This document shows positions 1-64,000 of a stretch of 64,000 nt of DNA, piece after piece; within the stretch, counting starts at the first letter, position 1, and every line of letters begins with the position of its first letter. The position numbers and the translations under genes were made by a program. This DNA comes from Phyllobacterium chamaecytisi (GTDB taxonomy: Bacteria > Pseudomonadota > Alphaproteobacteria > Rhizobiales > Rhizobiaceae). Location: assembly GCF_020164455.1 (NCBI RefSeq), contig NZ_JAIQWW010000002.1, positions 310,001 to 374,000 of the forward strand, in the 5' to 3' direction. The notes beneath the pieces were generated by a model. The model worked only from the letters and a program-made list of their open reading frames with translations, was not told the DNA's origin and did no database searches.

Positions 1-1414
1 GATCGACGGGCCGACCTCTCTTTCGACATCGATGGATCAGTTGATGCGGTTCGAGGCGGCGGGTTTCGATGTCCAGGAGATCGACGGCCACGACTACGAA
101 GAAATCGCCGACGCCATCGCCCGCGCCAGGTCTTCTGACCAGCCGTCGCTGATCTCGTGCCGAACCATCATTGGCAAGGGCGCGCCGAATCTGCAGGGAA
201 CCGAGAAGACCCATGGTGCGCCTCTGGGCGACAACGAAATCGCTGCAGTGCGTCAGGCAATCGACTGGCCGCATCAGCCATTCGAGGTTCCCGAAGAAAT
301 CATCGAGACCTGGCGCGACGTGGCCCGTCGTGGAGCCGACGAGCGGCGCGAATGGTGTGTACGAATGGGGGCATCACCGCATGGGGACGACCTCAGGCAG
401 GCCGTTCAGAAGCAGTTGCCGGCGAGCCTGTTTGAAGAGCTTGGCGCTTTCCGCCGCGAACATGTCGAGAAGTCTACCAAGGTCGCGACACGCAAGGCTT
501 CGGAAATGGTGCTTGGTGTGATCAACAATGCTACCGATCTGACGATTGGCGGTTCGGCTGACCTTACCCACTCAAACCTGACCGTTACGCCCGGAATGCG
601 CGACGTCACACCGCAAAGCTTTTCCGGCCGCTATATCCATTATGGCATCCGCGAACATGGCATGGCGGCGGCGATGAACGGCCTTGCCCTGCATGGCGGC
701 TTCATTCCCTATGGCGGCACGTTCCTGGCCTTCGCCGATTATGCGCGGGGTGCGATGCGTCTCTCGGCGCTGATGGGCCAGCAGGTCATCTACGTCATGA
801 CACACGACTCGATTGGTCTTGGTGAGGACGGTCCGACCCATCAGCCGATCGAACATCTGGCGATGCTACGGGCAACACCCGGCATAAACGTGTTCCGTCC
901 TGCCGACATCATCGAAACCGCCGAGTGCTGGGAGCTCGCGCTGAAATATTCCGACCGGCCGAGTGTTATCGTCCTGTCACGCCAGAATCTCGCGATGCTG
1001 CGTCACGTTCATGCGGAAGAAAACCGGTCCAGCCGCGGCGCCTATGTCCTGCGCGAAACAGGGGAACCGCGCGCAATCACGCTGATGGCGACTGGTTCGG
1101 AAGTCGAAATTGCCTGCACCGCCGCCGACATGCTGCGCGGTCAGTACAAGATCCCGGCAGCCGTTGTCTCGATGCCGTCCTGGGAGTTGTTCGAAGCGCA
1201 AACCCCGGCCTATCGCCGCTCGGTTCTGGCGGCGGCGCCCCGCATCGGTATCGAAGCCGCCGCCCGCTTGGGCTGGGATCGCTGGATCGGTGAAAAGGGT
1301 GCCTTCATCGGCATGCAGGGCTTTGGCGCCAGTGCCCCGGCGCCGGATCTCTACCGTCACTTCAATATCACGCCTGAAAACATCGTCGCCACAGCGCGCA
1401 AGCTCATCAACTGA
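1..1414 (+). CDS. cbbT: Transketolase, 5'-truncated by the window edge
   Basis: Thiamine-diphosphate transketolase of the Calvin and pentose phosphate cycles. The reading frame is open from base 2 with no stop, and the first residues ([10 protein letters not shown]) match the middle of a transketolase, so the N-terminal cofactor domain lies outside the window. An ATG at base 32 is internal, not the start. The visible part holds the pyrimidine-binding domain, with [10 protein letters not shown], the catalytic-site segment [14 protein letters not shown] and the [16 protein letters not shown] stretch, followed by the C-terminal domain. It lies 19 bases upstream of cbbA in a cbb operon, which supports the Calvin-cycle form. 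Family certain; assignment as cbbT rests on context. Confidence 0.95.
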
Positions 1415-1433
1415 ACTGAAAGGAGTATTGATC

Positions 1434-2513
1434 ATGGCCCGGATTACCTTGCGACAATTGCTCGATCATGCTGCCGAGTATGGTTACGGCGTGCCCGCCT
1501 TCAACATCAACAATATGGAGCAGGGGCTTGCCGTGATGGAAGCTGCGGCAGCCTGCGATGCGCCGGTTATTCTGCAGGCGTCGCGCGGTGCCCGCTCCTA
1601 TGCCAAGGATTTGATGCTGGCGCGGATGATCGATGCGTTGGCGGATATCTATCCATCCATTCCGATCTGCATGCATCAGGATCACGGCAATGACGAGGCG
1701 ACTTGCCTGACCGCGGTTCGCCATGGCTTCACTTCGGTCATGATGGACGGCTCGCTCGAAGCCGATGCGGCAACGCCGGCCTCATACGAATACAATGTCG
1801 AGATCACGAAGCGGGTCGCCACCATCGCCCATTGGGTCGGCGTTTCGGTCGAAGGTGAGCTCGGCGTGCTTGGTTCGCTCGAAAGCGGTGAAGCCGAGGC
1901 TGAAGACGGTCATGGTGCGAGCGGAGTACTCAGTCATGACCAGCTCTTGACTGATCCGGATCAGGCAGTGGATTTCGTGCTGCGCACCAAGGTCGATGCG
2001 CTGGCCATCGCCTGCGGCACGTCGCACGGCGCCTACAAGTTCACCCGCGCACCCGATGGCGACATCCTGGCGATGGGAGTCATCGAGGAAATCCACCGCA
2101 AGCTGCCGGACACGCATCTCGTGATGCATGGCTCGTCGTCGGTGCCACAGCCCTTGCAGGACATCATCAACCGCTTCGGCGGCGAGATGCCACAAACCTA
2201 TGGGGTGCCGGTCGAGGAGATCGAGCGCGGCATCCGCCACGGTGTGCGCAAGGTCAATATCGATACGGACTGCCGCATGGCCATGAGCGGTCAGTTTCGC
2301 CGGATCGCCACGGAAAACCCGGCGGAGTTCGATCCACGCAAATTCCTCAAACCGGCCATGGATGCCATGCGCGATCTTTGCCGTGACCGCTTCGAGCGGT
2401 TCGGTACGGCGGGCAATGCATCGCGGATCAAGGTCATCGGGCTTGATGAAATGGCCAAACGCTACGCCGCCGGCAAACTCGATCCGCAAATCGCTGCAGC
2501 CAAGGCTGCTTGA
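1434..2513 (+). CDS. cbbA: Class II fructose-1,6-bisphosphate aldolase, Calvin-cycle type
   Basis: Zinc-dependent aldolase of 359 residues making fructose- and sedoheptulose-bisphosphate in the Calvin cycle. The start ATG follows AGGAG by eight bases, whereas the open frame continues upstream only inside cbbT. Visible signatures are [10 protein letters not shown] near residue 21, the catalytic Asp and zinc His in MHQDHGND (about 80-87), GELG near 140 and VMHGSSSVP near 228. The length fits the CbbA subtype. It lies between cbbT and cbbL, all on the same strand with short gaps, as in other proteobacterial cbb operons. Confidence 0.95.
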
Positions 2514-4004
<1,491 letters not shown>

Positions 4005-4014
4005 GAGAAACGAC

Positions 4015-4434
4015 ATGCGTATCACTCAAGGAGCATTCTCGTTCCTGCCTGATCTGACCGACGAGCAGATCGCCAAGCAGGTGCAATATTGCATCGACAA
4101 TGGCTGGGCGGTCAGCCTCGAATTCACCGATGACCCGCACCCGCGCAACACTTATTGGGACATGTGGGGACATCCGATGTTCGACAACCCGGATGCGGCC
4201 GCCCTCATGATGGAGCTGAAGGAATGCCGCAAGGTCTATGGCGATTATTACATTCGCCTTGTCGCCTTCGACAACACCCACGGCTGGGAATCGGTCAAGC
4301 TGTCCTTCCTCGTCAACCGCCCGCCGGAAGAGCCAGGCTTCCACCTTGCTCGCCAGGAAGGCGAGGGCCGCGTGGTTCGCTACACGACGAGGTCCTACGC
4401 AACCGACAAGCCAGCGGGGCAGCGCTATGGCTGA
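4015..4434 (+). CDS. cbbS: RubisCO small subunit, red type
   Basis: Small chain of 139 residues starting [19 protein letters not shown], ten bases after the cbbL stop and preceded by AGGAGAAACGAC. Conserved features include the NPRNTYW-like segment ([15 protein letters not shown], about 44-58) and the long C-terminal extension past residue 110 that forms the red-type beta-hairpin. The reading frame upstream of this ATG runs inside cbbL and is a shadow. The last eight bases overlap the cbbX start, implying translational coupling. Confidence 0.97.
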
Positions 4435-5365
4435 TGCCAGCATCACGCAACTCGAGGAGTCTCCCGTGGAGGTTCCGTCTGCCATCGACCTGCGCGCCGA
4501 ATATGTCGAATCCGGCGTCAAGGAGGTGCTGGACGAACTCGACCGCGACTTGATCGGCCTGAAGCCGGTAAAGCAGCGGATCAAGGAGACTGCAGCATTG
4601 CTGCTGGTTGAGCGGGCGCGCCGCCGCATGGGTCTCGCGCATGAAACGCCGACGTTGCACATGAGTTTCAGCGGCAACCCCGGAACCGGCAAGACCACGG
4701 TTGCAATGCGCATGGCGGACCTGTTGCATCGCCTCGGCTATATCCGCAAGGGCCATCTCGTCTCTGTGACGCGTGATGATCTGGTCGGGCAATATATCGG
4801 GCATACCGCCCCGAAGACCAAGGAGATCCTGAAGAAAGCCATGGGCGGCGTATTGTTCATTGACGAGGCCTATTATCTGCACCGCCAGGAGAACGAGCGC
4901 GACTACGGACAGGAAGCGATCGAGATACTATTGCAGGTGATGGAAAACCAGCGCGACGACCTCGTGGTGATTCTCGCGGGCTACGCCGATCGCATGGACA
5001 AGTTCTTCGAGAGCAATCCCGGTTTCCGTTCGCGCATCGCCCATCACATCGATTTTCCGGATTACAGCTCGGACGAGTTGCTGAGCATTTCCGAGACGAT
5101 GCTGTCGAAGCAGAACTATACGTTCGATGCGGAAGGCCGCGCCATCATGGCCGACTATATCGAACGGCGCCGCCAGCAGCCGCACTTTGCCAATGCCCGC
5201 TCCATTCGCAATGCGCTGGACAGGGCGAGACTGCGCCACGCCAACCGGCTGTTCGAGGCATCCAACGGGCCGACAGATGCGGCGGCGTTGTCAACGATTA
5301 CTGCGGACGATATCAGGGTCAGCCGGGTGTTTTCCGCATCGTCAGGAGAGGAGAAAACGCCATGA
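4427..5365 (+). CDS. cbbX: Red-type RubisCO activase CbbX (AAA+ ATPase)
   Basis: A 312-residue AAA+ protein that remodels inhibited red-type RubisCO by pulling on the large-subunit C terminus. Walker [10 protein letters not shown] lies at residues 83-91, Walker [10 protein letters not shown] at 142-150, and a pore-loop-like GQYIGHT at about 121-127. The ATG overlaps the last codons of cbbS (frame +1), which is the best start because the frame upstream of it is cbbS shadow. The gene ends in an ATGA overlap with cbbE. Its presence confirms that the RubisCO is the red type. Confidence 0.96.
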
Positions 5366-6051
5366 ACAGGAACGTACTCATTGCGCCGTCCGTGCTTTCC
5401 GCGGATTTTTCCCGGCTCGGCCAGGAAGTCGAAGACGTCATGGCAGCGGGTGCCGACTGGGTGCATCTCGACGTGATGGACGGGCATTTCGTTCCAAACA
5501 TCACGTTCGGGCCACAGATCATTAAATCCATCCGCAACCGGACGTCCGCGATATTCGATTGTCATCTGATGATCGCACCGACGGATGCTTATCTTGGCGC
5601 CTTTGCCGAGGCTGGCTGCGATTTCATCACGGTGCATGCGGAAGCTGGTCCGCATCTTGATCGCTCGCTGCAGGCCATTCGCAGTCTCGGCAAGAAGGCG
5701 GGTGTGTCACTCAACCCTTCGACTTCGGAGAGCGTCATCGAATATGTGCTTGACCGGCTCGATCTGGTGCTCTTGATGACGGTCAATCCGGGTTTCGGCG
5801 GACAGGCTTTCATCCCCTCGGTCGTCGACAAGGTACGGCGCGTGAAGGCGATGATCGGCAACCGCCCGATTCATATCGAAATCGACGGCGGCGTGACGCC
5901 CGAAACGGCACCGCTCGTTGCAGCGGCAGGAGCAAATGTGCTTGTCGCGGGCTCAGCGGTCTTCAAGGGAAACGGCAAGGCGGCCTATGCTGACAATATC
6001 GCTGCAATCCGTCATGCTGCCGATCATGCGAGGCACCGGGCGGCAGCTTGA
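5362..6051 (+). CDS. cbbE: Ribulose-phosphate 3-epimerase
   Basis: Epimerase of 229 residues interconverting ribulose 5-phosphate and xylulose 5-phosphate. TIM-barrel signatures are [12 protein letters not shown] (35-46), CHLMI near 67, [12 protein letters not shown] near 144 and EIDGGV near 174, which contain the metal-binding His/Asp residues. It overlaps cbbX by four bases (ATGA) and is preceded by a GGAGAGGAG ribosome site. Position as the last standard gene of the cbb cluster supports the name cbbE, but it could equally serve the pentose phosphate pathway. Confidence 0.94.
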
Positions 6052-6067
6052 GCGGAGGAGAGGACAA

Positions 6068-6625
6068 ATGGCGGCGATACCACCCCTTTGTGATTTTGGC
6101 TGGAAGGCCGTTGATGCGAACCTGATCGGCATCGATGGCCGGCAGCATTCCATTCTGGCACAGGCCGGCGACAAGGGGCTGGTCGTTGCTTTCATCTGCA
6201 ACCATTGTCCCTATGTGAAAGCCGTTATCCAGCGCATCGTCCGCGACGCCCGCGATCTCAAGGAATTCGGCATCGGCTTCGTCGCCATCAATGCCAATGA
6301 CGCAAGTGCCTATCCTGCCGATTCGTTTGAAAACATGAAGGTTTTTGCCCGCGAGAACGCGTTCCCGTTTCACTATCTGCATGATGCCGACCAGACGGTG
6401 GCGCGTACATACGGGGCCGTCTGCACGCCCGATTTCTTCGGGTTCAATGGCGCGGGTGGATTACAATATCGCGGACGCCTCGATGCATCGCGCAAGGAAG
6501 CGGCGGCGCCAGATATCCGCCGCGACCTGTTCGAAGCGATGAAGCAAGTTGCCGATACGGGGCAGGGGCCGCGCGAGCAGATCGCGTCGGTCGGCTGTTC
6601 AATCAAATGGCGTGAGATTGCCTGA
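6068..6625 (+). CDS. Thioredoxin-like / peroxiredoxin-like protein
   Basis: A 185-residue cytosolic protein with a thioredoxin fold of the PRX-like family. A redox-active CxxC is visible as CNHC at residues 44-47, followed by PYVK as in this family. No signal peptide is seen. The ATG has a strong GGAGGAGAGG ribosome site and lies 16 bases after cbbE, so it is probably on the same transcript. A role in redox control of Calvin enzymes or in peroxide detoxification is an inference from location only. A perfect hairpin follows the stop. Confidence 0.8.
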   Translation: MAAIPPLCDFGWKAVDANLIGIDGRQHSILAQAGDKGLVVAFICNHCPYVKAVIQRIVRDARDLKEFGIGFVAINANDASAYPADSFENMKVFARENAFPFHYLHDADQTVARTYGAVCTPDFFGFNGAGGLQYRGRLDASRKEAAAPDIRRDLFEAMKQVADTGQGPREQIASVGCSIKWREIA

Positions 6626-6638
6626 TAAAGGTAAGGCA

Positions 6639-6661
6639 CCGCCGGCCAGATCGGCCGGCGG
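6639..6661. terminator. Hairpin between convergent cbb operon and cytochrome c gene
   Basis: Perfect nine-base stem CCGCCGGCC / GGCCGGCGG with a five-base loop, 13 bases after the thioredoxin-like stop and just past the stop of the convergent cytochrome gene. There is no clear T run, so it is a likely but unproven bidirectional terminator. Confidence 0.6.
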
Positions 6662-6669
6662 CGATCCGG

Positions 6670-7056
6670 TTATTTGTATTGATTCAGATAGGCTTCAAGA
6701 TCAGTGATTTCCTTGTCGTCCTTCAGACCGGGAAAGGCCATTTTCGTGCCTTTGACCTTGGCCTTCGGATCGTGCAGATAATCACGAAGGCTGGCTGTGT
6801 CCCAGACAAGTCCGGCTGCGCCCGCCGCCTTCATTGCAGGTGAATAGCTAAAACCTGGATGGGTTCCCGCGGTTCTGCCCATCAATTTGTTCAACGATGG
6901 TCCGACCTTGTTCTTGTCGGTATCGGCCACATGACAGACTGCACATTTCTTGAAAACTGTTGCTCCTGCTGTGGCGTCGCCGGCGTCTTGGGCCCGGGCT
7001 CCGGCAACAGACAGAATCGCAACTGATAGTCCAATCAGAACGGTAGAATAACGCAT
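6670..7056 (-). CDS. Class I cytochrome c, periplasmic
   Basis: Small soluble cytochrome c of 128 residues, cytochrome c2-like. An N-terminal signal peptide ends near residue 22 (ARAQ), heme attaches at CAVCH (C38, C41, H42), and the likely axial methionine is M106 in GTKMAFPG. An AGGAG ribosome site precedes the ATG. It is monocistronic and convergent with the cbb operon. An electron-carrier role linking quinoprotein dehydrogenases to a terminal oxidase is plausible given the xoxF cluster nearby, but XoxF has its own cytochrome (xoxG) here. Confidence 0.88.
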   Translation of the reverse strand: MRYSTVLIGLSVAILSVAGARAQDAGDATAGATVFKKCAVCHVADTDKNKVGPSLNKLMGRTAGTHPGFSYSPAMKAAGAAGLVWDTASLRDYLHDPKAKVKGTKMAFPGLKDDKEITDLEAYLNQYK

Positions 7057-7385
7057 GGCATCTCCTCATTTCGCCAAGGGTGCCCTGGACGAAGACCGGC
7101 GCCAATTTTCCATGCATTGGCGCCCCCTGTTTTTAGAACACTTCCAGAAGGTACCTTCAGCGCCTGATAAGTCAATTGCTTGACCAGGATATAACGCCGC
7201 ATCTTCACGATCGTGTTTTCTCGGCCGGTTGCAATTGACGCCGAGAGATGACACCCGTAATTTGTGGCGAATATTTCTCATCGGGCACCTTGAGAAATCC
7301 GCACTACGACCTTCTGGCCCGTCAGGACTCCTGAGATTTCGGCGCAATGAGGGTAGGACGTGTCAGAGGATTGGGAGGTGCCTGT
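7057..7385. other. Gene-free divergent intergenic region
   Basis: About 330 bases between the reverse cytochrome c gene and the forward small-protein/ABC operon. No convincing gene is visible on either strand. It holds a nine-base-stem hairpin at 7098-7124 and a 12-base perfect palindrome GAAGGTACCTTC at 7147-7158. It must contain promoters for both flanking operons, but I cannot assign -35/-10 boxes with confidence. Confidence 0.6.
7098..7124. promoter_or_regulatory. Hairpin upstream of the cytochrome c gene
   Basis: Perfect inverted repeat GGCGCCAAT / ATTGGCGCC around a nine-base spacer, starting 42 bases upstream of the cytochrome c start. It may be a leader hairpin or an operator. It has a T-rich run on its right side on the plus strand, but no plus-strand gene precedes it, so a terminator role is less likely. 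Confidence 0.4.
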
Positions 7386-7595
7386 ATGGATGTTGTTGAT
7401 CTCGTTTTGACCATCTGTCTCATATCCAACCCGACGAGTTGTCGGGAGGAGCGCCTGCATTTTGAAAACAGGGGCGGCCTGAACAATTGCATGTTCCTCG
7501 CGCCGACAGAAATTGCAAAATGGTCCGGGGAACATCCAAAGCTCAAGGTCGTTCGGTGGAAATGCGATTATCCGTCAAAGGACCTCGAGCTCTAG
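7386..7595 (+). CDS. Small conserved cysteine-containing protein, first gene of the ABC operon
   Basis: A 69-residue protein beginning MDVVDLVLTICLIS and ending DYPSKDLEL. Four cysteines (about residues 11, 18, 34 and 59) and a WSGEHPKLKVVRWKC segment look like a family of short uncharacterised proteins I recall from Rhizobiales. The ATG at 7386 has GGGAGG seven bases upstream, better than the in-frame ATG at 7347. It ends 23 bases before the GTG of the substrate-binding protein. It has no clear signal peptide. Function unknown. Confidence 0.72.
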   Translation: MDVVDLVLTICLISNPTSCREERLHFENRGGLNNCMFLAPTEIAKWSGEHPKLKVVRWKCDYPSKDLEL

Positions 7596-7618
7596 GTCGA
7601 TCCGTCTGGGAGGACATC

Positions 7619-8602
7619 GTGGCAGGACTACATCAACGCCTTTTCCGCTTCTGTATCTTGCTCGCGCTCGCTCTTGGTTTTGGCACGCAGGCAAGCCCGG
7701 CTGCTGAAACGGTCCGTGTTGGCGTCCTGAAATTCGGGACTGTCAATTGGGAGCTGGACACGATCAAGCAGCACAAGCTCGACGAAAAATATGGCGTGAA
7801 TGTCGATGTCCGCTTCTTCGCCAGTGAAGATGCAACCAATGTCGCCATGATGGCCGGGGATGTTGATATCATTGTCACGGACTGGCTCTGGGTGTCGCGG
7901 CAGCGCGCGTCGGGCGAAGACCTGACCTTCGTGCCGTATTCCAGTTCAGTCGGCGCTTTGATGGTTCCCGATGGCTCGCCAATCAAAAGTCTGGCGGATC
8001 TCAAGGGCAAGAAGATCGGAGTGGCAGGCGGGCCGCTGGACAAGAGCTGGCTGCTCATACAGGGCTATGCCAAGCATAAGTTCTCACTCGATCTGCCGGC
8101 GCAAAGCGAAATTGTCTACGGCACGCCGCCGCTGCTTGCCGAAAAGGCGCAGCAAGGCGAACTGGATGCCGTGCTGAACTTCTGGAATTTTTGCGCAAGG
8201 CTTGAAGCAAACGGGTTCCATCGCCTGGTCAGTACCAGCGATGCTGCAAAGGCGCTCGGCGCCACAGGTGACGTGTCGGCTATCGGTTACATCTTTCACG
8301 ACAAATGGGCCGATGCCCATCCGGACGCAATAGCAGGTTTCGTCAAGGCCAGTCGAGATGCGAAGGCTCTGCTCGGCAGTTCCGATGCGGAATGGCAACG
8401 TTTGGCGCCGGTGGTGAAAGCCGAAGGCCATGAACTGGATGTGCTGCGTGACCGGTATCGCGAAGGTGTTCCCGACCGGCCAATCGAGGACGAACAGGCC
8501 GATGCGACGAAGCTCTATGCTATCCTCGCCGATCTTGGCGGCGAACGGCTCGTCGGCCCCGGAAAAGCCTTGGCACCGGGCACATTCTGGAGGGCAGACT
8601 AA
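7619..8602 (+). CDS. ABC transporter substrate-binding protein (NitT/TauT/SsuA type)
   Basis: Periplasmic binding protein of 327 residues with a signal peptide (LFRFCILLALALGFG, cleavage near ASPA). The fold is of the NMT1/THI5-SsuA type: VRVGVLKFGTVNWELDTIKQ, then a DVDIIVTDWLWVSRQR segment. I chose the GTG at 7619 because GGGAGG lies five bases upstream and the signal peptide begins right after it; upstream ATGs lie in the small-protein gene and lack signals. It heads an ABC trio (permease and ATPase follow) upstream of PQQ-relay genes. The substrate cannot be read from sequence; sulfonate, nitrate or a metal chelate are possibilities. Confidence 0.85.
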   Translation: MAGLHQRLFRFCILLALALGFGTQASPAAETVRVGVLKFGTVNWELDTIKQHKLDEKYGVNVDVRFFASEDATNVAMMAGDVDIIVTDWLWVSRQRASGEDLTFVPYSSSVGALMVPDGSPIKSLADLKGKKIGVAGGPLDKSWLLIQGYAKHKFSLDLPAQSEIVYGTPPLLAEKAQQGELDAVLNFWNFCARLEANGFHRLVSTSDAAKALGATGDVSAIGYIFHDKWADAHPDAIAGFVKASRDAKALLGSSDAEWQRLAPVVKAEGHELDVLRDRYREGVPDRPIEDEQADATKLYAILADLGGERLVGPGKALAPGTFWRAD

Positions 8603-9421
8603 TTGGCTCTTGCATCTAGCGAACAGCAGCAAACGGGCAAGCTTGTTTCCACCGCGGCTTCGAAGTGGCAGTGGAGCTCGCCACTTATGGTGTTGCTGTC
8701 GTTTGGCGCGTTGGTCGTTGCATGGCATGTCGGGGCGACGATCTGGCCCAGCCGCTCGTTCCCGGCGCCTTTGCTGGTTCTGCAAACCTTCATCAGCGAA
8801 ACGGCAAGCGGCGATCTGCCCTATAATCTCGGCATCACTTTGTGCCGCGTCGCCGCCTCCTTCGTTCTGGCGATGCTTATCGGCTCGGTCATCGGGGTCC
8901 TGCTTGGCAGCCATCGACGCGCAGACCAGTTCTTCAATCCGTGGGTCATTCTCTTCCTCAACATACCGGCACTGGTCATCATCGTCCTCGCCTATATCTG
9001 GTTCGGACTCAATGAAGCCGCAGCGATCGGCGCCGTAGCGCTCAACAAGATCCCGAATGTGGTCGTCACCATGCGCGAAGGAACGAGGGCGCTCGATCCG
9101 CGCTACGCGGAAATGGCGAAGGTGTACCGCTTCAATGCACTCGATCGCTTGCGGCATATACTGATCCCCCAGCTGCAGCCCTATATTGCCGCCGCGTCGC
9201 GTTCCGGTATTTCGCTGATCTGGAAAATTGTGCTCGTGGTCGAGCTGCTCGGCCGCTCCAACGGTGTTGGTTTTCAGATCAATCTGTTTTTTCAACTCTT
9301 CGATGTCGCGGCGATACTGGCCTATACACTGGCCTTTGTTGCCGTCATGCTCTTCATCGAACTCGTCGTGGTGCAACCGCTTGAACACACATCAACTCGC
9401 TGGCGTCGCAGCGCGGCTTAG
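8603..9421 (+). CDS. ABC transporter permease (NitT/TauT type)
   Basis: Inner-membrane permease of 272 residues of the binding-protein-dependent class, with about six membrane segments. The EAA-type loop is visible at about 170-190 (AEMAKVYRFNALDRLRHILIPQ). It starts at TTG directly after the stop of the binding protein, with GGAGGG eight bases upstream. It forms a transporter with the flanking binding protein and ATPase. Confidence 0.88.
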   Translation: MALASSEQQQTGKLVSTAASKWQWSSPLMVLLSFGALVVAWHVGATIWPSRSFPAPLLVLQTFISETASGDLPYNLGITLCRVAASFVLAMLIGSVIGVLLGSHRRADQFFNPWVILFLNIPALVIIVLAYIWFGLNEAAAIGAVALNKIPNVVVTMREGTRALDPRYAEMAKVYRFNALDRLRHILIPQLQPYIAAASRSGISLIWKIVLVVELLGRSNGVGFQINLFFQLFDVAAILAYTLAFVAVMLFIELVVVQPLEHTSTRWRRSAA

Positions 9422-10139
9422 GGTCAATATCGAAGAAAAATCGTTCCGCTCATCCAACGGTGGAACGATTGAGGTCCTGTGCGATCTGCGCTTCGAGGTC
9501 GAGCAGAACGAGTTCGCCTGTATCCTTGGACCGTCAGGTTGCGGGAAGACCACCACACTGCGCATTTTGCTTGGTCTCGATAGCGACTACCATGGGTCGA
9601 TCCAGTTGCCCGGATTGGCGGACGCGCGTATCGGGGCGGTGTTTCAGGAGCCGATGCTCCTGCCGTGGCGCACAGTCGAGCAGAATGTGCGGCTCGCCCT
9701 GCCCAAGCCCATGCGCGAGACGAACCTCGACATGCTGTTCAGCACGCTTGGCCTGTCGAAGATGCGCAATTTCTATCCGGCAGAGCTTTCGCTGGGGCTA
9801 GCACGCCGGGCGGCGATAGCGCGCGCGCTGGCGATCGAGCCGGATATACTTTTGCTTGATGAACCATTTGTCTCGCTGGATGAGTCCACAGCGCAGCAAC
9901 TCCGGCATATGCTGCTCTCCGTGTGGTCCGAGCGCCCGACAACCGCGTTGATGGTGACGCATAATTTGCAGGAGGCGATCATGCTCGCCGACCGTATCAT
10001 CGTGCTTTCCGAACGTCCCGCCCATGTGATCGGCACGTTCGATATCCGTCTGCCGCGCAATTATCGCAATCAGCAGGTGAAGGCTGATCTGTTGCGTTCG
10101 TTCAATGAAAAATTCGCTGGGGTGAGGAACCCACCATGA
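9381..10139 (+). CDS. ABC transporter ATP-binding protein with unusual signature motif
   Basis: ATPase of 252 residues for the SsuB/TauB-like transporter. Walker A GPSGCGKTT is at 50-58, Q-loop FQEP near 89, Walker B ILLLDEP near 156-162, and the switch His is H194. The ABC signature, normally LSGGQ/M, reads LSLGL at 136-140. No ATG lies near the beginning of the homologous region; TTG at 9381 is the nearest start and overlaps the permease by 41 bases, so the start is uncertain. It ends in an ATGA overlap with the next gene. Confidence 0.85.
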   Translation: MNTHQLAGVAARLRVNIEEKSFRSSNGGTIEVLCDLRFEVEQNEFACILGPSGCGKTTTLRILLGLDSDYHGSIQLPGLADARIGAVFQEPMLLPWRTVEQNVRLALPKPMRETNLDMLFSTLGLSKMRNFYPAELSLGLARRAAIARALAIEPDILLLDEPFVSLDESTAQQLRHMLLSVWSERPTTALMVTHNLQEAIMLADRIIVLSERPAHVIGTFDIRLPRNYRNQQVKADLLRSFNEKFAGVRNPP

Positions 10140-11095
10140 GCGAGCCGACTCGGCGCAGCGTTCTTAAAACTGGCGTCTTTTTCGCCTGTTGCGGCATTTC
10201 GCATGTCCGTCTGGCGCGGGCGCAATCGAGCTCGGTCGAGGCTTTGCCTGTCAAGGAGATTGCCGGCGGGATATTTGCCTTTGCGGGCAGGCCGGAGATG
10301 ATGACCGCGAAGAACGAGGGCGAGATCTGCAATGTCAGCTTCATCATCGGCGACGAAGCGGTCGCCGTGATCGACAGCGGCGGCAGTGTTGCCGAGGGGA
10401 GGGAACTCCTCGCCGCCATTCGCGCCAGGACGGATAAGCCGATCCGCTATCTGATCAATACGCATATGCATCCCGATCATATTTTTGGCAACGCCGCGTT
10501 CGGAGATACAGGAGCGATTGTTGTCGGGCATCACAATCTGCCGCGCGCTCTGACCGCCCGCGGGGATTACTATCTGCAGAGCTATCGCGACGCCATGGGC
10601 AGTGAGCTGATGGCCGACATCAGGATTATCCCGCCGACGAAGCTCATCACCGGCGAGGAGCAGCTCGATCTCGGTAACCGCAAACTTACATTGAAAGCAT
10701 GGAAACCTGCTCATACGGACAACGATCTTACAATTTTCGACGAACAGTCGGGCACATTCTTCACCGGGGATCTGTGTTTCATCGAGCATCTTCCGACGAT
10801 GGATGGATCGTTGCTTGGCTGGATCGCACAGCTGGAGGAACTGAAAGGTATCCAGGCAAAATTCGCAGTACCGGGACATGGTCCCGTTCCGTCGGCGTGG
10901 CCGCAGGCGCTTGAGCAGGAGCAGCACTATTTCGATACGCTGGCCCGCGATATTCGCAAGGCGATCGCCGATGGCGTGCCTATGGCGGACGCGGTCAAGA
11001 CAGCGGCGGAAAGCGAACGGAACAACTGGCGTCTCTTCGACGAATATAATGTGCGCAACGCCACGGCCGCCTTTGCCGAGCTCGAATGGGAATGA
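10136..11095 (+). CDS. Quinoprotein-relay-type zinc metallohydrolase (MBL fold, SoxH-like)
   Basis: Metallo-beta-lactamase fold protein of 319 residues with a probable Tat signal (TRRSVLKTG near residues 5-13). The zinc motif is HMHPDH: NTHMHPDHIFGN places ligands at H110, H112, D114 and H115; later ligands are in PAHTDND, FTGDLC and VPGHGP. It matches the SoxH-related family found beside PQQ dehydrogenases (quinoprotein relay system metallohydrolase). It overlaps the ABC ATPase by four bases and is followed by a SoxYZ-like carrier, a pairing known from other methylotrophs. Its substrate is unknown; a thiol-bound sulfur or acyl intermediate on the carrier is an inference. Confidence 0.85.
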   Translation: MSEPTRRSVLKTGVFFACCGISHVRLARAQSSSVEALPVKEIAGGIFAFAGRPEMMTAKNEGEICNVSFIIGDEAVAVIDSGGSVAEGRELLAAIRARTDKPIRYLINTHMHPDHIFGNAAFGDTGAIVVGHHNLPRALTARGDYYLQSYRDAMGSELMADIRIIPPTKLITGEEQLDLGNRKLTLKAWKPAHTDNDLTIFDEQSGTFFTGDLCFIEHLPTMDGSLLGWIAQLEELKGIQAKFAVPGHGPVPSAWPQALEQEQHYFDTLARDIRKAIADGVPMADAVKTAAESERNNWRLFDEYNVRNATAAFAELEWE

Positions 11096-11175
11096 ACCCG
11101 TTTGCAACTTCGTTGGACGAGGTGATATACTCAACCACGGCCGGGCACCGCCAATTTTCTTGGTGGAGGCAGAAT

Positions 11176-12030
11176 ATGACGATAAAGTCGATACGACTGC
11201 GCAGCCGGGTGGTTGCGTTTGTCTTTCTCGCGCTTGTTGGAGTGGCGATGCCATTCGCGGCTGGCGCGCAAAGCGCGAGCGTTCCGGATACCAAAACGTG
11301 GGATGGCTTGAAGGGCGATGTATTCGGCCAAAAGCCGATCGGAGATGCGGGCGGCATCATCACGATCGATGCGCCGAAACGCGCCGAGGACGCGGCAATC
11401 GTACCCATAGATCTGCATTTCAAAACCGATGCGGCAACTGGCCGGATCAAGGCTGTCACCCTCATCGTCGATGAAAATCCGTCGCCTGTCGCTGCGGTAT
11501 TCCAGTTCGGCAAGGATGCAGGCGTCACCCATCTGGCGACGCGCCTTCGGGTCAATGCCTATTCCTATGTTCGCGCCATCGCGGAGACCGAAGATGGGAA
11601 ACTTCATATGACGCAGACCTTCGTCAAGGCATCCGGCGGCTGCTCTGCACCGGCGATGAAAAATCAGGACGAATCGCTGGCTTCGCTCGGGAAGATGAAG
11701 CTTCGCGTCTTTACATCCAAGACGCCTGGCAACGAGCCGATGACCCGCGCAACCGAAATGCAGTTGATGATTCGTCACCCCAATAATTCAGGGCTGCAGA
11801 TGGATCAGCTCACGCGCTATTATATTCCCGCGCACTTCATCCAGGGCCTGACGGTGTCGCAGGGTGACCGGCTTATCATGTCGATGGAAGGCGGTATTTC
11901 GATCTCGGAAGACCCGAATTTCCGCTTCGAGTTCGATGCGAAGCCCGGCGAGGATGTGAAGGTCGAGGCTGCCGATACCGAAGGCAAGAAATTCCAGGAC
12001 GAATGGCCGCTGGAATCCTCCAGCCTGTGA
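11176..12030 (+). CDS. Quinoprotein dehydrogenase-associated SoxYZ-like fused carrier
   Basis: Exported 284-residue protein fusing SoxY-like (about 45-160) and SoxZ-like (about 185-280) domains. The signal peptide ends near AAGAQS (about 28-33). The carrier-type cysteine appears in SGGCSAP at C156, at the end of the SoxY-like domain and equivalent to the swinging-arm cysteine of SoxY. I chose the ATG at 11176, preceded by GGAGG six bases upstream, over an upstream in-frame ATG that overlaps the hydrolase gene. Genes of this family sit beside PQQ alcohol dehydrogenases rather than thiosulfate-oxidation genes; its cargo is not known. Confidence 0.85.
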   Translation: MTIKSIRLRSRVVAFVFLALVGVAMPFAAGAQSASVPDTKTWDGLKGDVFGQKPIGDAGGIITIDAPKRAEDAAIVPIDLHFKTDAATGRIKAVTLIVDENPSPVAAVFQFGKDAGVTHLATRLRVNAYSYVRAIAETEDGKLHMTQTFVKASGGCSAPAMKNQDESLASLGKMKLRVFTSKTPGNEPMTRATEMQLMIRHPNNSGLQMDQLTRYYIPAHFIQGLTVSQGDRLIMSMEGGISISEDPNFRFEFDAKPGEDVKVEAADTEGKKFQDEWPLESSSL

Positions 12031-12091
12031 TCTGCTTCCTAGAGGGATTCAGGTTTTGACGAAAACAGGCCCACCAGTTTCCGAGCCGCTG

Positions 12092-12213
12092 ACCCTTCCG
12101 TCATCCTCGGGCTTGACCCGAGGACCCATTGAGACGTTCGATACGGTGCTTGTTCTGATTTTCTCGGAATAATATGTGGGTCCTCGGGTCAAGCCCGAGG
12201 ATGACGGAAGGGT
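12092..12213. repeat. Palindromic intergenic repeat, family A, copy 1
   Basis: Perfect 37-base inverted repeat (12092-12128 against 12177-12213) with a 48-base spacer. Each arm contains its own small palindrome CCTCGGG-N5-CCCGAGG, so the transcript could form a cloverleaf. A second copy with the same arms but a different spacer is at 30477-30598. The arms resemble RIME-like intergenic elements common in rhizobia. It lies between convergent genes and may also work as a terminator. Confidence 0.9.
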
Positions 12214-12265
12214 GGAGAGACGCAGAGGTCAAGGGAGGAGCGATTCAGTCAGAACCTGAAATGTT

Positions 12266-12616
12266 CTAGAAGCAGCGGACATCGGCTTCGGCCTGCGCTC
12301 GCTTCAATTCGGTGATAGAAGCTTTCGCCGGAGCACTTTCGCGGAACAGGGCACCATTCTCTCCGGGCACCAGCCCCATCTGTTTGTAGGTCTCGGCGGC
12401 TTCGTAATGAGGGTAGGTCACGACGGACGCAATCACGTCGATCGAACAGGAACAGCGCTGCAGCATATCACGGTTCTCACCATTGGCTTTCATGCAGCCG
12501 TAAACATATTCGGCGAGGGTCGAGGTGGGGTAATCTGACGCAGCATTTGCCGGCAAGGAAAGGACAATTGCTGCACCTGCTAACAGGGCAATTTGGGTGA
12601 TCTTCGACATCGTCAT
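12266..12616 (-). CDS. Small exported cysteine-rich protein, divergent from xoxF
   Basis: A 116-residue protein with a signal peptide (LLAGAAIVLSLPANA, cleavage near residue 26). The mature part carries CMKANG (C41), CSCSID (C55, C57) and a C-terminal RCF. I recall similar unnamed proteins beside xoxF in other methylotrophs. The ATG at 12616 has GAGG six bases upstream; the longer open frame starting at 12682 lacks both signal and ribosome site. It shares a 452-base divergent region with xoxF, suggesting co-regulation. Function unknown. Confidence 0.78.
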   Translation of the reverse strand: MTMSKITQIALLAGAAIVLSLPANAASDYPTSTLAEYVYGCMKANGENRDMLQRCSCSIDVIASVVTYPHYEAAETYKQMGLVPGENGALFRESAPAKASITELKRAQAEADVRCF

Positions 12617-13068
12617 GGCATCCTCGCATTTTTCGGACGGTAAATATACATTTTCCAAGTAGATAGCAAATAACAATAACAAACCGCAATCAGAATCCCT
12701 TCTATAAGTATCAAATTATGTGACAGGGTCGTCTAGCAGAATACGATAACTAAATCTGCTACTTACTGCGATGCAGCAAAAGTACACTGCAGTGCAGCAA
12801 ATATAATTTGATAATCCGGCTTGCCTAATGCAATTCTTTCTCCTATCGTCAACTTGTTTCCGGCTTCAAGGACGTTACCGTCAAGGGAGTGGTGACAGTC
12901 TTCGTAGGCCAAGCGAGGTGGGCAGTAACGGTGCCCTCTGCGCGCCTGGCTTTGTCGTGACACGCTGCCGGAAATACTTCCCCATTTGCGTGAGCTAATG
13001 GAGCGAACCCGCACTGAAAAACGGCTTCGTCCGATAGTTCATAAATGTGAACTTAGGGAGGACTCATA
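12617..13068. promoter_or_regulatory. Divergent control region upstream of xoxF
   Basis: 452 bases without a credible gene. Two direct copies of TGCAGCAAA lie at 12772-12780 and 12793-12801, exactly 21 bases apart (two helical turns), with the palindrome CACTGCAGTG (12785-12794) between them. Just before the xoxF ribosome site (GGGAGG, 13056-13061) is GTTCA-N6-TGAAC (13037-13052). These look like regulator-binding sites for the xoxF promoter and the divergent small gene. No -35/-10 pair can be assigned with confidence. Confidence 0.5.
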
Positions 13069-14892
13069 ATGCGTGTACACAAGAATTTAATTGGAATTGC
13101 ATTGGCTACAACGGCCATGACGTTCTCATTGGCGGGGGGAGCTCTGGCCAATGACGATCTTCAGGCTGTAATTTCTGATTCGAAGAACTGGGCTATCCAG
13201 ACCGGTGATTACGCTAATACGCGATACTCGAAACTCAATAAGATTACTGCGGACAATGTCAAAAACCTTCAGGTCGCCTGGACGTTTTCGACTGGTGTGC
13301 TGCGCGGCCATGAAGGAGGCCCGCTCATCGTTGGCGATGTGATGTATGTCCATGCGCCTTATCCGAACACCGTCTTTGCGCTTGACCTGAACAATGATGG
13401 CAAAATCCTCTGGAAGTATGAACCCAAGCAGGACGCAAACGTCATTCCCATCATGTGCTGCGATACCGTTAATCGCGGCGTAGCCTATGGCGACGGCAAG
13501 ATATTCCTTTATCAGGCCGATACAACACTCGTTGCCCTCGATGCAAAGACAGGCAAGCCCGAGTGGTCCGTGAAAAACGCCGAGGCGGTAGACGGCAGCA
13601 AGGGCGAGTCTGGAACGTCCGCACCAATGGTCGTGAAAGACAAGGTCATTGTCGGTATTTCCGGTGGTGAGTTCGGTGTTCGCGGTCATCTGACTGCCTA
13701 CAATATCAAGGATGGCAAGGAGGCCTGGCGTGCCTATTCGATGGGTTCCGACAAGGAGACCTTGGTCGATCCGGAAAAGACTACGGAGCTCGGCAAGCCC
13801 ATTGGAGCAGACTCCAGCACCAAGACCTGGGAAGGTGATCAGTGGAAAGTCGGTGGTGGAACGACCTGGGGTTGGTATTCGTACGATCCCAAGCTGAACC
13901 TGATCTATTACGGTACCGGCAATCCATCTACCTGGAACCCAAGTCAGCGCCCGGGTGACAACAAGTGGTCCATGACCATCATGGCGCGCGATGCCGATAC
14001 AGGCATGGCGAAATGGCTCTACCAGATGACCCCGCATGACGAGTGGGATTATGACGGTATCAACGAAATGATCCTCGCGGATGGCATCGAAGTCGATGGC
14101 AAGCCGCGTGATGTCCTCGTGCACTTCGATCGTAACGGCTTTGCCTATACGCTGGATCGTGCAACCGGTGAACTCCTGGTCGCAAAGAAATACGATCCGG
14201 CAGTCAACTGGGCGTCCGAAATCGACATGGACAAGGACAGCAAGACCTATGGCCGTCCGAAGCTCGTAGCGAAGTATTCAACGGCAAAAGAGGACGTCAA
14301 TGCGCAGGGCATCTGCCCGGCGGCTCTTGGTACGAAAGATCAACAGCCAGCTGCCTATTCGCCAAAGACCAAGCTTTTTTATGTTCCAACGAACCACGTC
14401 TGCATGGATTACGAGCCCTACAAGGTCAGTTACACCGCCGGTCAGCCTTACGTCGGCGCGACACTGTCCATGTATCCAGCTCCAAACAGCCATGGCGGCA
14501 TGGGTAACTTCATCGCATGGGATGCGGCGAAGGGTGAGATCGTCTGGTCCAAGCCCGAGCAGTTCTCGGTCTGGTCAGGCGCTTTGGCCACTGATGGCGA
14601 CGTTGTCTTCTACGGAACACTCGAAGGCTATCTGAAGGCGGTCGATAAGGACGGCAAGGAACTCTACAAGTTCAAGACACCGTCCGGCATCATCGGTAAC
14701 GTCACCACATACGAACATAAGGGCAAACAGTATGTTGCCGTTCTGTCGGGTGTTGGCGGATGGGCTGGTATCGGTCTTGCCGCTGGCTTGACGAAGCCGA
14801 ATGAAGGCCTTGGTGCGGTTGGCGGTTATGCTGCTCTTTCCGACTACACGGCCTTGGGCGGTCAGTTGACCGTTTTCGCTGTTCCTGAGTAA
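13069..14892 (+). CDS. xoxF: Lanthanide-dependent methanol dehydrogenase XoxF
   Basis: PQQ-containing periplasmic methanol dehydrogenase of 607 residues, oxidising methanol to formaldehyde or formate. A signal peptide ends near GGALAND. The eight-bladed propeller contains the vicinal disulfide C130-C131 (MCCD) and the catalytic motif DEWDYDG at 324-330: D327 is the catalytic Asp, and D329 is the extra Asp diagnostic of lanthanide-binding XoxF as opposed to calcium-type MxaF, which has Ala there. Sequence and neighbours (xoxG, xoxJ) suggest the XoxF5 clade. GGGAGG seven bases upstream fixes the start. No mxaF is present in the window. Confidence 0.97.
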
Positions 14893-14946
14893 TCGGGAAC
14901 GAAGCTGACACAGTGAGCCCGCGGATGCAGGCTTTGAATAATGGGC

Positions 14947-14969
14947 GCCCGGTTTCAACCAGGCCGGGC
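14947..14969 (+). terminator. Possible attenuating hairpin between xoxF and xoxG
   Basis: Six-base GC stem GCCCGG / CCGGGC with an 11-base loop, about 55 bases after the xoxF stop and with no T run. It could stabilise the abundant xoxF message or partly terminate before xoxG. Weak evidence. Confidence 0.35.
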
Positions 14970-15068
14970 TCCCCGTGTCACCTGATCCATATCGATGATT
15001 AAACCAACCGTCCAGGCGGCGCCGCAAGGTGCCGACCCAAATTGACGAGTTGAATGCGAGGTTCTTGT

Positions 15069-15593
15069 ATGCCTATTCGAATGACATTGCTTGCCGTCAC
15101 TGCCGGTCTTGCGCTTGTAGCGGGCCTCGGCAGCGCCTACGCCGATGACAAAGCCGCAGCAGCTGTTGCCTCCGACGAAAACGGCAAATATGCCGATAAG
15201 GATGGAACTCCAACATTCAAGATACAGCCGGATGGTACGGTCGATTGGTACACCTACAGCGGCTTTCGCCGGTTCAATTCGGATTGTTTTGTCTGTCATG
15301 GTGCTGATGGTGCCGGATCGTCCTTCGCACCGGCTTTGGCAAATTCGTTGAAGACAATGAGTTATTCTGATTTTCTTTCGATTGTCGCTGCGGGCCGCAA
15401 GAACCTCAGCGCTGGCAAGGAAAACGTCATGCCGGCTTTTGGCAATAACAAGAACGTCTACTGCTATATGGACGACCTCTATGTCTATCTGCGCGCACGC
15501 GCCGTGGGTGATTTGCCGCGCGGGCGGCCCGCGAAGCATGAGGACAAGCCACCTGCAGCCACTGAGGCAGAAGACTCCTGTATGGGTGGATAA
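15069..15593 (+). CDS. xoxG: Cytochrome c, electron acceptor of XoxF
   Basis: Periplasmic cytochrome c of 174 residues with a signal peptide ending near GSAYA (21-25). The heme motif is CFVCH (C73, C76, H77). The preceding DGTVDWYTYSGFRRFNSD segment is typical of XoxG/cytochrome cL. The ATG at 15069 is preceded by GCGAGG at seven bases; an ATG at 15054 is possible but lacks a site. It lies directly between xoxF and xoxJ, and xoxJ starts with its stop codon. Confidence 0.92.
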   Translation: MPIRMTLLAVTAGLALVAGLGSAYADDKAAAAVASDENGKYADKDGTPTFKIQPDGTVDWYTYSGFRRFNSDCFVCHGADGAGSSFAPALANSLKTMSYSDFLSIVAAGRKNLSAGKENVMPAFGNNKNVYCYMDDLYVYLRARAVGDLPRGRPAKHEDKPPAATEAEDSCMGG

Positions 15594-16457
15594 ATGATGC
15601 GAATTGCACGACCACTGATGAAATGGATAGCCGGTGGCGTTATGGCGGCGGCACTTGCCGTGCCGTCCGGTGCCTTTGCACAAGGCGCAGGTATCGGAGC
15701 CTCGGGCGAACTGGTCGATCCTGACGTCCTGCGTGTTTGTTCTGATCCGTCCAATATGCCGTTCTCCGACGAGAGCGGCAAGGGATTCGAAAACAAGCTG
15801 GCCGAACTTGTGGCGGCAAAGACCGGGCGTAAATCGGTAGCCTATACATGGTTCCCGATGGCGACGGGCTTCGTCCGCAGTACACTGCGGGCCAATCGCT
15901 GCGACATTATCATGGGATACGCGCAAGGCGACGAACTCGTCCAGAATACCAATGCCTATTACCGCTCGACCTATGTGATGATCTACAAGAAAGACAGCGG
16001 ACTTGATGGTGTGGATACGATCGAGGACAGCAAATTGGCTGACAAGAAAATTGGCGTTGTTGCCGGAACTCCGCCGTCGGCAAACCTCGCCAAGGTCGGC
16101 TACATGCGCAATGTCCATCCCTATCCGTTGATGGTCGATACAAGGCTCGCGCCTTCGATGGCGGAGGTCATGATCAAGGAACTCAAAAGTGGCGTGATCG
16201 ACGTTGCGATCCTTTGGGGGCCGATGGCAGGTTATTATGCCAAAGAGATCGATCCGAACCTGACGGTGGTTCCCCTGATCAAGGAAAAGACCGGGCATAT
16301 GGCATACCGGATCACGATGGGTGTGCGCCCATCCGATCAGGAGTGGAAGCGCACATTGAACAAGGTCATCCGGGAGAACCAGAGTGAGATCAACAAGATC
16401 CTGCTCGATTTCCAGGTGCCCCTGATCGACGAGAATAACAAGCCGATCACGCACTAG
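15594..16457 (+). CDS. xoxJ: XoxJ, quinoprotein-associated periplasmic binding protein
   Basis: Periplasmic solute-binding-like protein of 287 residues belonging to the quinoprotein dehydrogenase-associated family (MxaJ/XoxJ). Signal peptide to about GAFAQ; then DPDVLRVCSDPSNMPFSDESG, typical of the family. It starts immediately after the xoxG stop (TAAATG), with a weak GGGTGG site. XoxJ is thought to help activate or mature XoxF rather than transport a solute. The start could be the second ATG one codon later. Confidence 0.92.
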   Translation: MMRIARPLMKWIAGGVMAAALAVPSGAFAQGAGIGASGELVDPDVLRVCSDPSNMPFSDESGKGFENKLAELVAAKTGRKSVAYTWFPMATGFVRSTLRANRCDIIMGYAQGDELVQNTNAYYRSTYVMIYKKDSGLDGVDTIEDSKLADKKIGVVAGTPPSANLAKVGYMRNVHPYPLMVDTRLAPSMAEVMIKELKSGVIDVAILWGPMAGYYAKEIDPNLTVVPLIKEKTGHMAYRITMGVRPSDQEWKRTLNKVIRENQSEINKILLDFQVPLIDENNKPITH

Positions 16458-16530
16458 TGGTCCGATACTGACATTCGCATCTCATTTTTGCAGGCCTCTT
16501 TTGCGAATGTCGGTATCAAAGGACCACTAG
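16454..16530. repeat. Inverted repeat, family B, copy 1
   Basis: Imperfect palindrome with outer arms CTAGTGGTCC / GGACCACTAG and inner arms around GACATTCGCA / TGCGAATGTC. It begins on the last bases of xoxJ. A related palindrome follows 13 bases later. Confidence 0.75.
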
Positions 16531-16543
16531 CAAGTTGTTGGAT

Positions 16544-16622
16544 CTAGTGGAACTTTGAATTTGACATTTGAGCACGAGCGTTGCTGCCACCTAGGACTCA
16601 AATGTCAAATTCGTTCCACTAG
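16544..16622. repeat. Inverted repeat, family B-like, copy 2
   Basis: Second palindrome, outer arms CTAGTGGAAC / GTTCCACTAG and inner arms around TTGACATTTGAG / CTCAAATGTCAA. It shares the terminal CTAGTGG and the layout of the first palindrome but not the inner sequence. Together they fill the gap before the CXXCW gene. Confidence 0.75.
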
Positions 16623-16630
16623 CGTGATGG

Positions 16631-17194
16631 ATGAAGCGAGGTGAAAAACCGGTGCGGAACTGTTCCTGTGCGTTGGCCGTTTTACTTACCGTACTGGTGA
16701 CGACGGCTTTTGCGGGTGAAACGGCTCCGGAGCCGACAGACTACAGGACTGAAAATTACAGGGCGCCGGTTCCTGCCACCCTGAAGGGGGCAAAGGTGGT
16801 CACGACCGAGGAAACCATCGCCCTGTGGAAAGACAAATCGGCGGTGTTCGTCGATGTCCTTCCTCACGATCCCAAGCCGGCAAATCTTCCGGCCGGGACG
16901 ATCTGGAGGGAAAAAGTCCGGGAGGATATCCCCGGGAGCATATGGCTCGCAAACGTGGGCTATGGAATCATAAACAAGGAGACGGAAGCCTATTTTCGCA
17001 AAGGGCTGAAATCTCGGTTGGGCGACGACACGAAACGAAAGGTGCTTTTTTACTGTATGGCGAACTGCTGGATGTCCTGGAATGCGGCCAAAAGAGCCGT
17101 CGAGTGGGGATACAAATCGGTGCTTTGGTATCCTCTCGGCACGGATGGCTGGACCGCGGCGAAGCAGCCAACACAGAAAAATGAGCCCTTTTAA
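16631..17194 (+). CDS. PQQ-dependent catabolism-associated CXXCW protein (rhodanese-like)
   Basis: Exported 187-residue protein of the PQQ-associated CXXCW family, with a rhodanese-like fold. The signature is CMANCW at C142-C146. A signal peptide spans roughly residues 11-28 (LAVLLTVLVTTAFA). The ATG at 16631 has a poor ribosome site; GTG at 16652 would also keep the signal peptide. It lies 75 bases upstream of pqqA on the same strand, after the xoxFGJ genes. Its biochemical role is not established. Confidence 0.85.
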   Translation: MKRGEKPVRNCSCALAVLLTVLVTTAFAGETAPEPTDYRTENYRAPVPATLKGAKVVTTEETIALWKDKSAVFVDVLPHDPKPANLPAGTIWREKVREDIPGSIWLANVGYGIINKETEAYFRKGLKSRLGDDTKRKVLFYCMANCWMSWNAAKRAVEWGYKSVLWYPLGTDGWTAAKQPTQKNEPF

Positions 17195-17230
17195 TTTCAA
17201 TCTTGCGCCATAACGGCGTATGATAAAGAG

Positions 17231-17251
17231 AAAGATCAATCTTTGATCTTT
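17231..17251 (+). promoter_or_regulatory. Perfect inverted repeat just upstream of pqqA
   Basis: AAAGATCAA-N3-TTGATCTTT, a perfect nine-base inverted repeat ending seven bases before the pqqA ribosome site (AAGGAGG, 17258-17264). It could be an operator or an RNA hairpin controlling pqqA translation. Confidence 0.5.
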
Positions 17252-17269
17252 GAGTAGAAGGAGGAAAGC

Positions 17270-17365
17270 ATGAAGAAAACATGGACAAAGCCTACCATGT
17301 GTCAGGTTGCTGCCGGTATGGAACTTTCGCGTTACCTGCCTGCAGAACTCAAGGCAAAAAAGTAA
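17270..17365 (+). CDS. pqqA: PQQ precursor peptide PqqA
   Basis: Ribosomal precursor peptide of 31 residues, below the usual gene-calling length. The sequence starts MKKTWTKPTMCQVAAG and carries the substrate residues Glu18 and Tyr22 in the conserved E-x3-Y spacing (ELSRY), which PqqE cross-links. A strong AAGGAGG site lies five bases upstream. It is separated from pqqB by a hairpin and a 274-base palindromic element, so the ratio of pqqA to pqqBCDE transcripts is likely high. Confidence 0.96.
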   Translation: MKKTWTKPTMCQVAAGMELSRYLPAELKAKK

Positions 17366-17377
17366 GATCTGACCCAT

Positions 17378-17406
17378 CGCCCTGCGCGATCTGATCGCGT
17401 AGGGCG
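17378..17406 (+). terminator. Hairpin after pqqA
   Basis: Thirteen-base stem CGCCCTGCGCGAT / ATCGCGTAGGGCG with one G-U pair and a three-base loop, 12 bases after the pqqA stop. No T run follows. It probably acts as an attenuator or 3'-end stabiliser that separates pqqA levels from pqqBCDE. Confidence 0.65.
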
Positions 17407-17412
17407 GCACTC

Positions 17413-17686
17413 AGAGCAAGTTTTGTTTATTCGGAGCTCGTTCTGCGGGAGGGAATTTGTGGACAAGATCGAGGGATTGGGCGAGGCCGATGTTTATCCA
17501 TCGGACGATGCCGAAGCCCGAAGGGATTGAGCCAAATTCACCCCGCCCTTCGGGTTTCCGGCTGACGGACACCCACTTTGTCAGGCGGCATCGTCCGATG
17601 GAAACACATCGGACTCGCCACCTTTCGCGTGGATTGTCTCGCCATCCGAGAAACAGAACGGGCTCTGAATAGACAAAACTTGCTCT
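17413..17686. repeat. Large palindromic element, family C, copy 1 (between pqqA and pqqB)
   Basis: 274-base imperfect palindrome bounded by AGAGCAAGTTTTGT and its complement ACAAAACTTGCTCT. Inner nested arms include CCATCGGACGATGCCG / CGGCATCGTCCGATGG. A shorter copy with the same ends is at 45085-45249. Open frames inside it have no protein-like features. It occupies almost the whole pqqA-pqqB gap. Confidence 0.85.
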
Positions 17687-17739
17687 AATGGTTGTTCGGC
17701 CGGAACTTAGGTTTCCGGAAGGAGAGGGTTTGTGCCCGC

Positions 17740-18675
17740 ATGCGATTGACAGTCATCGGCTCCGCAGCAGGAGGCGGGTTTCCCCAGTGGAATTGCAATT
17801 ATCGATTGAGCCGTGGAGCGCGGGATGGCGAAGCCAATTTCCGTGCGAGAACCCAGTCCAGCCTCGCCGCCAGCGCGAACGGGCACGATTGGGTTTTGTT
17901 CAACGCATCGCCCGACATTCGCCAGCAGATAGCGGTCACGCCTGAATTACAGCCGCGGGCCGATGAACCGTTGCGCTCGACGCCTATCCGCGCCGTCATC
18001 CTGACCAATGCCGATGTCGATCATATTGCCGGGCTGCTCAGCCTGCGTGAGCGCGAACCGTTCACGATTTATGCGACACGGCGGGTTCTCGACGTCCTTG
18101 AATCCAATTCAATCTTCAACGTTCTTGATCGTGAAATAGTCCGAAGGCGCGAGCTCGCCGTGGGTAAGAGCACGGATATTCTTGACGCACAGGGAAATCC
18201 TGTCGGCATTACTGTCGAAACTTTTCCTGTGCCGGGTAAGGTTGCGCTTTTTCTCGAAGACAAATCGAAGGCGAGTGAAGGGTTTGGCACAAAGGAAGGT
18301 GATACGATTGGCTTGCGCATCGCATCGGACGATGGTGCGACGGCCTTCTATATTCCGGGCTGCGCCGGTATCGATGCGCCCCTTAGAGCGCGGCTGTCAG
18401 GTGCCGATTGCCTGTTCTTCGATGGCACCGTCTATACCGATGACGAGATGATCACGGCAGGCGTAGGTACAAAAACCGGCGCACGCATGGGCCATATGTA
18501 CATTTCGGGCGAGGGCGGTTCGCTGGCGGCTCTGGCGGATCTTGGCATCAGGAAGCGGATCTATGTGCACATCAACAATACCAACCCCATTCTCGACGCG
18601 GCATCGCCTGAACATGCGGCGGTTGTCGCAGCGGGCTGGAAAATAGCATTTGACGGCATGGAGGTCAGGCTTTGA
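17740..18675 (+). CDS. pqqB: PQQ biosynthesis protein PqqB
   Basis: MBL-fold protein of 311 residues that acts late in PQQ synthesis, probably as a hydroxylase of the cross-linked tyrosine intermediate. It opens MRLTVIGSAAGGGFPQWNC, typical of PqqB. The motif TNADVDHIAGLL (about 89-100) replaces the full HxHxDH. The ATG at 17740 follows AAGGAGAGG by 12 bases. The upstream in-frame codons are in the repeat flank and are not conserved in style. It overlaps pqqC by four bases. Confidence 0.95.
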   Translation: MRLTVIGSAAGGGFPQWNCNYRLSRGARDGEANFRARTQSSLAASANGHDWVLFNASPDIRQQIAVTPELQPRADEPLRSTPIRAVILTNADVDHIAGLLSLREREPFTIYATRRVLDVLESNSIFNVLDREIVRRRELAVGKSTDILDAQGNPVGITVETFPVPGKVALFLEDKSKASEGFGTKEGDTIGLRIASDDGATAFYIPGCAGIDAPLRARLSGADCLFFDGTVYTDDEMITAGVGTKTGARMGHMYISGEGGSLAALADLGIRKRIYVHINNTNPILDAASPEHAAVVAAGWKIAFDGMEVRL

Positions 18676-19427
18676 GCAAATTCGGCAATGCGGCGCGAGA
18701 CGGATTGTCACCGGCTGATCTGGAAAAAGTTCTGCGCCAGGTCGGTGCCGAGCGCTATCACAATCGTCACCCCTACCATCATCAGATGGTCAACGGCGCT
18801 TTGACCAAGGGTCAGATGCAGGCCTGGGCGCTCAATCGCTATTGCTATCAGTCGGTCATTCCGCGCAAGGATGCGATGATCATTGCTCGAGCCGAGGATC
18901 CCGAATTTCGTGCCGAATGGCGCAAGCGGATCGAAGATCATGATGGCGACGACGGCTGGAGCGGCGGCATCGCGCGCTGGCTCAAGCTTGCTACGGGTCT
19001 TGGCCTCGATGCAGATGATGTCAAAAGTGAAAAGCTGGCGCTGCCGGGCACGCGGTTTGCGGTCGGAGCCTATCTTTCCTTCTGTACCAACCGCACGCTG
19101 CTTGAGGCCGTTGCGTCGTCGCTGACCGAGCTATTCTCGCCCGTTATCATCAGCGAGCGTGTGCCGGCCATGCTGGCGAAATATGATTATGTGACGCCGG
19201 ATATCCTCGCCTATTTTGACAAGCGGCCGACACAGGCGTCACGCGATTCCGATTTCGCCCTGGCCTATGTGATGAAACATGCCGATACGCCGGAAAAGCA
19301 GCAAGCCGTCATCGACGCGCTTATTTTCAAGTGCGATATCCTCTGGGCAATGCTCGATGCGTTAGCGCATGCCTACGGCGAAAAGGGCAACATCCCGCCC
19401 GGCGCTTTCGATCCGGAGGCGTCATGA
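18672..19427 (+). CDS. pqqC: PQQ synthase PqqC
   Basis: Cofactor-less oxidase of 251 residues catalysing the last ring closure and oxidation to PQQ. Conserved segments include YHNRHPYHHQM (28-38), ALNRYCYQS, and IPRKDAMI. It begins at TTG, overlapping the pqqB stop by four bases, with GGAGG nine bases upstream. It overlaps pqqD by four bases, indicating coupled translation. Confidence 0.96.
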   Translation: MSKFGNAARDGLSPADLEKVLRQVGAERYHNRHPYHHQMVNGALTKGQMQAWALNRYCYQSVIPRKDAMIIARAEDPEFRAEWRKRIEDHDGDDGWSGGIARWLKLATGLGLDADDVKSEKLALPGTRFAVGAYLSFCTNRTLLEAVASSLTELFSPVIISERVPAMLAKYDYVTPDILAYFDKRPTQASRDSDFALAYVMKHADTPEKQQAVIDALIFKCDILWAMLDALAHAYGEKGNIPPGAFDPEAS

Positions 19428-19723
19428 CTCACGCAAGTCGCGTCCGTGCGGTTGTTTCCATGCAATCGCGACCCATATTAAAGTCTCATGCGCGTCTGCA
19501 GTATGATACGGTGCGCGAAGCATGGGCGCTGCTGTCGCCAGAACGGGTGTTCTGGCCGAATGAAGTGAGCCTCGATATTTTGAGGCTGTGCGATGGCCGC
19601 CACAGCGTTGCGCAGATGATTTCATTGCTGGCGGACCAGTATGCAGCAGATGAAGCCGAGATCGCGCCGGATGTAACCGGCTTTCTGCAGGAATGGTCCG
19701 ACAAGTTTCTGGTGACGTTATGA
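19424..19723 (+). CDS. pqqD: PqqA-binding chaperone PqqD
   Basis: A 99-residue RiPP recognition protein that presents PqqA to PqqE. The wHTH-like fold is visible as AWALLSPERVFWPNEVSLDIL followed by CDGRHSVAQMI. The ATG at 19424 overlaps the pqqC stop (ATGA) and has GGAGG five bases upstream; the longer frame upstream is a pqqC shadow. It overlaps pqqE by four bases. A short N-terminal extension before the conserved core is present. Confidence 0.94.
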   Translation: MTHASRVRAVVSMQSRPILKSHARLQYDTVREAWALLSPERVFWPNEVSLDILRLCDGRHSVAQMISLLADQYAADEAEIAPDVTGFLQEWSDKFLVTL

Positions 19724-20844
19724 ACGAACCTGTCCTACCCCCGATCGGCATGCTGGCGGAATTGACGCATCGCTGCCCGCTGCAGTGTGCCTATTGCTCC
19801 AATCCGGTCGAGCTGTTGAAAGCCAACCGGGAAATGGATACGGCAGGCTGGCTCTCGCTGTTCGAACAGGCCGCGGACCTCGGCGTTCTGCAGGTACATC
19901 TTTCCGGCGGCGAGCCAACGCTTCGTGCCGACCTCGGAGAACTTATTGCCTGTCTGGCGCGGCGTGGCGTCTATACCAATCTCATCACGGCGGGCGTTGG
20001 CATCGCCGATGGCCGGATTGAAGCCTGGGCCGACGCCGGGCTCGATCATATCCAGCTGAGTTTCCAGGGCGCGTTTGCTGCTACCACCGAGAAGATCGGC
20101 AATTCGCGCGGCGCCCATGAAAAGAAGCTCGAAACGGCACGCCGCGTCCGTGCGGCAGGTCTGCCCTTGACGATCAATGCGCCGATCCATCGCCACAACA
20201 TGGAAGAAGTGCCGGATTTCATCGAACTCGCGCTCTCCCTCGGCGCCGAGCGGCTTGAAATCGCCAATGTGCAATATGCGGGCTGGGCTCTGCTCAATCG
20301 CAAGGCGCTGATGCCGGAACGCGAAGCGGTCGAGCGGCAGGTGCAGATCGTCGAGGAGGCGCAGGAACGTCTGCGCGGCATCATGACGATAGACTTCGTC
20401 ACGCCCGATTATTTCGCCATCTATCCGAAACCCTGCATGGGCGGCTGGGCGCGCGATGCCTTCATGGTCGCGCCCGATGGAACCGTGCTTCCATGCCATG
20501 CTGCCGGCACGATCAAGTCTCTGCATTTCGAGCGTTTCGGCGACTGGAGCCTCAGCCGAATCTGGCATGAATCGTCAGCATTCAATGCGTTTCGCGGAAC
20601 AAGCTGGATGCAGGAACCCTGCCGCAGATGCGAGCGCCAGGAGATCGATTGGGGCGGTTGCCGCTGTCAGGCCATGGCAATCGCCGGCGACGCGGCTGCT
20701 ACGGACCCGGCCTGCATCAAATCTCCGCTGCATGCGCGCATGGGCGCGCTGATCAACGAGGCAATCAGCACAAAGACGGCCGACACAACGCCGGACGCCT
20801 TCACCTATCGCCGCATCGGCCGTGTCACCGAACCTATGGTTTGA
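19720..20844 (+). CDS. pqqE: PqqA peptide cyclase PqqE (radical SAM)
   Basis: Radical SAM enzyme of 374 residues that forms the Glu-Tyr C-C bond in PqqA. The SAM iron-sulfur motif is CPLQCAYC (C19, C23, C26), with GGEPTLR near 75. A C-terminal SPASM region holds further cysteines (CMGGWARDAF, CHAAG, CRRCERQEIDWGGCRC). The ATG overlaps pqqD by four bases. Its 3' end overlaps the convergent gene by 11 bases. Confidence 0.96.
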   Translation: MNEPVLPPIGMLAELTHRCPLQCAYCSNPVELLKANREMDTAGWLSLFEQAADLGVLQVHLSGGEPTLRADLGELIACLARRGVYTNLITAGVGIADGRIEAWADAGLDHIQLSFQGAFAATTEKIGNSRGAHEKKLETARRVRAAGLPLTINAPIHRHNMEEVPDFIELALSLGAERLEIANVQYAGWALLNRKALMPEREAVERQVQIVEEAQERLRGIMTIDFVTPDYFAIYPKPCMGGWARDAFMVAPDGTVLPCHAAGTIKSLHFERFGDWSLSRIWHESSAFNAFRGTSWMQEPCRRCERQEIDWGGCRCQAMAIAGDAAATDPACIKSPLHARMGALINEAISTKTADTTPDAFTYRRIGRVTEPMV

Positions 20845-21466
20845 TGATCGATTTCTGGATCGTCTTCGACAGCCCGTACAGGCGTTGCTCGATGATCGTC
20901 GGCACTTCGCAGACATAGGTCAGCGATTGGACCCGTTCCTCGAATATGCGGGTTTCCCAGGTCAGCCTTTCATTCGCCCTGTCCAGTTCTTCTGGATCCG
21001 CATCAGGCTTGGCGCGCATCGCGTCCACTGTCGAGGCTTCCTTGCGCAGATCCTCCGCCATGTCACGTTGCTTGTCGGCGTAGCGTGAGATACCGGATAT
21101 CACCTGCTCGCGCTCGCGGTTCAACGTGTCGAATACACCCTGAAACAGCATGAACATCTTGTCGTTCACCTGTTCTTTCGGCAGTCCTCCGGCGAACTCG
21201 ACGATCTGCTTTTGTGCCCCGTCGAGCGGATTGCGCCGCGCCGCGACTTCGCCAACGAGATCATCGATTTTTGGATCGCTATCCCAATTTTTCGCCGCCT
21301 CTGGAATGTCCGGGCCATTCCACACCTGGCCGATCGAAAGTTCCGGTACCTTGCGCTGGACGCAAGGCCAGCTCGGATCATTGTTCGCAGCGGCAATAGC
21401 AGCATTGCCGGAGAGCAGCAGGACAAGGCCAGCCGACGCCGCGAAGAATACCTTTGACCGTTTCAA
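20834..21466 (-). CDS. Exported protein, last gene of the lut-like operon
   Basis: A 210-residue protein with a signal peptide (AASAGLVLLLSGNAAIAA). The mature part starts NNDPSWPCVQRKVPELS and is rich in charged helices, likely coiled coil, from about 100 to 180, with a second cysteine near 190 (YVCEVP). I do not recognise a named domain. It overlaps the ABC permease by four bases and sits where an unnamed exported protein (lutG position) occurs in the Methylobacterium lanthanide-transport cluster as I recall it. Confidence 0.75.
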   Translation of the reverse strand: MKRSKVFFAASAGLVLLLSGNAAIAAANNDPSWPCVQRKVPELSIGQVWNGPDIPEAAKNWDSDPKIDDLVGEVAARRNPLDGAQKQIVEFAGGLPKEQVNDKMFMLFQGVFDTLNREREQVISGISRYADKQRDMAEDLRKEASTVDAMRAKPDADPEELDRANERLTWETRIFEERVQSLTYVCEVPTIIEQRLYGLSKTIQKSIIKP

Positions 21467-22317
21467 TTATTGCCTCCCTCTTGTTTCTTGATGACGAGAC
21501 CGCGCGAGGGGTCATAGGCGATGATTGCGCCCGCAATGAAAATGATGGTGAACCCGCAGACGACGGCAAGCGAGGTCCACTCGATCTGTCCGTAAAATGC
21601 GAAGCGCACCAGTTCGACCGCATAGGTAAACGGATTGAGCAGGCAGATCTTGTAGAGCAGGGGACTTGCCTCTTGTACGCGCCACAACGGGTAAAGCGCC
21701 GAAGAGGCAAAATACATCGGGAAGATCACGAAATTCATGATGCCGGCGAAGTTTTCCAGCTGCTTGATCAGGGACGACAAAAGCATTCCAAGCGCGCCCA
21801 GCATCATGCCCGACAGGAACAGTGCCGGCAGCGTCAGCAGATATCCGGATGGCGGCGCCTTGACGCCCCAGAACCAGGCGATGAACAGGAAGGCGTAGAC
21901 CTGAATGATGGAAACGGCAACGCCGGCCAATAGCTTCGACACCAGCAGGAACCAGCGCGGAAACGGACTGACGAGCAGCGTGCGCATATTGCCCATTTCC
22001 CGGTCGTAGACCATGGAGAGGGACGATTGCATGCCGCTGAACAGGAGGATCATGCCGCACAGGCCGGGCGTGATGTAGACCTCGTAAAGCACATAGGTCT
22101 GATAAGGCGGGATAATCGAAACGCCGAGCACCTGCCGGAAGCCAGCCGCAAAGATGAACAGCCACAAGAGTGGCCGCACCAGCGACGAGATGAAGCGTTC
22201 GCGCTGGTTGAGATAGCGCAGGCCTTCGCGGATGAGGATACCTTTGAGGCAAACGAGATAATTCATCACGCCGAAGCGGCTGCGTCCGATGGGGACGCGG
22301 CTGGCAATGTCCGTCAT
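21463..22317 (-). CDS. ABC-2 type permease, PQQ-dependent alcohol dehydrogenase system (lutF-like)
   Basis: Membrane protein of 284 residues with about six hydrophobic segments and an ABC-2 pattern (NMRTLLVSPFPRWFLL, LLNPFTYAVELVR near 230-242). It belongs to the permease family found with PQQ alcohol dehydrogenases (PedC-like). It overlaps the ATPase gene by four bases and the exported-protein gene by four bases. ABC-2 permeases are often exporters, while the operon also has a binding protein, so transport direction is open. Confidence 0.88.
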   Translation of the reverse strand: MTDIASRVPIGRSRFGVMNYLVCLKGILIREGLRYLNQRERFISSLVRPLLWLFIFAAGFRQVLGVSIIPPYQTYVLYEVYITPGLCGMILLFSGMQSSLSMVYDREMGNMRTLLVSPFPRWFLLVSKLLAGVAVSIIQVYAFLFIAWFWGVKAPPSGYLLTLPALFLSGMMLGALGMLLSSLIKQLENFAGIMNFVIFPMYFASSALYPLWRVQEASPLLYKICLLNPFTYAVELVRFAFYGQIEWTSLAVVCGFTIIFIAGAIIAYDPSRGLVIKKQEGGNN

Positions 22318-23120
22318 AGCCGGTTCCCCGCATTCAATGCATATATCCCGGTAAGCCGAGAGAACGCCTCGTTGATCGTCTCCGCCCCGGCGTTCTTGAC
22401 CACGTCATGCACCGGACCATTGGCGACGAGCTTGCCCTGGTTGAGGACAATGACCTGATCCGCATGGCTGACCTCGTCGATCAAATGCGTCGCCCACAGG
22501 ACGCTGATGCCCTTCTCCTCGACCAGCTTGCGAATATCGGCGAGGATGGTGGCGCGCGATTTGATATCGAGGCCAACGGTCGCTTCATCGAGCAGCAACA
22601 GCGAGGGTTCGTGCAACAGCGCCCGCACAATCTCCACGCGCCGGATTTGCCCGCCGGAGAGGCTGCGGGCTTTTTCATGGAGCCGGTCGCTCATGTCGAT
22701 GGATTGCATCAGATCGTGAATGCGTCGGTTGGCTTCGCGCGAGCGAATGCCATGCAGCGATGCATGGTAGGAGAGGTTCTGATGCACTGAAAGATCGAGA
22801 TCGAGCGTGCGTGCCTGGAAAACAATGCCGAGCCGCCGCAACGCATCGCCCGGCCGCCGGTCGATGTCGTGACCGAACACATGGATGCGGCCATGCCTTG
22901 TTGCGAACAGATGACTTATGAGCGAGAACAACGTCGTCTTGCCGGCTCCGTTCAGGCCAAGCAGCACGGCAAAACGGCCTGGCGCTATGGAAAACGTGAC
23001 GTTTTCCAGCGCCTGGCGTTTGCCATAGGCGTAACTCACCGATGCGAGATCAAGCGCCGGAAGATTTGCTTCCGGCATTGACTTGTCATTGATGTTCCTC
23101 AGTCCGGCATTTGTACCCAT
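22314..23120 (-). CDS. ABC transporter ATPase, PQQ-dependent alcohol dehydrogenase system (lutE-like)
   Basis: ATPase of 268 residues. Walker A GLNGAGKTT is at about 55-63, signature LSGGQ at 154-158, Walker B LLLLDEA at 174-180, and a switch His in WATHLIDE. I chose the ATG at 23120, which follows GGTGGAG by five bases; the longer frame upstream lacks a site. It partners the ABC-2 permease and matches the PQQ-associated ATPase family. Confidence 0.88.
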   Translation of the reverse strand: MGTNAGLRNINDKSMPEANLPALDLASVSYAYGKRQALENVTFSIAPGRFAVLLGLNGAGKTTLFSLISHLFATRHGRIHVFGHDIDRRPGDALRRLGIVFQARTLDLDLSVHQNLSYHASLHGIRSREANRRIHDLMQSIDMSDRLHEKARSLSGGQIRRVEIVRALLHEPSLLLLDEATVGLDIKSRATILADIRKLVEEKGISVLWATHLIDEVSHADQVIVLNQGKLVANGPVHDVVKNAGAETINEAFSRLTGIYALNAGNRL

Positions 23121-23173
23121 CAAGCTCCACCCTTGGTACCTTATGCGACGACGACCTTGCCGCAAACTGACGG

Positions 23174-23671
23174 CTATTTGATGGTAATCGTACCCTTCAT
23201 TCCCTTGTCTGCAAGGTCTGGCACGGACCAGGTGTATTTACCGGGCCGCACCGCCGTAAACTGTACATTGATCGTCCCCGGCGAGTCGAATTCGAGCCAG
23301 GCCGGCCCGCCATCCATATGCACTTCAAGATCGTTGATGACGATCTGGTTCATCCAGACATTGCGGAAAAGATCGGTGACGAATTTGTATTCAAGTCCGG
23401 CCGCGGACGTGATCTTCCAGCGATAGCCCTGTCCGGCAACCAGTTCGAAATCCTTCTGATTGACCGTGAATTCATCCTCTTTCGAACCGAGAATAAGCTC
23501 TGGCACATTCTTGCTGCCGCGCGTGATCGCCGGCGGCTTTGCCTGCATCGCCGCTTTCGGCTCCTGTGCTGCCTTGGCGTCGTCATCGTCGTCAGCCTGA
23601 GCAAAGGCAAAGGATTGAGCCAGTCCGACGCTGAGAAATGCGGCCAGCGCGAGCGTTTTATATGTTGTCAT
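23174..23671 (-). CDS. Exported cupredoxin-like protein with an acidic N-terminal run
   Basis: A 165-residue protein with a signal peptide ending near SFAFA (about 20-24) and then QADDDDDAK. The body (about 55-165) looks like a cupredoxin-like beta-sandwich (DLEVHMDGGPAWLEF, GTINVQFTAVRPGKYTW), but I cannot find the usual His-Cys-His-Met copper set, so copper binding is doubtful. The ATG at 23671 follows GGGAGG. It lies between the beta-propeller gene and the ABC ATPase. The Asp run right after the cleavage site could bind a trivalent metal; this is inference. Confidence 0.75.
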   Translation of the reverse strand: MTTYKTLALAAFLSVGLAQSFAFAQADDDDDAKAAQEPKAAMQAKPPAITRGSKNVPELILGSKEDEFTVNQKDFELVAGQGYRWKITSAAGLEYKFVTDLFRNVWMNQIVINDLEVHMDGGPAWLEFDSPGTINVQFTAVRPGKYTWSVPDLADKGMKGTITIK

Positions 23672-23702
23672 GTAGTTCCTCCCTTTGGTCTTCAGAATTA
23701 CT

Positions 23703-24680
23703 TCAATTCGGCGATATCGCGACGCCCCATGGCAACTGCCCCACGGTGACGGATTTGATCGGCTCATCGGTTTCCGTGTCGATAAATGTGATGTCGTTCG
23801 ACAACCCGTTGGTGCTGATGATCTGTTTGCCATCCGGCATGAATGCGAGCTGCCATACCCGCTGTCCGACAAGCACGTATTTTTCGACCTCGTAGGTTTC
23901 CGTATTGACCACTGCGACCCGGTTCGCAGGCCCGAGCGCTACATAGGCTTTCTTGCCATCGGCGGCGATGCGGATACCCACAGGCTGGATCTGTTCGGAG
24001 CGCAATCCCTGGATTTCGAAGGTGATCTTGTGGGTCACCGCGCGGGTCTTGTTGTCGATGACCGATACAGTGCCGCCGATTTCAGCGGATACCCAAACCT
24101 CGGAACCGTCAGGCTTGAACTCGGCAAAGCGCGGGCGCGAATCCACGAGTACATTGTCGGTGATTTCATGGGTCGACGTATCGATGAAATGCGCCATGCT
24201 CGTCGTCTCGGAGGTATTGACGATGGTCTTGCCGTCCGGGCTCACACCCATGCCTTCCGGCTCGACGCCAACCGGTATCTCGGCAACCACACCCTTGGTA
24301 TTGACGTCGATCACTGTGACGAGATTGTCGTCCTCATTGGCGACATAGAGCGTCTGGCCATCCGGCGACAGGACGAAAAGCTCGGGGTCGGGACCTGACG
24401 GCAGCGATCCCACGACCTCGTTCGTGGCGGTGTCGATCATTTCGACCGTGTCGTCATCGCTGGCGCAGACATAGATGATCTTCCCGTCGGGCGAGATGGT
24501 TATGCCGCGCGGCCGTTGTCCGACATTGATCGTCTTGACCACCTCCATGGTCTTCGAATCGACCACGGTTACGGTGTTGTCTTTCTCATTCGAGACATAG
24601 ACCAGATTTGCCCAGGCGGGCTGTGCAAGAAATGGCAGCGCTATGGTCGCAGCGAGCAGGCACATGTGTCGTCGTCGCAT
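23703..24680 (-). CDS. PQQ-associated YVTN beta-propeller protein (lutD-like)
   Basis: Periplasmic protein of 325 residues with a signal peptide ending near QPAWA and about seven YVTN-type repeats (LVYVSNEKDNTVTVVD, IIYVCASDDDTVEMID, TLYVANEDDNLVTVID and so on). It fits the PQQ-dependent catabolism-associated beta-propeller family. In Methylobacterium a protein of this type belongs to the lanthanide transport cluster (LutD). It lies 24 bases downstream of the binding-protein gene. Confidence 0.88.
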   Translation of the reverse strand: MRRRHMCLLAATIALPFLAQPAWANLVYVSNEKDNTVTVVDSKTMEVVKTINVGQRPRGITISPDGKIIYVCASDDDTVEMIDTATNEVVGSLPSGPDPELFVLSPDGQTLYVANEDDNLVTVIDVNTKGVVAEIPVGVEPEGMGVSPDGKTIVNTSETTSMAHFIDTSTHEITDNVLVDSRPRFAEFKPDGSEVWVSAEIGGTVSVIDNKTRAVTHKITFEIQGLRSEQIQPVGIRIAADGKKAYVALGPANRVAVVNTETYEVEKYVLVGQRVWQLAFMPDGKQIISTNGLSNDITFIDTETDEPIKSVTVGQLPWGVAISPN

Positions 24681-24704
24681 TTTGGTCCTCCCAATCCATT
24701 GTTC

Positions 24705-25943
24705 TTAATTAAGCTTGCACTTGGTCTCCGGCCTGTCCACGCCCAGCGTATCGAGCTCCGAGAACTGATGCAGGAAACCTTCCTGCGGCGAGGTGGAAAC
24801 GACGCCGTGGCCATCGCCGATCAGGATCGGCTGGCGCAACTGCCAGTTCCAGTTGCGGAAACTGAGTTTTTGTCCCTTGAAGGCCGCTATGGAAAAGTCA
24901 TCCGCCTTGATGAAAGTTTCGACCTGTTTGGGGTCGTTTCCCTTTGACCGCGTGATTGCCTCTCCCAATATTCGCACTGCAGTCCAAGCCTGCATGTCTT
25001 TCGACAGCATCCGCCGTCCCGTCGCCTTGTCGAAACGGTTCTGAATCTGTGATCCGCCCCATTGTTCGCTGGCGGGGTGCCAGCTTGAGGGAACCAGTCC
25101 GGCCGTTCCTGCCACCGGCCGCGGCGTCCAGGTCCGGTAAGGGACGTAGCTGCCGAAAACCTCGCTCTCGTCGGCGACGATGACCACATCGTGTTCCGGC
25201 AGGTTCTGGGTGAATACCGGCATCTGCTTTTGCACCTGGATGACGCCGGTATCGGTCCTGCGCGCGGTGCCCTTGTCCTCGTAAAGCCGCTCTTCGACGA
25301 TCGTTGCGCCGAACCGCGTGGCGGCACGGCGGATCGCATCGGCATAGAGCTTGTCGCGGTCGTGCGAGCCATAGAGCAGCACCCATTTGCGCCATTGTTT
25401 CCAGACGAGGTATTGCGCCAGTCCGTCGGCGAGCATGCTTCGCGTCGGCGCCGTGTGGAAGACGTTCGAGCGGCATTCCTCCTCGCGCAGACTGTCATCC
25501 GTAGCGCCTACATTGAACAAGAGGACGCCGCTATCCTTGGCAAGATCGGCAATCGACAGCAATTGCTTGGCGGAAATGTCGGTCAGGATGAACTTGTCGC
25601 CGCGGGCGAGCATTTCCTTGAACACGGGCACTACGTCGGCGTCGAACTTCGTCTCGGTCACATCCAGCGCAAAACTCTGGCCCAGAAACTTGCCGGTCGT
25701 ATTGTTGTCGTTGATGGCGACATTGGCGCCGGCCACGCCCTCGTCCCGGGGCGGTATATCGAGTACGGATAGTGCCAGTTGCGGTTCATAGGCGCGAAGA
25801 TAGCCAATGCGCGTTTCAACCACTGGTTTTGCAGGTTTATTCGTCGCAGCCTGCTGCGCCGATGCTCCGGACACGTTGACGAACAGCAAAAAAAAGCCGA
25901 ATAAAACTGAGAGAGTGTTTGGCACCGTACTCTTCATGATCAT
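24705..25943 (-). CDS. ABC substrate-binding protein, PQQ-dependent alcohol dehydrogenase system (lutA-like)
   Basis: Periplasmic binding protein of about 412 residues, branched-chain amino acid-receptor-like fold. Signal peptide FGFFLLFVNVSGASAQ follows the start. TRIGYLRAYEPQLALSVLD opens the mature domain, and GSYVPYRTWTPRPVAGT is typical of the PQQ-ABC binding family. The start is uncertain: ATGs at 25964, 25943 and 25937 all lack good ribosome sites; 25943 keeps a normal signal peptide length. It is the first gene of the six-gene reverse operon ending at 20834. Confidence 0.85.
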   Translation of the reverse strand: MIMKSTVPNTLSVLFGFFLLFVNVSGASAQQAATNKPAKPVVETRIGYLRAYEPQLALSVLDIPPRDEGVAGANVAINDNNTTGKFLGQSFALDVTETKFDADVVPVFKEMLARGDKFILTDISAKQLLSIADLAKDSGVLLFNVGATDDSLREEECRSNVFHTAPTRSMLADGLAQYLVWKQWRKWVLLYGSHDRDKLYADAIRRAATRFGATIVEERLYEDKGTARRTDTGVIQVQKQMPVFTQNLPEHDVVIVADESEVFGSYVPYRTWTPRPVAGTAGLVPSSWHPASEQWGGSQIQNRFDKATGRRMLSKDMQAWTAVRILGEAITRSKGNDPKQVETFIKADDFSIAAFKGQKLSFRNWNWQLRQPILIGDGHGVVSTSPQEGFLHQFSELDTLGVDRPETKCKLN

Positions 25944-26092
25944 ACCATTCAGACTAGCCGCCATTCACGTAACGGCGGTCGCTTAAGAACAGAGGTGCCC
26001 GTAGTGTTTTTAAACAACCCCGCCATAATCTCAACCCTCGGTGTCAACTTTTCTTTGGCGCCAGGCAAGATTTCCAATCTGTTTCGGGGGCT

Positions 26093-27271
26093 ATGCTGAT
26101 GACACAAATGCTGGCGAGCGTTCAGGATGTTCTTGAGGCGGAAATCGTCTTCCAGAATGGTGCGGATATCATCGATCTGAAGGATCCGGCGAACGGTGCA
26201 CTTGGCGCGGTTGCACTGTCCAAGCTTATGGAAGTTATCGATTTTATTGCGGGAAGGCGGCCCGTCAGTGCCGCTTGCGGCGATCTTCCCATGCAACCTG
26301 AAGTCGTTCGCACAAAGGTTGAGGAATTCGCCGCAACCGGCGTGGACTATATCAAGATCGGGCTCTTCGCGTCAGGCAATTTAGCCGGCTGTCTGGAAGC
26401 GCTGAAGCCGCTTGCGTCACACAAAAAATTGATCGCGGTGCTCTTTGCCGACTACCGCGATACGTACAGCGAAAATCTGTTTGCGGAGCTCTCTTCCGCT
26501 GGTTTTCACGGCGTGATGATCGATACGGCCGACAAGTCGAAAGGGCGGCTACTCGACCACATGACACCTGACCAGATCGGCAAATTCATCAAGGATGGCC
26601 AGTCGCACGAGTTGAAGGTTGGCGTTGCCGGATCGCTCGAAGCGCCGGATATCCCGCGTCTGTTGGCCTATGCCCCGGATTTTCTCGGTTTCCGCGGTGC
26701 GCTGTGTTCAGGTCTCGATCGCACTGCGCCGATCGATGCGCAGGCAACAGCGAAGATTCGCGGCCTGATCCCCGAGGCTCTTGAGGCGAGCGCCCCTCCT
26801 GGCGTCGACTACAAGCTGCTCGCCGCGCGCGGTTATTTCCCCGATCCTGCCGAAGCCGGACTTGGAACCGACAAGATATTCGTCCGTGATTTCGTTTTGC
26901 CCGTCCATATCGGCGCCTATAGTTTCGAGCATGGCAAGGCGCAGAAGGTGCGTTTCGATGTGTCAGCCGATGTCTTGCGGGTGACGCGCAACCCGGAAGA
27001 CATGCGCCACGTCGTGTCCTACGATCTCATCATGGATGGCATTCGTGCCATCGTCGCGCGCGGCCATATCGAGCTTGCCGAAACGCTGGCCGAGCAGGTA
27101 GCGGCTTTCGTTCTGGAAAATCCGCGCGTGACCCGCGTCGTCGTACGGGCCGAAAAGCTGGAGCTTGGACCCGGCGGTGTCGGTGTAGAGATCGAGCGGA
27201 AAAACGATGTGAAGAATTCATCGGCCAAGCCCCGGCCGATCCATGCGCATGGAGGCCGGAAATCCTCATGA
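26093..27271 (+). CDS. MfnB-like (4-HFC-P synthase) fused to dihydroneopterin aldolase
   Basis: A 392-residue two-domain protein. Residues 1-235 are a (5-formylfuran-3-yl)methyl phosphate synthase (MfnB, DUF556) with lysines in DLKDPANGALGA (about 28-39), DYIKIGLF and TADKSKGRLLDH. Residues about 260-370 are a FolB-type dihydroneopterin aldolase (FVRDFVLPVHIGAYSFEHG, then VVSYDLIMDGI, ELAETLAEQVA). The domains would serve methanofuran and pterin synthesis respectively, both needed for H4MPT-linked C1 metabolism. It begins a tightly coupled operon; the next ATG overlaps by four bases. Weak GGGGG ribosome site. Confidence 0.88.
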   Translation: MLMTQMLASVQDVLEAEIVFQNGADIIDLKDPANGALGAVALSKLMEVIDFIAGRRPVSAACGDLPMQPEVVRTKVEEFAATGVDYIKIGLFASGNLAGCLEALKPLASHKKLIAVLFADYRDTYSENLFAELSSAGFHGVMIDTADKSKGRLLDHMTPDQIGKFIKDGQSHELKVGVAGSLEAPDIPRLLAYAPDFLGFRGALCSGLDRTAPIDAQATAKIRGLIPEALEASAPPGVDYKLLAARGYFPDPAEAGLGTDKIFVRDFVLPVHIGAYSFEHGKAQKVRFDVSADVLRVTRNPEDMRHVVSYDLIMDGIRAIVARGHIELAETLAEQVAAFVLENPRVTRVVVRAEKLELGPGGVGVEIERKNDVKNSSAKPRPIHAHGGRKSS

Positions 27272-27903
27272 AGCCTCTCGTCGTCAAGCTTGGAGGCAGC
27301 ACGGCGGGCCATGCGGAAATGCAGCGCTGGATCGACCTTCTGGCGAGCGCAAACTTTCCGCTGGTCATCGTTCCGGGCGGCGGTCCTTTCGCCGATCAGG
27401 TGCGAACTTCGCAGAAACGTCTCGGTTATTCCGACGACGCGGCGCATGCGATGGCCATCCTTGCCATGGACCAGTTCGGCATCGCCATCGCCGAGCGGCA
27501 TCCGCAATTGCGGGTGGCGCGATCAATATCGCAGATCGGCGAGGTGCTGGACGCCGGCGCAACGCCGGTCTGGCTTCCTTCATCGATGACCTTGGATGCG
27601 GTGGATATACCGTGTTCTTGGCAGATCACGTCGGATAGTTTGAGTGCCTGGTTGGCCAGACAATTATCTGCCGATACTTTGCTGCTGGTGAAGCAGACCG
27701 ACGAATATACCCACTATACAACTGTGCGGGAACTTGCCGCCGTTGGCATTGTCGACAGCATGCTGCCGGACATGCTGGGCGAGGGCACGAGCCTCCATGT
27801 TGCCGGTCCCAGGATGCTTGATACGCACGATTTACCCTTGGCATCCATCCCCGGACGCAGGATCATGCGCCACAGACAGACCGAAGCCATGGGTGCGCAA
27901 TGA
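27268..27903 (+). CDS. Amino acid kinase-family protein, MfnE-like (furan phosphate kinase)
   Basis: A 211-residue kinase of the uridylate/amino-acid kinase fold: VVKLGGST (5-12), IVPGGGPFADQVR (about 34-46), LLLVKQTD near 138. In methanogens MfnE phosphorylates 5-(aminomethyl)-3-furanmethanol phosphate to its pyrophosphate. The gene overlaps MfnB-FolB by four bases, which supports this role. Substrate not proven. Confidence 0.8.
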   Translation: MKPLVVKLGGSTAGHAEMQRWIDLLASANFPLVIVPGGGPFADQVRTSQKRLGYSDDAAHAMAILAMDQFGIAIAERHPQLRVARSISQIGEVLDAGATPVWLPSSMTLDAVDIPCSWQITSDSLSAWLARQLSADTLLLVKQTDEYTHYTTVRELAAVGIVDSMLPDMLGEGTSLHVAGPRMLDTHDLPLASIPGRRIMRHRQTEAMGAQ

Positions 27904-28448
27904 CGAGACTGCATACGCCGCGCTGGGCCTGGGCATTGACCGGTTCGGGCCATTTCTTTGTGGAAAGTTTTGAGCTGATCCGCACGCTCGAGCATTGCGA
28001 TGTTTTCGTCTCGAAGGCGGCGAACGAAGTCCTGCGCATGTACAAGCTCAAGCTGGATTTTCCGGAAACGACCCGTGTCCTGCACGACAAGACGGCAAGT
28101 TCCGTTCCCATTGGCGGGTTTTACACCGGCGTCTACCACACGGCTGTGATCGCACCGGCCACATCGAACACGGTGGCAAAGTGTGTCGCCGGCATTTCGG
28201 ATTCGCTCCCCACCAATGTCTATGCGCAGGCGGGGAAGTGCCTCGTGCCGTCCATCGTTTTTGCCTGCGATACGGCGCCGGAGCTTGAAACCATGGCGCC
28301 GAGCGGCATGGTCAAGGTCTATCCGCGCCCGATCGACCTGGAAAACACCGCAAAGCTCAAGACCTATGAACGAACCAGGGTCGTCGAGTCGCTGGCCGAA
28401 CTCATAGAAACGATCACCGCCCGCCAGAAGGTGATTTCAGGTGGCTGA
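27900..28448 (+). CDS. Flavoprotein, dihydromethanopterin reductase (DmrB-like)
   Basis: A 182-residue flavoprotein of the HFCD/AfpA type. SVPIGGFYTGVYHTAVIAPATSNTVAKC (about 68-100) contains the FMN-binding APATSNT. Homologues in H4MPT clusters are annotated as dihydromethanopterin reductase (acceptor), which would produce the active tetrahydro cofactor. It overlaps the kinase gene by four bases and the next gene by eight. Confidence 0.78.
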   Translation: MTRLHTPRWAWALTGSGHFFVESFELIRTLEHCDVFVSKAANEVLRMYKLKLDFPETTRVLHDKTASSVPIGGFYTGVYHTAVIAPATSNTVAKCVAGISDSLPTNVYAQAGKCLVPSIVFACDTAPELETMAPSGMVKVYPRPIDLENTAKLKTYERTRVVESLAELIETITARQKVISGG

Positions 28449-29841
28449 GCATCTGCTCTTCTTGACCGGGCATCTTGCCCGTGCACGGCTGGAGCGGATC
28501 CTTGCCGATCTAGGTAAGACAGCGTTTACCTACGAGATTGTCGATATCGGCGTGAAGGTCGCAGCGCTGATGACCGAGGATATCATTGCCCGCCGCCTGA
28601 AGCCGCCTGTTTTGGCGGACCGTGTCATCCTGCCTGGGCGCTATCGCGGTGATCTCGACAGTTTGAGCCAGCGTTTCGGCATTCCATTCGTCCGCGGTCC
28701 TGATGAAGTCGCCGATCTTCCCGTCTTTCTTGGGCGTGTCGGCAAGCCCATCGACCTTTCCAGGCATGACATGCGAATCTTTGCCGAAATCGTCGATGCT
28801 TCGGCGCTGTCGCTCGATGCCCTCATGCTGCGTGCAATGCATCTTGCCGCTGCCGGTGCCGATGTCATCGACCTTGGCTGCCTGCCGGAAACCCCGTTTC
28901 CGCATCTGGCCGATGCCGTTCGCGCTCTGAAAAGTCAGGGGCTCGAAGTCAGTGTCGACTCGGCCAATCTCGAAGAGCTCGAAACTGGTGCCGCGGCCGG
29001 TGCGGACTATCTCCTGAGCCTCACCGAGCATACCATCGGTCTCGCCATCAAACATGGCGTCACGCCCATTCTCATTCCTTCGAACCCGGGCGATCTCGAT
29101 TCGCTCGGCCGCGCCATCGCTGCAGCTCAAGCTGCGAACATCGCCTTCATCGCCGATCCGGTGCTTGACCCGATCCATTTCGGATTTTCCGTCTCGCTCG
29201 GACGCTTTCTTGAAGCGCGCCGCCGCTGGCCGGATATCCCGATGATGATGGGCACCGGCAATCTCACCGAACTCACCGACGCCGACAGTTCCGGTGTCAC
29301 TGCCCTGCTTGCGGGCATCTGCTCCGAGCTGTCGATCGGCAATGTGCTTGTCGTCAATGTCAGCCCGCATACGATCCGCACGGTCGAGGAGCACGACAGC
29401 GCGCGGCGCACCATGTTTGCGGCCAAGCAGGATCATGCCCTGCCGCGTGGCTATGATCCCGGTCTGTTGCAGGTGCACGACCGTAAGCCTTACCCGAACA
29501 GCGTCGAGGATATTGCCGCGCTGGCCGCCGACGTGCGCGACGCCAATTTCCGCATCATGACTGCACCGGATGGCGTGCACATCTTCAATGCCAAGGGTCA
29601 CAGGATCGCGCAGGACGCATTTGAACTTTTTCCAACTCTCGGCGTTGAGAGTGACGGCGCCCATGCGTTCTATCTCGGTGCTGAACTCACCAAGGCGGAA
29701 ATCGCTTGGAAGCTGGGCAAGCGTTACACGCAGGATGAACCGCTTTCCTGGGGCGCGGCTGTTCCTGGCAAACAACAGGACCGACTGCGGTTGGCGGAAG
29801 CGGGGCATACCTTGCGCACGAAAAAGGATAAGGCGCCGTGA
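28441..29841 (+). CDS. Dihydropteroate synthase-related protein (DUF6513)
   Basis: A 466-residue protein starting at GTG, eight bases before the preceding stop. Residues about 130-330 form a TIM barrel related to dihydropteroate synthase (AAGADVIDLGCLPETPF; FIADPVLDPIHFG; PMMMGTGNLTELTDADSSG). Proteins of this type are specific to organisms using H4MPT and probably condense the pterin with the aminobenzoyl-ribose side, replacing FolP. The flanking N- and C-terminal regions have no domain I can name. Confidence 0.8.
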   Translation: MAEHLLFLTGHLARARLERILADLGKTAFTYEIVDIGVKVAALMTEDIIARRLKPPVLADRVILPGRYRGDLDSLSQRFGIPFVRGPDEVADLPVFLGRVGKPIDLSRHDMRIFAEIVDASALSLDALMLRAMHLAAAGADVIDLGCLPETPFPHLADAVRALKSQGLEVSVDSANLEELETGAAAGADYLLSLTEHTIGLAIKHGVTPILIPSNPGDLDSLGRAIAAAQAANIAFIADPVLDPIHFGFSVSLGRFLEARRRWPDIPMMMGTGNLTELTDADSSGVTALLAGICSELSIGNVLVVNVSPHTIRTVEEHDSARRTMFAAKQDHALPRGYDPGLLQVHDRKPYPNSVEDIAALAADVRDANFRIMTAPDGVHIFNAKGHRIAQDAFELFPTLGVESDGAHAFYLGAELTKAEIAWKLGKRYTQDEPLSWGAAVPGKQQDRLRLAEAGHTLRTKKDKAP

Positions 29842-30446
29842 CCTATATCAGGGAAACTATTGTTACTACAGTCGATAGCAAAGGCGTCGCGCACATTGCG
29901 CCGCTCGGTATCATCCAGCACGAGGATGGCTGGGTGATCGCGCCGTTCCGCCCGTCGAAGACGCTCGAAAATCTCGCCGCCATTCCGTTCGCGATCGCCA
30001 ATTATACCGACGACATGCTGATCTTCGCCGGTTGCCTGACCGGCCGCAAGGATTGGCGCACGGTTGCAGTGAAGAACTGCCCGGTGCCCAGATTGGAGGC
30101 AGCGCTCAGTCATGCGGTGCTCAAGGTCGTCTCCGTCGACGAGGATGCCATACGCCCGCGCCATTTTTGCAAGGTGGTTTCCGAAGCCACGCACGCACCA
30201 TTCACCGGGCTCAACCGTGCCAAGGCTGCCGTACTCGAACTTGCGATCCTCGTCAGCCGCCTTTCCATGCTGCCGCCAGAAAAGATCGAGGCGGAGATCG
30301 CCTATCTCAGTATCGCGATGGAAAAAACTGCCGGGCCGGATGAATTGCAGGCCTGGTCCTGGCTGATGGAAAAGGTCAAGGATCACCAGGATGCAGCGGA
30401 TGCGAAAGGCAAGGAAGCCGTGCATCATCATGGCGGTCAGATTTAG
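29838..30446 (+). CDS. DUF447 family protein of the H4MPT cluster
   Basis: A 202-residue protein with a flavin-reductase-like split barrel (YIRETIVTTVDSKGVAHIAPLG, then FRPSKTLENL) and a helical C-terminal part. It starts at GTG overlapping the previous stop by four bases. DUF447 genes track with H4MPT use in archaea and bacteria; the reaction is not known to me. It ends the forward operon that starts at 26093, followed by a palindromic repeat. Confidence 0.78.
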   Translation: MTYIRETIVTTVDSKGVAHIAPLGIIQHEDGWVIAPFRPSKTLENLAAIPFAIANYTDDMLIFAGCLTGRKDWRTVAVKNCPVPRLEAALSHAVLKVVSVDEDAIRPRHFCKVVSEATHAPFTGLNRAKAAVLELAILVSRLSMLPPEKIEAEIAYLSIAMEKTAGPDELQAWSWLMEKVKDHQDAADAKGKEAVHHHGGQI

Positions 30447-30476
30447 GACGTTTCGGGTTCTGGCTGAAACGCACCT

Positions 30477-30598
30477 CCCTCTCCGTCATCCTCGGGCTTG
30501 ACCCGAGGACCCATACTTTCTGAACAAATAAGAACTCAGCGCTCAGATTTGAGCATCCCAATAGGTCCTCGGGTCAAGCCCGAGGATGACGGAGAGGG
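30477..30598. repeat. Palindromic intergenic repeat, family A, copy 2
   Basis: Perfect 35-base inverted repeat (30477-30511 against 30564-30598) with a 52-base spacer. The arm core TCATCCTCGGGCTTGACCCG is identical to copy 1 at 12092-12213, while the spacer differs. It begins 30 bases after the DUF447 stop and may terminate that operon. Confidence 0.9.
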
Positions 30599-30604
30599 CG
30601 CGAT

Positions 30605-30913
30605 TCAAGACCCAGGCCGGGAGCGTCCTGAACGGATTCTGATACTTGACACCGAGCGGTCTGAAGTCTCTTTCGTTGAGCGGTGCAAAGCCTTCGCAGG
30701 CTTACGTTCCGGCAGATCGCCTCTCTCCAAAGGTGAGTTGGTAAACAGCCAGCCAAGCGAAGGGACTCGGCTCAACCGTTCATATTCGCTGTAGCTGATG
30801 ATCACGGCCGCCCGCTTGCCGTTACGTGTAATGACGGCGGTTTCCCCGGCAACTGCATCGTCGATGACACGTGAGAACGTTGCCTTGGCATCCCTCAATT
30901 GAATCTCTTTCAT
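30605..30913 (-). CDS. Phd/YefM-type antitoxin, apparently without a toxin
   Basis: A 102-residue protein opening MKEIQLRDAKATFSRVIDDA, a Phd/YefM antitoxin DNA-binding domain, with TAVITRNGKRAAVIIS and a SPLERGDLPERKPAKAL tail typical of the VapB-like branch. GGAG lies eight bases before the ATG. The residues after about 82 (STKETSDRSVSSIRIRSG) do not look like the normal end, and the place where a PIN-domain toxin should follow is taken by the family A repeat. It looks like a remnant of a toxin-antitoxin pair. Confidence 0.72.
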   Translation of the reverse strand: MKEIQLRDAKATFSRVIDDAVAGETAVITRNGKRAAVIISYSEYERLSRVPSLGWLFTNSPLERGDLPERKPAKALHRSTKETSDRSVSSIRIRSGRSRPGS

Positions 30914-30980
30914 CAGGATATGCTCCAATCTGACCCTAGTGGTCCTACATAAAATAGGCCGTGACAAGAGTGCCGCAGGT

Positions 30981-32051
30981 CTAAGCGCTAGTCTGATTAG
31001 TTACATAAATCGACCCAAGCAACGCGACGGCCGCCGCCGGCGCTGCCTTGCTGGCGTCGTCGCGAGCTTTTTCGGTTGCAGGAATCAACGAACCGAAATC
31101 GATGTAAGGGCGATCCATGCGTTTCGCCAATTGCCTGATTTGCGGCCGTCCGATGCCCGCTCCTATGACGGGCGCAGCATGACCCAGTTTGCGGGCCACC
31201 CGGAACGCGCCGTCATGGATCATGCGCAGCTGATATTCGCTGAACCAGCGCGCAATATCGATCCATTCGTGCTCTTCAAGATCGCCGCTGTCGCGCCCGA
31301 CCATCCGCGCTATGCGTTGAATGGAACCCGCGACGGTCTTTGGCAGCCGGTCCGCCGAAGGATATTTGTCATCCGCCTCGTCCAGCGTGCCGAGAATGCG
31401 GCCGAGATCAGCAGTATTGGCGAAATATTCGTTCATCAACGGCGTCATGTGTCCGCGCACCGGTACCAGTGCGGCGATGCCGATAAGCGCGGAACGGGCA
31501 AACCCCGTATAGACCAGCTCGCCGGTCAAGAGCCGCTCGGCATCGGAATATCCGTCATTCACCAGCTCGCCATCCCTGAACGCTAGAATGTCGGTCGTCG
31601 TCGAACCCATGTCGACAAACAGGCCCGTGCCTGTCAGCTTCGCAGTCAGGCTTGCGGTGGCGTGCCAGTTGGCGGAAGCGATTTCGCTGCCAAGGCTGCG
31701 CGCTGCTGTGAGATCGCAAAAGCCCGACCGTCCGGCGTAGATCAGCGTGTCCCCGGCGCCGAATTCCGTTTCGATGAAGTCCAGCAGCCCGGCAATTCCC
31801 GCGTCGCGCGAGGCGAATGTATCGGACAACTCGCCAGTCATCGTGAAGACATTGATATTGCCTTCGCCCCGCAGCGGAGCGATCTCCCGCAATGCCTCAC
31901 GCGTCTGCTCCAGCCCGAGCCAGAGCGATGTCTTGAAGATTTTTGCCGAGATGATCTCGCCATCCCGGCACTGCGCCATCTTGAGATGAGCGCCGCCGAT
32001 ATCCCAACCGGTAATTAGGGTCTTTCCTTCGTTGGCAAATCGGGATTTCAT
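30981..32051 (-). CDS. H4MPT-linked C1 transfer pathway protein, MfnF-like
   Basis: A 356-residue protein of the ASKHA/hydantoinase-like fold: ITGWDIGGAHLKMAQ near the N terminus, VDMGSTTTDIL near 164 and GIGRPQI near 306 are phosphate-binding loops. Homologues are a marker family for H4MPT users, and the methanogen member MfnF joins tyramine-type substrates to the furan pyrophosphate in methanofuran synthesis. I chose the ATG at 32051; the longer frame to 32084 would overlap the divergent HisA-like gene. Function by family, not proven in bacteria. Confidence 0.82.
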   Translation of the reverse strand: MKSRFANEGKTLITGWDIGGAHLKMAQCRDGEIISAKIFKTSLWLGLEQTREALREIAPLRGEGNINVFTMTGELSDTFASRDAGIAGLLDFIETEFGAGDTLIYAGRSGFCDLTAARSLGSEIASANWHATASLTAKLTGTGLFVDMGSTTTDILAFRDGELVNDGYSDAERLLTGELVYTGFARSALIGIAALVPVRGHMTPLMNEYFANTADLGRILGTLDEADDKYPSADRLPKTVAGSIQRIARMVGRDSGDLEEHEWIDIARWFSEYQLRMIHDGAFRVARKLGHAAPVIGAGIGRPQIRQLAKRMDRPYIDFGSLIPATEKARDDASKAAPAAAVALLGSIYVTNQTSA

Positions 32052-32069
32052 GAGTTCTCTTATCCTCAG

Positions 32070-32786
32070 GTGCGACTCGTGCATATCATTCCGGTACTCG
32101 ACATAAAAGATGGTCTCGTGGTGCGCGCGCGCTTGGGCGATCGCGATTCCTACCGGCCCATCGAAACCCCGCTCAGCCCAACCGCCGATATACTCGATGT
32201 CGCTGCGGGCTTGCGCAAAATCTATCCCTTTTCGGCTTTCTATGTCGCCGATCTCGATGCGATAGAGCGCCGCCGGGTAAGTTCTCTGGACAAATTGCAG
32301 CCATTATTGTCGAACGCTGATATCTGGCTAGACGCCGGTTTTAATGATCGGGAGCAACTGGAAATCGCTCTCGCGACAGATGGCATCTGGCCCGTCCTAG
32401 GCTCCGAATCCCAAATTGATCCATCGTTGCTGGAGGCCTGCCACTCCAACCCGCGTCTCGTTCTCTCGCTGGATTTCCGGGGCGACGCGTTCCTTGGTCC
32501 CCGATCAATTCTTGAAAACGCCAGCAACTGGCCATCGCGCATCATCGTCATGACGCTTGGCCGCATCGGGGCCAATTCTGGTCCCGATTTCGAGCGGCTG
32601 ACAGAGATCAAGCGCCGTGCCGGACATCGTGCGGTGATTGCCGCTGGTGGCGTACGCAACGTGCATGATCTCGAGCAGTTGCAAGCTATCGGCATCTCGG
32701 CTGCACTTGTGGCAACGGCGCTGCATAGCGGTGCGCTGGCACCCGAGGCGATCTCGTCTCTGATGCGGGATGAAAATCAGGGATGA
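32070..32786 (+). CDS. HisA-like TIM-barrel protein of the H4MPT cluster
   Basis: A 238-residue protein related to HisA/HisF (IIPVLDIKDGLVVRAR, FYVADLDAIE, LDAGFN, VIAAGGVRN, VATALHSG). The phosphate-binding glycines are kept. Members occur in H4MPT clusters and are distinct from the histidine enzyme; the substrate is unknown. The start is GTG at 32070 or GTG at 32079; there is no good ribosome site. Its start lies only 18 bases from the divergent MfnF-like start. A strong hairpin follows the stop. Confidence 0.8.
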   Translation: MRLVHIIPVLDIKDGLVVRARLGDRDSYRPIETPLSPTADILDVAAGLRKIYPFSAFYVADLDAIERRRVSSLDKLQPLLSNADIWLDAGFNDREQLEIALATDGIWPVLGSESQIDPSLLEACHSNPRLVLSLDFRGDAFLGPRSILENASNWPSRIIVMTLGRIGANSGPDFERLTEIKRRAGHRAVIAAGGVRNVHDLEQLQAIGISAALVATALHSGALAPEAISSLMRDENQG

Positions 32787-32793
32787 GGCAGTG

Positions 32794-32818
32794 GAAGAAG
32801 GGGGTGTCCCCCTTCTTC
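32794..32818. terminator. Bidirectional terminator-like hairpin between HisA-like gene and fae
   Basis: Perfect 11-base stem GAAGAAGGGGG / CCCCCTTCTTC with a three-base loop, seven bases after the HisA-like stop. It lies between convergent genes. Confidence 0.7.
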
Positions 32819-32906
32819 ATGTCTAGAAGCCCAGACTTTTTGCCAACCGGCGCAACAGACCCTCCGGTTCCACAGAGGGTTTGCTCTGTGCGGGGTTGTC
32901 TCGTGT

Positions 32907-33413
32907 CTAAGCGCTGAATGGATGCTTGACTGAATCGCGCTGCGCGGTTGCTTCGGCGGCAGTCGGCTTGCCCGTCACTGCGCGCTGAAGCGCTTCCTTG
33001 GTTGCACGATAATTGAAGTCCTGGATCTTCGCGTCGTCTTCAGCTTCCCAATGAATGAAGACGCCGACGCAGATGAACAGATCATCAGCCTCGTCCGCTG
33101 GAATGGTGCCATCGGCAACACTGTCCTGAACCGCTTTAGCCACTGCATGCTGCGCAGGTCCGAACATCTGGACCGCCTGTTTGGCGCCCTTGATCGTAAC
33201 CTTGTTGAACAATATCGTATTCGGCTTGCACGCCATATTCGGCGCAATAACCGCAAGAAGGGAGGTGAACCCGTCCTTGTTGTTCGTCAGTGCATTGCAG
33301 AATGCCGTCTCGACAGCGCTGCCACGCGGTCCGATCAGAAGATCGATGTGCGCGACTTCATTTCCATCGCCAATCAGCGATTCGCCAACCATAACCTTAT
33401 TGATTTTTGCCAC
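32907..33413 (-). CDS. fae: Formaldehyde-activating enzyme Fae
   Basis: A 168-residue cytosolic enzyme condensing formaldehyde with H4MPT to methylene-H4MPT. The motif [17 protein letters not shown] (about 16-32) includes the active-site His at H22. [19 protein letters not shown] and [14 protein letters not shown] are typical Fae segments. It starts at GTG (33413), nine bases after GGAGG; residues upstream in the same frame are not Fae-like. A 153-base gap separates it from the preceding gene of the reverse operon, so it probably has its own promoter, consistent with high expression. Confidence 0.96.
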
Positions 33414-33566
33414 GGCCAATTTCCTCCTAAACCGTTTTCCCAATGGTTTGTCCAAAGACGCCGTACCTCGAGACACGACTCTCGATGGACAGCTATCCTT
33501 GTTCACAGCACCCTTCGAGCGGGGTCGGTTGGCCAGATAGCAGCGGACGAAATCCGCTGGGGAAAT

Positions 33567-34430
33567 TCAAGCATTTACCTCGCCATTATGCAAGAGAGAG
33601 TTGAGTCCAAATGCAAAAAGCGTCGCGACTGTCAGGTCTGCGGAGGTTCCGGGATTGATGTTGTCGGCTTTCAATTGGGCGTCGAAAGCAAGAAGCAATT
33701 TTTCGCGCTCTTTTCCATCGTCGAGGACTTCGACGCGCGTCAGAATTTGTTGCGCTTGCTTTTGCGTTTTTCCGGCAATTGCACTGCCGTGCTTGCGGAC
33801 AATATGGCTGTCTGGAAATGCCGAAAGGAAAAACAGATAGGTAAAAACGGCTGGCCACATCTCGCGCTCGCCGCGTTTCGCCGCGGCTTCGTAAGCCTTG
33901 AGCCCGCCGTCAAAAATATCGGCAAATCCGGTGACATATTGCCGCGCAATCATGTCGCGGTCCGCGGCTTCCCCCATCGCTTCCAGCAGTGACACCTCCG
34001 GGACGGTCGATACATCATGTTTGGGCGCGGAGCCGAGGCCACCGGGCTGCGCCAGCATGATCGCCGAAAAGACATCGCGCGCATCCTCGACGTCCAGTTT
34101 TTGAAGGATCGTGACGAGGCCGCCTTGCAGGTCTTCCCCACCATTTGCCGCTGCTTTGGCCAAGGGAACACATAAAAGCAGGATGCCGAGATTGGTATTG
34201 GTTCCGACCTTGCGGCGCGTCTCCCTGACGGCCGCCAGAATGCGCTGTCCGGTGGAAAGGGCAGGGTCTGTCACCGCCTGCGATGAAGCCTGCGCGCTTT
34301 CGAAAAACTGCTCGGCACTCATGCGATGGCCGTCGGCAAAACGATGCACATTACCGGGTTTCAGTGCGTCGATCTCCTGATAACAGGCGTCGATATAGGC
34401 ACGCCTTATCTGCTCGCGCGTCGCGGTCAC
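33567..34430 (-). CDS. CitG/MdcB-like (triphosphoribosyl-dephospho-CoA synthase family) protein
   Basis: A 287-residue protein of the CitG family: DALKPGNVHRFADGH (about 20-35), GTNTNLGILLLCVPLAKA, KRGEREMWPAVFTYLFFL, DSHIVRKHG, NPGTSADLTVATLF. GTG at 34430 overlaps the RimK-like stop by four bases and is the natural start. CitG itself makes a phosphoribosyl-linked CoA derivative for citrate lyase, which is not encoded nearby. In H4MPT clusters this family probably does a ribose-phosphate transfer in cofactor synthesis; this is inference. Confidence 0.8.
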   Translation of the reverse strand: MTATREQIRRAYIDACYQEIDALKPGNVHRFADGHRMSAEQFFESAQASSQAVTDPALSTGQRILAAVRETRRKVGTNTNLGILLLCVPLAKAAANGGEDLQGGLVTILQKLDVEDARDVFSAIMLAQPGGLGSAPKHDVSTVPEVSLLEAMGEAADRDMIARQYVTGFADIFDGGLKAYEAAAKRGEREMWPAVFTYLFFLSAFPDSHIVRKHGSAIAGKTQKQAQQILTRVEVLDDGKEREKLLLAFDAQLKADNINPGTSADLTVATLFAFGLNSLLHNGEVNA

Positions 34431-35341
34431 GCCGCCGGTCTCTCGTCGAGTTCGTCCTCGATCCAAGCCGCCAGAGCATTGGCGATGCAATCGGCAATGC
34501 GCACGGGTACGACGGATTGCAAACCGGTCCAGGCCGGCATGCTGTTGACCTCGAGGACAAGCAGTTTGCCGTCAGCCGCCGGGATAATGTCTATACCGGC
34601 GAAATCGGCGCCGATGGCTGCGGAAGCCGCGAGCGCGAGACTTTCCAGCTTGGCACGCAACGGCCCCTCGACAGCCTCCGCCTTCGCTCCTTTGGCAATA
34701 TTGGTGATCCAGCCTTCGGCGCGGCGCGCCATCATGCCCAACACTTCGCCATCACAGGTGAAAACGCGATAGTCGCAATAAGGGGGCCCGGGGCGCGCCA
34801 CGAAACGCTGCAGATAATAGACATCATCGACTTCTTCCGGCTCCGGCAGGTCCTCGATGCTGCGGATCAGGCGAATGCCTTTCCCTTGAGAGCCGAACAA
34901 CGGCTTCAGCACCAGTGGACCGTGCACGAGCTCACGTTCGGCAACCAGCCGGGCATTCGCAACGCTTTCCACCGCAAAGGTTTCCGGTGTCGGCAATCCT
35001 GCCTGTGCCAGCAGGAACGTGGTGGTGGATTTATCGACGCAGCGCTCGATGGCCTTGGCCGAGTTCCATACCGGAACACCAAGATGCGCAAAAGCATGCA
35101 GGATGCCGAGACGGCGCGTAATAGCCTCGAATGTGCCCGAGGAAATCGACCGCACGATCACTGCTGCGGGCAGGGCGCCGTTCATCCGCGGGATCGCAAT
35201 GCCGGAGGGATAGCGGCTGTCGAAGCCGATATCCACCAGCGGCAGCGCCAGGACATTGAACCCGAGCCTTCGCAGCGAGGCGCGCAGCTGTTTCACCTGG
35301 CGGTCGGGCCGGTCCGAAAGGATCAGTATCGTATCTGTCAT
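34427..35341 (-). CDS. RimK-type ATP-grasp ligase, MptN-like
   Basis: A 304-residue ATP-grasp ligase: CVDKSTTTFLLAQAGLPTPET (about 105-125), GPLVLKPLFGSQGKGIRLI (about 142-160), DYRVFTCDGEV, and the metal-binding end LLVLEVNSMPAWTGLQ. In archaea MptN adds glutamate to H4MPT; a similar amide-forming role here is likely. It overlaps the CitG-like gene and follows mch by 41 bases. Confidence 0.84.
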   Translation of the reverse strand: MTDTILILSDRPDRQVKQLRASLRRLGFNVLALPLVDIGFDSRYPSGIAIPRMNGALPAAVIVRSISSGTFEAITRRLGILHAFAHLGVPVWNSAKAIERCVDKSTTTFLLAQAGLPTPETFAVESVANARLVAERELVHGPLVLKPLFGSQGKGIRLIRSIEDLPEPEEVDDVYYLQRFVARPGPPYCDYRVFTCDGEVLGMMARRAEGWITNIAKGAKAEAVEGPLRAKLESLALAASAAIGADFAGIDIIPAADGKLLVLEVNSMPAWTGLQSVVPVRIADCIANALAAWIEDELDERPAA

Positions 35342-35382
35342 GTCTGCGTCTCAGTGTCCGTGGTGAAAGTCGTTGCGATGAC

Positions 35383-36336
35383 TCAGCCCAGGGACTGTTC
35401 CAGCATCGCGTCGTGAATTCCGCCGTGACGGAACGTATCACCGGTTTCGATCGCTGTAACGATCACCTCGGCGGGGCTGAACAGACGCGGATCGATGGCA
35501 TAGAAATCCCCTTTGAACTTCTTGAAAATATCGGCAAATGGCTGGCCATGGTCGCGAGACGTATGGCTCGGCAATTGCTCCGCCAGGTTGCGCGCCGCTT
35601 CGGCGCTGCCCTTCACGAAAAGCTGGACGGTTCCGCCGTAGATGATGGCATCATTGGTCCGGCCCATGGCCTGCAGGAAGTCAGGATGCGGCGCGGGGAT
35701 CGGCGCGCGGCCTGCACCGTCGACAATGTCAGCCAGCGGGAATTTGAGGTCGTGTGCCTTGTGCAGCGCGACTTCGAGCACGCGCCCGACAATCTGCACT
35801 GCGCCCGTCAGGCTTTGCGTCGGAGCATAGATGAAAGTCAGCCTGTCAGGGGCAAGCCCTGTCGCCTTCGACACTTTCTCGATGATTGCAGCGGGCGGCG
35901 GTGTCGAGGTCTCAAGCACGATCACGGACGAGTCAGCCTTGGGTTCGCGGTAGGCGATTTCCTCGAACAGCGGCTCCACCCGTGCCAGCGCACGCACGGG
36001 ACCGGAACCCATGGCGAAGTACTTTTCGTGCGAGAGATTCCACCCGGCATACTGACTGGCGAGGCAGGCGAGAACCGGTTGCGACGAGCGGACATCGACC
36101 GAATAGGGCCACTTGCCCGAACTCAGCCCTGCCGACACAGTCCCAAGCCCGCCGAGGCAGATTTCGACAATACGCAGGGCGGCTTCAATGCCGCCTGGAC
36201 TGTTCGCGCCCGCATCGATCAAATGCTCGCCAAGGCTTCCGCGACTGTGACTGACACCGAGCCGGTCCGCATCCTCGATCATGCTGTCGGCTATGCGTTG
36301 CGCGTTTCTGTTCAGATAGGCATGACCGTCCCTCAT
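35383..36336 (-). CDS. mch: Methenyl-H4MPT cyclohydrolase
   Basis: A 317-residue enzyme hydrolysing methenyl-H4MPT to formyl-H4MPT. Characteristic segments are DAGANSPGGIEAALRIVEICLGGLG (about 41-66), GSGPVRALAR near 110 and YGGTVQLFVKG near 236. It overlaps the upstream ATP-grasp gene by four bases. It carries the third step of the formaldehyde-oxidation pathway encoded here. Confidence 0.95.
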   Translation of the reverse strand: MRDGHAYLNRNAQRIADSMIEDADRLGVSHSRGSLGEHLIDAGANSPGGIEAALRIVEICLGGLGTVSAGLSSGKWPYSVDVRSSQPVLACLASQYAGWNLSHEKYFAMGSGPVRALARVEPLFEEIAYREPKADSSVIVLETSTPPPAAIIEKVSKATGLAPDRLTFIYAPTQSLTGAVQIVGRVLEVALHKAHDLKFPLADIVDGAGRAPIPAPHPDFLQAMGRTNDAIIYGGTVQLFVKGSAEAARNLAEQLPSHTSRDHGQPFADIFKKFKGDFYAIDPRLFSPAEVIVTAIETGDTFRHGGIHDAMLEQSLG

Positions 36337-37472
36337 GGAAAATCCCCCCTCCAGTTAACCGCGAGCTCCTTGACGCGGCTCTTCACGGCGCGCATCGCTG
36401 CTGCAGCGGAGGGAGCCGTGGCAAAAACCGTGCAGACAGGGTCGCCTGCTTCAAGTGTTGTTCCTGACATCTGATGATCCGCGGTCAGCGCCGGCCAATC
36501 GATTTTCGGAAAGGCGCTGATTGCTTTCGCCGTGTAGGCGATCGCCGAAGCGGTAGAGCCCTTATAGGCGGGCAAGGTTATGTTGGATCCCATGACGGCG
36601 CGTAAGTGTTCGCGCAGCAGCGGGGTCTGGTCGCTATCGAAAATATCAAGTGTCGCGCCGGGGCGCGGATTGATCTCGATCAGATGCAGGCCGGCATCAC
36701 CATCGATGAAATCGGCGCTGTTGAGGCCGGCAAGGCCGGTGCGCTTGGTCAAAGCCGTCAGCCATTCCTCGATCCGGGCTGCCTTGTTCTTGTCGTAGCG
36801 CCGCAGTCGCACCGCACCGCCATAACGAAATGGCGTGTGTTCCGAAGGCGACGACCATTGCCGGCTGAAGCCCACAATGTGCGCCTCCTGCCTGTCGGCG
36901 AGAAAGAGCGCGGAAAGGTTCCTGCCCGGAATGAAGCGCTGGAAATAATGCTCGTGTCCGGACGCATTACCATTGGCGGGCTTCACATGCGACCCACCGG
37001 CACCGCCGGCGAGCTTGGTCAGCCAGTCTTGCGGATGTTCCGGCGCATCGAAGCGAATATCGGGATGCGGTATCGAGAGCTCGGAACATAGCCGCGCCAG
37101 AGCGGACGGATCCTTCACCAGGCGGACCGTTTCTGCAGTATTGCCGGCGATCTGGAACTGGCGTGAAATCGCCTCGATCATCTCCGGTCTGCGCTCGAAG
37201 CCTGAGCCATAGATCACAGCCACCGGCTGGTCGTCGCCTGCAAGTTCAGCCAGCGCCCGGGTGATCCGCTCCTCGTCGATCCCGCTCTGCAGGCTGCCGG
37301 AAAGTTTCAATGCGCGCTCCGCCAGTGCCAGCGTATCGGCATCGTTGAAAAGGTCGGCGACCAGTGGCCGGAAACCGGCGCGCCGCGCCGCCGCTGCGAG
37401 AGAGCGTCCGGAAATCGCGGCGATCAGGATCGCGGGATTATTTGGCGAGGTCGCGAGCAAGGGTGAATGCAT
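36333..37472 (-). CDS. ATP-grasp protein of the H4MPT cluster (MfnD-like)
   Basis: About 379 residues with a weak ATP-grasp domain in the centre (KPANGNASGHEHYFQRFIPG; FIDGDAGLHLIEINPRPGATLDIF). The closest functional analogue known to me is tyramine-glutamate ligase (MfnD) of methanofuran synthesis, or another amide ligase for side-chain addition. The ATG at 37472 overlaps mtdB by 35 bases; a TTG at 37484 is possible. It ends in a four-base overlap with mch. Confidence 0.78.
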   Translation of the reverse strand: MHSPLLATSPNNPAILIAAISGRSLAAAARRAGFRPLVADLFNDADTLALAERALKLSGSLQSGIDEERITRALAELAGDDQPVAVIYGSGFERRPEMIEAISRQFQIAGNTAETVRLVKDPSALARLCSELSIPHPDIRFDAPEHPQDWLTKLAGGAGGSHVKPANGNASGHEHYFQRFIPGRNLSALFLADRQEAHIVGFSRQWSSPSEHTPFRYGGAVRLRRYDKNKAARIEEWLTALTKRTGLAGLNSADFIDGDAGLHLIEINPRPGATLDIFDSDQTPLLREHLRAVMGSNITLPAYKGSTASAIAYTAKAISAFPKIDWPALTADHQMSGTTLEAGDPVCTVFATAPSAAAAMRAVKSRVKELAVNWRGDFP

Positions 37473-38334
37473 CCCGAAAATCAAAGATAACCGGCTTTTT
37501 CGCCTTGATCATCTGTTCAAACAAACCGGCTTGCGTCTTGTATTTGACGTTGCCGATGGAGAGTGGACCAATGCCGACAGCCTGTGTCGCATCAAGCGGC
37601 TCGCCATTGGCATTGACTTTCAAGCCCTCGATACCCGCCGGCGGGACGGCATTCACATCAGCGGCGACGAGAAGCCCGCCCGCAGAGCCGAGCTGCGCCC
37701 GCGAAATCACCTGAATGCCGGCCTTTGCCGCCGCCAGCACGACTTCCGTATCCTCGACGATTGCAGCCTTTTTGGCTTCCGTCGAGCCGTCGGCAGGCTC
37801 GACTGTTACGCCGAACCGTTGCTTGATCGACGCCGCAATTTCCTGCACGCGCTCAATGCCATCGTGACCCACGATCGTCACCCGCGCACCCTGTTCGGCC
37901 GCGATGACCGCTGTGCAGTAACCGACGACACCCGTTGCGCCGAAGACTGCCACCGAGGTTCCGTTCAATTCGCGGTCATGGTGCTTTATCAGCGCCTTTT
38001 CGACCTTGGCGACCATCGCCGCCGCCGTGGTGAACGAGCCTGCCGGATCGGCGAAAACCGATATTTCAAAGGGCGGCACCATGGCTTTCTTCGCCGCATC
38101 GAGCATGTCGAGCGCCGTCGGCGCATCCTTGCCCGCAAGGAAGATGCCTGTCGCAACACCCGCATCCGGCGGGCGCGAAAAAATCGCGTCCTGGACGAGA
38201 TTGCCGACATCCGCAAGGGTGACATCCGTATAGGGGACTACGGCGTCGTAGCCTGCATCGAGCGCCATATTGACGTCGAACGGGCTCATTTGCCGAAGTG
38301 GTGTCAGCATGTGAAGGATGGTTTTGCGGCTCAC
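37438..38334 (-). CDS. mtdB: NAD(P)-dependent methylene-H4MPT dehydrogenase
   Basis: A 298-residue dehydrogenase oxidising methylene-H4MPT. The nucleotide-binding motif is VAVFGATGVVGYC (about 128-140). The N-terminal segment MALDAGYDAVVPYTDVTLADV is typical of MtdB/MtdA. Placement between mch and the beta-RFAP synthase gene argues for MtdB rather than the NADP-specific MtdA of the folate branch. Confidence 0.92.
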   Translation of the reverse strand: MSRKTILHMLTPLRQMSPFDVNMALDAGYDAVVPYTDVTLADVGNLVQDAIFSRPPDAGVATGIFLAGKDAPTALDMLDAAKKAMVPPFEISVFADPAGSFTTAAAMVAKVEKALIKHHDRELNGTSVAVFGATGVVGYCTAVIAAEQGARVTIVGHDGIERVQEIAASIKQRFGVTVEPADGSTEAKKAAIVEDTEVVLAAAKAGIQVISRAQLGSAGGLLVAADVNAVPPAGIEGLKVNANGEPLDATQAVGIGPLSIGNVKYKTQAGLFEQMIKAKKPVIFDFRDAFTLARDLAK

Positions 38335-38368
38335 TGTTTCCGCTCCTTGTTGATAATTGGCCCTGAAC

Positions 38369-39334
38369 TTAAGCTGTTGCGAAGTTTAATGTGGTGTGCG
38401 TGATATCCGCACCCGCGTTCCTGCCCGCAACGATCTGGATGGTGGTGCCGGGCGACCGCCCGCCGATCGCATCGACAATGCGCGTCGCCTCCGTCTGCGA
38501 GGCGGCAAAGGCGAAACCCGTCGGTCCCCATGAGCTCTGGCCGATGCCAACAGCACCCGCCTGTGCCAGCTGCCGTATGGCGGCTTCGACATGCTTGCTG
38601 GTGAAGACGCCGCCCTGCGCCGGTGCAAAATAGTTGCCGATCTCGGCCTGTATCGCTTCCACAGCGCGGCCGAATGATGGGAGATCCTGCTCGATCAGCG
38701 CCGGCATGATACCCATCAGCACATGGCGGCAGATCGAAGACGAGGTTTCGACCGGGAACGGCGGTAGTGTCCGGAAGGCTTCGATCTCGGCGTCGCCATG
38801 GATGCCTTGCGTAGAGGCATCGAAGACGAGGATGATGCGCCAGGCTTCAGGAAACGGTATGCGCGAAATAACAGTGGGCGCCGCGCTGCCAGCGCCTTTT
38901 CCCGCATCGATGATCACACCACCTTCTTCGAATGCAGCAATACCGATGCCGGAGCGGGAGCCGCGTCCGAGCAGGACGGCGTCGTTGACGGCGTCGAGCG
39001 GCAGACCATGCAGCGTGCGGATAGCAGCTGCGACAGCCAGCGCGATCTGAGTGCCCGAACCCAGGCCTACATGCCGCGGGATCGCTCGCTGCACATTGAT
39101 CCGGTGTTGCGCCTTGATGCCGAGATGATTGCACAAAGTCGCCACATGCTGTTCGATGCGCGCCTGTTCGTCGCCATGAACCTGTGTCTCGGTCGAACGG
39201 GAAATCGTCAGGACTGTCGCGATATCCTGCACAGGCAAGCCGACGCTGCCGAAGCGGTCGGTGCCAGAACGCGGTATATCGAGAAAGCCGAGATGAAGGC
39301 GCGCCGGGACTTTAATGGTGACGGATTCCGACAT
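38369..39334 (-). CDS. Beta-ribofuranosylaminobenzene 5'-phosphate (beta-RFAP) synthase
   Basis: A 321-residue GHMP-kinase-fold enzyme that joins p-hydroxybenzoate or p-aminobenzoate to PRPP in the first committed step of H4MPT synthesis. Signatures: VPARLHLGFLD (9-19), HVGLGSGTQIALAVAAA (about 87-103), GRGSRSGIGIAAFEEGGVI (about 123-141). It is the first gene of the reverse operon ending with fae, starting 100 bases from the divergent carbinolamine dehydratase gene. Confidence 0.92.
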   Translation of the reverse strand: MSESVTIKVPARLHLGFLDIPRSGTDRFGSVGLPVQDIATVLTISRSTETQVHGDEQARIEQHVATLCNHLGIKAQHRINVQRAIPRHVGLGSGTQIALAVAAAIRTLHGLPLDAVNDAVLLGRGSRSGIGIAAFEEGGVIIDAGKGAGSAAPTVISRIPFPEAWRIILVFDASTQGIHGDAEIEAFRTLPPFPVETSSSICRHVLMGIMPALIEQDLPSFGRAVEAIQAEIGNYFAPAQGGVFTSKHVEAAIRQLAQAGAVGIGQSSWGPTGFAFAASQTEATRIVDAIGGRSPGTTIQIVAGRNAGADITHTTLNFATA

Positions 39335-39434
39335 TTGCTATTCTTTACACAATCTCAAAAATCGGGCCCTGCACTATGATATCGTCTTTCGACCGAGGTG
39401 CAAGCATCATCAATCAAGAAGTGGATTATCGGCC

Positions 39435-39824
39435 ATGACCGACGAGAAGAAGCCCAAGGAAAAGGTATATTCCGAAAGCGAAATCAACGAAAAGCTCAAG
39501 GCGGATTTGCCGCACTGGCGCTATGAGAACGGCTGGATTCGCCGCAAGTACAAGACCCATGGCTGGAAGTCGACCCTGATGGTGATCAACACCGTTGGCC
39601 ACCTCGCCGAAGCCGCCTGGCATCATCCGGATTTGAAGGCCTCCTACGCATGGGTCGAGGTCCTGTTGCAGAACCACGCCGCCAAGGGCATCACCGACAA
39701 GGATTTCGAGCTCGCCAAAAAAATCGAGAGTGTCGTTCACTGGCAACCGGGCAAGGAGGCGGGATCGCTGGAAGGAACGCCGCAAACCGACCAGCGCTTC
39801 GCCTACGTTAAGTACGACGATTGA
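39435..39824 (+). CDS. Pterin-4a-carbinolamine dehydratase-like protein
   Basis: A 129-residue protein of the PCD/DCoH family: LPHWRYENGWIRRKY (about 24-38), AEAAWHHPDLKASYAWVEVLLQNH (about 59-82; HHP is the core). A charged N-terminal extension of about 15 residues precedes the domain. The ATG at 39435 is chosen because upstream codons are unlike the family. In this setting it may act on a methanopterin intermediate rather than in phenylalanine hydroxylation; no phenylalanine hydroxylase gene is nearby. Confidence 0.82.
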   Translation: MTDEKKPKEKVYSESEINEKLKADLPHWRYENGWIRRKYKTHGWKSTLMVINTVGHLAEAAWHHPDLKASYAWVEVLLQNHAAKGITDKDFELAKKIESVVHWQPGKEAGSLEGTPQTDQRFAYVKYDD

Positions 39825-39855
39825 GTTGTCGTTGATGCGGGACCTCTCCGCCTTA

Positions 39856-39966
39856 CCCTCCCCCTTGTGGGGAGGGCGAGCGAAGCGACGGGAGGGGTCT
39901 TTCTTGCTTATGTCGAAAAGACCCCTCCCTGCTGCTCCGCAGCCTCCCTCCCCACAAGGGGGAGGG
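39856..39966. repeat. Palindromic intergenic repeat, family D
   Basis: 111-base palindrome with outer arms CCCTCCCCCTTGTGGGGAGGG / CCCTCCCCACAAGGGGGAGGG and inner arms around GGGAGGGGTCTTT / AAAGACCCCTCCC. One copy only. It lies between the dehydratase gene and fhcB. Confidence 0.88.
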
Positions 39967-40090
39967 AAAGGCGTTGGCGATTAATCACGTTCTTGGAACG
40001 TGATTTTTAATGTGAATGGGTTGCGATAACAGGGTTCACATTCGAAAAAAAGGTAGCTAAGTTTAGGCAGGCACCAGAAAGTTGCGGAAT

Positions 40091-41185
40091 ATGTCGGTTG
40101 CATGGATTGGCAGCCAGCCGGTACCTTTGACGGATGCTGTTCGGAATGCTGCAAAGCTTCTGGCGTCCAGCCGCTGTCCAGTTTTCACCCTTGATGCGGA
40201 TGTGCATGGTACGCGCAGTGCCATAGCGCTCGCCGAAAGGTTAGGCGGCGCTTACGATCATGCCGCGGGTGATGTCCTTGCCAAAGAGGTTGCGTTGTTC
40301 ACCGATCACGGCGGCATGTTCACGACGCCGGGAGAAGCGCGCCGCCGTTCGAGCCTGATCGTCATCGTCGGCGAAATCCCTTCGGCCCATCACGAACTCC
40401 TGCAGGCCTGGGCGGATTCGCAGCCGGATCTTGGCGACAAGCACAAGCGCAGCTGGTTCCATATCGATGGAACCGAAACGGCCGAAGCTGGCAAGCTCGC
40501 CCGCAAGTTGAAAGCGATATCACTGCGCGGAGAGGTTCTGTCCCTTCCTGCCGCGCTTGGCGTGCTTCGCGCCGCGTTGCAGGGCCAGCGCATCGCTGCC
40601 TCCCTGACCAATATCGAACGTTTCAAGAAGGCCCTGACCACGGCACAATTCCCGGTTTTCGTCTTCTCGGGTAGGTCGGGCGAAACGGCCGGCCTCGTCA
40701 TGCTGCAGGGCCTGATTGCCGACTTGAACAAGACCGGCCGCGCCAGCAGCGTGTTTCTGCCCGCCGATGACGACGCGTGGGGCACCGCGCTCACCTCGCT
40801 ATGGATGACGGGCTTTCCACCCCGAACAGGTTTCTCGAATAGCCTCCCAAGCTATGACCCCGGGCGATGGGACATCCAGCGCATGATCCGCGACAAGGAA
40901 GCGGACCTTCATGTCTGGATGTCGACGAGGGGCGGTGAAACTCCCCCCCGTGGGGGAAAGATACCGCTGATATCGCTGAGCAAAACGAATGTCCCAACGG
41001 TGGGTGCCAAAATCACGATTTCGGTCGGCAAGGCAGGCATCGATCATGATGGCGTTTCCTACTCGAGCCGGACCGGCACATTCAGGGCGGTGCAGGCCGC
41101 CCAGCCTTCGCAACTGCCGAGCGTCTCGAGCATCATCAACCAGTTGGCCGAAGCATTGCCTGGTCGAAAGGCGCTGCCATGCTGA
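40091..41185 (+). CDS. fhcB: Formyltransferase/hydrolase complex subunit B
   Basis: A 364-residue homologue of formylmethanofuran dehydrogenase subunit B, which in bacteria lacks the molybdenum/tungsten and iron-sulfur ligands. Typical segments: AKLLASSRCPVFTLDADVHG, LFTDHGGMFTTPGE, VFVFSGRSGETAGL. It is the first of fhcBADC and overlaps fhcA by seven bases. ATG at 40091 is preferred to the TTG at 40082; there is no strong ribosome site. A C7 run opposite a G5 run near 40944-40957 forms a small hairpin, but the frame continues. Confidence 0.92.
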   Translation: MSVAWIGSQPVPLTDAVRNAAKLLASSRCPVFTLDADVHGTRSAIALAERLGGAYDHAAGDVLAKEVALFTDHGGMFTTPGEARRRSSLIVIVGEIPSAHHELLQAWADSQPDLGDKHKRSWFHIDGTETAEAGKLARKLKAISLRGEVLSLPAALGVLRAALQGQRIAASLTNIERFKKALTTAQFPVFVFSGRSGETAGLVMLQGLIADLNKTGRASSVFLPADDDAWGTALTSLWMTGFPPRTGFSNSLPSYDPGRWDIQRMIRDKEADLHVWMSTRGGETPPRGGKIPLISLSKTNVPTVGAKITISVGKAGIDHDGVSYSSRTGTFRAVQAAQPSQLPSVSSIINQLAEALPGRKALPC

Positions 41186-42804
41186 TCCATCTTACCGGCG
41201 GAGAGGTCGTCGACCCCGTCAACGGCGCAACCACAAAGCGCGACGTCTGGATCAGGGACGGCCTGCTTGTCGATGCGCCGAAGGGCGCGACGGCGGATGA
41301 GACGCACGACGTCTCCGGCTGCATCGTCATGGCTGGAGCCATCGATATCCATTCGCATATTGGCGGCGGCAATGTGAATACGGCGCGCTTGCTCCTGCCC
41401 GAGCATCACCGCGCGCACCAGCCGCGCCCGGCCAATACGCCACTGTCGAACGCCGGCTGGTCGACCTTCCAGACCGGCACGCTCTACGCGCAGATGGGCT
41501 TCACAACCGTTGTCGAACCAGCGATGGCGCCGTACACGGCACTGCATACGCATCTCGAACTCGCCGACATCCCGATCATCGACAAGGCGACGCTCGCCAT
41601 CCTCGGCAATGATGATTTTACCCTGTCGCTCCTTCGCAATGGCAAGTCCTCGGCGATGCTCGATGATTATGTCGCCTGGGTCATCGGCTCGACCCGCGCC
41701 CTCGGCGTAAAGGTCATCAATGCCGGCGCGGCGGCCGCCTTCAAGGAGAATGTCCGCTCGTTTTCGCTCGATGATACCGTGCCGGAATATGGCGTCAGCT
41801 CGCGCAAGATCGTCAAGTCGCTGCAGGCATCGGTGACGCGGCTCGGCGTTCCGCATCCCCTGCATGTGCACGCCAATAATCTCGGCATTGCCGGCAGCGC
41901 CGATACGGCTGCCGCGACAATCGCTGCCACGGAAGGTGTGCCGCTGCATCTCGCCCATCTCCAGTTCTATGGCTATGGCACCGAGGGCAAGCGCAAATTC
42001 TCGTCCGAGGCGGCGCGCCTGGCGGAAGCTGTCAATGCCAACCCTGATGTGACCATAGATATCGGCCAGGTGATGTTCGGCCAGACGGTCACCATCTCAT
42101 CGGACGTGATGCGGCAGTTTTCCGCCATCGGCAATGCCAGCCCGAAAAAGACCGTCATTCTGGATGGCGACGGCAATGGCGGCGGCGGCATTGTGCCCTA
42201 TCGCTATAAACAGGACTATTACGGCTCGCTGCAATGGGCCGTCGGCCTCGAGCTTTTCCTGCTCATCACCGACCCATGGCGCGTATACTTCACCACCGAT
42301 CACCCGAACGGCGCGCCTTTCACCGCCTATCCGGAACTCTTCGAACTTTTGATGAGCAGCAATGCCCGCGATGCGAAATCCACGGAGCTCAATGCAACGG
42401 CGCTCGGGCTGACGACACTCGCCTCGGTGCGACGCGAATACACGTTGGAAGAGATCGCCATCATGACCCGTGCAGCACCCGCCAGGCTCCTCGGCCTCAA
42501 GGATCGCGGTCATCTCGGGGCAGGGGCCATCGCCGATGTCGCGGTCTATCGCAAGGGCAGGGACATCGCAAAAATGTTCCGCGAGGCGGCGCTGGTTTTC
42601 AAGAATGGCGATCTCGTCGTCAAGAACGGCAAGGTAACCCACTATCGCTGGGGCAAGACCCTGCGGCTCAATCCGCCGCCGGACAAGGCGATGGTCAAGC
42701 GCATGCAAGCCTACCACGAAGAGCGCTACGGGCTTTCGCTCGACTGGTTCACCTTCCCGGATTCCGCGATCCAGCGTCCGGACCCATTTGCGGAGGTGAT
42801 TTGA
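41179..42804 (+). CDS. fhcA: Formyltransferase/hydrolase complex subunit A (formyl-methylofuran hydrolase)
   Basis: A 541-residue amidohydrolase that releases formate from the formyl-carrying methylofuran. The metal site begins at DIHSHIGGGNVN (about 55-66), with LHVHANNLG near 228 and HLAHLQFYGYG near 256 and a conserved Asp in FTTDHPNGAPF near 373. It overlaps fhcB by seven bases and shares one base with the fhcD start (TGATG). Confidence 0.95.
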   Translation: MLIHLTGGEVVDPVNGATTKRDVWIRDGLLVDAPKGATADETHDVSGCIVMAGAIDIHSHIGGGNVNTARLLLPEHHRAHQPRPANTPLSNAGWSTFQTGTLYAQMGFTTVVEPAMAPYTALHTHLELADIPIIDKATLAILGNDDFTLSLLRNGKSSAMLDDYVAWVIGSTRALGVKVINAGAAAAFKENVRSFSLDDTVPEYGVSSRKIVKSLQASVTRLGVPHPLHVHANNLGIAGSADTAAATIAATEGVPLHLAHLQFYGYGTEGKRKFSSEAARLAEAVNANPDVTIDIGQVMFGQTVTISSDVMRQFSAIGNASPKKTVILDGDGNGGGGIVPYRYKQDYYGSLQWAVGLELFLLITDPWRVYFTTDHPNGAPFTAYPELFELLMSSNARDAKSTELNATALGLTTLASVRREYTLEEIAIMTRAAPARLLGLKDRGHLGAGAIADVAVYRKGRDIAKMFREAALVFKNGDLVVKNGKVTHYRWGKTLRLNPPPDKAMVKRMQAYHEERYGLSLDWFTFPDSAIQRPDPFAEVI

Positions 42805-43721
42805 TGAACGGGATGCATCAGCTGAACCGCAATGGCGTCGTTATCGATGATACTTTTGCCGAAGCTTTCGGCATGCGCGCCACTGCGATCATCATCACGG
42901 CGCCGACGCTGAAATGGGCGCGGCAGGCCGCTATCACCATGACTGGCTATGCAACTTCGGTCATCGGTTGCGGCTGCGAGGCGGCCATCGACAGGGATCT
43001 GCCGGCATCGAAAACCCCGGATGGCCGGCCGGGTTGTCGTGTGATGATTTTCGCGATGGGCACGGACGAATTGCAGAAGCAGTTGAAGAACCGCCTCGGG
43101 CAATGTGTGCTGACATCGCCCGGCAGCGCCTGCTTTGCCGATCTTGAAGGAACGGCGCCGCTCGATCTCGGCAACGCGCTGCGTTACTTCGGCGATGGCT
43201 GGCAGATATCGAAGAAATTTGGCGGCAAGCACTATTGGCGCGTGCCGGTGATGGACGGCGAGTTCCTGTGCGAGGCGACGACGGGGCTGACCAAGCTTGC
43301 CGTCGGCGGTGGTAATCTTCTGCTCCTTGCTGCCGACAATGCCAAGGCCCTGCGCGCAGCGGAACGCGCGGTTGCCGCCATTGAAAAAGTTCCCGGCGCG
43401 ATTATGCCGTTCCCGGGCGGCGTCGTCCGGTCGGGCTCGAAAGTCGGCGGCAAATACAAGGGCATGATGGCTTCGACCAATGATGCTTTTGCACCGACCC
43501 TGCGCGGCGTCGTCAACTCCGCGCTGACGCCGGAGGTCAATGCAGTGCTGGAGATCGTCATCGATGGCGAGAACAACGACGCTGTGACGGCTGCCATGCG
43601 CGCAGGTCTGAAGGCGGTCATCGAACTCGGGCCCAAGCGAGGTGCGGTTCGGATCAGCGCCGGCAATTATGGTGGCAAGCTCGGCAAGTTCCACTACCAC
43701 CTGAAGGATCTGCTTCCATGA
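42804..43721 (+). CDS. fhcD: Formylmethanofuran:H4MPT formyltransferase
   Basis: A 305-residue formyltransferase moving the formyl group between H4MPT and the furan cofactor. Conserved text: GVVIDDTFAEAFGMRATAI (about 10-28), FGGKHYWRVPVMDGEF, VPGAIMPFPGGVVRSGSK. The ATG shares a base with the fhcA stop. The longer reading frame upstream is an fhcA shadow. It overlaps fhcC by four bases. Confidence 0.95.
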   Translation: MNGMHQLNRNGVVIDDTFAEAFGMRATAIIITAPTLKWARQAAITMTGYATSVIGCGCEAAIDRDLPASKTPDGRPGCRVMIFAMGTDELQKQLKNRLGQCVLTSPGSACFADLEGTAPLDLGNALRYFGDGWQISKKFGGKHYWRVPVMDGEFLCEATTGLTKLAVGGGNLLLLAADNAKALRAAERAVAAIEKVPGAIMPFPGGVVRSGSKVGGKYKGMMASTNDAFAPTLRGVVNSALTPEVNAVLEIVIDGENNDAVTAAMRAGLKAVIELGPKRGAVRISAGNYGGKLGKFHYHLKDLLP

Positions 43722-44533
43722 AAGCGCTGACCTTCTCGCTTCGTGCCGAACCGGAAGAACGCCTCGACCTGTCGGCTCTGACACCTGCCGGGCTGGCCGG
43801 TTTGACAGATGAACAGATAGAAAAGCTGCGCGTTGGAACCACCCGCAATCCCGCCTTGGTGGGCGATATCTTCAAGGTCACCGGCAAAGATCCACAGAGC
43901 ATCATTTTCGAGGGCGGCAGCGCGCGCTTCGACAAGGTCGGTACCGGGTTGAGCGGTGGCGCCATTCGCGTCACCGGCAATGTCGGTCTTGAGGCGGGCA
44001 GGAAAATGTCCGGCGGTTCCCTGCTCATTGACGGTAGCGCCGGCGACCACGCGGGTTCGGGTATGGTTGATGGCCGGCTTGAGATCAAGGGCAATGCCGG
44101 AGACTATCTCGGCGGGCCGCTCGCTGGCGAAATCACCGGCATGGAAGGCGGCTTGCTGATTGTTCGCGGCAAGGCCGGAAATTATGCAGGTGAGAGACTG
44201 CGTCGCGGTATCATTGCCATCCTCAAAGGTTGTGGTGACTATGCCGGCTACCGCATGATCGCCGGGTCGATTGTCGTCGCCGGCCGCGTTGGTGCGATGC
44301 CCGGTTACCTGATGAAACGCGGCTCCCTGTTCCTCGACCGCCGCCCGGAAAATCTTGCCCCGACCTTTGTTGACTGCGGCGAAACCGACATCGCTTTTTC
44401 GGGCGTGTTCGACAGGTTTCTCGTCCAGGAGAAAATCATGGACAAGCCACTGCTCGGGGCGCGGCCGGGTAAATTTGGCGGCGACGTCGCCGTATCCGGC
44501 AAGGGCGAGATTCTGTTCCGGCGAGGAAGGTAA
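43718..44533 (+). CDS. fhcC: Formyltransferase/hydrolase complex subunit C
   Basis: A 271-residue beta-helical protein homologous to formylmethanofuran dehydrogenase subunit C and the GltB C-terminal domain. Repeats of GG-x5-G-x-AG type are clear (GGSLLIDGSAGDHAGSG, GGLLIVRGKAGNYAGE). It ends the fhcBADC operon with an ATGA start overlap. Confidence 0.94.
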   Translation: MKALTFSLRAEPEERLDLSALTPAGLAGLTDEQIEKLRVGTTRNPALVGDIFKVTGKDPQSIIFEGGSARFDKVGTGLSGGAIRVTGNVGLEAGRKMSGGSLLIDGSAGDHAGSGMVDGRLEIKGNAGDYLGGPLAGEITGMEGGLLIVRGKAGNYAGERLRRGIIAILKGCGDYAGYRMIAGSIVVAGRVGAMPGYLMKRGSLFLDRRPENLAPTFVDCGETDIAFSGVFDRFLVQEKIMDKPLLGARPGKFGGDVAVSGKGEILFRRGR

Positions 44534-44571
44534 GTTTTCCGCGCCGCCGCAATCTCTATTGGCAGTGGAGC

Positions 44572-44743
44572 TGTGCGTGGTTCGACAAGCTCACCATGAG
44601 GGAGGTGGGTTGACAGCAATGATAATCGCCAACGTTTAGCTATCGACACGTTTGCGGTATCGCCACGTTTGAGCTATCGCCATCCTTTCAGGATACTTGC
44701 AATCAACCACCTCCCTCATGGTGAGCTTGTCGAACCACGCACA
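44572..44743. repeat. Palindromic intergenic repeat, family E
   Basis: Inverted repeat with about 41-base arms (44572-44613 and 44703-44743) differing by one indel, core GTGGTTCGACAAGCTCACCA. The 89-base spacer contains short repeats around CGTTTGAGCTATCGCCA. It follows the fhc operon. Confidence 0.88.
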
Positions 44744-45084
44744 TGGTGGTGTTGCCAAGCCTACCCGCCACGTAAAAATTGGCCTGCACACCCAACCAAA
44801 AAATTAAAGAAACGCTCGTTCAATTAATTTTCCGCCAAATTGCCGAAATCGGCCAATTTCGCCGGGTCGGATGCTGTTTCTGAGGCAGATATCGCGCGTC
44901 TTCTTGCGATTCTCATGCACGAATGCCGGATTCTGATGCAAGAAACCTCGAATCTGGCGCAAGAATTTCAACCGGCGCGTTTAATCTAATTGTATGAAGT
45001 TGTGAGAAACCCGCAAATTGGCGGGAGGGCGGAATTCGACGACTGGCAATCGGTGGAGTCTCGCTTATAACGGGATAGTAACGC
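44744..45084. other. Gene-free stretch between repeats
   Basis: About 340 bases downstream of the fhc operon. I see no coding sequence with a ribosome site and no RNA gene. Between 44925 and 44962 there are loosely repeated GATTCTCATGCACGAATGC-like and GATGCAAGAAACC-like segments, which may be decayed repeats. Confidence 0.5.
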
Positions 45085-45249
45085 TAGAGTAAGTTTTGTC
45101 TATTTAGAGTCGTTCTGCTGGAGGGAATTTGGTTCAAGGTCGAGGGGTTTGGCGAGGCCGATGCCTTTCCATCGGACGATGCCGAAGGCCGATGGATTTG
45201 GCCCGAATTCACCCGGCAGAACGACTCTAAATAGACAAAACTTGCTCTA
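45085..45249. repeat. Palindromic element, family C, copy 2
   Basis: 165-base palindrome with outer arms TAGAGTAAGTTTTGTCTATT and its near-complement at 45230-45249, sharing ends and the CCATCGGACGATGCCG core with the element between pqqA and pqqB. The centre is shorter than in copy 1. It ends 28 bases before the MFS gene. Confidence 0.88.
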
Positions 45250-45277
45250 AGGTCTTCCAAAGAAGAAAGTTGACGAG

Positions 45278-46906
45278 GTGACAGACCGGGCATCGCCACT
45301 CGCGCCATTCAGACACGATATCTTCAGAACTGTCTGGCTCGCGAGTCTTTCCTCCAATTTCGGTTCCCTGATCCAGTCAGTCGGCGCGGCCTGGATGATG
45401 ACAACCATCTCCGATTCTGTCGATATGGTTGCGCTGGTTCAGGCTTCGACGGCACTGCCTATCATGTTGTTTTCGTTGATATCCGGCGCTCTTGCCGACA
45501 ATTTCAACCGCCGCCGGGTGATGATAGTCGCGCAGTGTTTCATGCTGGGCGTATCGGTCTTACTGACCTTGTTTTCTCACTTCAACCTGATCACGCCATG
45601 GTTGCTACTTTGCTTCACATTCCTGATCGGTTGCGGGACGGCGCTGAACAACCCTTCATGGCAGGCTTCGGTGGGGGATATGGTACCGCGCGATGATTTG
45701 CCGAATGCGGTCGCATTGAACAGCATGGGCTTCAATATTACCCGCAGCGTTGGCCCTGCCATCGGCGGTGTGATTGTCGCTATAGCAGGCGCCGCGGCAG
45801 CGTTTGCAGTCAATACTGTAAGTTATTTGCCGTTGATTTATGCATTGTTCCGCTGGCAGCCGAAATACGACGCCAATCCTTTGCCGCGCGAGACGTTGGG
45901 GCGGGCGATTTCCGCCGGTTTGCGCTACGTAGCGATGTCGCCGAACATCGGAAAGGTGATTTTCCGCAGTTTCATTTTCGGCCTCTCGGCCAGTGCCGTT
46001 CTCGCTCTTTTACCGCTGGTGGCGCGTGATCTCGTCCATGGCGGCCCGCTGGTTTATGGCGTCATGCTCGGCTCCTTCGGCATCGGCGCGATCGCCGGTG
46101 CATTGATCAGCGCGCGTCTGCGGGAATATTTGTCGAGCGAAGCCATTGTTCGCATTGCCTTTATTGGCTTCGCAGTGAGTGCCGGCCTCACCGCAGTTAG
46201 CAGCAATGTCTGGCCGACCAATGTCGCATTGCTTCTTTCCGGTGCGTGCTGGGTGCTTGCGCTTTCGCTGTTCAACGTGACGGTGCAGCTCTCGACGCCG
46301 CGCTGGGTCGTCGGTCGCGCCTTGTCGCTTTATCAGACGACTACCTTTGGTGGCATCGCCGGCGGCAGCTGGTTATGGGGTGTTGCAGCGGGCGAGTATG
46401 GGGCAGACAGGGCACTGCTCGCTTCAAGTATAGTCATGTTGTTCGGCGCGGCAATTGGCCTGCGCTATGCTTTGCCAGAGTTTAAAACGCTCAATCTCGA
46501 TCCGCTCAATCGCTTCAGTGAGCCACTGCTGAAACTCGACCTGAAACCGCGCAGCGGCCCCATCGTCATCATGATAGATTATGTTATCGCGGAGGACGAT
46601 GTTCCTGATTTCCTTGTGGTTATGGCCGCCCGGCGGCGCGTCCGCATTCGCGACGGGGCAGGGCATTGGGCGCTGATGCGCGATCTGGAGAACCCTGAAA
46701 TATGGACCGAAAGTTACCACACGCCGACCTGGGTCGAGTATGTGCGTCACAATCAGCGGCGAACCCAGGCTGACGCCGCCATCGGCGATCGGATTCGCGC
46801 GTTGCATCGCGGTCTGTCGGAACCGCGCGTGCATCGCATGATCGAGCGCCAAACCATCCTGCCGCACGATATTGCCGCACACAAAACACCGATTGATTTG
46901 TCCTGA
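45278..46906 (+). CDS. MFS exporter of the EntS/MFS_3 type
   Basis: A 542-residue membrane protein. Residues about 15-405 form 10-12 membrane segments with the MFS loop GALADNFNRRRVM (about 69-81). Residues about 420-542 are a cytosolic tail (DYVIAEDDVPDFLVVMAARRRVRIRDG, WTESYHTPTWVEYVRHNQR), which is usual for the MFS_3 family. It starts at GTG with a weak site. Substrate unknown; siderophore or drug efflux are family-level possibilities. Confidence 0.86.
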   Translation: MTDRASPLAPFRHDIFRTVWLASLSSNFGSLIQSVGAAWMMTTISDSVDMVALVQASTALPIMLFSLISGALADNFNRRRVMIVAQCFMLGVSVLLTLFSHFNLITPWLLLCFTFLIGCGTALNNPSWQASVGDMVPRDDLPNAVALNSMGFNITRSVGPAIGGVIVAIAGAAAAFAVNTVSYLPLIYALFRWQPKYDANPLPRETLGRAISAGLRYVAMSPNIGKVIFRSFIFGLSASAVLALLPLVARDLVHGGPLVYGVMLGSFGIGAIAGALISARLREYLSSEAIVRIAFIGFAVSAGLTAVSSNVWPTNVALLLSGACWVLALSLFNVTVQLSTPRWVVGRALSLYQTTTFGGIAGGSWLWGVAAGEYGADRALLASSIVMLFGAAIGLRYALPEFKTLNLDPLNRFSEPLLKLDLKPRSGPIVIMIDYVIAEDDVPDFLVVMAARRRVRIRDGAGHWALMRDLENPEIWTESYHTPTWVEYVRHNQRRTQADAAIGDRIRALHRGLSEPRVHRMIERQTILPHDIAAHKTPIDLS

Positions 46907-46998
46907 TAACGCGAAATTGCTCAATACATTCATATTGTTGTTGCATGCGGAGCTTAGAAAGCCGCCGAACGATTCATATGGTAACAAGAGGCGTTGAA

Positions 46999-47619
46999 AT
47001 GAGCGAAAAGATGCTGGGGATTGCCCCGACAATTCACCCGACGGCAACGGTGCGGGATAGCACATTAGGGCAATATACAGAGGTTGGCGCGCGCACGGCC
47101 ATCGCCGAAACAGAGTTCGGCGACTACAGCTATATCGTGCATGACGGCTCGATTATTTACGCAAAGATCGGCAAGTTTTGTTCGATCGCAGCCTTTACCC
47201 GCATCAATCCGGGAAATCATGCAACGTGGCGCGCCAGTCAGCATCATTACAGTTATCGCTCACGCCAGTTCGGTTTTGATCTTGGCGACGACGACGAATT
47301 CTTCCAATGGCGCCGTGATCACAAGGTAAACATTGGCAATGACGTCTGGATCGGTCATGGCGCCGTTATCATGCCGGGTATTACTATCGGGGACGGCGCT
47401 GTCGTTGGCTCTTCAGCAGTGGTGACCAAGGATGTCGAGCCATATACGATCGTTGCTGGCGTGCCGGCAAAATTCATCAAGCGCCGCCATCCGGAAATAC
47501 TCGCGGAGAAGTTGATCTCTCTCGCTTGGTGGGACTGGAGTCACGAAAAGCTTGGAGAAACGCTTCCCGATATGCGTGCCCTGAGCGCCAAGGCCTTTGT
47601 CGAGAAGTATAGTACTTGA
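46999..47619 (+). CDS. Phosphonate-metabolism hexapeptide-repeat acyltransferase
   Basis: A 206-residue left-handed beta-helix acyltransferase: IHPTATVRDSTLGQYTEVG, IGKFCSIAAFTRINPGNHATWRASQHH, NIGNDVWIGHGAVIMPGITIG. It fits the phosphonate-associated transferase family. The ATG at 46999 has AGAGG seven bases upstream. It is convergent with the first phnM-like gene with a gap of 13 bases. The acceptor substrate is not known. Confidence 0.84.
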   Translation: MSEKMLGIAPTIHPTATVRDSTLGQYTEVGARTAIAETEFGDYSYIVHDGSIIYAKIGKFCSIAAFTRINPGNHATWRASQHHYSYRSRQFGFDLGDDDEFFQWRRDHKVNIGNDVWIGHGAVIMPGITIGDGAVVGSSAVVTKDVEPYTIVAGVPAKFIKRRHPEILAEKLISLAWWDWSHEKLGETLPDMRALSAKAFVEKYST

Positions 47620-47632
47620 GAATACTGGCGCG

Positions 47633-48772
47633 TCAGGAGACGCGCCTTCCTTCCCGCCATACGCTCAGTATGACCGGAACGCCATCTATCAGCCGGACTC
47701 TGCTGAAATCGGCCCGCTTGCCTATCTCAATAACGCCACGGTCGTCCAGGCCGACCATCCGAGCCGGATTGGCTGAAACGAACGATACAGCCTTCGCAAG
47801 ATCGATTCCTGCACTTTGGTTGAGTAAAAACACCGATTGCATCAGGCTGGAAGGCACATAGTCGGAAGAGAGCCCGTCAAGAAGATCCCGCTGCACCAGA
47901 TCGATCGCCGAGACGTTGCCTGAATGCGACCCGCCACGAACCACATTCGGTGCACCCATGACGACTTTCATACCGCGCCGGTGCGCATGAGCTGCAGCGT
48001 CTATACTTGTCGGAAACTCCGATATGGAGATGCCGTCGTTCATGGCTTCGTCGACGTGCTCCGGCGTTGTGTCATCGTGGCTGGCCAACACAGTGCCATG
48101 CTGGCGAGCAAGGTCGATCACGGCGGTTCGATAGCGGTTAACATATTGAGATTGCGCCGCGATTCGATCTGCAACCATCTGGTCGAATTCAAGATCCGTC
48201 CATTTTTTGTCGCGATTGAATTGCCGCCATTTGGCGAGATCCGCCCATTGCCGCTGGCCGGGTGTATGATCCATCAACGAGACGAGCTTGACGTAAGGGT
48301 TGTCCGCAATCGGCTTGTAGATATCGAGCACAGCCGGATCTGCCAGCTCACAGCGCAGATGCAACAGATGCTCGCTGCGAAGTACTTCTCGAACACGCGG
48401 ATTGGCAACAGTTTCCACTGTAGTTGTGATCATCTGGCGGCGGGCGCTTGCCGAAGAATATTCGCCGACTGCGACAGCATCGAATACTGTGGTAATTCCA
48501 GCGCCGGCAATCTGCACATCGTGCCCAACCACCGATGCGGCACTTGAGGGCCACATGACCCCGGGCCGCGGCTGCAGATGCTTTTCGAGGTTGTCGGTGT
48601 GGAGCTCGACGAAGCCAGGAATAAGAAAATCGCCTTCAAAATCAACCGCATCAGTAACGGAGCTTGGCCCTTCTCCGATGTCCTGGATCAGGCCATCTCG
48701 AACGCCCATGGACCCATCGAGGGTGCGATCCGCCAGGACCAGCCGGGCATTGGTGACGAGCATTTCGGTCAT
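47633..48772 (-). CDS. phnM: PhnM-like alpha-D-ribose 1-methylphosphonate 5-triphosphate diphosphatase, copy 1
   Basis: An amidohydrolase of 379 residues that in the C-P lyase pathway removes pyrophosphate from ribosyl methylphosphonate triphosphate. The canonical metal motif ELHTDNLEKHLQPRPGV lies near 67-83, and ASHDDTTPEHV near 242. The ATG at 48772 has a weak GGAAA site; it follows the second phnM-like gene by 11 bases on the same strand. Core phnGHIJKL genes are absent from the window. Confidence 0.88.
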   Translation of the reverse strand: MTEMLVTNARLVLADRTLDGSMGVRDGLIQDIGEGPSSVTDAVDFEGDFLIPGFVELHTDNLEKHLQPRPGVMWPSSAASVVGHDVQIAGAGITTVFDAVAVGEYSSASARRQMITTTVETVANPRVREVLRSEHLLHLRCELADPAVLDIYKPIADNPYVKLVSLMDHTPGQRQWADLAKWRQFNRDKKWTDLEFDQMVADRIAAQSQYVNRYRTAVIDLARQHGTVLASHDDTTPEHVDEAMNDGISISEFPTSIDAAAHAHRRGMKVVMGAPNVVRGGSHSGNVSAIDLVQRDLLDGLSSDYVPSSLMQSVFLLNQSAGIDLAKAVSFVSANPARMVGLDDRGVIEIGKRADFSRVRLIDGVPVILSVWREGRRVS

Positions 48773-48783
48773 GATTTTTCCAT

Positions 48784-49932
48784 TTAGTTGACGAGCCGTC
48801 CTTGCCGCCACACGGAGCGGATGACGGGGATGTTGTCCGCCAGATGTACCCGAATAAGGTCTGCACGCAAGCCCGGAAGGACTTCGCCGCGGTCGTCAAG
48901 ACCGCAGACCCGCGCGGGAACGCTGGTCATCATGCGGACAGCCGAAGGCAGGTCAGTGTCGAATTCCGGCCGGTTTGCCAATAAAAACGCGCAATCCAGC
49001 ATCGAACGCGGCACATAATCCGAAGTCAGGATGTCTACCAGCCCCTCGGCAAGCAGTTCGGTTACCGCCACATTGCCTGACTGTGATCCGCCACGTAGCA
49101 CATTCGGTGCACCCGCCACAATCAACATGGATTGGGCCCGCGCCTCACGCGCAGCCTCGATGCTGACCGGGAACTCCGCCACACGCACGCCTTCGGCATG
49201 CGCCATGCGGATATGCTCGACAGTCAGATCGTCATGACTGAACATGGGCAAGCCGCGCGTCTTGGCAAATTCGACGACAAGGTGCCGCACTTCACTTGAA
49301 CTTGCTTCGAGGCTTTCCAGCAACTCCCGTGTTTCTTCTTCGACAGCCGCCCGATCCTTGCCTGTTTCCTTCATTCGCCGATCGAGATAGTTCGACACAT
49401 CATGACTTTGACGTTTTCCCGGAATGTGTTCCATGATCGAGATCACACGCACGATGTCCCGGTCGATGTTTTCCGCAATCAGTGCCGGCGTCATATTATC
49501 GGTGATCTCGCAACGTAGATGCACGAGATGCTCAGCCCGCATCATGCCCTTTGCTCCGGCATATTCGAGCGCGTCGATCATCGGCCCAAGTATCTCGCGG
49601 CGTTCAGGATTCTTGATGGTGGCGCCGACGCACAGCGAATCAAAAACCGTTGTGACACCGCCGCCGATGATTTGAGCATCATGTGCCATGACTGCCCGCA
49701 GCATATCCCATTTGACGTGAGCGCGCGGAAACACATGTTTTTCAAGGTGATCGGTGTGGGCATCGACGAGACCAGGCAGAATATAATCGCCGGCGACGTC
49801 AATCGAACCCGGCACTGCCGAACGTCCCATGTCTATGCTGGCTATCGTGCCGTCGACGATTTGCACCGAACCATTGATGATCGCATCGTCAAGAACGACG
49901 CGGGCGCCTGTAAGAATCAATTCGTTCATCAT
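48784..49932 (-). CDS. phnM: PhnM-like amidohydrolase, copy 2
   Basis: A 382-residue paralogue of the downstream gene. The metal motif is DAHTDHLEKHVFPRAHVKW (His replaces the Asn of copy 1) and FSHDDLTVEHI. It is about 20% longer than copy 1 in the helical region near 195-225 (YLDRRMKETGKDRAAVEEETREL). ATG at 49932 has AGGA at six bases; a second ATG follows at once. It may act on a different phosphonate or ribose derivative. Confidence 0.86.
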   Translation of the reverse strand: MMNELILTGARVVLDDAIINGSVQIVDGTIASIDMGRSAVPGSIDVAGDYILPGLVDAHTDHLEKHVFPRAHVKWDMLRAVMAHDAQIIGGGVTTVFDSLCVGATIKNPERREILGPMIDALEYAGAKGMMRAEHLVHLRCEITDNMTPALIAENIDRDIVRVISIMEHIPGKRQSHDVSNYLDRRMKETGKDRAAVEEETRELLESLEASSSEVRHLVVEFAKTRGLPMFSHDDLTVEHIRMAHAEGVRVAEFPVSIEAAREARAQSMLIVAGAPNVLRGGSQSGNVAVTELLAEGLVDILTSDYVPRSMLDCAFLLANRPEFDTDLPSAVRMMTSVPARVCGLDDRGEVLPGLRADLIRVHLADNIPVIRSVWRQGRLVN

Positions 49933-50129
49933 GTGCTTCCTTCGAAATGCGGTAGCCAGGAATAGCGGCAATGACGCCGCGCGCGCCAATCAAAGTTGGC
50001 GATCTAAAGATTGCGTCCTTGTGACAATGCGTCTTTGGGGGAATCCGAAGTGGTTCTTATCCCGCTTTTCATGACAGGGACGTGACAAAGTCACCGAAAC
50101 TACCGACGAAGTATTGCTTAAGCACAAGT

Positions 50130-50175
50130 GAGTTCGCGCGGTTACAGGAATGGACTTCCTGTATCGCGCGAACTC
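50130..50175. terminator. Long hairpin downstream of the SnoaL-like gene
   Basis: Outer stem GAGTTCGCGCG / CGCGCGAACTC (11 bases, perfect) and inner stem ACAGGAA / TTCCTGT, starting 20 bases beyond the SnoaL-like stop on the reverse strand. No T run. It probably ends the reverse sigma-factor operon. Confidence 0.6.
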
Positions 50176-50195
50176 CGGCGGTAAGACGGGTGGAA

Positions 50196-50627
50196 TTATG
50201 GCTTCAGATCGATGGCAGCCCTGAAACTGCCATCCATGTAGAAAGGTACAGAGGCGTGTTCATGGGCGATCTTCCACGTGCCAGCTTGCTTGATCAGGCC
50301 AATCGTCTGACGAAACCAGATATCAGGCTTCTCGCCGTCGGTTTTCCGTCCCGTCATGCGGACGAGACTTGTTGCAAAAGCTATATCAGCGCCGGCCGAA
50401 ATCGCCGTGTCGCGCGATTCAATGCCGATTGGTCCTTCCCACGTATCGAACCAGCCTTGCAGGTCTTCAGCGCTTTTGCCCTGATATCGCAGCGGTGGAG
50501 CGAGCGTGAACTGTACAACATCATCGGCAAGATGAGACAAGACTTGCGCGGCGTTCTTGTTGCTGATTGCTTTCGACCAGTCCTTTATTACAGTCGCGAC
50601 TGCGGTTTTCTCGTCGTGGGTGGTCAT
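50196..50627 (-). CDS. SnoaL-like / DUF4440-type protein
   Basis: A 143-residue protein with an NTF2-like cone fold: VIKDWSKAISNKNAAQVLSHLADDVVQF then GTWKIAHEHASVPF. GGAG lies eight bases before the ATG. It follows the ECF42-type sigma gene by 70 bases, and such proteins often accompany ECF sigma factors. No catalytic role can be assigned. Confidence 0.8.
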   Translation of the reverse strand: MTTHDEKTAVATVIKDWSKAISNKNAAQVLSHLADDVVQFTLAPPLRYQGKSAEDLQGWFDTWEGPIGIESRDTAISAGADIAFATSLVRMTGRKTDGEKPDIWFRQTIGLIKQAGTWKIAHEHASVPFYMDGSFRAAIDLKP

Positions 50628-50697
50628 TTTGTTCTCCTTCGTTACCTCTAAACAAAGGACGAATGAACAACCGCCGATCCGACACGGCTGCGAAGAA

Positions 50698-51939
50698 TCA
50701 GTCTTGCGCAAGCCGATCAAGGTGCATGCGGATGTGGGCGGCTTCTGCAGCCGTGTTAGCGAGAGAGATTGCGCGATTGAACGCCTCCCGAGCTTCGCTG
50801 GTGCGGCCTATCTTCATCAGCAGGCCACCTTTGACGCCGAAGAAATGAAAATAACCGGAGAGCCTGTCCTCCAGAGGCTCGATCAGCGCCAGTGCTTCGG
50901 CGGGACCTCGCACCTTTGCAACGGCAACGGCACGATTGAGCGTGATGACGGGCGAGGGGGTCAGCCTTTCGAGTGCTGCGTAAAGCAGATCGATCTCGGC
51001 CCAATCCGTGTCCTCAGCGCGATTGGCCCGTGCATGCAACGCAGCGATTGCCGCCTGAATCTGATAGGGACCGGGTGCTCTGTGGCGCATTGCCTTGTCG
51101 ATCAGCGCCAATCCTTCATTGATCATGCTCCGATTCCAGAGGTCGCGATCCTGGTTCTCCAGCAGTATCACCGAGCCGTCCGTATCGAAGCGGGCGCCAG
51201 AACGGGCACTTTGCAGCAGGAGAAGTGCAGTCAATCCCATAATCTCCGGCTGAGTCGGGAAGATTCGCAGGAGCAATCGCGAAAGGCGGATGGCTTCGTC
51301 GCATAGTGGTGATCTTGCTTGTGCCTCGGTGCTGCCGGTCGAATAACCTTCGTTGAAGATCAGGTAGACCATGGCTGCGACTGCTGCGAGCCGTTCGGCC
51401 CGTTCGACCGGCCCAGGCGTTTCGAATGGTATTTCGCCAGCTCCAATACGACTCTTTGCGCGTGTTATCCGCTGCTCCATTGCACTTTCGCCGACGAGAA
51501 AGGCGCGGGCGATCTGCCGGACAGACAGGCCTGACACGATCCGGAGCGCCAAGGGGATTTGCTGCGTGGCAGGAAGATCGGGATGACAGCAAATGAAGAG
51601 CAGGCGCAGAATATCGTCGCGATAGTCGGAACCGTCTATCTTCTCGACGATAGCGGTTTCCGCATCTTCCAAGTCCGACAAAAGCTCCTCGGGTGGCAGA
51701 GGCTGTTGCTTTACCTGCCGCCGAACGACGTCGATCGCACTATTGCGCCCAACAAAGATCAACCACGCAGTGGGATCTCGCGGCGGACCGTTCTTTCCCC
51801 AGCTTTTCAGCGCGCGAAGGCAGGCCTCCTGAAATGCCTCTTCCGCCGTATCGAGATTGCGGAAGTAGCGAAGCAATGCACCAACTGCCTGCGGGCGGGC
51901 CGCAACGAGGGCTGCATCGATCCAGTTCGTGTCGTTCAT
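50698..51939 (-). CDS. ECF sigma factor with TPR-like C-terminal extension (ECF42 type)
   Basis: A 413-residue RNA polymerase sigma factor. Region 2 lies about 20-85 (YFRNLDTAEEAFQEACLRAL, WLIFVGRNSAIDVVRRQ), region 4 about 120-170 (QIPLALRIVSGLSVRQIARAFLVGESAMEQRI), followed by a long helical TPR-like domain (about 190-410). This layout and the overlapping YCII/DGPF gene upstream are the hallmarks of ECF42; these lack an anti-sigma factor and are thought to be controlled through the extension. Confidence 0.9.
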   Translation of the reverse strand: MNDTNWIDAALVAARPQAVGALLRYFRNLDTAEEAFQEACLRALKSWGKNGPPRDPTAWLIFVGRNSAIDVVRRQVKQQPLPPEELLSDLEDAETAIVEKIDGSDYRDDILRLLFICCHPDLPATQQIPLALRIVSGLSVRQIARAFLVGESAMEQRITRAKSRIGAGEIPFETPGPVERAERLAAVAAMVYLIFNEGYSTGSTEAQARSPLCDEAIRLSRLLLRIFPTQPEIMGLTALLLLQSARSGARFDTDGSVILLENQDRDLWNRSMINEGLALIDKAMRHRAPGPYQIQAAIAALHARANRAEDTDWAEIDLLYAALERLTPSPVITLNRAVAVAKVRGPAEALALIEPLEDRLSGYFHFFGVKGGLLMKIGRTSEAREAFNRAISLANTAAEAAHIRMHLDRLAQD

Positions 51940-52310
51940 GGAAAACTCGATCCTGGCCTGAAGATACCGACCGGCCTTATCTCGTAGGAGCCGGTGCCCG
52001 GGTTTGCGCGCGCAAGGTCTCGCGCCGTTTCAAGTGCTTCGTCCAGCGATTTACAATCGACAATGTAAAACCCGAGAAGTTGCTCTTTTGTCTCGGCAAA
52101 GGGCCCGTCTATGACAACTGGATCTTCGCGACCTTTGCGAAGGGTGGTCGCAGCAGTCGTCGGAAGAAGCCTTGCGACAGGGCCAAGACGTCCCTGCTTG
52201 GTAAGCTTTTCCTGGACGACTGCGAGGCGCGCCATCACTGCGTCATCCTCTTCCTTGGTCCAGGAACTGACAACGTCTTCGGGGTTATAGCAAAGTATGG
52301 CGTAAAGCAT
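51936..52310 (-). CDS. YCII/DGPF-domain protein, ECF42 partner
   Basis: A 124-residue protein with the YCII-related fold: MLYAILCYNPEDVV at the start and a DGPFAETKEQLLGFYIVDC motif near 75-93. It overlaps the sigma gene by four bases. DGPF proteins are the usual targets of ECF42 factors; a promoter candidate for the sigma factor lies just upstream. Confidence 0.88.
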   Translation of the reverse strand: MLYAILCYNPEDVVSSWTKEEDDAVMARLAVVQEKLTKQGRLGPVARLLPTTAATTLRKGREDPVVIDGPFAETKEQLLGFYIVDCKSLDEALETARDLARANPGTGSYEIRPVGIFRPGSSFP

Positions 52311-52332
52311 GGATCGTTCCTTCTCATTTGAA

Positions 52333-52359
52333 GACGATCCACTATGGCCAATCCCGACA
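52333..52359 (-). promoter_or_regulatory. Candidate ECF promoter of the YCII-sigma operon
   Basis: On the reverse strand TGTCGG (52359-52354) and CGTC (52336-52333) are 17 bases apart, the form of an ECF-type -35/-10 pair, with the YCII start 22 bases downstream. This suggests autoregulation by the encoded sigma factor. Matched by eye only. Confidence 0.45.
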
Positions 52360-52450
52360 TCGGGTCTAGAAAATTATGCATTCTCGGAAATGGTTGCAGC
52401 ACCATGGCGGGAAAAGCACCAAGGGGCCATCCCGCCATTCCGTCACACAA

Positions 52451-52849
52451 TTACCTGCAAGGGAATCCGGGTGCTATTTTGCAGTTGGGCCGCGGACGAT
52501 TCGGTTTCGGACGAGGACGATAACCATGACCATAATGATATGCGGGTCTTACAACGACAGTAGGGCGAATGACCACTGGGCGTTGTACGATAACCCTTGT
52601 CCGCTGGACGTAGTTGGCAGAAAGCCATCCACGGACGCCTTGAGTTGCGACGTGGCACCAACTCGGCTGACACCCCAGAACATTGATGCGCGTCCCTTCA
52701 GACAGGGTCCCGACGCGAGCGTAACTGGTTCCTGGTCCGGTGCGTAGATTGACATTTCCGGTTGTATAACCAACGTCGGCCAAGGCCGAAGCTGGCCACG
52801 CAAACAGCCCGATACTAATCAAAATGGCTGATAACAGCTTGTTAGACAT
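52451..52849 (-). CDS. Exported bacterial SH3-domain protein
   Basis: A 132-residue protein with a signal peptide (LLSAILISIGLFAWPASALA) and an SH3b domain (VNLRTGPGTSYARVGTLSEGT, about 33-53; GVRGWLSANYV near 72-82). The tail is basic and proline-rich (YRPRPKPNRPRPN). The ribosome site GGAGGTGATC is close to a perfect anti-16S match. SH3b domains often bind the cell wall. It is 140 bases upstream of the YCII gene, probably a separate unit. Confidence 0.88.
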   Translation of the reverse strand: MSNKLLSAILISIGLFAWPASALADVGYTTGNVNLRTGPGTSYARVGTLSEGTRINVLGCQPSWCHVATQGVRGWLSANYVQRTRVIVQRPVVIRPTVVVRPAYHYGHGYRPRPKPNRPRPNCKIAPGFPCR

Positions 52850-53345
52850 TGGATCACCTCCCGCTGTGCGTCATCTACATTCCATCAATATTAGTGGCAA
52901 CAAATGCGATTCCTGAAGTGTTGTCGAGAGGCCTTGCAGATATGGTAAAGATTACTGTATATCAGAAACAATTATCTGAGAATTTCTCGTTACATCCAGA
53001 ATGTAAGAGCCGCACGTGAATCATAGCCAGCTATCTATTACGCAATGGATTACAATTGCGCGGGCCTGCAGGAGTAGAATTCGGCGGTAAATTCGGAAAA
53101 GTGGGCTAATGGTTAGACAAGTTGCTGGAAAAAAAACTCCAGTAATTCACGAAATCGTCATTAATATTAATACGACAAATAAATAATTGGGATTACGTTG
53201 AATTTAAGAATGAGTTATTCTCAAACAGGAAGCTTCGCCAAATTCGGGAGTATTGCGATCTGGCAACTCCGCCAAGCATTCGTTTTTCCCGAGATTTAAC
53301 GCGATCGAGCTTTCTTCAAAGTTGGCGGCATCTCGGAGGCTGCAG
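52850..53345. other. Gene-free divergent region
   Basis: 496 bases between the reverse SH3b gene and the forward DUF2865 gene, distinctly AT-rich compared with its neighbours. No gene or RNA is recognised. It must hold both promoters. A small hairpin CTGGA-N8-TCCAG lies near 53125-53143. Confidence 0.5.
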
Positions 53346-54575
53346 ATGGCAACGCGGCTGTTTCCTTTCTTTCAACTTTTAGTTGTTACCGGGTTGATAT
53401 CGGCGCTTGTTCCGACATCCCTCAAAACCGCCCACGCCGCCCCTGCGGCATGCGCGACCTTGCAGCGGCAATTGGTGGCCGCCTCAAGCGGCAGAAGTGT
53501 TTCACAGAAGAACAGCCCTCTGGTGCAGCGACAAGCGCTGCAGCTCCAACAAATGCGGGCAAAGGCAGGTAAGGCAGGTTGTGGAGGTTTCCTGTTTTCC
53601 CGTGGGGATCCTGCACTCTGCAAGCGTTATGCTCAAACCATTGACGCGATGTCCGCCAAACTCGCAAAGCTGCAAAATGCAAGCGACAGGTCTGGTTCGT
53701 CGCAGCCTTCACGCCAACAGATTCTGGCCTCAATGGAAGCTAGAGGCTGTAATGACAGGGTGGCTTCGATTGGCAGAAACAATGATTCATCCAGTGTCCG
53801 TCGCAAGACCTTGCTGGAAGTTCTGTTTGGCACGCAATCTGACGAGGAGCAAAAGCCTGCCTCCAGAATAATGGTCAAACGGCAATTGGATGAACGCGAG
53901 GCACATCGCAAGGTGTCTGCGGGACCGGAGACGCTTGCGGCGACCTATGAAGGGACAGAGCCAAGCGTTAACGGCGTCGTCAAAAAGGGTTATCGAACCA
54001 TTTGTGTGCGGACATGCGATGGATACTATTTCCCGATCTCGTTCTCGACCAAGCCCAAATATTTTGCGCGTGATCAAAATGCCTGTAGTGCGATGTGTCC
54101 GGCCGGGAACGCGAAATTGTACTATCACGCGGTGCCCGAACAGGAATCGGATGCAATGATATCCGTCACCGACAAGAAGCCCTATAGCGAACTTCCCAAC
54201 GCATTCAATTACCGCACGGCGGGTGTCAAAGCCGTGCCGGGTTGCACGTGCCATGCTCAAGCCGATATGATGGCTGCCGCACCGGAGACACCCGTTTCCC
54301 AATCCAAGCCTGCCACATCAGCGTTGCAAGCGGTGGGAGAGCCCGACGTTGATACCTTGTCGGAAGAACCTGCTCAGGGAGACATTGATGAAGACGAGGC
54401 GCCCCATGAAAATGTGAGGACCGTCGGCCCAGCGTTTTTCCCCAATGAAGCCAATCCCACAGATTTTACTGCTCAACCTCCCGAAACGGAGGTCCAGGAA
54501 AGCAAAGCCAGCATCCTCACGCCTGAGAATATCGTCAAGACGATAGCGTCCGACATTATGCGACGAATTCAATAG
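53346..54575 (+). CDS. DUF2865 domain-containing exported protein
   Basis: A 409-residue protein with a hydrophobic N-terminal signal (LFPFFQLLVVTGLISALVP). Residues 40-120 are helical with a cysteine pattern (AACATLQRQL, CGGFLFSRGDPALC); residues about 210-300 hold the DUF2865 core (ICVRTCDGYYFPISFSTKP, CSAMCPAG, VPGCTCHAQ). The end is acidic and proline-rich. ATG at 53346 has GGAGG six bases upstream. Function unknown; the cysteines suggest a periplasmic disulfide-bonded fold. Confidence 0.82.
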   Translation: MATRLFPFFQLLVVTGLISALVPTSLKTAHAAPAACATLQRQLVAASSGRSVSQKNSPLVQRQALQLQQMRAKAGKAGCGGFLFSRGDPALCKRYAQTIDAMSAKLAKLQNASDRSGSSQPSRQQILASMEARGCNDRVASIGRNNDSSSVRRKTLLEVLFGTQSDEEQKPASRIMVKRQLDEREAHRKVSAGPETLAATYEGTEPSVNGVVKKGYRTICVRTCDGYYFPISFSTKPKYFARDQNACSAMCPAGNAKLYYHAVPEQESDAMISVTDKKPYSELPNAFNYRTAGVKAVPGCTCHAQADMMAAAPETPVSQSKPATSALQAVGEPDVDTLSEEPAQGDIDEDEAPHENVRTVGPAFFPNEANPTDFTAQPPETEVQESKASILTPENIVKTIASDIMRRIQ

Positions 54576-54671
54576 CCGATCTGTCCTCAACTAAAGCGGT
54601 GCAATATTTCAGCTTTGTTGGCGTGGTAGCCATGCTAAGCCTTGGCGAGTGACAGGGAGCATGAGTCGCAT

Positions 54672-55448
54672 ATGAGAAAAGCGGATTGGTCGCCTGACCA
54701 GTATCTGAAATTCGAGGACGAGCGCACCCGCCCGGCAAATGACCTGCTATCCGCCGTTCCCAATCAGAATGTGAAATTTGCAATGGACCTCGGCTGCGGC
54801 CCGGGCAATTCCACCGAACTGATTGTAAAGCGGTATCCACATGCTGAAGTCCTTGGGATCGATTCTTCTGCGGATATGACCGCCAAGGCAAAGGAGCGAC
54901 TGCCGGGCTGCGAATTCGCGGTTGCCGACATTGATGTGTGGCAGCCGCACAGGAATGCCGATCTTATCTACGCCAATGCCGTTATGCAGTGGCTTCCGGA
55001 CCACGACCGGCTTTTCCCGCGGCTGATGGGTTTTCTGAGTAAAGGAGGTTCCCTGGCGATACAGATGCCAGATAATCTGCAGGAGGCGACACATATCGCC
55101 ATGCGGGAAGTGGCGGCTGACGAACGCTGGGCTGCAAGGGTAACGCAGGCGGATGCCACTCGCAGCGAAATAGGCACAGCGTCATTCTACTATCAATTGC
55201 TACGGCCCCATTGCCAACACATCGACATTTGGCGCACGACCTATCATCATCCGTTGCAAGGGCTGGATGGCATCATTGAATGGTTTAAGGGTTCAGGGTT
55301 ACGCCCGTATCTTTCTCTGCTCAACGACGATGAACGCGCAGATTTTCTTGACAAGTACAGGCAACGTTTGGCTCAATCCTACAAGCCGATGGATGACGGG
55401 ATAGTGCTGTTGCCATTCCCTCGCATATTCATCGTTGCGACGCGGTAA
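54672..55448 (+). CDS. tam: Trans-aconitate 2-methyltransferase
   Basis: A 258-residue SAM-dependent methyltransferase. The SAM motif is FAMDLGCGPGNSTELI (about 36-51), then LGIDSSADM and LIYANAVMQWLPDH. The opening DWSPDQYLKFEDERTRPANDLL is typical of Tam, and length matches the E. coli enzyme (252). It detoxifies trans-aconitate, an aconitase inhibitor. The ATG at 54672 is preferred to the TTG at 54642 since it begins near the family start, although the ribosome site is distant. Confidence 0.92.
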   Translation: MRKADWSPDQYLKFEDERTRPANDLLSAVPNQNVKFAMDLGCGPGNSTELIVKRYPHAEVLGIDSSADMTAKAKERLPGCEFAVADIDVWQPHRNADLIYANAVMQWLPDHDRLFPRLMGFLSKGGSLAIQMPDNLQEATHIAMREVAADERWAARVTQADATRSEIGTASFYYQLLRPHCQHIDIWRTTYHHPLQGLDGIIEWFKGSGLRPYLSLLNDDERADFLDKYRQRLAQSYKPMDDGIVLLPFPRIFIVATR

Positions 55449-55704
55449 ATCCATCATAAAGCTCAAGAAAATATTGAAGGTGTTTCGCAAATGAATGCGG
55501 AATAGGTGCCTAGCATCGCCGTGACGAAAATCGCACAATCCCATCCGCAGTGGCGACACTGAGGAGCGGCGGTATGCGGAGGAGTGTATGCCTGCCATCT
55601 CTTGATAGGAGAATTATCGAAAACTCAAAAGAGGCAGTCTGCATTGACGCGTAGCGCGCTTGTCAGGCAACCGGAGACTTAGGCTTTTGCCAAGGGGAGG
55701 AATT
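55449..55704. other. Leader region upstream of the purine permease
   Basis: 256 bases. I looked for a purine-type riboswitch and did not recognise one. A possible long-range stem TGCCATCTCTT / AAGAGGCA lies around 55589-55638. Otherwise unassigned. Confidence 0.4.
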
Positions 55705-56997
55705 ATGCTCGAAAAGCTTTTCAAGCTTAACGACCACGACACATCGGTACGCACGGAAGTGTTGGCAGGACTGACGACGTTCCTGACGATGTCGTATATC
55801 ATTTTCGTCAATCCAGAGATCTTGTCCTCGACGGGGATGGATCGCAATGCTGTGTTTGTCGCGACCTGTATCGCCGCTGCACTCGGTTCGGGCGTGATGG
55901 CGCTGGTTGCCAATTGGCCGATCGGCATGGCACCCGGAATGGGCCTCAACGCCTTCTTCGCCTTTACGGTCGTAGCGGCGATGGGTTTCAGCTGGCAGCA
56001 GGCGCTCGGAGCCGTGTTCATCTCGGGCTGCATCTTTCTGCTTCTGACAGTAACCGGAATACGTCGCTGGCTTGTCGCAGGCATTCCCAAATCGTTGCGA
56101 AGTGCGATTGCGGCGGGTATCGGCCTCTTCCTCGCATTCATTGCGTTGAAAAATTCCGGCATCGTCGTCGCAAATCCTGCGACATTCGTTGGTTTGGGTC
56201 ATCTTGGAAGTACAGGAGCCTTGCTCGCGATCCTGGGCTTCTTCGTCATCGCCGCGCTCGATGCGCTCAAAGTTCGCGGGGCAATTCTGATCGGCATTCT
56301 AGTTGTGACGGTCCTGTCGATGATCCTTGGCGTGAGTGAGTTCAAGGGCGTATTTTCAGCGCCGCCAAGTCTGGCGCCAACCTTCCTCCAACTTGATATC
56401 ATGGGTGCGTTGCATACCGGGCTTCTTCAGGTCATCCTCGTATTCGTGCTTGTCGAGGTGTTTGATGCGACCGGAACCTTGATCGGCGTCAGCAAGCGTG
56501 CCGGGCTTATCGAAGAGGGAAAACCGAACAATCTTGGCCGCGCATTGTTTGCTGACAGCACGGCCATCGTCGCCGGCTCGTTGCTCGGGACCAGCAGCAC
56601 GACCGCCTATGTCGAAAGTGCCTCGGGCGTTCAAGCTGGCGGTCGCACAGGTTTGACCGCGTTGACCATTGCGGTGCTGTTCCTGGCGGCGCTGTTCATC
56701 TCGCCACTCGCGGCTTCCGTGCCGGGTTATGCGACTGCTCCAGCGTTGCTCTATGTGGCGGGGCTCATGATGCATGAACTCGTCGATATCGAATGGGGTG
56801 ATGTCACTGAGTCGACCCCGGCAGCGATTACCGCTTTGATGATCCCCTTCACATATTCGATAGCGAACGGTCTCGCCTTCGGGTTCATCAGCTATGTCGT
56901 GTTGAAGACATTCACCGGCAAGGCAAGTGTTGTGCACCCCGCGACATGGCTTGTGGCTGCGCTCTTTGTTATAAAGTTCGCGCTGTTTCCCGGCTGA
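55705..56997 (+). CDS. NCS2-family purine permease (AzgA/PbuG-like)
   Basis: A 430-residue inner-membrane transporter with about 12-14 segments. Family signatures: TFLTMSYIIFVNPEILS (about 24-40), MAPGMGLNAFFAFTV (about 75-89), and FDATGTLIGVSKRAG (about 254-268). GGGGAGG lies four bases before the ATG. It stands upstream of purine-catabolism genes, which supports uptake of hypoxanthine, guanine or adenine. Confidence 0.9.
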   Translation: MLEKLFKLNDHDTSVRTEVLAGLTTFLTMSYIIFVNPEILSSTGMDRNAVFVATCIAAALGSGVMALVANWPIGMAPGMGLNAFFAFTVVAAMGFSWQQALGAVFISGCIFLLLTVTGIRRWLVAGIPKSLRSAIAAGIGLFLAFIALKNSGIVVANPATFVGLGHLGSTGALLAILGFFVIAALDALKVRGAILIGILVVTVLSMILGVSEFKGVFSAPPSLAPTFLQLDIMGALHTGLLQVILVFVLVEVFDATGTLIGVSKRAGLIEEGKPNNLGRALFADSTAIVAGSLLGTSSTTAYVESASGVQAGGRTGLTALTIAVLFLAALFISPLAASVPGYATAPALLYVAGLMMHELVDIEWGDVTESTPAAITALMIPFTYSIANGLAFGFISYVVLKTFTGKASVVHPATWLVAALFVIKFALFPG

Positions 56998-57087
56998 CTT
57001 TACAATCCGGCGCGGATGCGGCGATTGCGTCGCATCCGCGCCATTGCTATTTTCGATATTGGATAGTCTCTGATCAGAAAGTCACCG

Positions 57088-57690
57088 ATGGAACAGCAGG
57101 CCATGAGCAACCTGATTGAGGTACTGCTTGATACGATCGACCGCCGGATTATTCCAAAAACCGAGAGCGGCGTAGCCGCCGGGAACAAGATCTTCGGCGC
57201 GGCGCTGCTGCGCAAATCGGATCTGTCGCTTGTCTTGGCAGAGACCAACAATGAGACGGAAAACCCGCTATGGCATGGCGAGGTTCATACGTTGAAGCGG
57301 TTCTTTGAGATGGAGAGGGATACCCGCCCAGATCCGCGCGAACTGATTTTCTTGTCGACCCACGAACCCTGTTCCATGTGCCTTTCGGCTATCACTTGGG
57401 CAGGTTTTGACAATTTCTACTACTTCTTCAGCCACGAAGATTCACGTGATGCATTCGCAATCCCGCATGATCTCAAAATCTTGAAGGAGGTTTTCACGCT
57501 GGAACCGGGCGGCTACAACAAGGAAAACGCGTTCTGGAACAGCTATTCCATCCACAAGATGATTGCGGAGCTTCCGGAACCGGATCGCGATAGGCTGCAA
57601 AAACGCGCTGCGGCAATCAGTGCGAAATATGCCGAACTCTCTGAGCAGTATCAGGCCAGCAAGGAAAAAAACTCAATTCCGCTGAACTGA
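57088..57690 (+). CDS. Cytidine/deoxycytidylate-type deaminase, probable purine deaminase
   Basis: A 200-residue zinc deaminase with the motif WHGEVHT (catalytic Glu after H64) and PCSMC (about 94-98). The C-terminal helical tail from about 150 is longer than in TadA. Because it lies between a purine permease and the ureide genes it may deaminate guanine or a related base; the substrate is not certain. A terminator hairpin follows. Confidence 0.82.
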   Translation: MEQQAMSNLIEVLLDTIDRRIIPKTESGVAAGNKIFGAALLRKSDLSLVLAETNNETENPLWHGEVHTLKRFFEMERDTRPDPRELIFLSTHEPCSMCLSAITWAGFDNFYYFFSHEDSRDAFAIPHDLKILKEVFTLEPGGYNKENAFWNSYSIHKMIAELPEPDRDRLQKRAAAISAKYAELSEQYQASKEKNSIPLN

Positions 57691-57705
57691 TCCTCGACAT
57701 CTATG

Positions 57706-57740
57706 AAAAAGGCCGCCTTCCTGAGGAGGGCGGCCTTTTT
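57706..57740. terminator. Bidirectional Rho-independent terminator
   Basis: AAAAAGGCCGCC stem pairing with GGCGGCCTTTTT around an 11-base loop region, with T runs on both strands. It lies between the convergent deaminase and ureidoglycolate lyase genes. Confidence 0.9.
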
Positions 57741-57758
57741 TGCGTGTGTTGTTCGGCG

Positions 57759-58244
57759 TTAGCGAATAAGAAACGCCTCGGGATAGAAATGCTCCTGCAG
57801 ATTGACGCCGTCGCCGCCCCTGTCGATCACAACAAAGTCTGACTGCCCCTGCAGCGGCGTCAGAATGCCGTGCCACACGTTGCGATGAATATTCACGCCC
57901 TGGCCCGGTTCCGTCAGAAAGGCGACAGGGTCGCTTGGGCCATCCGGCTGGTCGTGGGCTGCAACCACGAGAAACGGATTGCCTGACAGGGGCACGAAGG
58001 CCTGACTGCCGAGGGGATGCCGCTCGACCATTTCCAGCTTGAGGGGCAGTTCATAAGGCTTGCCGCGTAGCAGGCTTATCAAAGTATGTGCATTTTCTCC
58101 CGTCGTCTCGACCTTGGCCAGATCATGGTAGCGCATGCACATGCCATGATTGATGGGAAAGCTGCTTGCGCCTTCGATCTCAATGACATCGCCGAAAGGC
58201 GCAAACGCCTCCCGGGTCAACGGTTGAATGACGATCTCGCGCAT
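57759..58244 (-). CDS. allA: Ureidoglycolate lyase
   Basis: A 161-residue cupin-like enzyme splitting ureidoglycolate to glyoxylate and urea. Family segments: PLTREAFAPFGDVIE (8-22), ERHPLGSQAFVPLSG (about 74-88), GVNIHRNVWHGILTPL (about 115-130). It ends the reverse operon uraD/puuE - alc - allA. Confidence 0.94.
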   Translation of the reverse strand: MREIVIQPLTREAFAPFGDVIEIEGASSFPINHGMCMRYHDLAKVETTGENAHTLISLLRGKPYELPLKLEMVERHPLGSQAFVPLSGNPFLVVAAHDQPDGPSDPVAFLTEPGQGVNIHRNVWHGILTPLQGQSDFVVIDRGGDGVNLQEHFYPEAFLIR

Positions 58245-58248
58245 AGAA

Positions 58249-59262
58249 TTAACCGCGCGCGATTTTGCCGAACAGCCGCAACCGGCTCACGCCGCCATCC
58301 GGGTAGATGTTGAAGCGAGCGTGCGTCACTGCACCGTTTTGCTTGATATGGTTGCCGCCATATTCGTGAATGTTGTCCGCGGACAACTTCTGGACAGGCA
58401 GAATCTCTTCCCAGAACATGGACGAAGCGACAACCAGTTCGTCGAGGCTCTCGCCGGCATCGCCAAGATCGGCGACCTGAATCGAGCAGGCATCCGGATA
58501 GTTCCCCTTGAAGTGGGCCGTATCCACAATTGCACTTTCAATTGTTCCGCGCGCGGCAAGCTTGATGATGATCCAGTCATTGCCTGGCTCACGTCTGCGG
58601 CGTGTTTCCCAGCCGTCGCCCATGTTGATGCCGCGGCCCGGCGCGAGCAGGCGCTGATAGCCATAATGTGCATTAGACATGGCGACGACGCGGCCACCAA
58701 GTAACGACGACGCGAGATCGACGGCCTCACCATTGACGCTGTCAATGTCCAGCGACGGCTGACCGTAGACACGCAAGCGAGCAACGCCGCCGTCCGGATG
58801 TATGTGCAGGCGAACATGGGTCCACACTTGCTTGGAGCTGCAAGTAAAATAGTGGTGCGAACTGGCGCCGAGTTGACTCAATCCGAGCACCTCCGTCCAC
58901 AAGGTGGCTTCGCCAGGTTTGCCCGTTGTATTACAAGCTTCGATACGGCAGGCAGGAGGGTAGTTCCCCGTGAAATGGGCTGTGTCGACATCGAAACCGG
59001 CGATGGTGCCCGGCGCGGCAAGCTGGACGACCGCATAATCATGTCCACTGCTGCGTCGCCGGCGCGTTTCCCAACCGTCCATCCACTTGCCGTTGTCGTC
59101 GAATTTTTCAGGATAGAAAATTGCAGGCTCGTCGCTCAGCATGCGTTCCAGCGGTGCAAAGAACTCATCGGTCGCGAACATCGGCTTTGCCCCGAGGCCA
59201 GCCGATGCAAGATTGATCGAGTTACGGGCGAATGCGGGGATATCTTCATTGGTGTTTGACAT
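58249..59262 (-). CDS. alc: Allantoicase
   Basis: A 337-residue enzyme hydrolysing allantoate to ureidoglycolate and urea. Two repeated jelly-roll halves each contain MDGWETRRRR / MGDGWETRRRREPG and the DTAHFKGNYP segment (about 97 and 250). The ATG at 59262 is chosen as GAGG lies eight bases upstream; the first ATG at 59268 is too close to that site. It lies nine bases after the fusion gene. Confidence 0.94.
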   Translation of the reverse strand: MSNTNEDIPAFARNSINLASAGLGAKPMFATDEFFAPLERMLSDEPAIFYPEKFDDNGKWMDGWETRRRRSSGHDYAVVQLAAPGTIAGFDVDTAHFTGNYPPACRIEACNTTGKPGEATLWTEVLGLSQLGASSHHYFTCSSKQVWTHVRLHIHPDGGVARLRVYGQPSLDIDSVNGEAVDLASSLLGGRVVAMSNAHYGYQRLLAPGRGINMGDGWETRRRREPGNDWIIIKLAARGTIESAIVDTAHFKGNYPDACSIQVADLGDAGESLDELVVASSMFWEEILPVQKLSADNIHEYGGNHIKQNGAVTHARFNIYPDGGVSRLRLFGKIARG

Positions 59263-59271
59263 TTTCATTCC

Positions 59272-60693
59272 TCAGTTTGCCAGCATGTCTTGAAGGCGCA
59301 GAAGAGCAATCTTCTCCACCTCCCGGCACGCTGTGTTGAATTCTGTCTGGCGGTCATTGGCGATCCGCGTTTTAAAGGCGGAAAGGATTTCGTCTTTGCC
59401 TCGGCCTTTGACCGCGATGATGAATGGAAATCCGAAGGTTTCGACATAGCGCGCATTGAGAGCGGTGAACTTCTCTCGCTCGTTGTCTGTTAACTCATCC
59501 AGGCCTGCGGACGCCTGTTCCAGTGCAGAGCTTTCCGTCAGGCGTTTGGCTTGCGCCAGTTTTCCGGCAAGGTCTGGGTGAGCATTCAAGACGCCGAGAC
59601 GTTCGTTGTCGGAAGAGTTGCGAAATGCCGTGCAAAGCGCTGCGTGCAGGCCAGTGACGTTATCGTGGGATGGTCCGAGCTCGGCAGCGTATGCCCGTTT
59701 TGCGATCCAGTCTGAGTGTTCGAACACCCCGCCAAAGCAATAGACGAATGCGTCCTCGGACATTGTCGATGGCTGCACTCGCTGCGTTTTATACGGGTGG
59801 TTCGTGGCCCAGTGCTGCGCGATGTCAATGCGACGAGCGAGCCAGACCTTCTCGTGGCTTTTTACGTAGTCGATGAACCGGGCCAGGGCCGCGACGCGTC
59901 CGGGCCTGCCGACCAGGCGGCAATGGAGACCAATGCTCATCATCTTGGGCGAACCCGCTTCACCTTCCGCGTACAAGGTATCGAAACTGTCCTTCAGATA
60001 GGAAAAGAACTGGTCGCCGGCATTGAACCCTTGCGGGGTTGCGAACCGCATATCGTTGGCATCGAGTGTATAGGGAATGACGAGTTGATGGTGGCCGCCG
60101 AACTCGTGCCAATACGGCAGGTCGTCGGCATAGGAATCGGAAACATAGTCGAAGCCGCCTTCTTCGGTCACCAGATCGACTGTGTTCGCCGAGCATCGAC
60201 CCGTGTACCAGCCGCGGGGACGTTCACCGGTAACGGCAGTGTGGATGCGGATCGCTTCGAGCATGTGTTCATGCTCAGCCTCAGCGCTGCAATCCTTGTA
60301 GTCGATCCATTTCAGGCCGTGCGATGCGATCTCCCAGCCTGCATCGAGCATGGCTCGAACCTGCGAGGGCGACCGCTGCAGGGCCGTCGCCACGCCATAG
60401 ACCGTTACCGGCACGTTCTTCGTTGTCAGCAAGCGATGCAGGCGCCAAAACCCGGCGCGTGCGCCATACTCGTAGATCGACTCCATGTTCCAGTGACGCT
60501 GATTTGGCCACGCCTGCGCCCCGACAATCTCTGACAGGAAAGCTTCAGAGGCGGCGTCGCCATGCAAGACACAGTTTTCGCCACCTTCCTCGTAGTTGAC
60601 GACAAGCTGGACGGCGATGCGCGCATTATCTGGCCAGTTGGCCGACGGTGGATTTGCACCGTAGCCATGCATGTCGCGCGGATATCTCGCCAA
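59272..60693 (-). CDS. Fusion of allantoinase PuuE and OHCU decarboxylase
   Basis: A 473-residue bifunctional protein. Residues 1-305 form a polysaccharide-deacetylase-fold allantoinase ([32 protein letters not shown] near 118-131, RPRGWYTGR). Residues about 312-473 are 2-oxo-4-hydroxy-4-carboxy-5-ureidoimidazoline decarboxylase ([29 protein letters not shown]; His in NAHPDL). The fusion joins two non-adjacent steps of urate breakdown (UraD, then allantoinase). It is divergent from hiuH and the xdh genes. Confidence 0.94.
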
Positions 60694-60867
60694 GGTGGGT
60701 CCCTCCTCAAATCGCTATTCCACCCTGAATACCCAAATAATGGACGAAGCATTCCCCCAGAAAATTTTGAAAGTCCTGCAATCAGGCGCTGCCTACCCGG
60801 GACTGATGCCAAGGGGCACATTGAGCGATGGAAATTGAAAAGTACTCCGCGGGAGGGAGGAATACAC

Positions 60868-61239
60868 ATGAGCCTTCACGATGAAGCTGCCGGTCGCCTG
60901 ACGACCCATGTGCTTGACACGGCCAGCGGCAAGCCTGCCGCCAGGTTGCGGATCGATCTCTTTCGCGTCGATGGCGAGCGCCTTCTTCCTCTGCACAGCA
61001 CACGCACTAATGAAGATGGACGCTGCAACAAACCATTATTGACCGGCGCTGATATGCGCTCAGGTGCTTACGAACTCCGCTTTCATGTAGGCGAATATTT
61101 CGGCAGCCAACCTGCAAATGGCCAGACGCCGTTTCTCGATGTGGTCCCGATCCGCTTCGGCATCGATGACGAGAACGTTCACTATCACGTGCCGCTGCTC
61201 GTCGCGCCCTTCGGCTATTCAACCTATCGCGGGAGTTGA
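60868..61239 (+). CDS. hiuH: 5-Hydroxyisourate hydrolase
   Basis: A 123-residue transthyretin-like enzyme converting 5-hydroxyisourate to OHCU. Conserved signatures: [14 protein letters not shown] (11-24), EDGRC near 49 and the C-terminal YRGS. GGGAGG is seven bases before the ATG. Upstream codons in frame are shadows of the divergent gene's leader. It lies six bases before xdhA. Confidence 0.95.
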
Positions 61240-61245
61240 CCTCAG

Positions 61246-62724
61246 ATGGAAGTCCAGATCCGCAATAGCATCCGGTTTCTGCTCAACGACAAGGTTGTCG
61301 AGCGCACAGATGTTTCCCCGACCGAAACGCTTCTCGATTTTCTCCGGCTCGACCGCAAACTGAGGGGCACCAAGGAAGGGTGCGCCGAGGGCGACTGTGG
61401 AGCGTGCACAGTCCTCGTCGGACGCCTGTTCAATGGCCAGCTCAAATATGAATCGGTCAACGCCTGCATCCGTTTCGTTGGCTCTCTGGATGGTTGCCAT
61501 GTCGTGACGGTCGAGGCACTCGCTGGATCGGATGGGACATTGCATCCGGTGCAGCAGGCGATGGTTGACACTCATGCGTCGCAGTGCGGTTTCTGCACAC
61601 CCGGCTTCGTCATGTCGCTCTACGGTCTTTGGATGCAAAATCCGAAGCCGAATATCCAGGAAATCGAAAAGGCTCTGCAGGGCAATCTCTGCCGTTGCAC
61701 TGGCTATGCCGCAATCATCCGGGCCGCGGAAAGCGTTACCGCCATTGGCGATCTGAACAGGGATCCACTTGTCACTGAGCGTGCACGCGTTACCGAACAA
61801 CTGCTTACCTTGAAAGATGGCAAGCGCGTTGTGGTCGGGGAGGGCAGACAACAGCTTGTACTTCCCGCCAACGTTGATGATTTCGCCGATGCGCTGGAAC
61901 ACGATCCAGGCGCGACGATTGTCGCGGGCTCGACCGATGTCGGGCTCTGGGTGACGAAGTTCATGCGCGAGATCGGCCCGGTGGTCTTCCTGTCGCATCT
62001 CGATGACTTGCGGCTGATAACAGAGGGTGACGATGGTCTGACGCTTGGTGCAGGCGTAAGTTACACCGACGCATATCCCGTCATCATTCGCCATTTCCCG
62101 CAGTTGACAGAGCTCTGGAACCGCATTGGCGGTGAGCAGGTTCGCAACATGGGGACTGTCGGTGGCAACGTCGCCAACGGCTCGCCAATCGGCGATACGC
62201 CGCCGGCCTTGATAGGCCTTGGTGCGACAGTTCAATTGCGCAAGGGTAACAATCGCCGCTCCGTTCCAATTGAGAAATACTTTATCGAGTATGGCAAACA
62301 GGATCGTGCACTCGGCGAGTTCGTGGAAGCGATCCATATCCCTTATCTCGATGTCGAGGACCTTTACGGTGTGTACAAGATTTCCAAACGTTTGGACGAA
62401 GACATTTCGTCGGTCTGCGGCGCATTCCGGATTTCTCTCGACGAACGAGGCCGGGTGGAGAATGCAATCATCGCATTTGGCGGGATGGCCGGAACTCCCA
62501 AGCGTGCAAGTGCGGTCGAGGCATCGTTGACCGGCGCCGTTTGGGATGAGGGCGCTATTGAAAAGGCAGCAGCAGTTTTCGCCGATGATTTCACGCCGCT
62601 GACGGATTGGCGCGCTTCTGCTGACTATCGCCTCTTGGTCGCAAAGAACCTGTTGCGGCGCTTCTACCTTGAGACAGGCGGCGAGCATGTCCGGTTGAAC
62701 CGCTACGAAGCGGCATTTGGGTGA
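61246..62724 (+). CDS. xdhA: Xanthine dehydrogenase small subunit (Fe-S and FAD)
   Basis: A 492-residue subunit. Plant-type 2Fe-2S cluster ligands are in GCAEGDCGACTV (C46, C51, C54), the second cluster in CGFCTPGF and CRCTGY (about 113-152). The FAD domain starts near 200 with VAGSTDVGLWVTK and GTVGGNVANGSPIGD (about 306-320). It transfers electrons from the molybdenum subunit encoded next to NAD. GGGAG lies ten bases upstream of the ATG. Confidence 0.96.
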   Translation: MEVQIRNSIRFLLNDKVVERTDVSPTETLLDFLRLDRKLRGTKEGCAEGDCGACTVLVGRLFNGQLKYESVNACIRFVGSLDGCHVVTVEALAGSDGTLHPVQQAMVDTHASQCGFCTPGFVMSLYGLWMQNPKPNIQEIEKALQGNLCRCTGYAAIIRAAESVTAIGDLNRDPLVTERARVTEQLLTLKDGKRVVVGEGRQQLVLPANVDDFADALEHDPGATIVAGSTDVGLWVTKFMREIGPVVFLSHLDDLRLITEGDDGLTLGAGVSYTDAYPVIIRHFPQLTELWNRIGGEQVRNMGTVGGNVANGSPIGDTPPALIGLGATVQLRKGNNRRSVPIEKYFIEYGKQDRALGEFVEAIHIPYLDVEDLYGVYKISKRLDEDISSVCGAFRISLDERGRVENAIIAFGGMAGTPKRASAVEASLTGAVWDEGAIEKAAAVFADDFTPLTDWRASADYRLLVAKNLLRRFYLETGGEHVRLNRYEAAFG

Positions 62725-62734
62725 GGAGCGCGCA

Positions 62735-64000
62735 ATGAATGTGATTCAACCGATTGCCCGCATTCGCGGTGGCATCCATGAAAAGCAACCGCACGAATCC
62801 GGGCATAAGCACGTATCCGGTACGGCCGAGTACATCGACGATATGCCGGAACCATCGGACACGCTCCATGCCTACCTCGGCCTGTCGCAGCGTGCGCACG
62901 CGGAAATCCTGTCCATCGATTTCGAGGCGGTGAAAGCTAGCGCCGGCGTTATTGGCGTGCTGACGGTTGACGATATCCCGGGCCACAACGACGTGAGCCC
63001 CGCAGGTAAACATGACGATCCCGTCTTTGCAGTTGGCAAGGTTGAATTCCATGGCCAACCCATCTTCGCGGTGATTGCAGAAACGCGGCAAATTGCGCGT
63101 CAGGCGGCATCGAAGGTCAAAATCGAGTACCGTGATCTCGACCATGTCACCGACGTACTGGAAGCGGAAAAGGCCAACTATCCGCTGGTGATCGATCCAC
63201 TGAAGCTGGAACGGGGCGACATTGCCGCTGGCCTCGCTGGTGCAAAGAACCGTTTGAGCGGGGAAATGCGCATTGGTGGACAGGATCATTTCTATTTGGA
63301 AGGTCACATTGCCTTCGCCATCCCTGGCGAGGATGACGAGGTGACGGTTTTTTCCTCAACGCAGCACCCGAGCGAAACGCAGCACATGGTTGGCCACGTC
63401 CTCGGCGTGCCCTCAAATGCCGTAACAGTCAACGTAAGACGCATGGGTGGCGGTTTTGGCGGTAAGGAAACGCAGGCCAATCTATTCGCGGCTGTGGCGG
63501 CAATCGCTGCAAAGAAATACCGGCGGGCCGTGAAGATCCGCCCCGATCGCGACGACGATATGGTTGCGACCGGCAAGCGCCACGACTTCCACGTTGCCTA
63601 TGAACTCGGCTTCGACGACGAGGGCCGCATTGAAGCTGTCGATGCGACATTCTCGGCGCGCTGCGGTTTCTCGGCGGACCTTTCCGGTCCAGTGACGGAC
63701 CGTGCTCTCTTCCACGCCGACAATTGCTATTTCTACCCGAATGTCCGGCTGCGTTCGCGACCGTTGAAAACCAATACCGTTTCCAACACGGCTTTTCGTG
63801 GGTTTGGTGGTCCGCAGGGTATGGTCGGCGGCGAGCGCATGATCGAAGAGATCGCCTATGCGCTTGGCAAGGATCCGCTGGAAATTCGCAAGGCCAATTT
63901 CTATGGCGGCGAGGGTCGCAATCTTACGCCGTATCATCAGACGGTCGAAGACAATATCATCCCGCAAATCATTGCGGAGCTTGAAGCAACATCTGATTAC
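62735..64000 (+). CDS. xdhB: Xanthine dehydrogenase molybdopterin subunit, 3'-truncated by the window edge
   Basis: The first 422 residues of the molybdenum-cofactor subunit, open to the last base. It starts MNVIQPIARIRGGIHEKQPHESG with GAGGAG seven bases upstream. HVSGTAEYIDDMPEP (about 26-40), VRRMGGGFGGKETQAN (about 233-248) and NTAFRGFGGPQGM (about 352-364) are molybdopterin and substrate-site segments. It oxidises hypoxanthine and xanthine with XdhA. Confidence 0.95.
   Translation, partial: MNVIQPIARIRGGIHEKQPHESGHKHVSGTAEYIDDMPEPSDTLHAYLGLSQRAHAEILSIDFEAVKASAGVIGVLTVDDIPGHNDVSPAGKHDDPVFAVGKVEFHGQPIFAVIAETRQIARQAASKVKIEYRDLDHVTDVLEAEKANYPLVIDPLKLERGDIAAGLAGAKNRLSGEMRIGGQDHFYLEGHIAFAIPGEDDEVTVFSSTQHPSETQHMVGHVLGVPSNAVTVNVRRMGGGFGGKETQANLFAAVAAIAAKKYRRAVKIRPDRDDDMVATGKRHDFHVAYELGFDDEGRIEAVDATFSARCGFSADLSGPVTDRALFHADNCYFYPNVRLRSRPLKTNTVSNTAFRGFGGPQGMVGGERMIEEIAYALGKDPLEIRKANFYGGEGRNLTPYHQTVEDNIIPQIIAELEATSDY

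Follow-up and report, generated by a model that had tools for sequence, protein, structure and literature searches.

A putative reduced lut cluster beside xoxF and pqq genes in Phyllobacterium chamaecytisi

Main finding

The window (the whole 64,000-nucleotide stretch of Phyllobacterium chamaecytisi DNA that was analyzed) contains a six-gene operon that very probably represents a lut (lanthanide utilization and transport) cluster, lutABCEFG, serving the neighboring XoxF, with LutA, LutE, and LutF importing Ln3+, and LutB, LutC, and LutG acting as accessory proteins. From published Methylorubrum and Pseudomonas mutants, and from homology, we infer both lanthanide as the cargo and import as the direction. 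LutA, LutE, and LutF would form an inner-membrane ABC system moving Ln3+, or an Ln3+ complex, from the periplasm to the cytoplasm, and the exported accessories LutB, LutC, and LutG would bind the metal, pass it on, or assist the transporter. A plant-associated bacterium would then carry a relative of a known lanthanide importer beside the genes of a rare-earth-dependent methanol enzyme, without the known outer-membrane receptor or lanmodulin.

Operon organization and gene products

The reverse operon announced in the preliminary description is present as six consecutive minus-strand open reading frames (25943 to 20834), in the order lutA, lutB, lutC, lutE, lutF, and lutG. Their operon-like spacing consists of gaps of 24, 31, and 53 nt, followed by two 4-nt overlaps, with GGAGG preceding lutB, lutC, and lutG; at their 3' ends, lutG and pqqE share 11 nt. 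The same six genes are annotated as coding sequences on plasmid p_unnamed4 of Phyllobacterium zundukense, with the order kept and 92–99% identity, which, together with the presence of lutA in 18 of 20 Phyllobacterium genomes, argues for real genes rather than chance reading frames. Promoter-like sites (4, versus 2.1 in shuffles) and terminator-like sites (8, versus 5.8) were uninformative in number.

NCBIfam models for an ABC system associated with PQQ alcohol dehydrogenases recognize four of the six proteins with scores above cut-off, and the product types first proposed (binding protein, YVTN propeller, ABC ATPase, and ABC-2 permease) proved right by NCBIfam and Pfam matches. These are LutA, a type I periplasmic substrate-binding protein (24705..25943, start alternatively at 25964; TIGR03863, 488 bits for a cut-off of 413.6, and PF13458); LutB, an exported YVTN beta-propeller (23703..24680; TIGR03866, 510 bits for 287.3); LutE, an ABC ATPase (22314..23120, with the start set to match P. 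zundukense; TIGR03864, 336 bits for 302.25); and LutF, an ABC-2 type permease (21463..22317; TIGR03861, 397 bits for 241.35). A PDB sequence search with LutA returned no match.

LutC (23174..23671) and LutG (20834..21466, with a TTG start) match no Pfam or NCBIfam family, and align with Methylobacterium LutC and LutG. Judging from its predicted structure, the exported LutC has a cupredoxin fold, which backs its earlier designation as cupredoxin-like: a Foldseek search retrieved the cupredoxin AcoP (E 1.7e-6) and 564 PDB matches at E<=0.001, using a model of middling quality (mean pLDDT 65.7; residues 1–51 below 50, the remainder at 63–89 by blocks). Type 1 copper is held by Cys, His, and Met. 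This ligand set is lacking in LutC, which contains no Cys and one His, with neither Cys nor Met invariant in its alignment (18 rows), where E94, E116, E127, and D129 are invariant. LutG, an exported helical protein, shows two invariant Cys in an alignment of 24 rows; its predicted model is of higher quality (mean pLDDT 88.2), and a fold search with this model gave no PDB match at E<=0.001.

Linkage to XoxF

The operon adjoins pqqBCDE and xoxF, as had been noted. On the plus strand, xoxF5, encoding a lanthanide-type methanol dehydrogenase (13069..14892; TIGR03075, 752 bits; 95% identity to a protein annotated as XoxF5), is followed by genes for an xoxG-type cytochrome c (15054..15593; TIGR03874), XoxJ (15594..16457; TIGR03871; PDB 6onp XoxJ, E 3.4e-62), and a PQQ-associated CXXCW protein (16631..17194; TIGR03865), and by pqqB, pqqC, pqqD, and pqqE (17692..20844, with pqqB taken from its first possible start; 94–98% identity to the annotated pqqBCDE of P. 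zundukense). XoxF carries a WDYDG motif at aa 326, which we take to be the Asp pair that marks lanthanide-type enzymes. At E<=1e-100 it is the single match in its own genome, the remaining PQQ_2 matches being 24–29% identical. Of 20 Phyllobacterium genomes, the same 18 carry both lutA and the adjoining xoxF, and the other two (G003 and G012) lack both; in 17 of the 18, all except G014, they share one contig. Motif and co-occurrence, thus, link the cluster to a lanthanide-dependent PQQ alcohol dehydrogenase.

The lut names would be misleading if the cargo were a different metal or some small molecule from methanol metabolism. Among the papers accessible, none combined Phyllobacterium with both xoxF and methanol dehydrogenase, or with both methanol and lanthanide, and we know of no cargo test in this genus. 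Nevertheless, the co-occurrence of a lanthanide-type XoxF, including the two joint absences, and the orthology across the whole operon make such a cargo extremely improbable, and the favored lut assignment would extend the lanthanide importer to Phyllobacterium.

Transport direction

The best-known members of the ABC-2 family are exporters, so import by the ABC-2 fold of LutF would be unusual. LutF matches PF01061 with 110 bits, DrrA and DrrB come next among the NCBIfam matches of LutE and LutF, TIGR03861 carries the name alcohol ABC transporter permease, and PedB is called an ABC efflux transporter ATPase in a table of PMC12997753. LutEF could, on these grounds, expel a chelator, PQQ, or a lipid or protein, with LutA sensing or holding the cargo and only an indirect link to lanthanides. 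This is unlikely, since a dedicated binding protein is a typical import trait and since published mutants, in the portions of the papers available, behave differently: La deposits were found in the periplasm of Methylobacterium extorquens lutA, lutE, and lutF mutants (PMC7391723), and deletion of pedA1A2BC in Pseudomonas putida raised the La requirement about 100-fold (PMC6839425). According to the same portions of PMC7391723, lutE and lutF mutants failed to grow on methanol plus La before suppressors appeared, their La staying periplasmic.

It is very unlikely that the operon mainly matures XoxF, delivering lanthanide and/or PQQ to the periplasmic apo-enzyme, with cytoplasmic import being secondary. 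Export-signal-like N-termini on four of the six products (judged by eye), the tie of the cluster to xoxF and pqq genes, and that of a PqqT-like system to lut genes in other loci would suit this role, but the available text of PMC7391723 reports that M. extorquens stopped growing without LutE or LutF and grew more slowly without LutA, LutB, or LutG. Import through LutA, LutE, and LutF remains the preferred reading.

Missing components and passage through the outer membrane

The TonB receptor (LutH) and lanmodulin had been described as missing beside the operon, and a genome search extends this absence to the whole genome. No genome match to the TonB receptor family PF00593 falls inside the window; the best genome score for a LutH-class receptor was 26 bits, compared with 1463 bits for an independent Methylobacterium-type control (G214) and 1568 bits for a control that is itself a row of the query alignment (G321). 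For lanmodulin, the genome best was E 0.62, compared with 1.6e-71 (G214) and 1.5e-64 (G321), both being rows of the query alignment. A single LutD query gave no match at E<=1 in the own genome and 5e-26 and 2e-27 in two controls, and no lutD lies in the 53-nt gap between lutC and lutE, its place in Methylobacterium. LutI is absent from the open reading frames of the cluster.

LutH-class receptors are absent from all 24 genomes sampled in the window's own family, 22 of which are lutA-positive, a pattern that favors regarding the inner-membrane lut core as a unit separable from LutH. Passage through the outer membrane would most likely occur via porins or a general siderophore receptor rather than a dedicated LutH. 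It constitutes a testable question in this genome, which has only three clear TonB receptors (by look, two of siderophore type and one of haem type).

An FhuA-like receptor on the same contig (C12:119794-122112), adjoining fhuD- and fhuB-like genes, was considered as a lut partner and rejected: at 64% identity or more, 17 of 21 genomes carry it, the lut-negative G012 among them, and the lut-positive G001, G014, and G034 do not. Lanmodulin in the relatives (searched without G014 and G017) was also rejected. EF-hand matches to the lanmodulin query were obtained in G034 (1.5e-15), G013 (1.5e-12, two copies), and G010 (1.5e-10), with further, weaker matches in other genomes; the G013 and G034 proteins lack the DPD loop start of lanmodulin alignment A2. 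The best EF-hand protein of the window's genome has one loop by eye.

PqqT-like ABC system

Upstream of xoxF, and separate from the six-gene operon, stand plus-strand genes for a PqqT-like substrate-binding protein, a permease, and an ATPase (7487..10139), probably a PQQ-binding ABC system. The binding protein (7487–8602) is homologous to PqqT of M. extorquens AM1 (PDB 9B1U/9B1V, E 3.7e-74), and PMC12828617 gives 9B1V as PqqT with PQQ and Gd; the permease and ATPase have NCBIfam matches of the nitrate/taurine/sulfonate type, below cut-off. Such a system adjoins lutA in other Hyphomicrobiales, and lies inside the lut operon in a plasmid locus of Sinorhizobium meliloti (L089). It was a neighbor in 10 of 52 short loci (an unpicked count) and in 12 of 20 loci of a partly picked set, the latter rate being biased because eight loci were chosen for their known PqqT-like neighbor (others, 4/12).

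In relatives without LutH and lanmodulin, PQQ from the adjacent pqq genes might act as a lanthanophore, with the PqqT-like system recapturing PQQ or Ln-PQQ, LutABCEFG handling the metal, and LutC re-using a cupredoxin fold for lanthanide via its invariant carboxylates. This proposal is quite improbable; if true, cofactor and metal uptake for XoxF would be one coupled system.

Comparison with known lut systems

Comparison loci came from a profile scan with a LutH alignment (80 kept among the matches listed, 50 of them without lutA in reach); as M. extorquens itself is not among the 80, comparison with its type relies on other titled loci. Among the matches listed, 17 titled loci of Methylobacteriaceae type have lutA in reach, and all 17 show the six counterparts in the same order, with identities of 41–46% (LutA), 61–66% (LutB), 43–48% (LutC), 49–57% (LutE), 61–66% (LutF), and 39–45% (LutG). 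The first gene divergent from lutA, an mfnB–folB fusion by synteny, PF04476, and PF02152 (26093..27271, plus strand), has its mfnB counterpart beside lutA in all 18 lut-bearing Phyllobacterium genomes and in the same 17 listed loci. The proposed match to lutA–lutG, thus, holds for the six counterparts, their order, and the mfnB neighbor, and fails for lutD; the cluster is lutABCEFG, not the entire lutA–lutG. In the available text of PMC7391723, LutD binds lanthanide in M. extorquens and its loss causes no significant growth defect.

In the lutA tree, the window's sequence clusters with Bradyrhizobium and members of its own family, apart from Methylobacterium. This placement, the absence of LutC from Bradyrhizobium/Tardiphaga loci, and the missing LutD were counted against the lut assignment.

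For the M. extorquens AM1 lut cluster (META1p1778-1787, as far as PMC7391723 was available), the shared features, read from the 17 titled Methylobacteriaceae-type loci, are the order lutA, B, C, E, F, G and the divergent mfnB. The present cluster differs in having no lutD, lutH, lanM, or lutI, and in adjoining xoxF and pqqBCDE. Only five of the 17 listed loci have a lanM recognized in reach, so a missing lanM by itself says little about a difference. Among the matches listed, none of the 10 titled Bradyrhizobium/Tardiphaga loci showed a LutC, so that LutC is not essential to the lut kind; all ten have LutH in reach, a selection effect, as the loci were found by LutH. The accessible part of PMC12628762 reports homologues of lutA, B, E, F, and G in S. 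meliloti and Bradyrhizobium, the S. meliloti set lacking an obvious LutH, and the present cluster is similar in both respects.

By sequence, then, the operon is a lut cluster in reduced form, of the kind published for Sinorhizobium, and like PedA1A2BC of P. putida KT2440. The latter, in the portions of PMC6839425 and PMC12997753 available, shares the ABC core of binding protein, propeller, ATPase, and permease and has no LutH homologue; neither LutC nor LutG is named there, and the enzyme served, PedH, is a lanthanide alcohol dehydrogenase from a non-methylotroph. Such a four-gene core without LutH is also found here.

Confirmation of the lut operon

The preliminary description proposed six minus-strand genes of a lanthanide-transport (lut) cluster, and the six ORFs (lutA, lutB, lutC, lutE, lutF, and lutG, 25943-20834) are indeed present. 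LutA, LutB, LutE, and LutF exceed the NCBIfam cut-offs of TIGR03863, TIGR03866, TIGR03864, and TIGR03861, respectively; LutC and LutG yielded no family match at E<=0.001. As the intergenic gaps are short (24, 31, and 53 nt), followed by two 4-nt overlaps, and as GGAGG sites precede three of the genes, the six ORFs read, at the sequence level, like a single unit. The cluster is a real lut operon with reduced content. The lut genes, their mutants, and La localisation have been described (PMC7391723).

The predicted model of LutC (mean pLDDT 65.7) retrieves cupredoxins as its top fold matches, at 12% identity. The protein contains no Cys and one His, and across 18 sequences E94, E116, E127, and D129 do not vary. 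LutC may possibly be a cupredoxin-type fold that no longer serves copper and handles another metal. Two Beijerinckiaceae bins whose loci show no lutA in reach also have a LutC-like gene, in each case directly following the gene for a LutH-like receptor (locus L120, 8757-9266; locus L121, 12455-12907). LutG is predicted to be a helical bundle (mean pLDDT 88.2), for which a PDB search gave nothing at E<=0.001. A LutG homologue (31%) lies away from the lut operon on a Sinorhizobium meliloti plasmid (locus L089, 3901-4437), where the incomplete gene table lists no gene.

Absent components and TonB receptors

The outer-membrane receptor LutH and the lanthanide-binding proteins LutD and lanmodulin (LanM) are treated in PMC12482762, PMC9260416, and PMC10848612. 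LutD was not found in the genome at E<=1, and the lutC-lutE interval, where lutD would sit, measures 53 nt. Lanmodulin was not found either (best E 0.62); the strong matches in genomes G214 and G321 are both query rows. Loss of lutD in M. extorquens reportedly caused no significant defect (PMC7391723), and none was reported for strain PA1 when lanM was mutated (PMC9260416), so the absence of these two proteins need not impair uptake.

LutH was not found in the genome (best match 26 bits) and reached at most 48 bits in 22 genomes of the family, with controls at 1463 bits (G214, independent) and 1568 bits (G321, itself a query row). In a second set, made up of 25 genomes with lutA, 11 carry LutH (>=677 bits) and 14 do not; of the 11, three (G194, G283, and G142) also belong to the query alignment, giving an independent count of 8/22. 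The four family members of this set are among the 14, and LutH was found in 0/24 family genomes over both sets.

Three clear TonB receptors are encoded in the genome: a siderophore-type receptor on contig C2 (1106 bits, model cut-off 884), a haem-type receptor on C67, and a FhuA-like receptor on C12, the contig of the window, which falls below the FhuA cut-off and stands beside fhuD- and fhuB-like genes. A fourth PF00593 match, on C5, is weak. The FhuA-like receptor was considered as a lut partner and rejected, its distribution across the genus not following that of lut.

Distribution and phylogeny

Eighteen of the 20 genomes of the genus carry lutA, and the same 18 carry xoxF 89-100% identical to that of the window, on the same contig as lutA in 17; G003 and G012 have neither gene. 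In all 18 short loci of the genus, the divergent neighbour of lutA is mfnB. In the window, this gene (26093-27271) encodes a fusion of MfnB (4-HFC-P synthase) with a FolB (dihydroneopterin aldolase) domain, within an H4MPT-biosynthesis block.

Scanning named genomes with a LutH alignment gave at least 80 loci, all LutH-bearing by selection. Among the matches listed, lutA is in reach at 30 of 80: 17 are Methylobacteriaceae or Beijerinckiaceae loci with the order lutA-B-C-D-E-F-G-H and a divergent mfnB, and 13 belong to Bradyrhizobium, Tardiphaga, and unclassified Hyphomicrobiales, where mfnB is not there. The window Lut proteins are 39-66% identical to those of the 17, of which five have a recognised lanmodulin and 15 LutI, both queries coming from L081, itself counted among them (as L090). 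Overall, mfnB is divergent at 46 of 93 lutA loci, a total in which some places are counted twice; L035, from another family, is one of the 46. Separately, at locus L220 (genome G044), lutA is present in two copies, together with a weak lanmodulin-like ORF (38%), in the vicinity of a XoxF-like gene.

In a lutA tree of 87 rows, the window gene falls inside its genus, then groups with family genomes G034, G132, and G225 (22 rows, 100/100), and next joins Bradyrhizobium and others (45 rows, 98/89). The lutA genes of Methylobacterium form a separate, starred group, and G030, the fourth family member, is placed elsewhere on a long branch. Since several branches are long, the deeper joins are unsure. 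The mfnB/lutA adjacency, common to both sides of the tree, may be ancestral.

Genomic setting

The window is G000:C12:310001-374000; the genome comprises 6.36 Mb in 93 contigs. The LutA encoded here shares 97% identity with that of a 394,220-bp Phyllobacterium zundukense plasmid (p_unnamed4), pointing to Phyllobacterium as the genus. The family is Rhizobiaceae in GTDB, while the P. zundukense plasmid record names Phyllobacteriaceae. Contig C12 (397,739 bp) is probably also a plasmid. Both share the gene order H4MPT genes, lut, pqqABCDE, xox, SoxYZ-like carrier, ABC genes, and CbbX/RuBisCO. In the window, the RuBisCO large subunit is at 2544-4004, and fhcD, formylmethanofuran dehydrogenase subunit A, and mch are also encoded. 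C12 is a probable methylotrophy plasmid: like p_unnamed4, it combines RuBisCO, XoxF, PQQ, H4MPT, and lut genes. Two tandem, overlapping phnM-like genes also lie on the minus strand (47633-48811 and 48784-49989).

Comparison with known systems

A reduced lut operon is already anticipated by work on other rhizobia: Bradyrhizobium and Sinorhizobium have lutA, B, E, F, and G homologues at 40-60%, and no obvious LutH is reported for S. meliloti (PMC12628762). A Ped transporter without LutH has also been described (PMC12997753, PMC6839425). The parts worth testing are the outer-membrane step and the link with PqqT (background in PMC12124388).

A PqqT-like, probably PQQ-binding ABC system (7487-10139) precedes xoxF and the SoxYZ-like genes. 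Its binding protein (7487-8602) matches PDB 9b1u and 9b1v at 3.7e-74, the latter being PqqT with PQQ and Gd according to a review (PMC12828617). The PqqT passages of PMC12828617 and PMC12124388 do not mention lut; the link between the two may nevertheless already be published. Of 52 short lutA loci, 10, from four families, also contain a homologue. In eight larger stretches (L204-L211), chosen for having a PqqT-like neighbour, the ABC set stands next to lutA in divergent orientation, and in four of them it separates lutA from mfnB. Homologues thus oriented occur in other Hyphomicrobiales, and on the S. meliloti plasmid the PqqT-like genes are inside the lut operon.
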